Positions 1-32,144 of a DNA stretch of 32,144 nucleotides are shown here, one piece after another. The notes under the pieces were generated by a model. That model was not told the DNA's origin. It did not search any database and saw only the letters and a list, made by a program, of their open reading frames with translations. Origin of the DNA: Rhizobium sp. Q54 (GTDB lineage Bacteria; Pseudomonadota; Alphaproteobacteria; UBA2966; CAIVPW01); assembly GCA_945889645.1 (NCBI GenBank), contig CAMDCA010000025.1, positions 1 through 32,144 on the forward strand, read 5' to 3'. The translations under genes were made by a program, and so were the position numbers. Each line of letters starts with the position of its first letter. The stretch's first letter is position 1.

Positions 1-46
1 CGGATATCCTTCGCTACCCGTTCACCGGGCGTCGTCTTATGGGGCA

Positions 47-99
47 AGGGTTTTGGTCTCATCTTCGTTCCTACGTCACTGCGATGAGACCAAAACCCT
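47..99. repeat. Perfect 17-bp inverted repeat, 19-nt loop
   Basis: Arms 47-63 (AGGGTTTTGGTCTCATC) and 83-99 are exact reverse complements around a 19-base spacer. A separate 10-bp palindrome, CCGCTAGCGG, follows at 100-109. No T-tract follows, so it is not a classical terminator. It lies immediately before the point where the ABC substrate-binding protein gene loses its 5' half, which suggests a mobile-element end or rearrangement junction. I do not recognise the element. Confidence 0.7.
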
Positions 100-136
100 C
101 CGCTAGCGGGAACCCTCAATCTGTCTCATTGGCGCT

Positions 137-954
137 GACGGCGGACACCAAACTCCGCCGACGTCGCGGCGATGAAGCGCGACACACGCTTGCGGGTTGT
201 GGAGATCGCCGGACTGGCCGTCAGCTACGTCGCCCTCAACACGCAGCATGCGCCGTTCAACGACGTGCGCGTGCGCCGCGCCGTCAACGCGGCGATCGAC
301 AAGAACGCCATCATCCGCGCTGTATTCGGCGGCAACGCCCAGGTAGCGACCGGCCCGCTGCCGCCCTCGGTGTGGTCGTTCGATGCCGGCACCAAGGTCC
401 CCGTGCAAGACGTCGCCGAGGCGCGCCGTCTGTTGGCCGCGGCGGGCGTGGCGCCCGGCACGCGCGTTACGCTGTGGGCGATGCCGGTGCAGCGCCCCTA
501 CAACCCCAACGCCCGCCTGATGGCCGAGCTGATGAAGGCGGACCTCGCAGCGATCGGCATCGCGGCCGACATCGTCACGTATGAATGGGCCGACTACATC
601 ACCCGGTCGCGGGCCGGCGAGCACGACATGCTGATGCTCGGCTGGGTGTCGGACAACGGCGATCCCGATAACTTCCTGTCGCCGGTGCTGACCTGCGCCG
701 CAGCGCAAACCGGAGAGAACCGCGCGCGTTGGTGCAACTCGCGCATGGACGCCCTGGTGCGCGAAGCCGCGCTTACGGCCGACCAGGACCGGCGCGCCAC
801 GCTGTACCGCGAAGCACAGCAGGTGTTCGCCGACGAAATGCCGTGGATTCCCATCGCCTACCCGCCCGACATTCTGGTGATGCGCGCGCAGGTGCAGGGC
901 TATCAGCAGAATCCTTTTGGCTTGCATGCGTTCTATGGCGCATACGTGCCCTAG
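137..954 (+). pseudogene. ABC transporter substrate-binding protein (SBP_bac_5 / DppA type), 5'-truncated
   Basis: The readable product is the C-terminal half of a periplasmic oligopeptide-binding protein. It has the family signatures AVSYVALNTQHAPFNDVRVR, the AIDKNAII segment, a PLPPSVW stretch and a C-terminal DEMPWIPIAYPP motif. Family members are usually about 500-540 residues with a signal peptide; here only about 260 remain. The family-like reading runs back past the first ATG (172) to a stop at 134-136, so the N-terminal lobe, signal peptide and native start are missing. The frame has stops at 85 and 134. A 17-bp inverted repeat just upstream suggests a rearrangement. The gene is followed at 67 bases by the permease pair it would have served. 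It may still be translated from 172, but such a protein would lack an export signal. Confidence 0.75.
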
Positions 955-1021
955 GCGGCGCGCTCCCCGCGTCGGCCAGTAGGCGCGGGCCGGCCGCGCC
1001 GTCGCAACGAAGGCGCCGCCC

Positions 1022-2032
1022 GTGCTGTCCTTGGCCCGCTGGCTCTCCGTGGTCGTCACGCTGATCGCCCTGTCGATCGTCACGTTCGCCATCCCGCGGC
1101 TGATCCCTGGCGATCCCGTCACCGTACTCGCCGCCGAACGCGCTCTGCCCGCCGACGCGCGGGCTGCACTGCTGCGCGAACTCGATCTCGATCAGCCTCT
1201 GGTGGTGCAGTATGTGCGCTACGTCGCGCGCATTGCCCACGGCGACTTCGGCCGCTCGTTCATCTCACAGCGTCCGGTGCTGGAAGACTTCGCGGCGCGC
1301 TTCCCGGCCACCCTCGAACTCTCGATCCTGGCGCTCGCAGTCGGCGTAGCCGTCGGCCTGCTCGGCGGCTATGCCGCCGCGCTGCGTCCGCACGGCATTG
1401 TCGATCGCACCCTATCCAGCAGCGCCGTCGCGTTGTGGGCGACCCCGGTCTACCTGACCGGGCTCGGACTCATCCTTTTGGTCTCGGTTCGCTGGGGGCT
1501 CACGCCGGTGTCGGGGCGCATCGGCCTCGCGTTCGACGTTGCTCCCGTGACGGGATTCCTGCTCATCGACTCGCTGCTGTCGCCGCGATCGGGAGCCTTC
1601 GCCTCGGCGGCGCGGCACCTTGTCTTGCCGGTCGTCGCTCTCGCCGCACTCCCGTTTGCGGTGGTGCAGCGCATGACTCGGCACGCGCTGGTCGGAGAGT
1701 TGAGCGAGGACTACGTGCGCGTAGCGCGCGCCAAAGGCGGCTCAGTCGCGCGCGCCCTCGGTCATGCCTGGCGCCCCGCGCTGGTGCCGGTGATCGCCGC
1801 CGCCGCGGTGGTGGCCAGCCAGCTCGTGGGTGGGGCGGTCCTGACCGAATACGTCTTCGGCTGGCCCGGCGTCGGGCGTTGGCTGGTCGAGGCGACCCAG
1901 CGCCGGGACTATGCGGTCCTGCAGTCGGTCCTGATGCTCGTCGGCGTCCTGGTGATCCTGGTAGGCCTTGCTGCGGAGGCCCTGCAGCGCCTCGCCGACC
2001 CCCGCCTCGGCCGCCACCGCACCCCGCTATGA
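1022..2032 (+). CDS. ABC transporter permease, peptide/nickel type (DppB-like)
   Basis: A 336-residue integral membrane protein. The N-terminal hydrophobic helix is followed by the RLIPGDPV motif typical of DppB/OppB permeases, then a periplasmic stretch with HGDFGRSF and five further membrane segments. A cytoplasmic EAA-loop-like sequence (EDYVRVARAKGGSVARALGHA) contacts the ATPase in this family. It starts with GTG at 1022 and ends in an ATGA overlap with the next permease, so the two are translationally coupled. It would pair with the following DppC-like subunit to form the channel of a peptide-type importer. No ABC ATPase gene lies in the window, so the ATPase must come from elsewhere if the transporter works. 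Confidence 0.88.
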   Translation: MLSLARWLSVVVTLIALSIVTFAIPRLIPGDPVTVLAAERALPADARAALLRELDLDQPLVVQYVRYVARIAHGDFGRSFISQRPVLEDFAARFPATLELSILALAVGVAVGLLGGYAAALRPHGIVDRTLSSSAVALWATPVYLTGLGLILLVSVRWGLTPVSGRIGLAFDVAPVTGFLLIDSLLSPRSGAFASAARHLVLPVVALAALPFAVVQRMTRHALVGELSEDYVRVARAKGGSVARALGHAWRPALVPVIAAAAVVASQLVGGAVLTEYVFGWPGVGRWLVEATQRRDYAVLQSVLMLVGVLVILVGLAAEALQRLADPRLGRHRTPL

Positions 2033-2907
2033 TTGGCTCTGCGCGGCGCTTTGCCGGTGCCCTCCGGTACCGTCCGGCGACCCTGCTTGCCCTCGCCCTG
2101 CTCGCAATAGTTGTGGTGTCGGCGCTGGCCGCGGCCATCGTCGCTCCGCACGATCCGATTCTGCAGCACCGCGACGCCTTCTTGGCGCCTCCGTTTTGGC
2201 TAGCGGACGGGCGTCCGGAATTCCTTCTCGGCACCGACGCGGCGGGTCGCGACGTGCTGTCGCGAATCCTCTACGGAGCCAGGGTTTCCCTGGTATTCGG
2301 AGCCATCGTCACCTTGCTCGCGGGGGCCGTAGGCGGGGCCGCCGGCGTGGCCTCGGCCGTGTGGCAAGGGTGGGTCGGCGGGGTGCTGGAACGGCTGGTG
2401 GACATCGTTCAGACGCTGCCTGTCCTGGTACTTGCTTTGGCCGTTATTGCGATCTTGGGGCCTGGGCAAGTGCCTGCAATCATTGCACTTTCCATAGCTC
2501 TGCTACCGGGGTTTGCAAGGATCGCGCGCGCCGCTACACTGGCGCAGCTTGGTAAGGAGTATGCCCTTGCCTCGCGGGCGCTGGGGGGTGCGAGCTTTCA
2601 CCTGATCCGATGGGTGGTCTTGCCGAACATCGGCGGGCCGCTTGTTGTGCAGGGCACGCTTGCGCTGTCCGAGGCGATCCTGGGCTTAGCGGCCCTTGGT
2701 TTCCTCGGCCTGGGACTGACGCCCCCGACGCCAGAGTGGGGCACGATGCTGGCCGATGGCCGGCCGTATGTGTTGAACGCGTGGTGGACGGTAGTAGTGC
2801 CGGGCGGCGCCATCCTCGTGACGGTTCTCAGTTTGAACCTCGCGGCTGACGGCCTCCGGGAAGCGCTGGACCCAAAAGCACCGATCGCAACAGGACCGAA
2901 TACTTGA
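2029..2907 (+). CDS. ABC transporter permease, peptide/nickel type (DppC-like)
   Basis: A 292-residue membrane protein beginning at the ATG that overlaps the stop of the upstream permease. An N-terminal helix precedes the periplasmic segment with LLGTDAAGRDVLSRILYGAR, the hallmark of the DppC/OppC N-terminal region. The binding-protein-dependent transport domain follows, with an EAA-type loop (GKEYALASRALGGASFHLI) and a conserved LGFLGLGLTPPTPEWG segment. Length and topology are normal. An open frame in the same phase extends much further upstream, but it lies inside the DppB-like gene and is a shadow; the ATG at 2029 gives the family start. The downstream cyclase gene begins within its stop codon. 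Confidence 0.88.
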   Translation: MIGSARRFAGALRYRPATLLALALLAIVVVSALAAAIVAPHDPILQHRDAFLAPPFWLADGRPEFLLGTDAAGRDVLSRILYGARVSLVFGAIVTLLAGAVGGAAGVASAVWQGWVGGVLERLVDIVQTLPVLVLALAVIAILGPGQVPAIIALSIALLPGFARIARAATLAQLGKEYALASRALGGASFHLIRWVVLPNIGGPLVVQGTLALSEAILGLAALGFLGLGLTPPTPEWGTMLADGRPYVLNAWWTVVVPGGAILVTVLSLNLAADGLREALDPKAPIATGPNT

Positions 2908-5900
2908 CCGTGCGCCTCGTCGAGACCCAGGAACCGAATAGCGCCACCGCGACCAACGCCAGTCTGGCGGAAGGTCGTCGCAAGGTGGTGACGATGATGT
3001 TTGCCGACATCGTCAATTCGTCGAGCCTGGTCATCGGCCGCGATCCCGAGGCCGCCAACGACACGCTGCTGCCGATGCTGCAAGGCATGATCGATGCCGT
3101 GCACCAGTACGGCGGCACCGTGCTGCAGATTCTCGGCGACGGCATCATGGCCGCGTTCGGTGCCCCCGAAGCGCAGGAAGACCATGCGCTGCGCGCCTGC
3201 CTCGCGGCTGAACAGATGCGCCGCGAGCTTGGCCAATGGCCGACCCATTCCAAGTCCGACCCGGAAAGCGTGCGTGGCGCGCGCATCCGCGTCGGCATCA
3301 ACTCCGGCGAAGTCCTGGCGCAGGAACTGCTCGCCGACCGTTGGCCCGAATATCGCGCCGCCGGCGAGGCGGTGTACGTCGCCGCGCGCCTGACGGAAGC
3401 GGCGAAGCCGGGCGTCATCCTGCTGTCGGCCGACACTGAGGCGATCGTGCGCGACGCGGTCGAAATCGGTGAACGCCGCTCCGTGCATCTCGGCAAGCAA
3501 CTGCCGCGCGCTGCGGCCGTCGAGTTGCTGCGCGTGCGGCCTGCCGGTGGCCGGCCCAAGCGCGTCAGCGTGGCTCCCTTCCTCGGCCGCGCACGCGAGC
3601 GCCATCTGCTCAACGAGGCGCTGCTGCGTGCCGGCCAAGGCAGCGGCGAGATCGTCGTCCTGCAGGGCGATGCCGGCATCGGCAAGAGCCGCCTGGTCAC
3701 CGAATTCGAGGCCGAGGCGCGTGGAGGCGGCAACATCGTCGTCCGCGCCGGGTGCTATCCGCCGCACCTGTTCGTGCCTCTGCCGCCGGTGGTCGAGGCT
3801 CTGCGCAGTGCGCTGACGCTGCTTGGCGTAGTAGGCCCCGACGACGTCAGCGCCGAGCGCGCGCTGGTTATCCTGACTCCGTTGCACCGCGCCGCCGTGG
3901 CGCAGATGCTCGGCGGCTCGCCCGCCGATGCGCAGTGGCAATTGCTCGGGCCGACCGAACGGCGTCACCTCACGCTGTCCGCCTGCGTCGAGGTATTCGA
4001 GCAACTGGCGCGCGGGCAACAGAGTCTGGTGCTGCTGTTCGAGGACGTGCACTGGGCCGACTCGGACCTGGGCCGGCTGATCGACCTCCTGTCGGTGCGG
4101 GTTCACCTCGGCCGTACGCTGGTCGTCATGACGCGCCGTCCGGGTGCCGACTTCCAGGACACGCCGTGGCCCAGCACGTCGGTGGTCGACGTCGATCCGC
4201 TCAGCAGTGAAGACTGCGTCGAACTGGTGGGCGCAGTGCTCGGCCGCGCGCCGTTCCTCGCGCCGCTCCGCAACCTGCTGGTCGACAAGACCGGCGGCAA
4301 TCCGTTCTTCCTGCTCGAGTGCATCACGGCGGTCGCCGAGTCCGGTCCGCTGACCGAGCGCGGCGGGGCGGCCACCGTGCAGAGCTGGTGTCGCGAGTTC
4401 GCCGTGCCGCCGACGATTCAGACTCTCTTGGCGGCGCGCATCGATCGCCTCGATCCCGCCGACCAGGAGCTGTTGAGCCGCGCGGCCGTCATCGGCCAAA
4501 CCTTCGCGCACCAGCTACTCGCCCGCATCGTCGGCGATCGCCGCGAACATCGGCTGGCCGCGCTCAATCGCCTGTGCCAGGCCGGGTTCCTGCAGCGCAC
4601 GCGCGTCGTGCCGCATCTGGAGTTCAGCTTCAAGCACGCGCTGATCCACGACGTCACCTACGGGTCGCTGCCGCGCACCGTGCGCAAGAATTTGCACAGC
4701 GCGCTGGTCAAGGCGCTGCGCTCGCGCAGCCTCGAGATCCCGAACCGCCTCAGCCTGCTGGCGCAGCACAGCCTGTGCTCCGAGCAGTGGGCGCGTGCCT
4801 TTGTCTTCGGCCAGGCGGCCGGCCGCGACGCTTTGCGCCGCTCGCAGCATCGCGAGGCAGCGGTGCTGCTTGAGGGCGCCGTGGGCGCGCTGGATCATTT
4901 CCCGCGTTCACGGCGCAACTACGTGCGCGCGGCCCAGGCGCGCCTCGATCTTGCCAACGCGTTGTTCCCGCTTGGTCGCCGGCAGGATGCCGAGCGCCAG
5001 CTGGTCGCGGCGCGCAATGCTGCCGGCCGGTCCAAGGACGCGCGCGTGCTCACGCGGACGTGGTCGAGTTTGACGTTGCATCACTGGGTTGCCGGCAATC
5101 TCGACACAGCGCACCGGCTAGGGCTGCGCGCGCTGAAGGCGGCCGACGCCAAGGACTATCGCGATCTCAGCCTCGTTAACATCAGCCGCCTGGGGTCGAT
5201 TGCCCTCGAGCGCGGCCGCGGCCACCAGGCACGCAAGTACCTGGAGAAGGCGTTGGCGTTGTCCGACGCGCAGCCGGGCACGCCGCACGCCGGTTTTCTC
5301 GTCGTTGCGCCGGTGGTGTTCCAAGGACCGCTTGCCATTGCGCTGGCCCAGCTCGGCCAGTACCGCGAGGCGATCGCGTTGTGCGACGCCGCGGTCACGG
5401 CCGCTGAGGAATCGGGCCATCTATTCAGCCAAGTGTACGCGCTGATGTCGGCCGGCAACGTCTACCTGTATCAGGGCGACTTCGAGCGTAGTGCGCGGCT
5501 GCTCGGGCAATCGCTCCGCCTGTGCCGTACGATCGGTTCAACCTTGTTGGTGCGCCAGATCGTCAGCGCCATGGGCTATGCGTTCCTGCACCTCGGCCGC
5601 ACGGAGGAAGGCTGCGCCTTGCTCGAAGACGCTGTGGGCTCAGCGACGCCGGACCCCATGGTCGGACAATTGCCGCAGCACCTGGGCTGGCTGTCGGTTG
5701 CCAAGCTCGCGCTCGGCAAGCATGCCGAGGCCGCGGTTGTCGCCCGTCGTGCCATCACGCTGGCGCGGCGCAACGGCCAGCGCGGCTACGAAGCCTGGGG
5801 CTGGTACGCTCTCGGTCGCGCGCAGCATGCGCTCGATATGCGCGGTGCGCTGCGCTCGCTGGAGCGTGCGCGCACCATCGCTGTGGCGTGCGGCTTGAAG

Positions 5901-6068
5901 CCGCTCGCCGCTCGTACGGAATCCGGTTGGGGCGCGTCTGAATCGGCTTCCGCCGCGTCAGACGAAACGCCAGCGGCACGGCCACGAAGCCGCGGCCATC
6001 TTCGCCTCGTCGGTGATAGCGGCGCTTCCGGCGCCGCACGTAGCGCTCGTCGGCTCGCCCTTACTTAG
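2904..6068 (+). CDS. Class III nucleotide cyclase - AAA ATPase - TPR regulatory protein
   Basis: A 1054-residue multidomain protein starting at TTG (2904), which overlaps the stop of the permease gene by four bases. Residues about 28-210 are a class III adenylate/guanylate cyclase domain with metal-binding aspartates at 35 (MMFADIV) and 79 (GDGIMAAFGAP). The transition-state motif usually read as VNxAAR is VYVAAR here, so the catalytic Asn is Tyr158 while Arg162 is kept. An AAA/NACHT-like ATPase follows, with Walker A GDAGIGKS (255-262) and Walker B LVLLFEDVHWAD (near 375-386). The C-terminal third is helical TPR-type repeats. The architecture matches the large soluble cyclase/ATPase regulators common in rhizobia. 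If active it makes cAMP, relevant because a Crp-family protein with a cAMP-type pocket is encoded 3 kb downstream. It ends convergently with, and overlaps by 8 bases, a small minus-strand gene. Confidence 0.9.
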   Translation: MTVRLVETQEPNSATATNASLAEGRRKVVTMMFADIVNSSSLVIGRDPEAANDTLLPMLQGMIDAVHQYGGTVLQILGDGIMAAFGAPEAQEDHALRACLAAEQMRRELGQWPTHSKSDPESVRGARIRVGINSGEVLAQELLADRWPEYRAAGEAVYVAARLTEAAKPGVILLSADTEAIVRDAVEIGERRSVHLGKQLPRAAAVELLRVRPAGGRPKRVSVAPFLGRARERHLLNEALLRAGQGSGEIVVLQGDAGIGKSRLVTEFEAEARGGGNIVVRAGCYPPHLFVPLPPVVEALRSALTLLGVVGPDDVSAERALVILTPLHRAAVAQMLGGSPADAQWQLLGPTERRHLTLSACVEVFEQLARGQQSLVLLFEDVHWADSDLGRLIDLLSVRVHLGRTLVVMTRRPGADFQDTPWPSTSVVDVDPLSSEDCVELVGAVLGRAPFLAPLRNLLVDKTGGNPFFLLECITAVAESGPLTERGGAATVQSWCREFAVPPTIQTLLAARIDRLDPADQELLSRAAVIGQTFAHQLLARIVGDRREHRLAALNRLCQAGFLQRTRVVPHLEFSFKHALIHDVTYGSLPRTVRKNLHSALVKALRSRSLEIPNRLSLLAQHSLCSEQWARAFVFGQAAGRDALRRSQHREAAVLLEGAVGALDHFPRSRRNYVRAAQARLDLANALFPLGRRQDAERQLVAARNAAGRSKDARVLTRTWSSLTLHHWVAGNLDTAHRLGLRALKAADAKDYRDLSLVNISRLGSIALERGRGHQARKYLEKALALSDAQPGTPHAGFLVVAPVVFQGPLAIALAQLGQYREAIALCDAAVTAAEESGHLFSQVYALMSAGNVYLYQGDFERSARLLGQSLRLCRTIGSTLLVRQIVSAMGYAFLHLGRTEEGCALLEDAVGSATPDPMVGQLPQHLGWLSVAKLALGKHAEAAVVARRAITLARRNGQRGYEAWGWYALGRAQHALDMRGALRSLERARTIAVACGLKPLAARTESGWGASESASAASDETPAARPRSRGHLRLVGDSGASGAARSARRLALT

Positions 6069-6291
6069 GCTCAGCCGACTTCTCACCCAGCGCGTCCAAG
6101 CACGCCTCGGCTGCCGCTCCGATCAATAGGGCGGCGAGCTCGGCGCGGTGACCCGTTGCCTCCAAGCGCAACTGGTCCAAGCACGCCTTGATGCTGTTGA
6201 GCGCATGCTCTCTGCGGCCGCGAGTCTGGGCTTGTGCTGCCGCGGCCCGATCCGCAGGAACCATCTTCGCGGCTGCAACTGCACTCTTCAT
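6061..6291 (-). CDS. Small helical protein of unknown function
   Basis: A 76-residue, Ala- and Arg-rich protein with no domain I recognise. The ATG at 6291 was chosen because a GGAG sequence lies about nine bases upstream on the minus strand and because upstream methionines give an unlikely basic extension. Most of it should be alpha-helical, with one moderately hydrophobic stretch (ELAALLIGAAAEACLDAL). It is convergent with the cyclase gene, overlapping it by 8 bases, and divergent from the repeat-peptide operon. It therefore shares the intergenic region that holds the CRP-like sites. It may be regulated with the operon, but nothing in the sequence shows a link in function. Confidence 0.55.
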   Translation of the reverse strand: MKSAVAAAKMVPADRAAAAQAQTRGRREHALNSIKACLDQLRLEATGHRAELAALLIGAAAEACLDALGEKSAEPK

Positions 6292-6367
6292 ACCCGTTCT
6301 CCGAGATATTGGCCGCCGAACTAAGCGGGCCACTCTGAAGAGATGCACCGGTTGGGCAAGCCGGTTC

Positions 6368-6415
6368 TGTGAAGCACTTCACACTACGGCTCACCAGCGG
6401 GTGAACCAATTCACA
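6368..6415 (+). promoter_or_regulatory. Tandem CRP-like operator sites upstream of the repeat-peptide operon
   Basis: Site 1 at 6368-6383, TGTGAAGCACTTCACA, is a perfect match to TGTGA-N6-TCACA. Site 2 at 6400-6415, GGTGAACCAATTCACA, differs at one core base. Their centres are 32 bp apart, about three helical turns, so both face the same side of the DNA. If site 2 sits at the class II position (-41.5), transcription would begin near 6449, with a TAAGTA-like -10 around 6437-6442. That promoter placement is inference. The operon itself encodes a Crp-family protein with CRP-type specificity residues. Confidence 0.7.
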
Positions 6416-6479
6416 GCCCGGCAACACTCGTATCGGTAAGTAAGGGGGGTCGGGTCAGCAACTCTTAGGAGAATCAAAA

Positions 6480-6944
6480 ATGTCAGTGGGAACGCTTGTG
6501 CGGGGGCCGGATGGCCTCCTGTATGCGGTAGGTAATGGTACGGCGGCCGTGGTCGCTTCGAGCGACATGCCTGCGGTTGCGCCGGTTACGGCAGTGGCGG
6601 CAGCGACCGAGGATGCAGATGCCGGTCGATATTACGTGACGCCCGGCACCGATGCGAATGCCGGTCGCTACTATGTGACGCCGGGTGAGATCGCGGCGCA
6701 GGATTCGAATGCCGGTCGCTACTACGTGACGCCAGGCACCGATGCCGATGCCGGCCGCTACTACGTCACTCCGGGCAAGATTGAAGCCCAGGATGCCGAC
6801 GCCGGTCGCTACTACGTGACGCCAGGCACCGACGCAGACGCCGGCCGCTACTACGTCACCCCCGGTAAGGTCGAGGCGCGCGACAGCGCTGCCGGCCGCT
6901 ACTACGTGACGCCGGGCGACGAGAGCGAGACCGCGAACGCCTAA
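6480..6944 (+). CDS. Putative multi-core RiPP precursor with seven AGRYYVTPG repeats
   Basis: A 154-residue protein with a strong AGGAGA ribosome binding site at 6467-6472, seven bases before ATG. Residues 1-47 look like a leader (MSVGTLVRGPDGLLYAVGNG, then an Ala/Val-rich stretch) and resemble no signal peptide. From residue 48 the nonapeptide AGRYYVTPG occurs seven times (48, 61, 78, 91, 108, 121, 138), identical in every copy. Linkers alternate between four residues (TDAN or TDAD) and eight (EIAAQDSN, KIEAQDAD, KVEARDSA), so the real period is 30 residues. There is no cysteine anywhere, which rules out thiazole formation. Directly downstream are YcaO and TfuA genes; known YcaO-TfuA pairs thioamidate backbones, and thiovarsolin precursors are likewise modular. 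I infer that each nonapeptide is a core modified by that pair. A repetitive structural protein is the alternative, but the genomic context argues against it. Confidence 0.8.
   Translation: MSVGTLVRGPDGLLYAVGNGTAAVVASSDMPAVAPVTAVAAATEDADAGRYYVTPGTDANAGRYYVTPGEIAAQDSNAGRYYVTPGTDADAGRYYVTPGKIEAQDADAGRYYVTPGTDADAGRYYVTPGKVEARDSAAGRYYVTPGDESETANA
6621..6917 (+). repeat. Seven 27-bp coding repeats (AGRYYVTPG units)
   Basis: Units lie at 6621-6647, 6660-6686, 6711-6737, 6750-6776, 6801-6827, 6840-6866 and 6891-6917. The start-to-start spacing alternates 39 and 51 bases, giving a 90-base higher-order unit. Silent differences occur at eight of the nine codons between copies (for example CGA/CGC, TAT/TAC, GTG/GTC, ACG/ACT/ACC, CCC/CCA/CCG), with no amino-acid change. 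Units 3 and 5 are identical at the DNA level. Confidence 0.95.
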
Positions 6945-6951
6945 CCAAGCG

Positions 6952-6979
6952 ACCGCCCGCCGGTTCAACGGCGGGCGGT
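6952..6979 (+). terminator. Intra-operon GC hairpin between precursor and YcaO genes
   Basis: A perfect 11-bp stem (ACCGCCCGCCG at 6952-6962 with its complement at 6969-6979) encloses the loop GTTCAA. It begins seven bases after the precursor stop. The following bases (GCTTGCTTCG) are not a true T-tract, so it is more likely a partial terminator or an mRNA-stabilising 3' structure. Either would allow more precursor than enzyme, as is common in RiPP operons. Confidence 0.6.
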
Positions 6980-7013
6980 GCTTGCTTCGACACGCACTTT
7001 GCCGGGACAGACC

Positions 7014-8330
7014 ATGCACACATCGCCCACCACCACGCGCCCGACGGCCAACACGACGGCCAACACGACGGCCACCACCACGCGCAAGGCGCACCATGCC
7101 GGCACGCACCGCACGGTCGCGCCGGAAGAAACCCTGAAGCGCATCACACCGCTGCTGCCGGCCATGGGCATCACGCGCGTCGCTAACGTCACGGGGCTCG
7201 ACCGGGTCGGCATTCCGGTCGTCATGGTGACACGGCCCAACTCGCGGTCGGTGTCGGTGTCGCAGGGCAAGGGCACGACGCTTACCGCCGCCAAGGTCTC
7301 CGGCATCATGGAGGCGATCGAGGGCTACCACGCCGAGCGCGTGCTGCTGCCCCTGAAGTTCGCCAGCTTCGAAGAGCTTCGCTACACGCACCAGGTCGTC
7401 AACGTCTACGCATTGCCGCGCGTGGGCTGCAGCACGTTCACGCCGCACACGCCGCTGCTGTGGACCGAAGGCCGCAGCCTCGTCACCGGCCAGCCGGTGT
7501 GGGTGCCGTTCGAGACGGTGCACCTGAATTACGTTTCGCCGATGCCGACTGGCAGCGGCTGCTTCATCGCCAGTTCCAACGGTCTGTCGTCCGGTAACAC
7601 GCTGGAAGAAGCCATCAGCCACGGCATCTCCGAGGTCGTCGAGCGCGACGCCGCCACCCTGTGGCACCGCATGGACGCGGACGCGCGCGCCAAGACTCGC
7701 GTCGACCTTGCGACGGTGCTCGACGGCTGGTGCTGCGATCTCATTAAGCGCTTCGATGCCGCCGGCATCGACATCGGCATCTGGGACATCACGTCCGACA
7801 TCGGACTGCCCGCCATCCTGTGCCGCGCGGTGCCGCGCGACGGAACGGTGCACGGCTTCCGCCCGGCGGTCGGCATGGGTTGCCATCCGGCGCCCGAAAT
7901 CGCGCTGTCGCGCGCGCTCACCGAAGCGGCGCAGAGCCGCCTGACGTTCATCTCCGGCGCGCGCGACGACATGCCGCGGTCCGAGTACGAGCACTTCCTC
8001 GACGCCGGCGTGCACAAGCGCTGGCAGTCGATGCTGCACGACGAGACGCCGCAGCGTTCGTTCCAGGACGTCGGCGGCTTGGCGACCGAATCGATCAGCG
8101 CCGACATCCGCCGCGAGGTCACGCGCGTCATGGAGTGCGGCGGCGAGGACGTCATCGTCGTCGACCTCACCAAGACGGAGTTCGGCATTCCGGTGGTGCG
8201 CGTCATCATCCCCGGACTGGAAGGCATCGACCATTCGTCCGAGTACGTGCCGGGGCGTCGCGCCCTGGGGCGCGCCACCAACGACTCGGCCGTGATCCGA
8301 TCGATGCCGGCGGCCGGGAGAGCCGCATGA
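7014..8330 (+). CDS. ycaO: YcaO-domain protein (ATP-dependent peptide backbone cyclodehydratase / thioamide synthetase)
   Basis: A 438-residue protein from the ATG at 7014. The first 30 residues are a low-complexity Thr/Ala/Asn stretch, so the exact start is uncertain; a start at 6978 would fall inside the hairpin. The YcaO fold signatures are visible: SVSQGKGTT (about 81-89), then the ATP/Mg-binding acidic motif EAIEGYHAER (100-109), and the second cluster EEAISHGISEVVERDA (near 199-214). YcaO enzymes activate an amide oxygen with ATP. With a Cys, Ser or Thr side chain they make azolines; with a TfuA partner and a sulfur donor they make thioamides. The gene overlaps tfuA by four bases (ATGA) and follows the repeat precursor, so the AGRYYVTPG units are the obvious substrate. 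Confidence 0.9.
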   Translation: MHTSPTTTRPTANTTANTTATTTRKAHHAGTHRTVAPEETLKRITPLLPAMGITRVANVTGLDRVGIPVVMVTRPNSRSVSVSQGKGTTLTAAKVSGIMEAIEGYHAERVLLPLKFASFEELRYTHQVVNVYALPRVGCSTFTPHTPLLWTEGRSLVTGQPVWVPFETVHLNYVSPMPTGSGCFIASSNGLSSGNTLEEAISHGISEVVERDAATLWHRMDADARAKTRVDLATVLDGWCCDLIKRFDAAGIDIGIWDITSDIGLPAILCRAVPRDGTVHGFRPAVGMGCHPAPEIALSRALTEAAQSRLTFISGARDDMPRSEYEHFLDAGVHKRWQSMLHDETPQRSFQDVGGLATESISADIRREVTRVMECGGEDVIVVDLTKTEFGIPVVRVIIPGLEGIDHSSEYVPGRRALGRATNDSAVIRSMPAAGRAA

Positions 8331-9079
8331 CCGTTTTCGTCTTCACCGGCCCGAGCCTGTCGCCCGAGGCCGCGCGCGAGCACCTCGACGCCATCTACAT
8401 GCCGCCGGCTTCGCAGGGCGACTTGATCCGCGTTCTGGCGCGCAAGCCGACGGCGATCGGCATCATCGACGGCTTCTTCCACAATGTTCCGGCGGTTTGG
8501 CACAAGGAAGTCCTCGCCGCCCTGTCCCAAGGCGTGCCGGTGTGGGGCAGCGCCAGCATGGGCGCCCTGCGCGCTGCTGAGCTCGCGGCGTTCGGCATGG
8601 TCGGCGTCGGCTCGGTGTTCGAGGCCTACCGCGACGGCATCATCGAGGATGACGACGAGGTTGCCGTCACCCACGGTCCGGCCGAGCTCGGCTACCTGGC
8701 CCTGTCCGAGGCCATGGTCAACGTGCGCTGCACGCTGGCGGACGCACACGCGTCCGGCGTCATCAGCGAGCGCACGCGCGGCCTGGTCGAACGCACCGCC
8801 AAGGAGACGCCGTACGTCGAGCGCACGTACGACCGCATCCTCAAGGCCGCGGCCGTCGCCGGGCTTGGCGGCCGCGATGCCGAGGTTCTGCGCGCCTGGC
8901 TGCCGGCCGGCCGGCGTGATCTCAAGCGCGACGACGCCATCCGCATGCTGCGCACCATGCGCGAACGCCTCGGTGCAGGCCCGGCCCGGGTATCGCCCAA
9001 GTTCCACTTCGAGGAAACGACGCTGTGGATGAGCGCAGTAAAGGGTACGCTAGACGGGAAGAGAGCGTCCCGGACGTAA
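8327..9079 (+). CDS. tfuA: TfuA-like protein, partner of YcaO
   Basis: A 250-residue protein starting in an ATGA overlap with the YcaO gene. It has the TfuA-like domain pattern: an N-terminal FTGPSLS strand-turn, GIIDGFFHNVPAVWHKEVLAAL, then VWGSASMGALRAAELAAFGM and GVGSVFEAYRDG. The family is named after the trifolitoxin-locus gene tfuA. In characterised YcaO-TfuA pairs (methyl-coenzyme M reductase thioglycine, thiovarsolin) it is needed for thioamide rather than azoline formation, probably for sulfur delivery. Tight translational coupling supports a stable complex. The Crp-family regulator follows after only six bases. The family assignment is secure; the reaction is inferred from the pairing. 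Confidence 0.9.
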   Translation: MTVFVFTGPSLSPEAAREHLDAIYMPPASQGDLIRVLARKPTAIGIIDGFFHNVPAVWHKEVLAALSQGVPVWGSASMGALRAAELAAFGMVGVGSVFEAYRDGIIEDDDEVAVTHGPAELGYLALSEAMVNVRCTLADAHASGVISERTRGLVERTAKETPYVERTYDRILKAAAVAGLGGRDAEVLRAWLPAGRRDLKRDDAIRMLRTMRERLGAGPARVSPKFHFEETTLWMSAVKGTLDGKRASRT

Positions 9080-9085
9080 TCCTGA

Positions 9086-10165
9086 ATGCCAGCCGCAGTC
9101 GACCTGCGGAGCGTAGTCACCAGCAACGTCATCTTTGGAGCCCTCGCTCCGGAAGAGGTTGATCGGCTGCTCGCTGCCGCCGCGATACGCTTCTACGAGA
9201 AAGATCAGCAGATCTTTCAGCAGGGCGACCTTGCGGACGGGCTCTATCTCGTCGTCAGCGGTCGCGTCGGCATTCGCACGTTGTCCGAGGACGGCAGCGA
9301 GATCTTCCTCAATATCCTTGAAACCGGCGCGGTGCTCGGCGAAATCGCCGCGGTTGACGGTGGCGCCCGCACCGCAGGCGCGGTGGCGATGGAACGCTCC
9401 GACCTGTTGTTCGTCGATCGCCGCACCTTCCACGGCCTGATGCTCGCCAGTCCGCCGCTGTGCGTCAGCCTGCTGACGCTGATGTGCGAACGCCTGCGCT
9501 GGACCAGCTCGATCATCGAGGACGCACACTTCCGCGACGTACGCACGCGGCTTGCCCGCCGCTTGCACAAGCTGGTCGCAGAATATGGCGTTCCCGACGC
9601 AGTGGGCGTGCGCATCCGGCTCAAGATGACGCAGGAAATGCTGGCGCGCATGCTGGGCGCCACGCGCGAGAGCGTGAACAAGGAACTGATGGGGCTGCAG
9701 CGCGCCGGCGTGCTCAGCTACAGCCGCGGCTACGTCACCATCCTCAATTCGGAAGAATTGCGCCGCGCCATCGAGCAGCAGCGTCGCACGCCCATGCCGC
9801 CGGTCGGCACGACCCCTGCCTCCGTCGGCACGACCCTTGCGTGGAGGGACGCATGGCCCCACCGGCGTCCCTGCTCGACACCTACCCGAAAAATGGCCGT
9901 GTGCGGCCGATCACAAGCCTACGGCCGGGCCTCGCTGCCGTCGGTGGGCGCCTTCCGTTGCCCGATGGTTGTGCAATTGGTGTCTGTTTTCTGGGCAAGC
10001 GCCCGGCGCCGACGCGTGCTGAGCAGCCGCGATGACGTGGCTGATTCTCGTGCTGTGGCTGGTCGGCGACGAACGCCTTCCGACACCGACGGGCACCCTG
10101 TTGCAGGCCCGCGAGACGTTTCCGACCGAAGCCGCCTGCGTGGCAGCGATCCCCCAATACCATGA
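9086..10165 (+). CDS. Crp/Fnr-family transcription regulator with atypical C-terminal extension
   Basis: The first 235 or so residues are a standard Crp-family protein. The cyclic-nucleotide-binding domain (about 15-125) has GEIAAVDGGARTAG, keeping the Glu (86) and Arg (95) that hold cAMP in E. coli CRP, with Thr96 in the Ser83 position. A dimerisation helix follows, then a winged helix-turn-helix with recognition helix TRESVNKEL (R194, E195, K199), comparable to CRP R180, E181 and R185. No FNR-type cysteine cluster is seen. It probably binds the TGTGA-N6-TCACA dyads upstream of the precursor. The frame then runs on for about 120 residues of low-complexity sequence, overlapping a small plausible gene at 10032. 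Family members end near 230-250 residues, so this tail may reflect a lost stop or a frameshift. Confidence 0.85.
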   Translation: MPAAVDLRSVVTSNVIFGALAPEEVDRLLAAAAIRFYEKDQQIFQQGDLADGLYLVVSGRVGIRTLSEDGSEIFLNILETGAVLGEIAAVDGGARTAGAVAMERSDLLFVDRRTFHGLMLASPPLCVSLLTLMCERLRWTSSIIEDAHFRDVRTRLARRLHKLVAEYGVPDAVGVRIRLKMTQEMLARMLGATRESVNKELMGLQRAGVLSYSRGYVTILNSEELRRAIEQQRRTPMPPVGTTPASVGTTLAWRDAWPHRRPCSTPTRKMAVCGRSQAYGRASLPSVGAFRCPMVVQLVSVFWASARRRRVLSSRDDVADSRAVAGRRRTPSDTDGHPVAGPRDVSDRSRLRGSDPPIP

Positions 10166-10244
10166 GGCGGTGCGGCGCGATTTCGGGGCGCCGGGCATCA
10201 TCGCCTGCGCGCCGCAGAAGGGTCCCGAGGTCGCGGCGAAGTAG
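10032..10244 (+). CDS. Small hypothetical protein with N-terminal hydrophobic segment
   Basis: A 70-residue product beginning MTWLILVLWLVGDERL, a short hydrophobic start that could be a signal-like segment or weak membrane anchor. A soluble part follows with two cysteines (in TEAACVAAI and GIIACAPQ) that might form a disulfide. This layout is common in small exported alphaproteobacterial proteins. It overlaps the last 134 bases of the Crp open frame in another phase. Codon composition looks coding here, which suggests the Crp tail is the spurious partner. No function can be named. Confidence 0.5.
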   Translation: MTWLILVLWLVGDERLPTPTGTLLQARETFPTEAACVAAIPQYHEAVRRDFGAPGIIACAPQKGPEVAAK

Positions 10245-10260
10245 CGCGCGGCTCCGGCGG

Positions 10261-10593
10261 CTAGACCAGAAACTCTTCGCGTTTGCGGTCGGCGGCCTCG
10301 GCCGCCACCAGCCAACGCGGCGAACGGCCGCGGCCGGTCCAGGTGTTGCCGTTCTCGTCGCGATACTTGATGCGCGCCTTGGCGCGCTGCCGCGCCGGAG
10401 CGTCACGGCTCGCGGCTTGCGTGGCGCGCCCCGCCGACGCCGCGCGCAACTCATCGACACCGATGTCGTGCTTGCGCATTTGCTTGACGATGGCTTTGAC
10501 CGCGGCGGCGCGGCCGCGGTTGGATTTCTTGAGCCGCTCCTGCAAGGCGGCGATCTGCTTGCGGATGGCGTTCTCGGAAAGAAGCCTGGGCAT
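10261..10593 (-). CDS. H-NS family nucleoid-associated protein
   Basis: A 110-residue basic protein. The N-terminal half (about 5-55) is a charged coiled coil (IRKQIAALQERLKKSNRGRA), the usual oligomerisation region. The C-terminal half has the H-NS DNA-binding signature YRDENGNTWTGRGRSPRWL, including the minor-groove-binding loop GRGRSPRWL. These proteins silence AT-rich or transferred DNA and bind curved DNA. It lies tail-to-tail with the preceding small gene and 58 bases beyond the oxygenase gene on the same strand. Its position between a peptide operon and a genomic island fits a xenogeneic silencer, but it could equally be a core paralogue. Confidence 0.88.
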   Translation of the reverse strand: MPRLLSENAIRKQIAALQERLKKSNRGRAAAVKAIVKQMRKHDIGVDELRAASAGRATQAASRDAPARQRAKARIKYRDENGNTWTGRGRSPRWLVAAEAADRKREEFLV

Positions 10594-10651
10594 GGGATTC
10601 CCGGGTTTTAAGGACGTCGCCGATTTCTATACGACACCGTCCGTGTCCGCG

Positions 10652-11242
10652 TCACGGGCGGCGCGGCATCGCCACGCTGGCCCAGCCCGTTAAAATGTAT
10701 TTCTCGTGCGTCATGCTCACTTGGCTGCGGTGCGGGTACGTGAAGCTGGCGGGGAAGATCAGCACCTTCCCCTTCTTGGCCTCGCAGACGTATTCCTGGT
10801 GCTGGAACTCCGTGCCGCCGCCCGGAACGTCGTTCATATACAAGACGAACGCCAGGTGGCGATCGATGACGTCGCCGAATGAGTCGCAGTGCCACGTGTG
10901 ATAGCCGCCACCCGGCTTGTAATACTGGAAGTGCGGCAACGTGCGGAATTCGACCGGCTGCGGCCACGCTGCCTGCACATCCTTGTAATAGCGCGGAATG
11001 AACTCGACGAATTGCCGCATCGCCGCGTCGTAGCCGGAATCTTTTGGCGACGGCACGGCCGGATTGTTGCGCGGCAGTTTTTCGACGGCGAGATCCTCGC
11101 TGTCCTTGATCTTCTTGTTGACCTCGAAGCGGCCGGTCAGGCCGGGCGTCGTCAGGCCCAGCTTCTTGCCGATCTTGAACAGATCGATGAGCTGGTCGCA
11201 GACCGCGATGTCGGACAGGAAGTACTCTTTGACGAATTGCAT
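10652..11242 (-). CDS. 2-oxoglutarate/Fe(II) dioxygenase, prolyl 4-hydroxylase-like
   Basis: A 196-residue protein from the ATG at 11242; a GTG at 11323 gives a longer, less family-like start. The double-stranded beta-helix core is in the last 100 residues. The iron ligands are visible as HCD (His118, Asp120) in GGGYHTWHCDSFGD and His171 in TYPHRS. A basic residue near the C-terminus (Lys181) could bind 2-oxoglutarate. The AFVLYMNDVPGGGTEF segment is typical of prolyl 4-hydroxylase alpha-subunit-type enzymes. The reaction is hydroxylation of a protein, peptide or small-molecule carbon. Because the nearby precursor cores contain Pro in VTPG, this enzyme is a candidate tailoring hydroxylase. 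It is on the opposite strand and not in the operon, so that link is weak. Confidence 0.85.
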   Translation of the reverse strand: MQFVKEYFLSDIAVCDQLIDLFKIGKKLGLTTPGLTGRFEVNKKIKDSEDLAVEKLPRNNPAVPSPKDSGYDAAMRQFVEFIPRYYKDVQAAWPQPVEFRTLPHFQYYKPGGGYHTWHCDSFGDVIDRHLAFVLYMNDVPGGGTEFQHQEYVCEAKKGKVLIFPASFTYPHRSQVSMTHEKYILTGWASVAMPRRP

Positions 11243-11348
11243 GGCATGGTTCCAAAGGTATGCCGCCAAACGCGGCGCCGCGCCGATGATCCGCGACTCC
11301 CGCTCGCCGGGCAATGGAAACACCGCGAGTGGCGGCCACGGCAGCCTC

Positions 11349-11378
11349 TTGACTTCCTATTTTCCGTATATACGTTAA
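11349..11378 (+). promoter_or_regulatory. Putative brnTA promoter/operator
   Basis: TTGACT at 11349-11354 resembles a -35 box. A perfect 10-bp palindrome, CGTATATACG, at 11365-11374 is placed where BrnA, which represses its own operon, would bind. No ribosome binding site precedes the ATG at 11379, so a leaderless or very short-leader transcript is possible. The assignment is by position and motif only. Confidence 0.4.
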
Positions 11379-11660
11379 ATGACGATCTCCTGGGACGAAG
11401 CCAAGCGGCAGCGGACGCTGGCCGAGCGCGGCTTGGACTTCGCCGATGCCGACAAGGTGCTCGCCGGCAACCGCTATACCCGTCTCGATGATCAGCGGGA
11501 CTACGGCGAGCCGAGATACATCACCGCGGGCTACCTCGAGGGCCGATTTGTCGTCATCACCTGGACGCCGCGCGACGGCAGACATCGCATCATTTCGATG
11601 AGGCATGGACATGGGCAAGAAGAAGGTCGCTTCCAAGCCCGAATGGGTCGATCCGGATGA
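11379..11660 (+). CDS. brnT: BrnT family toxin (RelE-like ribonuclease)
   Basis: A 93-residue protein matching BrnT: an N-terminal ISWDEAKRQRTLAERGLDFADA helix segment, a central DYGEPRYITAGYLEGRFVVITWTPR beta region, and the RIISMR motif. BrnT folds like RelE and cleaves RNA to halt translation, with BrnA as the antitoxin. As usual for this system, and unlike most type II modules, the toxin gene comes first. It overlaps the antitoxin start by 56 bases. The last 10 or so residues (QARMGRSG) are read in the overlap with brnA. It lies in the host flank, 1 kb left of the integrated element. Confidence 0.88.
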   Translation: MTISWDEAKRQRTLAERGLDFADADKVLAGNRYTRLDDQRDYGEPRYITAGYLEGRFVVITWTPRDGRHRIISMRHGHGQEEGRFQARMGRSG

Positions 11661-11886
11661 CGCGCCCGAGCTGACGGAGGAATGGTTCGAATCCGCCGAC
11701 TACTACGAGGGCGACAAGCTTGTCCGTCGTGGCCGGCCAAAGTCCGAAGCGCCAAAGGAGGCGGTCAGCCTGCGTCTCGATCCCGACGTGGTGGCCCACT
11801 ACCGGGCAACGGGTCCGGGATGGCAGTCGCGCGTCAACGAAGCCCTGCGCAAGGCTGCGAAGCTGAAGGCGCGGCTGACGCCATGA
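11605..11886 (+). CDS. brnA: BrnA family antitoxin
   Basis: A 93-residue protein with a Lys/Glu-rich N-terminal half (PEWVDPDDAPELTEEWFESADYYEGDK), the toxin-wrapping part of BrnA. Its C-terminal ribbon-helix-helix DNA-binding region is APKEAVSLRLDPDVVAHYRATGPGWQSRVNEALRKA. A second ATG at 11611 is an equally plausible start. The overlap with brnT couples their translation. BrnA dimers bind the operator upstream of brnT; the CGTATATACG palindrome is the best candidate. Confidence 0.87.
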   Translation: MDMGKKKVASKPEWVDPDDAPELTEEWFESADYYEGDKLVRRGRPKSEAPKEAVSLRLDPDVVAHYRATGPGWQSRVNEALRKAAKLKARLTP

Positions 11887-11931
11887 CGACGATGCGGCGC
11901 GGGAAGGCGACTCCAAAGCGCGAACCTGGGA

Positions 11932-12419
11932 TTGAATGACGACGATCTGTCCAAACCCGATGCGCTGGAGTGCGGTGTTCGTCGGCTTGACCAAATTCGC
12001 GCGCACTCATCCATGCATTCCCCCCGTGCCGCCGCCGCCCCTGATCCTCGCCGGCTGGTCCTTGGCAACGATGTACAGAAGGCCGAGAGGTGGCGTGAAA
12101 CGGTTGCCTGGGCGCTTTCCAACGATTGTGGCCACCTCGTGGCCGACATTCCCGCCAGCGAATTTCATATGGTGGAAATCCCAACGGAATACGCCGTTGG
12201 ACCGTTCGGCGGCCCCATGTTGCATGGGACTTCGGCAAGAAGCGGCCTCCGGAATCGGAACAACTGCGTCGCTATCTGAACGACCTGCGATTGCGATGGT
12301 TAGAAATCGCTGGAGAGGAGATCGGGAGCACAACTCGCCCTCTTGCGTTCACGGGAAGGACGGCGCGGCGCCTTCTGGTCCGCTTCGATGAGGCCGCAAA
12401 GGCGCCATGGGGCGAGTAG
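11932..12419 (+). pseudogene. Frameshifted hypothetical gene
   Basis: Two frames each read as plausible protein on either side of about 12220. The first (from ATG 11932) gives DVQKAERWRETVAWALSND and continues through FGGPM. The second gives AWDFGKKRPPESEQLRR and continues to WGE before a TAG at 12417. A one-base deletion near 12220-12226 would join them into a single product of roughly 160 residues. I recognise no domain. The stretch from 12420 to 12542 stays open in the second frame after the stop and also looks protein-like (RYVFTLFRRAVNAAIAAHEV). The region is therefore best read as decaying coding DNA. Confidence 0.45.
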
Positions 12420-12736
12420 GGACGGCTTTCGCCAATCAAGACCGAGCGATATGTATTCACGCTCTTCCGTCGGGCGGTCAATGCCGCCATCGCGGCGCAC
12501 GAAGTCGATCACATCGACTTCACGACCCAAGCGGCCAAGTGAAGCGAGCTGCCGGGCTGCTGAGGCGCGCGGCCATTCATTCCCGAACGAGCGCCAGTAT
12601 AGTGACACTCCGGGTCCGAGCCACGGAGCGGCGGGTAGACCACCCAAGGTCGTCGCGGTGCTACCTATTTGCCGCCTGAACGAGCGCATGATCGATGGCG
12701 CACGCTCGCACCACCAACCAACGCGCTGACTTCTTG
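12420..12736. other. Gene-poor, degraded host sequence left of the integrated element
   Basis: About 317 bases between the frameshifted gene and attL. The first 123 bases look like a coding remnant; beyond 12543 I find no convincing gene, RNA or promoter on either strand. This was the 3' flank of tRNA-Gly before integration. Confidence 0.5.
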
Positions 12737-12798
12737 CGGGATTTTGGAGCGGGAGAAGGGATTCGAACCCTCGACCCCAACCTTGGCAAGGTTGTGCT
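12737..12798. repeat. attL: 62-bp direct repeat of the tRNA-Gly 3' end
   Basis: Identical over 62 bases to 29375-29436. It contains the 3' 54 bases of tRNA-Gly(GCC), as its complement, from the encoded CCA (12745-12747) to the D-arm boundary, plus 8 downstream bases. The D-arm and 5' acceptor half are missing, so this copy cannot be a functional tRNA. Confidence 0.95.
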
Positions 12799-12812
12799 AG
12801 GCTTCTTACCCC

Positions 12813-12939
12813 TGGTTCCGCCAGTTTGATGGCGCTTTCTCGTCCTTGACGACAGCCGGTTACAGGGCCAACGTCAAGGTTGTGATCGCTATCTCAAACT
12901 TACCCGAGTTGGTTCCGGCCTGGTTCCGCGGTGGTTCCG
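12813..12939 (+). promoter_or_regulatory. Left-arm TGGTTCCG repeats (putative integrase arm-binding sites)
   Basis: TGGTTCCG occurs in the same orientation at 12813-12820, 12910-12917, 12921-12928 and 12932-12939, just inside attL and ahead of the integrase gene. The last two, with their 3-base spacer, are repeated exactly near attR (29298-29316). Direct octamers flanking both att cores are typical of arm-type integrase or excisionase sites. Confidence 0.65.
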
Positions 12940-12976
12940 AGGTCCGATGCCGACTTCCCGGAACCATTACACCGTC

Positions 12977-14218
12977 ATGCCGAAGCTAACCAAGCGTTTC
13001 ATGGACGCCCTCAAGCCGGTGCCCGACTGCGAGACTTTCGTCTGGGACTCCGAACTCAAGGGCTTTGGCGTGCGGCTCATGCCGAGCGGCACGGGTGCCT
13101 ATGTGGTCAAGTACCGAAACGCCGAATCCCGCCAGCGCAAGCTCGTGCTCGGGCGCATCAACACCCTAACTCCCGACGAGGCACGCCGGCGGGCGGCCGC
13201 TGCGCTGGCCGCGGTGGCGGCCGGAGATGATCCGTCGGCCGACCGGAACGCCGCCCGTAACGCGATGACCGTCACCGAGCTCTGCGACTGGTACGTCACC
13301 GAGGCCAAAGGTCGAGTGAAGCCTTCGACTTTGGCGATGGACGAATCCCGCATCGAGCGGCACGTGAAGCCTCTGCTTGGTCGCCGCTCTGTGGCTGGTA
13401 TCAACCTCGCGGATGTCGAGCGTTTTCAGGCGTCCGTGGCCGCGGGCAAGACGGCTATGGCGCGCGAGGGTCGGGGCGGGGCGACCACCGGCGGCAAGGG
13501 TGTCGCGGCTCGCACTGTCGGCATGCTGGGCACGATCATGGAGTTCGCCCGACGTCACAAGGTCATCACTGAGAATCCCGTCCGCGGCGTTCGCCGCTTT
13601 CCAGATCAGAAAGCAAACAGGTTCCTATCGGGCGATGAGCTTGGCGCGCTCGGCGCGGCGATGCGCGAGTCGGAGACGGAAAACGCGACCGGCATTGCGG
13701 TCATCAAGGCGCTGCTGCTCACCGGCTGTCGTCGGAATGAAATCCTCTCGTTGCCCTGGGGGTGGCTCGATGCCGCCGCGTCATGCATTCGCTTCGGTGA
13801 CACAAAATCCGGCGCCCAACTCCGACCCATCGGCCGTGCTGCTGCCGATCACCTCGGTAGCCGTGAGCGCAAGAGCGAGTGCGAGTGGGTGTTTCCCGCT
13901 GATCGGGGCGATGGGCATTTTGTGGGGGTGCGGCGCGTCCTGGAGCGGCTGTGCGTCAAAGCCGGGCTCGCGGACGTGACCGTCCACACACTCCGTCACT
14001 CGTTCGCAGCAGCCGCAGCCGAGATGGGCTTCTCCGAACTCACGATTGCCGGGTTGCTCGGACACAAGGTGCGGGGCGTAACGGCGCGCTATGCCCATGT
14101 GCCCGATGCCGTGCTGGTCGTTGCGGCCGACCGGTTGTCGGCCCGCATCCTAGCCGCCCTTGAGGGTGAGGAACTCGAGACAGCGAAAATCGTCCCGCTC
14201 CGAAGCGGCACGGGTTGA
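12977..14218 (+). CDS. int: Tyrosine recombinase/integrase (P4-like, tRNA-targeting)
   Basis: A 413-residue integrase from ATG 12977 (MPKLTKRFMDAL), the usual family start; an upstream in-frame ATG at 12947 adds ten unlikely residues. The N-terminal DUF4102-like arm-binding domain (about 1-90) includes WDSELKGFGVRLMPSGTGAYVVKYR. The core-binding SAM-like domain spans about 95-195. The catalytic domain has the Arg in LLTGCRRNEILSLPW, HTLRHSFA (His-x-x-Arg), the GLLGHK histidine and the nucleophile in ARYAHV. Length and motifs are complete, so it should be active. It lies beside attL with the TGGTTCCG repeats between, and it would recombine the 62-bp tRNA-Gly cores. Confidence 0.95.
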   Translation: MPKLTKRFMDALKPVPDCETFVWDSELKGFGVRLMPSGTGAYVVKYRNAESRQRKLVLGRINTLTPDEARRRAAAALAAVAAGDDPSADRNAARNAMTVTELCDWYVTEAKGRVKPSTLAMDESRIERHVKPLLGRRSVAGINLADVERFQASVAAGKTAMAREGRGGATTGGKGVAARTVGMLGTIMEFARRHKVITENPVRGVRRFPDQKANRFLSGDELGALGAAMRESETENATGIAVIKALLLTGCRRNEILSLPWGWLDAAASCIRFGDTKSGAQLRPIGRAAADHLGSRERKSECEWVFPADRGDGHFVGVRRVLERLCVKAGLADVTVHTLRHSFAAAAAEMGFSELTIAGLLGHKVRGVTARYAHVPDAVLVVAADRLSARILAALEGEELETAKIVPLRSGTG

Positions 14219-14224
14219 AATGGG

Positions 14225-15115
14225 ATGGCAGACGTGAAGGATTCGCGAGGCCGTAAGCCGCGTCGCCCTCGCGGAGACCAGCGCAAGAAGACCGTCGGGC
14301 GCTCCCTCACAGCCCGCCCTTCGTGGCGCATAGAACAATGTGTCACGAGTGCCGACATCGACCGTATCGTTAAAGCAGTTGGCATCCGGCTCCCGTCCGG
14401 CGCTGCCCGGCCCAGTGTTCCGCTGGAGTCAGGCGCATCGAAAGACCATTGGGGGTCGCGATCGGCAGCGCTGCGTGCGCGGCTAGATTCGGCCGTCAAA
14501 CTCTGGAGATTCGAACAAAGCCTCGAGCGGCTTCCGACGCCACACGAAGTTTCGGATGCTTTTGCCAAGATTGATCGGCATGCAACAGCATTGCTCCAGA
14601 TCTTGGATCCCGACGGGCAAAGGCACCTTCACGCAGTCTTCTTGGAGTTGAGCCGCAGGGCACGGCGCGAAGGCACCAGAGGAATGGCGAGGCGCAATGC
14701 CCACGCCGATGACGCGACATTTGACGAGAAGTGGATTGTCGCAGGTACGGAGGCCGCAGCGTCTCTGGCGGATGTGGTCCCGCGGCTGCGCGATCTACGG
14801 CGATGGTCGCAAATGCCGACTGCGCAACGGTTCGGCATCACATCCGGTCGGATTCGCGCAGGCGAAGGTCCGCTCGACAACCTCCTTGGTCGACTAGCGC
14901 TTGCCTGGAAGGAAATCTGGGAACAACGGCCGACGCTCACTTTCGATCCGATCGAAGGCGAAGTTGTTGGCGGACCCTTCCTTAGCTTCCTTCGTGCGGT
15001 AGTGGACCCTCTGCTTGGGCCTAGTGCGCCGTCGGACGACGCGATTCGGCAAAGGATCGGATCGCTGCCGGGCCGGTCTCCGCGGCGGCGAACGCCTAAG
15101 GTGGAGTCAGAGTGA
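14225..15115 (+). CDS. Hypothetical protein of the integrated element
   Basis: A 296-residue protein that begins six bases after the integrase stop and is presumably co-transcribed with it. The N-terminus is strongly basic (RGRKPRRPRGDQRKKTVGRS) and the C-terminus is again Arg-rich. The middle is helical with Trp/Leu patterns, for example SAVKLWRFEQSLERLPTPHEV and LALAWKEIWEQRPTL. I recognise no catalytic motif, zinc site or membrane segment. The basic ends suggest nucleic-acid binding, but that is only a guess. Confidence 0.7.
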   Translation: MADVKDSRGRKPRRPRGDQRKKTVGRSLTARPSWRIEQCVTSADIDRIVKAVGIRLPSGAARPSVPLESGASKDHWGSRSAALRARLDSAVKLWRFEQSLERLPTPHEVSDAFAKIDRHATALLQILDPDGQRHLHAVFLELSRRARREGTRGMARRNAHADDATFDEKWIVAGTEAAASLADVVPRLRDLRRWSQMPTAQRFGITSGRIRAGEGPLDNLLGRLALAWKEIWEQRPTLTFDPIEGEVVGGPFLSFLRAVVDPLLGPSAPSDDAIRQRIGSLPGRSPRRRTPKVESE

Positions 15116-15198
15116 GAAAAAGGTCCGAGGCCACCTTATGAATTAGCATAGGAAGCGCGCTTCATACTCCGGCTGGATGCGTTTGCCGGAGGTTCGTC

Positions 15199-15471
15199 AT
15201 GGAGTTCTCAAATCGACCCCGCCGCCGCAGGGAAGCGGCTACCTACCTGTTCGAACGGCACGGCATCCAACGCACGCCTGGTACACTGGCCAAGCTTGCT
15301 TCGGTGGGCGGCGGCCCCGAGTTTCGCCGGGTAGGGCGCGTGCCGCTTTACTCGCTTGAGGCCCTTGATCGCTGGGCCGAATCGATGACGAGCCCGCCAG
15401 TCCACAACACCAGCGAACTCCGACGCGGCGCCGTGCTGCACAGCGCTAAGCGCACCAAGGCATCCTCATGA
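15199..15471 (+). CDS. Small helix-turn-helix protein, excisionase/AlpA-like
   Basis: A 90-residue protein with a good ribosome binding site (GGAGG at 15187-15191, eight bases from ATG). Its body, REAATYLFERHGIQRTPGTL followed by AKLASVGGGPEFRRVGRVPL and YSLEALDRWAES, has the winged-helix pattern of MerR/AlpA/Xis proteins: an initial helix-turn-helix, then the GxGPxFxxxGxxxxYxxxDLDxWxxS signature. In such elements it acts as recombination directionality factor or as an activator of the replication operon. Its last four bases overlap the start of the primase gene (ATGA), so the two are coupled. Confidence 0.8.
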   Translation: MEFSNRPRRRREAATYLFERHGIQRTPGTLAKLASVGGGPEFRRVGRVPLYSLEALDRWAESMTSPPVHNTSELRRGAVLHSAKRTKASS

Positions 15472-17753
15472 GCGGTGTTTCGGTGCCCCCCTACGCCGCA
15501 GTAGGCCAGCGCCTCATCGAGCGCGGCTTCTCCGCCATCCCCATCGTCCCCGGCGAAAAGCGCCCCGGTGAGTTCAAGGGCGGCGAATGGCGCGGGATGT
15601 ACCAATGGGACCGATTCTGCGACCGCATGCCGTCGCACTTCGAGATCGATATTTGGAGCGGCTGGCTCGACGCTGGCGTGTGCGTCGCGCTCGGCAAGAT
15701 CAGCAACCTCACCGCGATTGACTTCGACTACGGCAGCGACTCGGTGCGCGCCGCGCTTGAGGCGATCCTGCCGCCGTCGCCGGTGCGCAAAACCGGCAAG
15801 AAGGGCTACACCGCGTTCTACCAAGGGTACGCACTCGAGTCGCGGAAGTTCATCGTCGCCAAGCAGTCCGTGATCGAGGTGCTGGCGCAGGGCAAGCAAA
15901 CGGTCCTGCCGCCGACGATCCACCCCGACGGCATGCCGTACCGCTGGATCACGCAAGAGACGCTCGAAAGCATGACCGCTGGCGAGCTTCCGACGCTGCC
16001 CGCCGACCTGCACGAACAGATCGCGCGCACGCTGTCGCCGTTCCAGACCGACGAAGACCGAGGCTCGCCCGCCCCGCGCGCGCTGCAAGTGACCGAGGGA
16101 TCCTATTGGCGCGAGGTGAACGACCGCGCCATGGCCGACTTCGGCGTGTGGGTGCCGCAGCTTTTCCCGCACGCCAAGCCGAGCAGGATGGGCACCTACC
16201 GCGTCATCGCGCACTGGCGCGACTGCGAAAAGCCGAACGTGTCGATCCACAGCGAAGGCATCACGGATTGGGGCCTGGGCGAGAACATGACGCCGATCGA
16301 CCTCGTGATGAAGGCGACCGCCAGCGACCTCGAAGCGGCAACCAGATGGCTGAAAGACCGTGTAGGCATGCCGACATTGGACGCGCTGCCGATTATGGCG
16401 ATGAAGTCGATGGCGCAGGAGAAACCGGCGCCGGCGGTCGAGAAGATCGACGGCGACGGCGTGACTACCGAGGCTCCCGCTCCAGCGCTTCCAGCGGAGC
16501 GCCCCACGCCGCCTGCGCCAGCGGGCTACTTCAAGATCGAGGGCGCCGTTGGCATGTTTGTCGACCACATCAATAAGACGTCGCGCCGGCCGCAGCCCGT
16601 GCTCGCGGTCGGGGCCGTGCTCTGCGCCATCGGCGCGCTGATGGGGCGCAAGTACCGCAGCCCGACGAATCTCCGCACCAATCTCTACGCTATCTCGGTG
16701 GCCGACTCCGGCGCCGGCAAGAACCACGCCCGCGAGGAGATCGACCGTGTTCTGCGCGAGGCTGGACTCAGCAGGTACATCGGCGGCAACAAGATCGCCT
16801 CAGGCGCCGCATTGTTGACTGCCGCTCTGCGACAACCAGCAATCCTGTTCATGCAGGATGAGTTCGGCCAATTCCTATCGGCTATCACTGATCGTAGGCG
16901 CAGTCCCAAGCACGTTGTCGAAATTGTGGACTTGCTGACCGAACTCTTCACGACGGCCGCCACAACCTTCCGCGGGACTGAGTACGCCGACCAACGCGAA
17001 CGCCCTCGGCGAGACATCATCAATCCTTGCGTGTGCGTTTACGGAACGACTACGCCCCAGTCACTGTGGCCCTCATTGTCATCTGCCAATGCCTTCGATG
17101 GATCGCTGGCGCGCTTTCTCTTGTTTGAGACCGATGACAGCTATCCGCCGGCACACATGGCCGAAAATGGACCGCCGCCCAGAGAGCTTGTCGATCTTCT
17201 GAAACGCATCGCATCCCGTGAGGGAAACGTGGCAGACGTTCTTGCCGGCGACTCGCAGCCGCCCGAGCCGATTGTCGTGCCCTACACGAGCGACGCCGGA
17301 GCGCAGATTGGGGAGTTCGATGACACTTGCATCCAGACGCTTCGAGAGGCCGCAGGCACCAAGTTCTCGGCCGTTCTCGCGCGGCAGTTCGAGCTAACGA
17401 TCAAGGTCGCATTGATCAGCGCTGTCGGGCGCAATCCAGAACAACCAATCATCGACGTCGGCGACTTCGAGTGGGCGCGTCTCGTAGTTCAGCGCAGCAT
17501 CGACCTCATGGTCGGAAGCATAGAAAGATTCGTCGCGGACAACGAGACGGAGCGCAGGGCCAAGGCAATTCTCGAGTGCATCCGGAAAGCCGGCAAACAC
17601 GGAATCAGCAAGACCCAGCTAACAGTCAGGAATCAGTATCTCAAGGCGACCGAGATTGACGATGTGATCAAGACACTGATCCAATCAGAGCAGATCACGT
17701 TCGATGTTGTTCCGGGAAAAACGAAGCCGCAGACCATCTACCGGGCGCTGTGA
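15468..17753 (+). CDS. Prim-pol / DUF3987-type ATPase replication protein
   Basis: A 761-residue replication protein. Residues 1-185 are a bifunctional primase-polymerase domain: the GEKRP stretch, then LTAIDFDYG with the catalytic acidic pair near residue 84, and a later VIEVLAQGKQTVLPPTIHP segment containing the family basic and His residues. The central third has a DUF3987-like ATPase/helicase module with a Walker-A-like GAGKNHA (about 414-420) and ILFMQDEFGQF (about 458-468). The C-terminus looks like a small winged-helix segment. Such proteins drive replication of plasmids, satellite phages and integrative elements. The frame stays open for 51 codons beyond the TGA at 17751 with protein-like sequence, so relatives may be longer. 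Confidence 0.85.
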   Translation: MSGVSVPPYAAVGQRLIERGFSAIPIVPGEKRPGEFKGGEWRGMYQWDRFCDRMPSHFEIDIWSGWLDAGVCVALGKISNLTAIDFDYGSDSVRAALEAILPPSPVRKTGKKGYTAFYQGYALESRKFIVAKQSVIEVLAQGKQTVLPPTIHPDGMPYRWITQETLESMTAGELPTLPADLHEQIARTLSPFQTDEDRGSPAPRALQVTEGSYWREVNDRAMADFGVWVPQLFPHAKPSRMGTYRVIAHWRDCEKPNVSIHSEGITDWGLGENMTPIDLVMKATASDLEAATRWLKDRVGMPTLDALPIMAMKSMAQEKPAPAVEKIDGDGVTTEAPAPALPAERPTPPAPAGYFKIEGAVGMFVDHINKTSRRPQPVLAVGAVLCAIGALMGRKYRSPTNLRTNLYAISVADSGAGKNHAREEIDRVLREAGLSRYIGGNKIASGAALLTAALRQPAILFMQDEFGQFLSAITDRRRSPKHVVEIVDLLTELFTTAATTFRGTEYADQRERPRRDIINPCVCVYGTTTPQSLWPSLSSANAFDGSLARFLLFETDDSYPPAHMAENGPPPRELVDLLKRIASREGNVADVLAGDSQPPEPIVVPYTSDAGAQIGEFDDTCIQTLREAAGTKFSAVLARQFELTIKVALISAVGRNPEQPIIDVGDFEWARLVVQRSIDLMVGSIERFVADNETERRAKAILECIRKAGKHGISKTQLTVRNQYLKATEIDDVIKTLIQSEQITFDVVPGKTKPQTIYRAL

Positions 17754-18148
17754 TGGGACCGTTGCTTGCTCGAAGTTCCATTCGACGAGTCGGCCGAGGT
17801 TGAGGCGCTGAAGACCGCCAGAGTAGCCTCTTGGTTTCTTCAATCTTTCAATTCTTCAGGTGACGTACGTCCGGCTTTGCGATGCGCTTCTCTGGCCGAG
17901 CATCGATAGAAAGATTGAACTATTGAAGAATCTTCTCTTTCAATCATCGCCGGCCTCTGCTCACCAGCGCATCGCACTGCGTACTAGACGGCCGCGAGGC
18001 GCTACGGCGATTTCGCGGTCCGGGTGGGAGGATCACCGTCGAAGAATTGAAATCGGCCGCCACGCAGCGTGCACGCCGCTCTGGGGGCGCTTCGGACCCG
18101 TGACTACCTGCTGGCTCAGGACGGCGATCACGACAGGGATGAAATAGA
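17754..18148. other. Intergenic region with AT-rich iteron-like repeats (possible origin)
   Basis: No convincing gene. The most A/T-rich patch of the element holds TTCAATCTTTC (17840-17850) with its exact inverse GAAAGATTGAA at 17909-17919. ATTCTTCA (17852-17859) has its inverse TGAAGAAT at 17924-17931. CTTTCAAT appears at 17846-17853 and again at 17937-17944. The pairs are interleaved rather than nested, so this is not one simple hairpin. Position directly after the replication protein suggests an origin. A 95-residue open frame here (17860-18147) looks spurious. Confidence 0.45.
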
Positions 18149-18457
18149 TCATTCCTCCAGCTCATAGCCGGCGCTCCGCAAAACACTTCGGTTGTCCATT
18201 ACTCGACCCGCCATCCTGCCGATAGACGCTGCGTCTTCCAGTTCCCTCCTGACCGCCTTCCTTAGAACCAACTCTAGCTCCCGCGTGCTGCTGTCGAGTG
18301 CAGCTGCTACTTGTAGGGCCGACGCCAAGAATGCCGCCTTGTCAGGCGCGCTCGGATGCAGGTCCACAATCAGTTGCAGCATAAGGGGCCAGCGGCGGGC
18401 CCAGTCAGGCAGCTGATCCCATCCCGCCTCGTCAGTGGTTTCTCTTTCGCCACTCAT
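18149..18457 (-). CDS. Small hypothetical protein of the integrated element
   Basis: A 102-residue acidic, mostly helical protein starting MSGERETTDEAGWDQLPDWA, with AGAGG-like purines just upstream of the ATG. The middle segment (MLQLIVDLHPSAPDKAAFLASALQVAAAL) and the end (RKAVRRELEDAASIGRMAGRV) form amphipathic helices with no known motif. It is transcribed in the same direction as the DUF932 gene, 72 bases away, and opposite to the replication genes. Its function is unknown. Confidence 0.6.
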   Translation of the reverse strand: MSGERETTDEAGWDQLPDWARRWPLMLQLIVDLHPSAPDKAAFLASALQVAAALDSSTRELELVLRKAVRRELEDAASIGRMAGRVMDNRSVLRSAGYELEE

Positions 18458-18529
18458 GCACGGAACCTCTTGCGAATTTCAGCGCGGCCGAAGGTAGTCT
18501 GTGGGCGCGGTGCCAGGAGAAGAGGATAG

Positions 18530-19528
18530 CTAACCATGCGAATGAGCGGGGCGTCCGGGCGCCGCCTCAATCCGTGGTTCGTCGCCGGCTACACCCAATT
18601 CAGGAATGTACTCGTCCAACGAAAAACCGGGCGACTGGCAGCGACGACTGAAGTCAGTGACCCAGGCGCCGGCCAATCGCTGGAGTCCATGACGCTCGCG
18701 ATTCACTAAACGGTTCGACGGGGGCGCCGACGCGAACTCCGTGACCGCATTTAGCGCGGCGTATGCATTTTCTCCAAGCTGGCCTTCGTACCTGTCGCAA
18801 ATGCCCTGCACGTGGTGGTGCAGCCCATCCCATGCTTCCATCTCAGATCGACTCGGCTTAATCCTCGGGCGCAGACGCAACACCGCCTCAACCAGCGGAG
18901 TGAGGTGTCTGTTTGGAACCAGGAATCCACGGAACACCTTCAGGTAACCCGCAAGGGCTTCCTTCAGTTTTGTAAAGCGCTCGCCAGCGCGCTCGAATTC
19001 GACCGGCGCGAGCCGCACGCCTGGCCCGTGGGCGAACTTGAACTGGACTTGCGATTGTCTGAGCATCAACCCATTCGCGCACACCTTCCGGTAGAAGCCG
19101 ATGTCAAAGGTGAGAGCGCGCAAACCGTTGTAGCTGTTTGTCACGCGGATGAATGGGCCGTAGGCGTCCGGCCGGTCCTTAGCGACGACGGTTTCGAAAT
19201 CTAACGCGCCAGAGTTGTGAACCAGATCGATATAGCAGTGTGCCCCGCTCTGTGGAGCATCGACCGATCGCACCTGCCATTCGCCTTCGTGATTGCCGCC
19301 GAATGCCGCCCTGCAGCATTGGCGCGCTAGATCGAGCGCCTCCTGGTTGGTGACCACGCGGTAGCTTCGGGCAACGACGCCCACCACGCGATCAGCAGCC
19401 GCGTTCACAATGGCCTTCTTGCCTGGAATCGGGAGCGACCTCGCAGCGGCGCCCTGACCACCTTCCGCAAAAATTGGCCTTTCAACCACCGGAAACAGCA
19501 GGTCCTGCAGGCTCCTTAACCGTTCCAT
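18530..19528 (-). CDS. DUF932 family protein
   Basis: A 332-residue protein. The ATG at 19528 is chosen over upstream options because GGAGGAGAC lies directly before it. The segment VVARSYRVVTNQEALDLARQC starts the DUF932 core. It continues through FIRVTNSYNGLRALTFDIGFYRKVCANGL, a pattern recognisable in phage- and plasmid-encoded DUF932 proteins. The conserved Asn/Arg/Cys-containing block (RKVCANGLML) is intact. The biochemical role of the family is not established; its members are typical of mobile elements and may act on DNA or nucleotides. Here it sits between small unknown genes on the minus strand. Confidence 0.75.
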   Translation of the reverse strand: MERLRSLQDLLFPVVERPIFAEGGQGAAARSLPIPGKKAIVNAAADRVVGVVARSYRVVTNQEALDLARQCCRAAFGGNHEGEWQVRSVDAPQSGAHCYIDLVHNSGALDFETVVAKDRPDAYGPFIRVTNSYNGLRALTFDIGFYRKVCANGLMLRQSQVQFKFAHGPGVRLAPVEFERAGERFTKLKEALAGYLKVFRGFLVPNRHLTPLVEAVLRLRPRIKPSRSEMEAWDGLHHHVQGICDRYEGQLGENAYAALNAVTEFASAPPSNRLVNRERHGLQRLAGAWVTDFSRRCQSPGFSLDEYIPELGVAGDEPRIEAAPGRPAHSHG

Positions 19529-19724
19529 TGTCTCCTCCAGTAAGGTCCGCCACCAGAAACCGCAGACGCCTAGCTCTTCCAGTACCGGCCCGAGGAGAAG
19601 GTGGCACCATTTGGGTGCGGGCGGCGCCCGAACCAACTTCGCGCCGGCACGCGCGGCGTTTGGCTTCATCTGAGGCGGGCCACTGGCGGCGCGAATCAAC
19701 GGTCGCCGACTGTCCCCTGCTGGC

Positions 19725-19976
19725 TCACTTTGGGCGCTGATATGCGAACAAAGAGGTCCCGGCCAAACTGCGCTGCGCGACCCTAGAGCGCATCGGCCTT
19801 TGCAGGATTCGATTCAGCAGGACCTTTGCGCTGATCCGCTCGGCGCCAGGGATCACAAGCTGCGTTCCGTCGGTTGGGTAGCGCATTCGCGGAGCAGGAA
19901 CAGGCTTCTCCGTTCCAGGAATAACGAACTGGAGACCCGCTGAAGTTCGTTCGACGTTGAAGCGCGGCTTACGCAT
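19725..19976 (-). CDS. Small hypothetical protein with a duplicated VIPG motif
   Basis: An 83-residue basic protein from the ATG at 19976, with purines (GGACGGAG) seven or more bases upstream. Two short related segments, LQFVIPGTE and TQLVIPGAE, are separated by 26 residues, pointing to an internal duplication. The C-terminus is Arg-rich (RILQRPMRSRVAQRSLAG). No family is recognised. It is divergent from the restriction operon across a 303-bp gap, so it could be a regulator of it or simply an accessory gene. Confidence 0.5.
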   Translation of the reverse strand: MRKPRFNVERTSAGLQFVIPGTEKPVPAPRMRYPTDGTQLVIPGAERISAKVLLNRILQRPMRSRVAQRSLAGTSLFAYQRPK

Positions 19977-20279
19977 CTGCTCCGTCCTGCCTGCTACCGG
20001 TGGACGAATAGCAGACCACGTCTTCGTCGCCGCGACAAACGCCAACGCGGCCCTGCACTGCTTCAGCAGGCCCCGAGAACTGGACTGCGCGCACTTAGCG
20101 GCCGTAAGTCGCTGGCGCGGAATGCCCATTGGGCCGGCCCGAACTCGACCGACCGTCGGAATTCGTCTGACGACACACGGTGGTGCGCTCTGTCAGGATG
20201 TCTTCCTACCGTAGGATCACAGGTATTCGCCGTCAGGCTCGTATCAGGTTCTACTGAGCAAGCCAGAAGGCGTGTTCGA
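19977..20279. other. Divergent intergenic region ahead of the type III restriction operon
   Basis: No gene is seen. It must contain the promoter of the res-mod operon and probably that of the minus-strand small gene. A short dyad, CCTAC-C-GTAGG, is at 20205-20215, and AGAAGG at 20265-20270 serves as ribosome binding site nine bases before the res ATG. I could not identify confident -35/-10 boxes. Confidence 0.4.
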
Positions 20280-23200
20280 ATGAGTGACGAAGAGAATCCA
20301 TTCTTCGAGAAGCCGATCCTCAACTCGCCATACGACTATCCGGAGCGGCACTGGGAACTCGACAAGCGCGGCCAGCCGACGCAGCAGATCAGCCCCCGCC
20401 GCCGTCTGGCCGAATTCACCATTCCAATTCCGAGGGCTAGAGGCGTAGCTCAGCAGGCGCTTCCCCTCGAAGACGCTGACGGCATCTCGACAGAATCGCA
20501 CCGCTACGAGCTTGCGCGCATCAACGCCGTCCGCCGACAGGTGGACGCATGGCGCCTGCTACCGCAGGCCCAATGGAAGGTCACGCCGGAAACGGCGCGC
20601 CTCCTCGACCACTGGCGCAACCACAAGTTTGCAAGCATCAGGCCGTTCTTCTGTCAGGTCGAAGCGGTGGAGACGCTCATCTGGCTGACGGAAGTCGCGC
20701 CGCAACTTGGCAAGGTTGGCGAGCAGCTTCTTAGCGAACTGGAGACGGCGAATGAGGATGCCAATCCTGGACTGAAGCGGTTGGCGCTCAAGCTGGCCAC
20801 CGGTGCAGGAAAAACCACCGTGATGGCGATGATCATCGCCTGGCAGACGATCAATTCGGTGCGCCACCCGCAGAGCACGCGGTTCACGCGCGGATTCCTC
20901 GTAATTACGCCCGGCATCACGATCAAGGATCGACTGCGGGTGCTCAGGCCAAACGATCCGGACAGCTATTTCCGGAGCCGTGAACTCGTTCCTTCTGACC
21001 TAATCGACGAGATTCATAAGGCAAAAATTGTCATCACCAACTACCACGCATTCAAACACCGCGAGCGGCTCGATCTCTCCAAGGGTGGGCGCGCTCTGTT
21101 GCAGGGGCATGGTGAAGAACTCGACACCCGTGAGAGCGACGGCCAGATGATCCAACGGGTCATGCCTGAACTTATGGGTATGAAGAACATCTTTGTCCTG
21201 AACGACGAGGCGCACCACTGCTACCGGGAGAAGCCGCAGACCGAGGCCCCCGCGACAACCCTAACCGCCGATGACAAGGAGGACGCCAAACAGAACAACG
21301 AGGCCGCGCGTCTGTGGATTTCTGGCATCGAGGCCGTGAACCGCAAACTCGGCGTAGCGCGCGTGGCCGACCTCTCGGCAACTCCCTTCTTCCTGCAAGG
21401 ATCGGGGCACAGGGAGGGCATCTTGTTCCCGTGGACTATGAGCGACTTCTCGCTGATGGACGCCATCGAGAGTGGCATCGTGAAGCTTCCGCGAGTTCCG
21501 GTGTCGGACAACAGCATCTCCCGCGAGGAGATGCCCCTGTTCAGGAACCTCTGGAAGCACATCGGCAACAAGATGCCCAAGAAGAGGCCCGGCAAGGGCG
21601 CGGCGCTGAGCATCGCCGACATCCCCCCCCTCTTACAGACGGCGCTTGAAGCACTCTACGGACACTACAAACAGACCCATGAGCTTTGGGAGAAGGAAGG
21701 CATCTCGGTGCCGCCCTGCTTCATCGTCGTATGCAACAACACCGCTGCATCCAAACTGGTCTACGACTTCATCGCCGGTTGCCAGTCAGAGCGCGCCGAC
21801 GGCAGTACCGAGTACGAAGCTGGCCGCTTCCCGCTATTTAAAAATTACGACGATAACGGCGATCCGCTGCCACGCCCCAATACCCTATTGATTGACAGCC
21901 GACAGCTTGAATCCGGCGAGGCACTCGATGACAGCTTCCGCAAGGTCGCGGGTCCGGAAATCGAGCAGTTTCGACGCGATGTGCTGGAACGCGGCGGACC
22001 GCTGGCTGACGAAATCCGTGCTGGCAAAGAATTCGACGACGCGCGCCTCCTGCGGGAGGCGATGAATACCGTCGGTAAGGCGGGGCGACTTGGCGGGGGC
22101 ATCCGCTGCGTGGTGTCGGTGTCCATGCTCACGGAGGGCTGGGACGCGAACACCGTCACCCACGTACTGGGTGTGCGTGCGTTCGGCACGCAGTTACTGT
22201 GCGAGCAGGTCATCGGACGCGCCTTGCGGCGGCAATCCTACGACCTGAACGAAGACGGGCGTTTTAACGTCGAATATGCGGACGTGCTCGGCATCCCCTT
22301 TGACTTCACGGCCAAGCCGGTAATCACCAAACCGCAGCCGCCCCGCGAGACGGTTCATGTCAAAGCAGTTCGACCAGAGCGGGATCACCTCGAGATTCGA
22401 TTCCCGCGCGTGCAGGGCTACCGTGTCGATCTGCCCAGGGAGAACCTTGAAGCTCATTTCACGGCAGACTCGATACTGGAACTGACTCCGGCGCTGGTTG
22501 GGCCAACGAAGAACGAGAACGCCGGCATCATTGGCCAGCCCGTAGAGTTGAATCTGGTTCACACCGGCGCGGTGAGACCCTCGCAGGTGATCTACGACCT
22601 CACCTCGTACTTGCTGCTGACGAAATTCCGCGACTCCAACGGCGACCCGAAACTGTATCTGTTCGGGCAACTCAAGCGACTGGTCAAACAATGGATCGAG
22701 GGCTACCTCAAGCTCTCGTCTGGAACCTATCCCGCTCAGTTGAAGTACAAAATGCTGGCCGACATGGCCTGCAACAAGATCGTCGCGGCCATCACCTCGG
22801 CGTTCGTTGGCAAGCGGCCCATCGAAGCGGTTCTCGATCCCTATAACCCAGAGGGGAGCTCCGCGCAGGTCAACTTCACCACTTCGAGCCCCTTACGTTA
22901 CCCCACGGCCCCACATCGCAGCCACGTCAACTGGGCAATTCTCGACAGCAATTGGGAAGCCGAGTTCTGCAAGGTCGCGGAAAAGCACCCACGGGTGAGG
23001 GCCTACGTGCGCAATTCCGGCCTCGGTTTCGAGGTGCCCTACCGATACGGCCCCGAGACCCGACGCTATCTGCCGGACTTCATCGTGTTGGTGGACGACG
23101 GCCACGGCGAGAACGGCCTGTTGCACCTTGTTGTCGAGATCAAGGGCTACCGAGGAACTGACGCGCCGATCAAGAAGGAAACGATGGACGTCTACTGGGT

Positions 23201-23357
23201 GCCGGGCGTCAACAATCTCAGGGCCTATGGCCGCTGGGCGTTCGCCGAGTTTACTGACGTCTACACCCTGGCCTCTGACTTCGCAGACAAGGTCGAAGGG
23301 AAGTTCGACGAAATGATGAGAGAGGTCGTCGAGCACGCGGCCAAGGAGACGGCCTAG
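20280..23357 (+). CDS. res: Type III restriction endonuclease subunit (Res), BPTD_3080-like
   Basis: A 1025-residue DEAD/DEAH-type translocase-nuclease. Motif I is LATGAGKTT (about 172-180), DEAH is in FVLNDEAHH (about 308-311), and motif III is DLSATPF (about 364). The second RecA-like domain carries VVSVSMLTEGWDANTVTHVLG, and motif VI is QVIGRALRRQS (about 643-653). Near the C-terminus, LPDFIVLVDD followed by LLHLVVEIKG gives a PD-(D/E)xK nuclease site (Asp about 932, Glu 953, Lys 955). It cuts DNA after ATP-driven communication between unmethylated sites and acts with the Mod subunit two bases downstream. All motifs are intact, so I expect an active enzyme. Confidence 0.92.
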   Translation: MSDEENPFFEKPILNSPYDYPERHWELDKRGQPTQQISPRRRLAEFTIPIPRARGVAQQALPLEDADGISTESHRYELARINAVRRQVDAWRLLPQAQWKVTPETARLLDHWRNHKFASIRPFFCQVEAVETLIWLTEVAPQLGKVGEQLLSELETANEDANPGLKRLALKLATGAGKTTVMAMIIAWQTINSVRHPQSTRFTRGFLVITPGITIKDRLRVLRPNDPDSYFRSRELVPSDLIDEIHKAKIVITNYHAFKHRERLDLSKGGRALLQGHGEELDTRESDGQMIQRVMPELMGMKNIFVLNDEAHHCYREKPQTEAPATTLTADDKEDAKQNNEAARLWISGIEAVNRKLGVARVADLSATPFFLQGSGHREGILFPWTMSDFSLMDAIESGIVKLPRVPVSDNSISREEMPLFRNLWKHIGNKMPKKRPGKGAALSIADIPPLLQTALEALYGHYKQTHELWEKEGISVPPCFIVVCNNTAASKLVYDFIAGCQSERADGSTEYEAGRFPLFKNYDDNGDPLPRPNTLLIDSRQLESGEALDDSFRKVAGPEIEQFRRDVLERGGPLADEIRAGKEFDDARLLREAMNTVGKAGRLGGGIRCVVSVSMLTEGWDANTVTHVLGVRAFGTQLLCEQVIGRALRRQSYDLNEDGRFNVEYADVLGIPFDFTAKPVITKPQPPRETVHVKAVRPERDHLEIRFPRVQGYRVDLPRENLEAHFTADSILELTPALVGPTKNENAGIIGQPVELNLVHTGAVRPSQVIYDLTSYLLLTKFRDSNGDPKLYLFGQLKRLVKQWIEGYLKLSSGTYPAQLKYKMLADMACNKIVAAITSAFVGKRPIEAVLDPYNPEGSSAQVNFTTSSPLRYPTAPHRSHVNWAILDSNWEAEFCKVAEKHPRVRAYVRNSGLGFEVPYRYGPETRRYLPDFIVLVDDGHGENGLLHLVVEIKGYRGTDAPIKKETMDVYWVPGVNNLRAYGRWAFAEFTDVYTLASDFADKVEGKFDEMMREVVEHAAKETA

Positions 23358-23359
23358 CA

Positions 23360-26104
23360 ATGGCAAAAGAACGGCAACCCAAGCTCGTTGAAGCGTTCAA
23401 GCACGACGACGAGAGCCGCAAGAACATCCCGACTGCCGAATACCAATCGGTCATGCGGCAGGCTGAAAAGGAGTCCGTGCAGGTAGCCTACCAGCGCCGC
23501 AACCAAGACCTCGACCCGCAACTTGTCTGGCGCGGCAAAGACACGCAGGACTGGACCGACCTCATCGTCAATGCACCGCCGATCTACATCCAGGAAAAGG
23601 TCCACCCGAAGGCACTGATCGATGATCTGCTAAAGACCGCGCGCGAAGGCGAGCACGCGCAGGGCCAGGTCACCGCCGACATATTTGCCGACTTCAACGG
23701 CATGCCCAAAGGGGCCGACAGGACCGAGTTCTACCAGCACGATCAAAACTGGACCAACCGCATGATCCTGGGTGACTCGCTACAAGTGATGGCGAGTCTT
23801 GCGGAGCGCGAGGGACTGCGGGGCAAGGTGCAGTGCATCTACTTCGACCCGCCCTACGGCATCAAGTTCAACAGCAACTTCCAGTGGTCCACCACCAGCC
23901 GCGACGTGAAGGACGGCAAGCCCGACCACATCACCCGCGAGCCCGAGCAGGTGAAAGCCTTCCGCGACACCTGGCGCGACGGCATCCACAGCTACCTCAC
24001 CTACCTGCGGGACCGGCTCACCGTCGCCCGCGATCTCCTCACCGAGTCCGGCTCCATCTTCGTGCAGATCGGGGATGAGAATGTTCACCGCGTCCGAGCG
24101 GTGATGGATGAGGTATTTGGGCAAGACTGCTTCGTCCGTGAAATCGTCGTTGCCAAAACCGCCGGCCTTGGAAGCGGTTATCTCCCAACAGCGGTAGATT
24201 TTGTTCTGTGGTACGCGAGACGACTCGACGTTTTGAAAGTTCGGGACTTGCATACGGATAAGGCTTCCGATGATGGCTCAGATGCTGTTTACCGCAAGCG
24301 TTCAGAACTGGGCGACATATACCGGATCGACAACCTCACCAGTCCGAACCAAGGAGTTAAGTCATGCATCTTCGATGCGCAATTCGCCGGAAAAATATTC
24401 AAGCTCCCCGGCTCTGCGCAGTGGAAGACAAAGCTGGACGGCATGGTTCGACTACATAAGGCAGACCGCCTGGAAATCGGAAAAGGTTTGTATTACCGGC
24501 GGCTCTTGAAGGATTACCCAGTCAAGGGACTGAACAATCTTTGGCAGGATACTGGTGTAGGTGGGTTCGTTGAGGAGAAGGTGTATGTCGTTCAAACAAA
24601 CTCCAAAATTGTGCAGCGTTGCATACTGATGGCCACCGATCCCGGTGACCTAGTGCTCGACCCGACTTGCGGTTCCGGCACAACCGCTACTGTAGCCGAG
24701 CAATGGGGCCGCCGCTGGATTACGATTGACACATCGCGCGTCGCGTTGGCGCTGGCCCGCGCCCGAGTTATGGGAGCGCGCTACCCCTTCTATTTGCTGG
24801 CCGATTCCCGAGATGGCCAAGTCAAGGAAGCCGAAGTCACCCGGACCGTGCCGAGTTCGCAGCCTGTGCGAGGGAATATTCGTCACGGCTTTGTCTATGA
24901 GCGTGTGCCGCACATCATGCTCAGTTCCATTTCGAACAACGCAGAGATCGACGTAATCTGGGAGCAGTGGCAGGCGAAGCTGGAGCCGTTGCGCGAGAAG
25001 CTGAACGCCGCGCTCAAGAAGACCTGGCACGAATGGGAGATTCCGCGCGAGGCCGATGCCCAGTGGCCGGACGCGGCGAAGAAACTGCACGCCGATTGGT
25101 GGCAGGCCCGCATCGGCAGGCAGCAGGAGATCGACAAGTCCATTGCCGCCAAGGCCGAGTTCGAATTCCTCTACGACAAGCCCTACGACGACAAGAAGAA
25201 GGTCCGCGTCGCTGGGCCCTTCACCGTGGAATCCCTCTCGCCGCACCGCACGCTCACGGTTGGCGCGGACGATGAACTGATCGACCCGAAGGTTGTTGGG
25301 GCTGGCGAGGCTTACAACGCCACCCAGTCGTTCACCCAGATGATTCTCGAGAACCTGAAGACGGCTGGCGTGCAGCAGGCTCACAAGGAGAACCGGATCG
25401 TCTTCACCAGCGGTCCAACGCCGTGGGCGGGCAATTTCGTTTGTGCTGAAGCGCAGTATCAGGAGGGTGAAGGTGAAGGCACGCCCATGCGGCGTGCGGC
25501 GATCTTCATTGGCCCGGAGTTCGGCACGGTTACCCGCGTTGATTTGGTCGAAGCCGCCAAGGAGGCGGGCGACGCGGGCTTCGACGTGCTTATCTCTTGC
25601 GCATTCAACTACGAGGCCCACACAACCGAGTTCAGCGAGCTTGGTTGGCTGCCCGTACTGAAGGCTCGCATGAACGCCGACCTGCACATGTCCGACGATC
25701 TCAAGAACACCGGCAAGGGCAACCTGTTCGTGATCTTCGGCGAACCGGACATCGAGCTAATTGATGCGGGTGGCGACAAGATTCAGGTCAAGGTCAACGG
25801 TGTTGACGTCTTCCACCCGCAATCGGGCGAAGTACGCAGCGATGGCCCCGACGGTATCGCGTGCTGGTTCATCGACACGGACTACAACGAGGAAAGCTTC
25901 TTCGTCCGCCACGCCTATTTCCTTGGCGCCAACGATCCGTACGGCTCTCTGAAGACCTCCCTGAGGGCCGAGATCAACAAGGACGTATGGGACACGCTGA
26001 ACAGCGACACATCTCGCCCGTTCCAGAAACCGAAGAACGGGCACATCGCGGTGAAGGTGATCAATCACCTGGGGGATGAGGTGATGAAGGTCTTCAAGGT
26101 GTGA
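23360..26104 (+). CDS. mod: Type III DNA methyltransferase subunit (Mod)
   Basis: A 914-residue beta-class N6-adenine or N4-cytosine methyltransferase. Catalytic motif IV DPPYG is at residues 163-167 in CIYFDPPYGIKF. The S-adenosylmethionine-binding motif I, LDPTCGSGTTATVAEQWGRRW, is near 432-452, in the order typical of type III Mod proteins. Between them (about 170-420) is the variable target-recognition region. The long C-terminal half (450-914) is larger than in classical EcoP1I-type Mods and is normal for the BPTD_3080-associated group. The start has AAGGAGA upstream. It sets the recognition sequence, which cannot be predicted here, and overlaps the next gene by four bases. Confidence 0.92.
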   Translation: MAKERQPKLVEAFKHDDESRKNIPTAEYQSVMRQAEKESVQVAYQRRNQDLDPQLVWRGKDTQDWTDLIVNAPPIYIQEKVHPKALIDDLLKTAREGEHAQGQVTADIFADFNGMPKGADRTEFYQHDQNWTNRMILGDSLQVMASLAEREGLRGKVQCIYFDPPYGIKFNSNFQWSTTSRDVKDGKPDHITREPEQVKAFRDTWRDGIHSYLTYLRDRLTVARDLLTESGSIFVQIGDENVHRVRAVMDEVFGQDCFVREIVVAKTAGLGSGYLPTAVDFVLWYARRLDVLKVRDLHTDKASDDGSDAVYRKRSELGDIYRIDNLTSPNQGVKSCIFDAQFAGKIFKLPGSAQWKTKLDGMVRLHKADRLEIGKGLYYRRLLKDYPVKGLNNLWQDTGVGGFVEEKVYVVQTNSKIVQRCILMATDPGDLVLDPTCGSGTTATVAEQWGRRWITIDTSRVALALARARVMGARYPFYLLADSRDGQVKEAEVTRTVPSSQPVRGNIRHGFVYERVPHIMLSSISNNAEIDVIWEQWQAKLEPLREKLNAALKKTWHEWEIPREADAQWPDAAKKLHADWWQARIGRQQEIDKSIAAKAEFEFLYDKPYDDKKKVRVAGPFTVESLSPHRTLTVGADDELIDPKVVGAGEAYNATQSFTQMILENLKTAGVQQAHKENRIVFTSGPTPWAGNFVCAEAQYQEGEGEGTPMRRAAIFIGPEFGTVTRVDLVEAAKEAGDAGFDVLISCAFNYEAHTTEFSELGWLPVLKARMNADLHMSDDLKNTGKGNLFVIFGEPDIELIDAGGDKIQVKVNGVDVFHPQSGEVRSDGPDGIACWFIDTDYNEESFFVRHAYFLGANDPYGSLKTSLRAEINKDVWDTLNSDTSRPFQKPKNGHIAVKVINHLGDEVMKVFKV

Positions 26105-26424
26105 CGGACGACGAGAAGATCAACGTCTTCATGGCGCAGCTTAAGTCCGAGGGCAGGTCCAGCCCGGGAGGAAATAGCTGGGCCGAATTCCATGCGTTCT
26201 TGTGTCTGTATCAGACCTCGCGGTCGGATCGTCCTCTGGTGCCGCTGATTCTGGCTGCGTCGGGTGAGTCTGATGCCGCGAAACACTTTCGCCTGGCTGC
26301 CCAGCTGCAATGGGTTGCTCGGCAAGGGCACCTGACCGATGCGATTGGATGGCTCGATCAACTCGCGCGGGAGCGCTGGAACACGAGTCCGCCCGAAACT
26401 TGGCACACGTCCAACTACCCCTGA
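26101..26424 (+). CDS. Small conserved-looking protein inside the restriction operon
   Basis: A 107-residue protein starting at GTG in a GTGA overlap with the Mod stop, so its translation is coupled to it. The sequence (NSWAEFHAFLCLYQTSRSDR, then LILAASGESDAAKHFRLAAQLQWVARQG) is helical and Trp/Leu-rich with no recognised domain. It ends 15 bases before the helicase gene. Its fixed place between Mod and helicase suggests an adaptor or regulatory subunit of the system, but this is inferred only from position. Confidence 0.75.
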   Translation: MTDDEKINVFMAQLKSEGRSSPGGNSWAEFHAFLCLYQTSRSDRPLVPLILAASGESDAAKHFRLAAQLQWVARQGHLTDAIGWLDQLARERWNTSPPETWHTSNYP

Positions 26425-26439
26425 AATTTTGGTGCCGAG

Positions 26440-28524
26440 ATGGAATTCGTAATCGCCGACACCTTCACCGACAGCCTCGCCCGGCTAACTCCGGTCGAGC
26501 AGAAGTCCGTGAAGAGCACCGCCTTTGACCTGCAGATGAATCCCGCGAGTCCGGGGCTGAACTTTCATCGTCTCGACAAGCCACGCGACAAGAACTTCCT
26601 TTCGATCAGGATCAATGACGACATTCGGCTGATCCTGCACAGGACGCCCGCTAGCCTGCTTCTCTGCTACGTCGACCATCACGACAAAGCGTACCGCTGG
26701 GCTGAGCAAAGGAAGCTGGAAACGCATCCCAAGACTGGCGCCGCTCAGTTTGTGGAAATTCGCGAACGGATTGAGGAGGTGGTGGTTCCGAAGTACGTCG
26801 AGCCGGAACCGGCGCCACCTGCACCTGCGCAGCAGAAGCCCTTGCTGTTCGCCAGCATCGGAGATGACGAACTGTTGAGTTATGGCGTGCCGCCAGACTG
26901 GCTGGCCGTGGTCAAGGACGCCAACGAAGACTCCCTGCTCGACATTGTCGACCACCTGCCCCGCGAGGCTTCTGAAGCTCTGCTGGAACTTGCGACAGGT
27001 GGGAAACCCAAGCCCGCATCTGCGGCGCAACCCGGTGCTGATCCGTTCGAACACCCAGATGCCATGCGCCGTTTCCGCGTCATGACGGACGTGGACGCTC
27101 TGCGCCAGGCGCTCGACTACCCTTGGGACAAGTGGACGGTGTTTTTGCACCCTGTACAGCGCCAACTCATCGAGCGCGAATACACCGGGCCCGCTCGGGT
27201 GTCCGGTTCCGCCGGAACGGGCAAGACCATTGTCGCCTTGCACCGCGCTGTCTTTCTCGCGCGCAAATGGCGCGAGAGCAGAGTTTTGCTGGCAACGTTC
27301 TCGGAGACGCTGGCCAATGCGTTGCATGACCGGATGCGTAGGCTCGTGAGTAGCGAACCTCGCCTTGCGGAGCGACTGGAAGTCGGATCGCTGATCGCCG
27401 TAGGGATACGTCTGTACACGCAACAATTTGGCGCGCCAAAGCTACTTACGGCTCAGCGGCTTGCGAAGATTGTTGCCGAAGTAGCGGGCACAGCCCCGTC
27501 GACCAAGTTCTCGGTTTCGTTTCTTGCCAGTGAATGGTGGGAGATCATCGACGCTTGGCAGTTGTCCTCGTGGGAGTCGTACCGTGACGTTCGACGTCTC
27601 GGTCGCAAGACGAGGCTGCCCGAAAAGGTAAGACAGACCCTGTGGGCCATCTTTGAAGAGATCAACAAGCGGGTCTCGGCGAGTGGGTGGATATCCAACG
27701 CCGGTCTGTTTACTCGTCTGGCTGATCGATTCGGTTCTGGTTCCCGTTCCCCGTTCGATTACGTCGTCATCGATGAATCGCAGGACATCACAGCTGCGCA
27801 GCTGAGATTCCTTGCCGCAATCGGCGCTGGTAGGTCCGAAAGCCTCTTTTTCGCTGGCGATCTCGGCCAGCGAATCTTTCAGACTCCGTTTTCGTGGAAA
27901 TCTGTCGGTGTTGATATTCGCGGGCGGTCACGGACGCTCACAGTCAATTACCGAACGTCACACCAGATCAGGCAGCATGCGGATCACTTGCTTGGCCCCG
28001 AAGTGGCGGACGTAGATGGCGTCACTGAAATCCGTAAAGGGACGATATCCGTATTCAACGGACCGGCGCCTGAGCTTAGAGAATTCAGCGACGAAGAGGC
28101 GGAAGAGAAAGCCGTTTCCGAGTGGATCAAGGCGCGCATCGCTGATGGCGTCGAGCCCCATGAGATCGGCGTGATCGTGCGATCTGAACATGAGGTAGGC
28201 CGCGCGAAACATGCGGTTGAACTAACTGGGCGTGCCTACCGCGTTCTAGATGATCATATGACCCTGACTACGGGCAGCATTTGTATCTGCACCATGCACC
28301 TTGCTAAGGGGCTTGAGTTTCGTTCGGTCGCCGTCATGGCCTGCGACGATCAAATCGTTCCGCTGCAACAGCGGATCGAAGAAATCACAGATGAAGCCGA
28401 TCTGGAGGAGGTTTACGCCACTGAACGCCACTTGCTGTACGTCGCAGTGACGCGAGCTAGAGATCAGTTGATCGTGACTGCGGGAGGCCCTGCGTCAGAG
28501 TTTATGGACGACTTGCGGCAATAA
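26440..28524 (+). CDS. RelE-fold / UvrD-type superfamily 1 helicase fusion
   Basis: A 694-residue protein. The first 90 or so residues resemble RelE/ParE-type toxins: helix pair, NPASPGLNFHRLDKPRDKNFLSIRI, then IRLILHRT and YVDHHDKAYRWAEQR. A Pro-rich linker and a helical stretch follow. The helicase core has Walker A GSAGTGKTIVAL (about 256-267), Walker B VVIDESQDI (about 442-450), a Gln-containing GDLGQRIFQ motif, HLAKGLEFRSVAVM, and motif VI LLYVAVTRARDQL (about 664-676). No separate nuclease domain is seen. It is the last gene of the res-mod operon and probably acts on DNA ends or forks in the same defence process. Whether the RelE-like part retains ribonuclease activity is unknown. Confidence 0.88.
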   Translation: MEFVIADTFTDSLARLTPVEQKSVKSTAFDLQMNPASPGLNFHRLDKPRDKNFLSIRINDDIRLILHRTPASLLLCYVDHHDKAYRWAEQRKLETHPKTGAAQFVEIRERIEEVVVPKYVEPEPAPPAPAQQKPLLFASIGDDELLSYGVPPDWLAVVKDANEDSLLDIVDHLPREASEALLELATGGKPKPASAAQPGADPFEHPDAMRRFRVMTDVDALRQALDYPWDKWTVFLHPVQRQLIEREYTGPARVSGSAGTGKTIVALHRAVFLARKWRESRVLLATFSETLANALHDRMRRLVSSEPRLAERLEVGSLIAVGIRLYTQQFGAPKLLTAQRLAKIVAEVAGTAPSTKFSVSFLASEWWEIIDAWQLSSWESYRDVRRLGRKTRLPEKVRQTLWAIFEEINKRVSASGWISNAGLFTRLADRFGSGSRSPFDYVVIDESQDITAAQLRFLAAIGAGRSESLFFAGDLGQRIFQTPFSWKSVGVDIRGRSRTLTVNYRTSHQIRQHADHLLGPEVADVDGVTEIRKGTISVFNGPAPELREFSDEEAEEKAVSEWIKARIADGVEPHEIGVIVRSEHEVGRAKHAVELTGRAYRVLDDHMTLTTGSICICTMHLAKGLEFRSVAVMACDDQIVPLQQRIEEITDEADLEEVYATERHLLYVAVTRARDQLIVTAGGPASEFMDDLRQ

Positions 28525-29374
28525 CGCGCAGAGCATGCCGAGTAGGTTCACGTTTCGGTCGAAACGAATGGAAAGGTACCGCGCGCCTTTGTGAGCCAAC
28601 GTTTCCCGCCACCCGCTCGTACATCCTGCCGGCCAGAACCGCGTCCGTCGTGGCAAGGAGGCGCTATGGAGCCATCACCCCACCCCGTCGTTTTGGGGCC
28701 CCATATTGGGGATACGGGGGGGTCGTTTTCAGAATTGGCCGCCAGGAGAAATTTCATGCGCGCCCACGGGGCGGCCCATGGAATGGCACGATGGATTGGC
28801 CGTGCGACCTCATGCGTGAGGCCCATGCAGCATGACCACGCTGGAGTGCCATCAGGCTGCGGCGACGGCCATTGCGCGGGCGATAGTGGGCTCGCTCCCT
28901 GACTCATGGTGCTTGGCATGGCGTTCCGCGCCGTGGGCGAGCGCAACACATCGGGCGATCTCGTTTGGGCGTTGTCGCGCGGTCAGGTCGCAGGCTCATG
29001 GCTCGCACCCCATGACGCGCTCGCGCGCGCGTACAGGTCGGGCAAACACATGGGGACTTGCCATCACCCACCCCCGTCGGATGGAATGGTTTGGGGACAC
29101 CGTGCGCCACGCATGGAAACCCATGGCGAGGCCGTGTGCCATAGCGTGGGCACAGGTGTCTCAACTCATGCTTCTCATGAACACCTTATGTCCCCGGCGG
29201 CGCCGTCGCGTGACGTGCCTGATGACGCGCGCACGTGCGCGTACGTGTCGGCACGACATCCCGAACATGGCGAGCCAATGGACCAAACGCATCCGCGTGG
29301 TTCCGCGGTGGTTCCGGTGCCGCAAAGCCAAAGCGCCTCTCGGCGCTCTGACTCTGTAACTATCTGAACTTAAT
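28525..29374. other. Non-coding right end of the element, CATG-rich
   Basis: 850 bases without a convincing gene. A dyad, CGTTTCG-GT-CGAAACG, at 28551-28566 follows the helicase stop. From about 28755 to 29275 the tetranucleotide CATG occurs 15 times, against roughly two expected at this base composition. Open frames here translate to His/Met-rich low-complexity sequence on both strands, as expected from CATG repeats, and I reject them as genes. Near the right edge are the TGGTTCCG arm-site copies. Confidence 0.6.
29298..29316 (+). promoter_or_regulatory. Right-arm TGGTTCCG pair (putative integrase arm site)
   Basis: TGGTTCCGCGGTGGTTCCG is an exact 19-base copy, same orientation, of 12921-12939 at the left end. 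It is 58 bases inside attR. Sharing between both ends, outside any gene, fits a binding site for the integrase N-terminal domain. Confidence 0.65.
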
Positions 29375-29436
29375 CGGGATTTTGGAGCGGGAGAAGGGAT
29401 TCGAACCCTCGACCCCAACCTTGGCAAGGTTGTGCT
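29375..29436. repeat. attR: 62-bp direct repeat within tRNA-Gly
   Basis: Identical to 12737-12798. Here the repeat continues into the host-side 5' part of the tRNA (29437-29457), so the gene is reconstituted at this end. Confidence 0.95.
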
Positions 29437-29457
29437 CTACCCCTGAGCTACTCCCGC
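29383..29457 (-). tRNA. tRNA-Gly (anticodon GCC)
   Basis: 75 bases including an encoded CCA end. On the minus strand the acceptor stem GCGGGAG pairs perfectly with CTCCCGC, the D-arm is AGCTCAGGGGTAGAGC, and the anticodon arm is CAACC-TTGCCAA-GGTTG with GCC in the loop. The T-arm GAGGG-TTCGAAT-CCCTT pairs with one G-T. The discriminator is T. The 3' 54 bases are duplicated at attL. Confidence 0.97.
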
Positions 29458-29465
29458 GCCCCAAG

Positions 29466-29487
29466 GGCGCCCGCCTAGGTGGGCGCC
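29466..29487. other. GC hairpin next to tRNA-Gly
   Basis: GGCGCCC (29466-29472) and GGGCGCC (29481-29487) form a 7-bp stem over an 8-base loop, in the host region between the divergent tRNA and thioredoxin genes. No T-tract follows on the plus strand. Its role is unclear. Confidence 0.35.
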
Positions 29488-29686
29488 GAAGGGCGGATCA
29501 TACTGGCCGCGAGGCTCAATGCAAGGCATGGCTTTGCACGCCGCGCGCCTTTGGCGCAGGGCACCCGGCCCAAGGGTTCTGCCAACCAGCGGGGCGGCCG
29601 GTTGATGGCGGCCCGTCTCGACCCCATGTTAGGGTCCGCGTGCGGTTCACCCCGCGCGGCGCAGCCTCGCAACGATTCGGAGCCGT

Positions 29687-30667
29687 ATGGCCGACCTTTT
29701 GAACCTTTCCGCGCGCCCGACCCCCGCCCCTGGTGCGCGGCCCGCCGCGACCCCGGCCGCCGCCGCTGGCTCGACCTTGGGCGCTGCCCCGCCGGCCGAT
29801 GGCCTCATCAAGGACGGCACCGACGCGACCTTCATGGTCGATGTGTTGGAGGCCTCCAAGCAGGTGCCGGTCGTCATCGACCTGTGGGCGCCGTGGTGCG
29901 GCCCGTGCAAGACCCTCGGCCCGATGCTGGAGCGCGCGGTGATCGCCGCCCGCGGCGCCGTGCGCTTGGTCAAGATCAACGTCGATGAGAACCCCGAGCT
30001 TTCGCGTCAGCTGCGCGTGCAGTCCATTCCCGCGGTGTACGCCTTCAAGGACGGCCAGCCGATTGACGGCTTTGTTGGCGCATTGCCGGAAAGCCAGGTC
30101 AAGGCGTTCGTCGATGGCCTCGCCGGCGAATCCGGCGCCAGCCCGGTCGAAGAAATTCTTGCGGCCGCCTTGGCGGCGCGGGAGTCCGGCGACCTCCAGG
30201 CGGCGGGTGAGCTGTACGGCGAGCTGATCCGACTCGATCCCGGCAACGTTGCCGCCCTCGCCGGCCTCGCTCAAGTCTACGTCAACAGCGGCGACGACGA
30301 GCGCGCGCTGCAGACCCTCGCGCTGGTACCCCCCGACAAGCACACCGACCCCGCCGTGCGCGCGGTCGATGCCGCCATCAAGCTGAAGGCCCAGGCCAAG
30401 GCACCGAACGAGATCCAGTCGCTCGAAGCCAAGGTCGCCGCCGACGCCACTGATCATCAGGCGCGCTACGACCTTGCGGTGGCCCTCGCCGCCGCCGGCC
30501 GGCGCGAAGACGCGGTCGATCATTTGCTCACCATCATCCAGCGCAACCGCGGTTGGAACGAAGACGCGGCGCGCAAGCAACTGCTCACCCTGTTCGATGC
30601 CTTCGGGCCCAAGGACGAGGTGACGATGTACGGCCGCCGCCGCCTGTCCTCGATCCTGTTCGCCTAA
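29687..30667 (+). CDS. Thioredoxin-TPR protein (CnoX/YbbN-like chaperedoxin)
   Basis: A 326-residue protein. After a Pro/Ala-rich N-terminal stretch of about 45 residues, a thioredoxin domain carries the active site WCGPC (about 70-74) in VIDLWAPWCGPCKTLGPMLE and the cis-Pro loop in VQSIPAVYAFKDG. From about residue 155 a helical TPR-like region follows, with AAGELYGELIRLDPGNVAALAGLAQVY and a later second block. This matches the YbbN/CnoX family, which holds and protects folding proteins under oxidative stress; many members, unlike E. coli CnoX, keep the CxxC as here. It heads a conserved alphaproteobacterial gene order with the LON-domain gene 17 bases downstream. Confidence 0.9.
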   Translation: MADLLNLSARPTPAPGARPAATPAAAAGSTLGAAPPADGLIKDGTDATFMVDVLEASKQVPVVIDLWAPWCGPCKTLGPMLERAVIAARGAVRLVKINVDENPELSRQLRVQSIPAVYAFKDGQPIDGFVGALPESQVKAFVDGLAGESGASPVEEILAAALAARESGDLQAAGELYGELIRLDPGNVAALAGLAQVYVNSGDDERALQTLALVPPDKHTDPAVRAVDAAIKLKAQAKAPNEIQSLEAKVAADATDHQARYDLAVALAAAGRREDAVDHLLTIIQRNRGWNEDAARKQLLTLFDAFGPKDEVTMYGRRRLSSILFA

Positions 30668-30684
30668 GGCGCGGTCGGCGCTCC

Positions 30685-31389
30685 ATGCGCATCATGCAAA
30701 CGGCCGCGGACCCAACTCAAGACTTCGGTGCGACGGAATTGCGCACGGTACTCACGGTGCCGCTGTTTCCGCTGCCCGGTGCGCTCCTGTTGCCGCGCGG
30801 CAGCCTGCCGCTGCACATCTTCGAGCCGCGCTACCTCGCCATGGTTGATGACGCGATGAACAGCGACCACTTGATCGGCATGGTGCAGCCGCGGGTCACG
30901 CCGTCGATCGGCACGCCCGGCAGCGACGTTGCAACACCGGCGCTGTTCGAGATCGGCTGCGCCGGACGCATCACCGCCCACACCCAGGCGCCGGACGGCC
31001 GCCGCTTTATCACGCTCACCGGCATCAGCCGCTTTGTCATCGTCGGCGAGCTGCCGCAAGTGCGCGGCTATCGCCGGGCCATGGTGACGTGGGAACGCTT
31101 CGCCGCCGATCTGGTCGAGGACCCGACCGACGCCATCGACGACGCCGCGCTGCTCGCGTCGCTGCGTTCGTACTTCACCACGCACTCGTACGACACCAAC
31201 TGGGAAGCGTTGCAGCACCTGCCGGCGTCGGCGCTAGTCAACCTGCTCGCCATGATGTGCCCGTTCGAGCCGCCGGAGAAGCAGGCCCTACTTGAGGCAC
31301 CGACGCTGGAAACGCGCGCCCGTGTGCTCACCACGCTGCTTGACCTCGACGCTGCGTCGAACGTCGCTCACTCGACCCGCCTGCAATAG
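30685..31389 (+). CDS. LON substrate-binding domain protein
   Basis: A 234-residue protein consisting only of the N-terminal LON substrate-binding domain. The signature [26 protein letters not shown] occupies residues 28-53, followed by the GMVQP and GCAGRI strands and a C-terminal helical bundle ([21 protein letters not shown]). No AAA or protease domain follows, so it is not the Lon protease. Free-standing versions are common in Proteobacteria and probably bind unfolded protein. The ATG at 30685 is used; a second ATG at 30694 is possible. Synteny with the thioredoxin-TPR gene suggests a shared protein-quality role. Confidence 0.9.
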
Positions 31390-31400
31390 GATCCGCGCCC

Positions 31401-31607
31401 GTGACCAACGCCGGCATCGATCCGCGCTTGCTCGAGATTCTTGTCTGCCCGTTGACCAAAGGTCCGCTGCGCTATGACGCTGCGGCGCAAGAACTGATCA
31501 GCGAGCAAGCGCGCCTCGCCTATCCGATTCGCGACGGCATTCCCATCATGCTGGTGGATGAAGCGCGCAATCTCGACGGTGCGCCGTCCGGCACAGCGAC
31601 GCGATGA
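31401..31607 (+). CDS. Trm112 family protein (UPF0434)
   Basis: A 68-residue protein from a GTG start. It matches the family closely: [20 protein letters not shown], then [21 protein letters not shown] and VDEAR. Eukaryotic Trm112 activates methyltransferases through a zinc-binding fold; here only one of the usual cysteines (in LVCP) is present, as in many bacterial members. It ends in an ATGA overlap with the DUF971 gene. Confidence 0.9.
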
Positions 31608-31999
31608 GCCCGCGTCTCGGACTCGTCACCGCGGCGACCGCGGAGCGTGTCCGCGCCACCGAGGTGAAGCTGAAGCGCGCCGAGAAGGCGGTCGAGGTCG
31701 CGTTCGCCGACGGCGCGCGCTTCACTCTGCCGGCCGAGTTGCTGCGGGTCGAGAGTCCATCGGCCGAGGTGCGCGGGCACGGTCACGACCAGAAGAAGAT
31801 CGTCGCCGGGCGCCGCCACGTCGGCATCATCGGCCTGGAGGCGATCGGCCACTATGCCATCCGCATCCGCTTCGATGATCTGCACGACACCGGCCTGTAT
31901 ACGTGGGCCTACCTGCGCGAGCTGGGCGATGGCCGCGAGGAAGTTTGGGCCACCTACCTGGCGGCCCTGGCCAAAGCGGGACTAAGCCGTGACCCCTAG
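31604..31999 (+). CDS. DUF971 family protein (GBBH-like N-terminal domain)
   Basis: A 131-residue protein whose centre carries the DUF971 pattern. The segments [44 protein letters not shown] and [18 protein letters not shown] are all recognisable. The domain is related to the N-terminal domain of gamma-butyrobetaine hydroxylase and is often linked with iron-sulfur cluster handling. It is co-translated with the Trm112-like gene and is the last member of this conserved gene group. Confidence 0.9.
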
Positions 32000-32144
32000 C
32001 AGGCTGTTGAAGAAGTCGGTGGCGGCTTACCCGCCGGAGTGATTCTCTCTTGGAGGCGACGTGCTCAGAGGGGGTGCCGATGCGGGGGTCAGACGGGCGG
32101 AGCGGTGGGCTGTTCAGCTACGTTGACTTGGAAGCGCGAGTCCC
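32000..32144. mobile_element. Probable insertion-sequence terminus, running off the window
   Basis: Directly after the DUF971 stop the sequence CAGGCTGTTGAAGAAGTC (32000-32017) resembles the terminal inverted repeat seen at ends of IS1182-like elements. A small GGCGG-CTTAC-CCGCC hairpin follows at 32021-32035. No gene of the DUF971 group continues, and the transposase would lie beyond the window. The assignment is by motif memory only. Confidence 0.35.

What the first reader, a model, noticed from the sequence alone, without database searches (positions are those of the whole stretch)
6368..6415. Two phased CRP sites on the precursor promoter, with the Crp protein encoded in the same operon
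One site is a perfect TGTGA-N6-TCACA and the second has one mismatch, 32 bp apart on the same helical face. The operon's own Crp-family protein keeps the cAMP-contact Glu/Arg and the recognition Arg-Glu. This predicts cAMP-dependent autoregulation of a RiPP operon, which is uncommon.
Basis: partly seen in the sequence, partly recalled or inferred. Interest (0 to 1): 0.68.

Follow-up and report, generated by a model that had tools for sequence, protein, structure and literature searches.

The report
Self-contained Crp switch for RiPP operon
A bacterial gene cluster predicted to make a sulfur-modified peptide carries its own cyclic-nucleotide sensor, and the DNA site that sensor is predicted to read is conserved at the peptide's promoter in related clusters, including ones from the plant-associated bacterium Azospirillum.

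Summary
Observation confirmed: 6368-6383 is a perfect TGTGA-N6-TCACA, 6400-6415 has one mismatch, 32 bp on; the 2.33 Mb genome has only two perfect sites. Of 128 YcaO-TfuA loci read, all 62 evaluable ones with a Crp gene after tfuA carry GTGA-N6-TCAC upstream of ycaO, against 1 of 63 without; perfect dyads 52 of 62 against 0 of 63. The association was predicted in writing before the second set was fetched. The Crp-bearing loci are nearly one YcaO clade: one conserved unit, not many gains. In 35 non-redundant promoters a -10 lies at fixed distance from the dyad (class II activator geometry) with a mirrored -10 facing a divergent gene, an RHH gene in 56 of 63. A class III cyclase lies upstream in 52 of 58. 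Best reading: the cyclase makes a cyclic nucleotide; the cluster Crp binds the dyad and activates precursor operon (its own gene included) and divergent gene. Binding, ligand (cAMP or cGMP), sign and start sites are inferred. The phased pair of dyads was seen only in the window's genus. New variant of known parts.

The parts
2904..6068 (+). Class III adenylate/guanylate cyclase + AAA ATPase + TPR protein, 1054 aa; presumed source of the cyclic nucleotide
   Evidence: Pfam Guanylate_cyc 9.3e-18, AAA_16, TPR_12; cyclase upstream in 52 of 58 Crp-bearing loci with enough sequence held; both metal Asp kept in 53 of 53
6061..6291 (-). Divergent small gene, 76 aa, no Pfam family; relatives in L030 and L049. 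In Azospirillaceae loci an RHH gene takes this place
6368..6383 (.). Distal dyad TGTGAAGCACTTCACA, perfect Crp-type half-sites; proposed to serve the divergent promoter and/or add to the precursor promoter
   Evidence: conserved in L030
6400..6415 (.). Proximal dyad GGTGAACCAATTCACA, one mismatch; at class II distance from the candidate -10 of the precursor promoter
   Evidence: conserved in L030
6437..6443 (+). Candidate -10 (TAAGTAA) in the register conserved among relatives; predicted start about 6449-6450. Weak match to consensus
   Evidence: register; TAAGTA at the same spacing in L030; no sigma-70 pair found by scan
6480..6944 (+). RiPP precursor, 154 aa: leader with LVRGPDGLLYAV and 7 copies of AGRYYVTPG
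   Evidence: leader motif and AGR..xTPG core in relatives
6946..6984 (+). Strong RNA hairpin between precursor and ycaO (partial terminator or mRNA stabiliser)
   Evidence: -34 kcal/mol, z -5.3; similar hairpin in L030
7014..8330 (+). YcaO
   Evidence: PF02624 5.3e-86
8327..9079 (+). TfuA (start overlaps ycaO stop)
   Evidence: PF07812 9.5e-48
9086..10165 (+). Cluster Crp; conserved part about 9086-9800, ORF runs on to 359 aa
   Evidence: PF00027 1.4e-21, PF13545 1.6e-16; M. tuberculosis CRP and GlxR among the nearest solved structures; residues

Best explanation
The intergenic region 6292-6479 is a bidirectional operator for a cluster-encoded Crp. The upstream class III cyclase makes a cyclic nucleotide in response to an unknown signal (inferred). 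The Crp encoded after tfuA binds the TGTGA-N6-TCACA dyads in its ligand-bound form (inferred from its recognition helix and from strict co-occurrence) and activates transcription from class II positions (inferred from a conserved -10 at fixed distance). On one side it drives precursor-ycaO-tfuA-crp, so Crp would raise its own level; on the other it drives a divergent small gene. Most relatives would do both with a single dyad; the window and its sister have two dyads 32 bp apart, the proximal one in register with the precursor's -10 and the distal one nearer the divergent gene.
For: Dyads and genome-wide rarity. Core dyad in 62 of 62 evaluable Crp-bearing loci and 1 of 63 others; perfect dyad in 52 of 62 and 0 of 63; in the set predicted beforehand 44 of 54 and 0 of 43. 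Perfect dyads: 52 in 742 kb of Crp-bearing loci, none outside the 2.5 kb upstream of ycaO; 0 in 798 kb of the others. Among 35 promoters under 55% identical, the only other columns over 0.75 bit are +38/+39/+43 (a -10) and the mirror -24/-23. A at -11 with T at -7 occurs in 23 of 35 at that offset against a mean of 1.6 (sd 2.2) over all offsets. Divergent RHH gene in 56 of 63. Crp pocket and recognition residues; the helix aligns with that of M. tuberculosis CRP (ATRESVNK against ASRETVNK), whose site is described as very similar to E. coli's (PMC4005916, passage). GlxR, also among the nearest solved relatives, has consensus TGTGANNTANNTCACA (PMC4254451, passage). The same gene order is annotated in A. 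lipoferum 4B and A. oryzae.
Against: No binding or expression data exist. The Crp-bearing loci form nearly one YcaO clade, so the association is one origin and does not by itself prove that this Crp, not another, reads the dyad. The genome has a second Crp with a TRET helix (L006). The window's own -10 candidates are weak (TAAGTAA; CATCTC on the divergent side; no sigma-70 pair). T140 is Val in 43 of 63 cluster Crps. The cyclase lacks the usual substrate Lys (Gln in 53 of 53) and transition-state Asn, so its activity is uncertain. L081 has the dyad but no recognised precursor nearby.
Confidence: 0.72

Rival explanations
1. A genome-wide Crp (such as the L006 protein) rather than the cluster Crp reads the dyads, so the cluster is an ordinary catabolite-type target.
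For: L006 keeps a TTRETVARVL helix and a GE/RS pocket; E. coli CRP reads TGTGA-N6-TCACA (PMC4005916, passage read).
Against: The dyad follows the cluster Crp: 62 of 62 against 1 of 63, and L050 and L097, which fall in or beside the Crp-bearing clade without an adjacent Crp, lack a perfect dyad (L097 has one site with one mismatch). The genome has only one other perfect dyad.
Confidence: 0.12
2. The cluster Crp represses, or switches between the two divergent promoters, instead of activating both.
For: With -10 elements on both sides of one dyad, two polymerases compete for the same space.
Against: The dyad stands where a -35 would be, in class II activator register, and no sigma-70 -35/-10 pair was found by scan in the window region; 23 of 35 promoters share the register.
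Confidence: 0.15
3. The ligand is cGMP, or the Crp needs no ligand.
For: T140 (E. coli T127 position) is Val in 43 of 63. Clr is activated by cAMP and cGMP and has a TT motif at 140, and CgrA of Rhodospirillum centenum answers to cGMP (PMC10127613, passages). The cyclase has Gln for the substrate Lys.
Against: The window's own Crp has T140-S141 like E. coli CRP, and its nearest solved relatives include known cAMP receptors.
Confidence: 0.25
4. The dyads are chance palindromes.
For: At <=2 mismatches the window is not enriched.
Against: Perfect dyad in 52 of 62 Crp-bearing loci with otherwise divergent promoter DNA; 2 perfect sites in 2.33 Mb.
Confidence: 0.01

Closest known systems
E. coli class II CRP-dependent promoters
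   Same: TGTGA-N6-TCACA dyad centred near -42, no -35, -10 at fixed distance (class II geometry recalled; dyad consensus in PMC4005916 passage)
   Different: Regulator, target and probable cyclase are linked in one cluster; one dyad appears to serve two divergent promoters
GlxR (C. glutamicum) and CRP Rv3676 (M. tuberculosis)
   Same: Among the nearest solved structures by sequence; GlxR consensus TGTGANNTANNTCACA (PMC4254451 passage)
   Different: Those are global regulators; this one is cluster-bound
TfuA-YcaO (thioamidated) RiPP clusters
   Same: Adjacent ycaO-tfuA with a precursor gene
   Different: Precursor family with RG[AP]DGxLYxV leader and AGR..xTPG core; own Crp and cyclase. The survey PMC8120280 has no main-text word beginning crp, cyclase or cyclic
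Clr of Sinorhizobium meliloti and CgrA of Rhodospirillum centenum
   Same: Cyclic-nucleotide Crps; Clr pocket residues G85, E86, R95, S96, TT140 match in place (PMC10127613 passages)
   Different: Clr reads GTNNCNNNNGNNAC, not TGTGA-N6-TCACA
TOMM kinase/cyclase fusion protein TIGR03903
   Same: Best NCBIfam match of the cyclase gene, and the name links cyclases to RiPP loci
   Different: 294 bits against a cut-off of 706; matches from profile position 269, so the N-terminal part is absent. PMC8939145 mentions adenylate cyclases near YcaO/TfuA loci in passing

Membership tests
Crp/Fnr cyclic-nucleotide receptor | cNMP-binding domain plus Crp-type HTH | tested here: met
   PF00027 1.4e-21, PF13545 1.6e-16
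Crp/Fnr cyclic-nucleotide receptor | cAMP contact residues (E. coli G71 E72 R82 S83 T127 S128; numbering recalled) | tested here: met
   Window has G, E, R, T, T, S. In 63 cluster Crps: G 63, E 63, R 63, T 61, T 17 (V 43), S 62
Crp/Fnr cyclic-nucleotide receptor | Binds cAMP and then DNA | not testable with these tools
   needs protein
CRP class II activated promoter | TGTGA-N6-TCACA dyad near -41.5 in place of -35 | tested here: met
   35 non-redundant promoters, centre about -42.5 from the conserved -10; in the window itself the -10 is weak
CRP class II activated promoter | Transcription rises with Crp and ligand | not testable with these tools
   no expression data
Thioamidated (TfuA-YcaO) RiPP cluster | Adjacent ycaO and tfuA with a precursor gene | tested here: met
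Thioamidated (TfuA-YcaO) RiPP cluster | Thioamide in the product | not testable with these tools
   needs mass spectrometry
McrA-glycine thioamidation (TIGR03266 / NF033432) | Scores over the curated cut-offs | tested here: not met
   273.9 against 365 and 226.7 against 235.2 bits
TOMM kinase/cyclase fusion (TIGR03903) | Scores over cut-off, N-terminal part present | tested here: not met
   294 against 706 bits, match begins at profile position 269
Class III nucleotide cyclase | Two metal-binding Asp and the other catalytic residues (positions recalled) | tested here: inconclusive
   Asp 53 of 53 at both places; Lys replaced by Gln 53 of 53; Asn replaced by His 47 (Tyr in the window); Arg replaced by Lys 48 (Arg in the window)

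The most novel reading that the evidence does not exclude
The cluster is a closed peptide-and-second-messenger circuit: the mature, probably thioamidated, peptide or its target is sensed by the AAA-TPR part of the upstream cyclase, the cyclase makes cAMP or cGMP, and the cluster Crp then fires precursor operon and divergent gene from one symmetrical dyad. The peptide would be a signal in a private cyclic-nucleotide channel rather than an antibiotic.
Probability: 0.15. Interest if true: 0.85.

Novelty: new variant of a known kind. Interest (0 to 1): 0.6.

Why it matters
It gives an untested family of YcaO-TfuA peptides a concrete, testable switch: a cyclic nucleotide and the cluster Crp. The same gene order lies in cultured plant-associated bacteria (A. 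brasilense Sp7, A. lipoferum 4B, A. oryzae), so the prediction can be tested in the laboratory and the unstudied peptides possibly turned on. The single symmetrical dyad between two -10 elements would also be a clean natural case of a bidirectional Crp promoter.

Tried and rejected
Rejected: chance palindrome. Rejected as general: the phased pair of dyads as the working unit; the other Crp-bearing loci have one. Rejected: a terminator role for the dyads (no such site found there). Rejected: filing the enzymes as McrA thioamidation or as TIGR03903. Not settled: whether other <=1-mismatch sites in the genome form a regulon. Of 11 such places looked at, 3 are intergenic by ORF layout; the other perfect one (C16:23708) lies between genes of no evident link. 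The independent-pairs test on the YcaO tree had too few pairs to say anything, and the Fisher values ignore kinship and are not used as evidence. The order search around G099 returned only that genome. Literature searches listed no paper evidently about a cluster-encoded Crp or cyclase controlling a TfuA-YcaO RiPP; judged from titles, abstract starts and the passages named; the library holds open-access papers only. For PMC2447327 the text held was short and the terms were met only in its reference list, so the cyclase subclass could not be checked there.

Full report
What is there. In the window the plus-strand genes are: a class III cyclase-AAA-TPR protein (2904-6068), a RiPP precursor (6480-6944), ycaO (7014-8330), tfuA (8327-9079) and a Crp-type regulator (from 9086); a small gene (6061-6291) runs the other way between cyclase and precursor. 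The reported dyads lie at 6368-6383 and 6400-6415 in the region between the divergent small gene and the precursor. They are as described. In the whole 2.33 Mb assembly only two perfect TGTGA-N6-TCACA sites and 16 places with <=1 mismatch exist, against 10 for the reversed-pattern control. At <=2 mismatches the window itself shows no excess (9 found, 8.0 expected).

Relatives. TfuA was sought (NF033432) in 385 genomes of the class (21 with a match), 82 genomes of the order of G188 (62 with a match), 1 genome and 398 of the phylum (14), besides the YcaO searches and the PF07812 search of 15 genomes (3 with a match). I read 128 distinct loci: the window, L030-L032, L049, L050, L076-L097 and L142-L241. 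In the first 28, 8 had a Crp gene within 1.5 kb after tfuA, and all 8 had a perfect dyad upstream of ycaO; 0 of the other 20 had. I then wrote down the prediction before fetching 100 more. Of 97 evaluable (at least 550 bp held upstream of ycaO), 54 had the Crp: 44 with a perfect dyad and 52 with <=1 mismatch; 43 had none: 0 and 2. Together: perfect 52 of 62 against 0 of 63; <=1 mismatch 60 of 62 against 5 of 63. The two Crp-bearing loci without a <=1-mismatch site, L164 and L190, hold AGTGAA-N4-TTCACT palindromes upstream of the precursor, so the core GTGA-N6-TCAC is present in 62 of 62 against 1 of 63; this looser core was chosen after seeing them. Three loci were not evaluable: L195 (with Crp), L202 and L231. 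In 742 kb of Crp-bearing loci there are 52 perfect dyads, none outside the 2.5 kb searched upstream of ycaO; in 798 kb of the others there are none.

Kinship. On a YcaO tree (124 rows, FastTree) the Crp-bearing rows form almost one clade: 62 Crp-bearing rows plus L050 and L097. Many long branches are present, so details are unsure. The association is therefore one conserved unit and not many independent events. What shows selection is that the dyad stays while the flanking promoter DNA does not: among 59 promoters with a called dyad (L081 left out), 35 remained after removing those 55% or more identical, and in these the half-sites are nearly invariant.

Promoter geometry. In those 35, the only columns over 0.75 bit outside the dyad's span are +38, +39, +43 and -24, -23 counted from the dyad's first base. 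A at -11 and T at -7 occur together at offset +38 in 23 of 35, against a mean of 1.6 (sd 2.2) over all offsets. That puts the dyad centre about 42.5 bp before the start, where a class II CRP site lies (class II geometry is recalled). The columns -24/-23 are the mirror image and read TA on the other strand, so a second -10 faces the divergent gene. Caution: A-N3-T is its own reverse complement, so the two strands are told apart by the T at -12 only. The window and L049 have weaker -10 candidates: for the window TAAGTAA (6437-6443) beside the proximal dyad and CATCTC on the other strand beside the distal one; the sigma-70 scan found no pair. In the 35-row alignment the window is anchored on its distal, perfect dyad.

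Divergent gene. Opposite the precursor, 56 of 63 Crp-bearing loci have a ribbon-helix-helix gene found with a profile built from five of them; two members hit PF13467 at 5e-20 and 8e-13. It was not found in the window, L030, L049, L081, L082, L167 or L195; the window, L030 and L049 share a different small protein there, with no Pfam match for the two tested. Two dyads in the window and L030, one elsewhere, fits a split of one two-way operator into two, but this is inference.

The Crp. Its best PDB relatives are CRP of M. tuberculosis and GlxR (which entries are GlxR is recalled). Across 63 cluster Crps: G85 63, E86 63, R95 63, T96 61, T140 17 (Val 43), S141 62, R194 63, E195 63. Clr of S. meliloti has G85, E86, R95, S96 and a TT motif at 140, and answers to cAMP and cGMP (PMC10127613, passages read). 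GlxR's consensus is TGTGANNTANNTCACA (PMC4254451, one passage). In the window's genome, among the 14 cNMP-domain places found, one other protein shows a comparable helix (L006) and is the main competitor.

The cyclase. In 53 Crp-bearing loci whose cyclase was aligned, both metal Asp are kept (53 of 53), the substrate Lys is Gln (53 of 53), the transition-state Asn is His in 47 and the Arg is Lys in 48; the window has Tyr and Arg there (catalytic positions recalled). Activity is therefore not assured. A cyclase lies upstream in 52 of 58 Crp-bearing loci with at least 4.3 kb held, and in 6 of 57 others. L030 counts as a miss in that tally, although a long ORF like the cyclase's C-terminal part lies there.

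Precursor. The leader motif RG[AP]DGxLYxV and an AGR..xTPG-type core recur. The window has 7 core copies, most Azospirillaceae one. A recognised precursor was called downstream of the dyad in 56 loci, centre 70.5 to 155.5 bp before its start (median 97.5). None was called in L081, L163, L168, L181 and L195.

Named examples. The YcaO search of the plasmid collection gave 17 records, 11 of them Azospirillum. A. brasilense Sp7 (L242, which holds a 600-base piece of L155 exactly) and A. oryzae (L244) have a perfect dyad; A. lipoferum 4B (L243) has one with one mismatch. The annotation of the last two shows cyclase, divergent ribbon-helix-helix, small protein, YcaO, TfuA, Crp and a second ribbon-helix-helix gene; the Sp7 stretch bears no annotation in this collection.

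Literature. The TfuA survey PMC8120280 (abstract, outline and term search) has no main-text word beginning crp, cyclase or cyclic. PMC4603692 and PMC13063428 were searched for terms only. PMC8939145 has a sentence naming adenylate cyclases in loci with YcaO and TfuA (passage). Searches listed nothing evidently on a cluster-bound Crp. That CRP of the host controls some microcins is recalled, not read.

Verdict. The regulator-operator pair is well supported as a conserved unit; ligand, sign and autoregulation remain inference.

Noticed in passing
window 6946-6984; L030 7914-7985: A strong RNA hairpin between precursor and ycaO (-34 kcal/mol, z -5.3) recurs in L030; likely a partial terminator or stabiliser that lets the precursor be made in excess.
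   Followed up: partly
window 9800-10165: The Crp ORF runs about 120 aa past the conserved domain (359 aa against 231 in L030); a real extension or a sequence error in this assembly.
   Followed up: no
L190, just upstream of the precursor: The dyad sits in the middle of a much longer near-perfect palindrome (about 48 bp, read by eye).
   Followed up: no
L049 precursor: The precursor carries about twenty alternating AGRWA[VI][TS]P repeats, against 7 copies in the window and one in most Azospirillaceae.
   Followed up: no
Crp-bearing loci downstream of crp: A second ribbon-helix-helix gene lies downstream on the same strand in 43 of 63 loci.
   Followed up: partly
L243 4507-5055: In A. lipoferum 4B an IS5 transposase is annotated just after a shortened cyclase gene.
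   Followed up: no
window genus: The cluster is patchy: YcaO is found in 2 of 5 genomes of the genus.
   Followed up: no
window 10261-10593 (-) and 10652-11323 (-): An H-NS-type protein and a 2OG-Fe(II) oxygenase lie beyond crp on the other strand; the oxygenase could be a tailoring enzyme.
   Followed up: no
L088, L089, L200, L208, L209, L229: Other TfuA loci have a cyclase about 3.1-3.3 kb upstream of ycaO but no adjacent Crp, so cyclase and TfuA-YcaO are linked in more than one way.
   Followed up: no

Follow-up and report, generated by a model that had tools for sequence, protein, structure and literature searches.

A seven-core YcaO-TfuA precursor gene and a possible lineage-specific peptide signal read by a neighboring TPR protein

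Introduction

The 32,144 nucleotides of Rhizobium sp. Q54 contig CAMDCA010000025.1 that were analyzed here (the window) contain a 154-aa open reading frame (bp 6480–6944, + strand) that includes seven exact copies of the peptide AGRYYVTPG. What does such a gene make, and which parts of the repeated peptide matter? The answer towards which we lean is that it encodes the precursor of a probably thioamidated, lineage-specific peptide signal that would be read by the neighboring TPR protein. To our knowledge, most YcaO-TfuA peptides of Proteobacteria have no known biological role, and a literature search found no paper connecting Azospirillum, whose loci figure prominently below, to TfuA/YcaO clusters and none connecting YcaO-TfuA peptides to signaling.

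The seven-core precursor gene

The 154-aa protein consists of a leader (MSVGTLVRGPDGLLYAVGNGTAAVV) homologous to that of Azospirillum precursors, a spacer, and seven cores (bp 6621–6917, + strand) whose copies start at bp 6621, 6660, 6711, 6750, 6801, 6840, and 6891. Short (TDA[ND]) and long (8 aa) linkers alternate between the cores, as they also do in both array-bearing relatives (G004 and G007, below), and the linker sequences (TDAN/TDAD and EIAAQDSN/KIEAQDAD/KVEARDSA) are as given in a preliminary description of this DNA. That description argued for purifying selection on the peptide from silent differences in eight of its nine codons, and within the window array this is borne out: the Ala codon (GCC) alone does not vary, and the minimum number of core changes is 10 silent and 0 replacements, where the probability that all ten would be silent under random mutation is about 4e-6 to 1e-5. 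It also noted that the linkers vary while the peptide does not. Greater variation than in the core is found in the long linkers (a minimum of 7 replacements and 5 silent changes; Fisher p=0.005 in comparison with the core) but not in the short ones, whose changes are mostly silent (1 replacement and 4 silent) and do not differ from those in the core. The identity of copies 3 and 5 indicates that the array grew in part by duplication of a 90-bp two-core unit; the minimum-event count of 10 silent changes and 0 replacements is independent of this duplication. Matches of the precursor to EspG, choline-binding, rpoC1, and other Pfam/NCBIfam models lie below cut-off and are driven by the repeats, and were set aside.

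The gene cluster

Five genes make up the cluster. Upstream of the precursor is a STAND-type sensor (1054 aa; bp 2904–6068, + strand) with a class III cyclase domain, an AAA_16 ATPase, and a MalT-like TPR superhelix. Downstream are genes for a YcaO protein of the type that is paired with TfuA (bp 7014–8330, + strand; PF02624, E 5e-86), whose nearest solved structure is MJ1094 (6pe3), a TfuA-like protein (bp 8327–9079, + strand; PF07812, E 9.5e-48), and a CRP-like regulator (bp 9086–10165, + strand) with a cNMP-binding domain and an HTH_Crp_2 domain. Since YcaO, TfuA, and CRP-like genes follow it and the cyclase/AAA/TPR gene precedes it, ORF 6480–6944 is identified on sequence and context as a YcaO-TfuA-type RiPP precursor with multiple cores. 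The hallmarks of such clusters are neighboring ycaO and tfuA genes with a small ORF containing leader and core beside them. YcaO-TfuA pairs install the thioamides of McrA (PMC5589413) and those of thiovarsolin (PMC6511847). By homology, the product of ORF 6480–6944 is probably thioamidated as well; the two window proteins score below the equivalog cut-offs for McrA-glycine thioamidation (TIGR03266 and NF033432), at 273.9 against 365 for YcaO and 226.7 bits against 235.2 for TfuA.

The CRP-like protein has the recognition helix TRESVNK, and its cNMP pocket (GEI..RTA) and helix ([TS]RExVNK) are kept in the aligned relatives, in agreement with the GE..R[ST]A pocket and RE-type recognition helix of CRP-type regulators. 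It may bind two CRP-type palindromes in front of the precursor. Box 1 (TGTGAAGCACTTCACA; bp 6368–6383, a site without strand assignment, as is box 2) lies 96 bp before the precursor start and matches TGTGAN6TCACA at 10 of 10 positions, and box 2 (GGTGAACCAATTCACA; bp 6400–6415) lies 32 bp after box 1; the G004 boxes are likewise paired at 32 bp (L022, 5401 and 5433). A homologous upstream site with 9 or 10 of the 10 matches is present at all 34 of 34 precursors, and a tighter palindrome (TGTGAANNNNTTCACA), allowing at most one mismatch, has three sites in the window's whole genome, two of which are those before the precursor. The third (TGTGAACTGCTTCACC, one mismatch; G000:C24:4508–4523, locus L070) is near ABC transporter ATPase and radical-SAM-like ORFs. 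Between sensor and precursor lies a small ORF of 76 aa on the opposite strand (bp 6064–6291, − strand) without a Pfam match; similar ORFs occur in G004 and G007, and an RHH_4 protein is encoded at the same place in Azospirillum. The CRP box therefore sits between two divergent genes.

The conserved gene set includes no exporter, protease, or re-uptake gene. A Dpp/Opp-type peptide importer (SBP, DppB, and DppC; bp 172–2907) ends at the start of the sensor gene, an arrangement that is repeated in G007 (L013) but was not found upstream in G004; it was rejected as a member of the cluster, as it adjoins the sensor in the window and G007 only.

Relatives and the history of the core

Among 191 related genomes the precursor is present, besides the window's own, only in G004 (same genus), with six copies of AGRYM[IV][TS]P[GSE], and G007 (same family), with twenty copies of AGRWA[VI][TS]P[DE]. 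The gene order precursor-YcaO-TfuA-CRP-like is common to all three, and is found again, with the sensor upstream, in about 30 Azospirillum-type genomes; a YcaO scan of 84,980 species genomes gave 47 loci, mostly in Azospirillum. The Azospirillum-type precursors are about 65 aa long and share a leader (RGADGRL[YF]..), with one C-terminal core directly upstream of YcaO-TfuA (for example HEAARHAITPGL, HQAGRYLVTPGL, and HEAGRFSITPGA). They were found by the leader motif, having been missed by the core motif GR[aromatic]..[TS]P, and at least 27 have the single C-terminal core D-x-[EQ]-[AS]-x-R-x-x-[IV]-[TSA]-[PS]-[GN]. A YcaO tree places the three array-bearing genomes in a single clade (100/99) beside Azospirillum (the two join at 89/83); Niveispirillum and Oleisolibacter fall outside this group. 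The simplest history would be one multiplication of an ancestral single core.

Other loci depart from this pattern. Those of Niveispirillum and Oleisolibacter (L052–L055) have the same leader with other C-termini (ASAELHSARS; TAGADFVNPRFP), so the cluster appears to make other cores too. A. canadense and A. rugosum (L036 and L038) keep the YcaO, TfuA, and CRP-like genes, and a recognizable precursor or sensor was not found at the usual place. No precursor was found with the motif used at the Indioceanicola locus (L078). The YcaO loci of a second lineage (L056–L068) are without a CRP gene or are cut off.

Constrained and variable residues

The 27 single-core precursors show which positions are held. 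The Arg and the Asp at −3 have an entropy of 0 bits and the Glu at −1 has 0.3 bits, and the segment [IV][TSA][PS][GN] is retained throughout. The two residues after the Arg (c4-c5, YY in the window; the core pair), on the other hand, reach the core's highest entropies (2.8 and 3.1 bits). Their pN/pS ratios are 1.2 and 1.8; these ratios come from pairwise counts rather than a likelihood test, and silent sites are partly saturated. The preliminary description took AGRYYVTPG as the functional unit and the linkers as mere processing spacers, and named free variation of these residues in orthologs as the observation that would count against it. Such variation is seen at the YY pair and not at the other positions; the nonapeptide is consequently not the unit conserved among relatives, and the flanking D-x-[DE] of the supposed spacer belongs to what is conserved. 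Judged from these alignments, the conserved unit needs to be redrawn so as to include this part of the linker and to have a variable center.

Within each array the same pair is constant, YY in 7 of 7, YM in 6 of 6, and WA in 20 of 20 copies (33 copies in all). Silent changes do occur inside it (TAT/TAC in the window and GCA/GCG/GCC in G007), and V/I, T/S, and the last residue vary within the G004 and G007 arrays. Because the pair is constant in 33 copies despite these silent changes and the variation nearby, selection holds it uniform inside a genome while it diverges between genomes. Constancy of bulk repeats alone would not predict uniformity within and change between genomes.

The sensor and its co-variation with the core

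In the cyclase domain of the sensor both metal-binding Asp residues are kept, the transition-state Asn is replaced by Tyr or His in nearly all sensors, and the Arg is Arg or Lys; cyclase activity and a cNMP output are uncertain, because the usual transition-state Asn is replaced. The TPR superhelix occupies about residues 660–1000 (bp 4881–5903, + strand), and an AlphaFold model of residues 540–1054 is a TPR superhelix with mean pLDDT 82.7. Its fold matches include TPR-peptide complexes (LGN/Pins), the STAND TPR sensor 6mfv, and a pheromone-bound Rap protein (8rsv), at TM-scores that are moderate, as is usual for superhelices; sequence matches include RapF and MalT. In A. lipoferum 4B (plasmid AZO_p4; L076, 726–4652) an IS5 transposase splits the TPR part of the sensor, and the precursor and enzymes are intact.

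The TPR part is hypervariable in the Azospirillum relatives, where sensor variability is 0.02–0.4 bits before residue 660 and 0.7–1.8 bits after it. Simple hypervariability of the concave TPR surface is not supported, as variability is greater in the second helix of each pair than in the first. The cyclase, AAA, YcaO, TfuA, and CRP sequences of ten close Azospirillum genomes differ little, and the TPR region differs widely when the core pair differs. For example, loci L039 (FS) and L051 (IM) differ by 2.7% in YcaO, 2.6% in TfuA, and 1.2% in CRP, and within the sensor by 1.2% in the cyclase domain, 7.4% in AAA, and 33% and 69% in the two TPR halves; L039 and L041 (both FS) differ by 6.8% in YcaO and by 3% and 23% in the TPR halves. 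Across the ten genomes a partial Mantel test of core pair against TPR distance, with YcaO/TfuA/CRP as control, gives r=0.84 (p=0.0004), and the same test is not significant for the cyclase domain (0.08) or AAA (0.17). TPR distances are 0.10–0.34 for same-core pairs and 0.33–0.68 for different-core pairs at equal background (0.10 and 0.09). Co-variation of a core with the adjacent receptor domain while other genes are conserved, the mark of a pherotype locus, is thus present in the Azospirillum relatives. In the window's own genus the TPR region is not unusually diverged (window against G004: TPR 0.22–0.30, AAA 0.24, YcaO 0.19).

At the DNA level the divergent part is a block that begins near the start of the TPR region and extends as far as the precursor stop codon, intergenic DNA included, and differs by about 50%, and by up to 69%, between genomes that are 1–5% different elsewhere; same-core genomes lack this contrast between block and flanks. 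The leader inside the block is conserved while c4-c5 change.

Cassette exchange is observed among these relatives. Four plasmid records obtained later served as a hold-out and agree with the pattern in the ten genomes; one of them, L074, shares its sensor sequence exactly with L045 and adds nothing independent. The A. ramasamyi cyclase and AAA domains (TM core pair) are nearest to those of YS and FS genomes (3.6 and 4.2%), and its TPR region is nearest to those of two TM genomes (18 and 27%, against 65–66% for YS/FS). The TPR region of A. lipoferum 4B (YS) is close to those of FS genomes (7–15%).

A possible signal, and alternatives

If the locus makes a signal, the precursor would be the source of a ribosomally made, YcaO/TfuA-modified peptide, its ancestral single core having been multiplied to seven. 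The leader-bearing precursor would be modified in its backbone by YcaO/TfuA and cleaved to short peptides that contain [AG]R-x-x-[IV]-[TS]-P, which would be exported and then taken up again. The TPR superhelix of the cyclase/AAA/TPR protein could recognize the peptide through the variable pair x-x, and the sensor and CRP-like regulator would in turn regulate transcription via the palindromes in front of the precursor gene. A broader formulation, put forward with some hesitation, is a Gram-negative peptide pheromone system composed of a YcaO-TfuA thioamidated RiPP signal and a STAND-type cyclase/AAA/TPR receptor, in which pherotypes are swapped between Azospirillum species as a cassette and signal dosage has been raised in the window's lineage by 6–20x multiplication of the core.

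Core/TPR co-variation would be expected equally if the product were a thioamidated, toxin-like antimicrobial RiPP whose cognate sensor or immunity function is polymorphic, the two co-varying like bacteriocin-immunity pairs. Allelic cassettes occur in toxin-immunity loci too. The characterized bacterial YcaO-TfuA products described in the portions of the literature that our search retrieved are bioactive peptides or thiovarsolins. We regard an antimicrobial as unlikely, however, since the locus has neither an exporter nor a recognizable immunity gene, the protein that co-varies is organized like a transcription/signaling STAND ATPase, and the conserved set includes a CRP-type box and regulator.

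The TPR end of the sensor gene adjoins the precursor, so linkage within one recombined block could produce the co-variation without physical matching, and the correlation alone could come from this source. The TPR-precursor segment would then be a hot spot of recombination or a block of old alleles forming one tract, as its contiguity through intergenic DNA to the precursor stop would allow. We consider this unlikely: flanks of 1–5% beside a block of about 50% indicate very old alleles that were kept apart and re-imported, both ends of the block are at functional boundaries, the conserved leader lies inside it with the changing c4-c5, and neutral linkage leaves the persistence of old alleles unexplained. 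That old alleles have been kept apart with these boundaries argues for, without proving, a TPR and precursor matched in function.

It is highly improbable that the repeats make up a repeat protein with a structural or binding role and no connection to peptide processing, in spite of the in-frame tandem repeats common in such proteins and a cluster without a protease, given that homologous precursors of about 65 aa, which share the leader but have one core, lie immediately before YcaO-TfuA. A conserved functional nonapeptide AGRYYVTPG with inert linkers, which the absence of replacements within the window array would suit, has hardly any standing against the variability of positions 4–5 and the conserved D-x-[DE] among relatives.

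Should the signal reading be correct, it would mean modified-peptide signaling in Gram-negatives for which a receptor, a promoter box, and specificity residues have been proposed from the start. In Azospirillum, which is culturable and associated with plants, the natural alleles of the locus form a series in which a signal/cognate-receptor role can be tested.

Comparison with known systems

The nearest parallel to the enzymes and repeated cores is the thiovarsolin cluster of Streptomyces varsoviensis (VarA/VarY/VarT; PMC6511847), where a YcaO-TfuA pair is found beside a repeated-core precursor, and precursor, YcaO, and TfuA are enough for thioamidated short peptides. That cluster differs in being actinobacterial, in its leader and core (APR), and in its heme oxygenase, MFS, and ligase genes, and the parts of that report used here do not describe a cyclase/AAA/TPR sensor, CRP gene, or CRP box. 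Conversely, the window core is AGRYYVTPG rather than APR/GPR repeats, and no heme oxygenase gene (compare VarO) was found among the scanned cluster genes.

The sensor resembles the TOMM system kinase/cyclase (TIGR03903, named by NCBI as part of TOMM peptide clusters), matching model positions 269–1138 with 294 bits, but this is far below the cut-off of 705.75 bits and the first 268 positions, the kinase part, are unmatched; unlike TOMM neighborhoods, the window cluster has no azole cyclodehydratase or dehydrogenase.

The Azospirillum core/TPR pattern looks comparable, by analogy, to the ComX/ComP pherotypes of the Bacillus ComQXPA system (PMC5385187), in which precursor and ligand-binding sensor half are polymorphic and the output half and downstream regulator are conserved. 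That system, however, has a membrane histidine kinase in ComP and an isoprenylated ComX, whereas the window cluster has a cytoplasmic-looking TPR/AAA/cyclase protein and YcaO-TfuA enzymes. With the RRNPP receptors (Rap, PlcR, Rgg) the sensor shares a TPR superhelix as the likely peptide receptor, and RapF and Rap-Phi3T are among its TPR sequence and fold matches; these receptors are Gram-positive, use mostly unmodified short peptides, and have no AAA or cyclase domain.

An integrative element

A 16.6-kb integrative element (bp 12737–29436; integrase at bp 12947–14218) with perfect 62-bp direct repeats overlapping a tRNA-Gly(gcc) gene at bp 29383–29457 is inserted so that it separates the RiPP cluster from a thioredoxin/TPR gene, which is near the cluster in G004 (L012). 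Its cargo includes a UvrD-like helicase and a type III methyltransferase, for which there is a candidate restriction partner.
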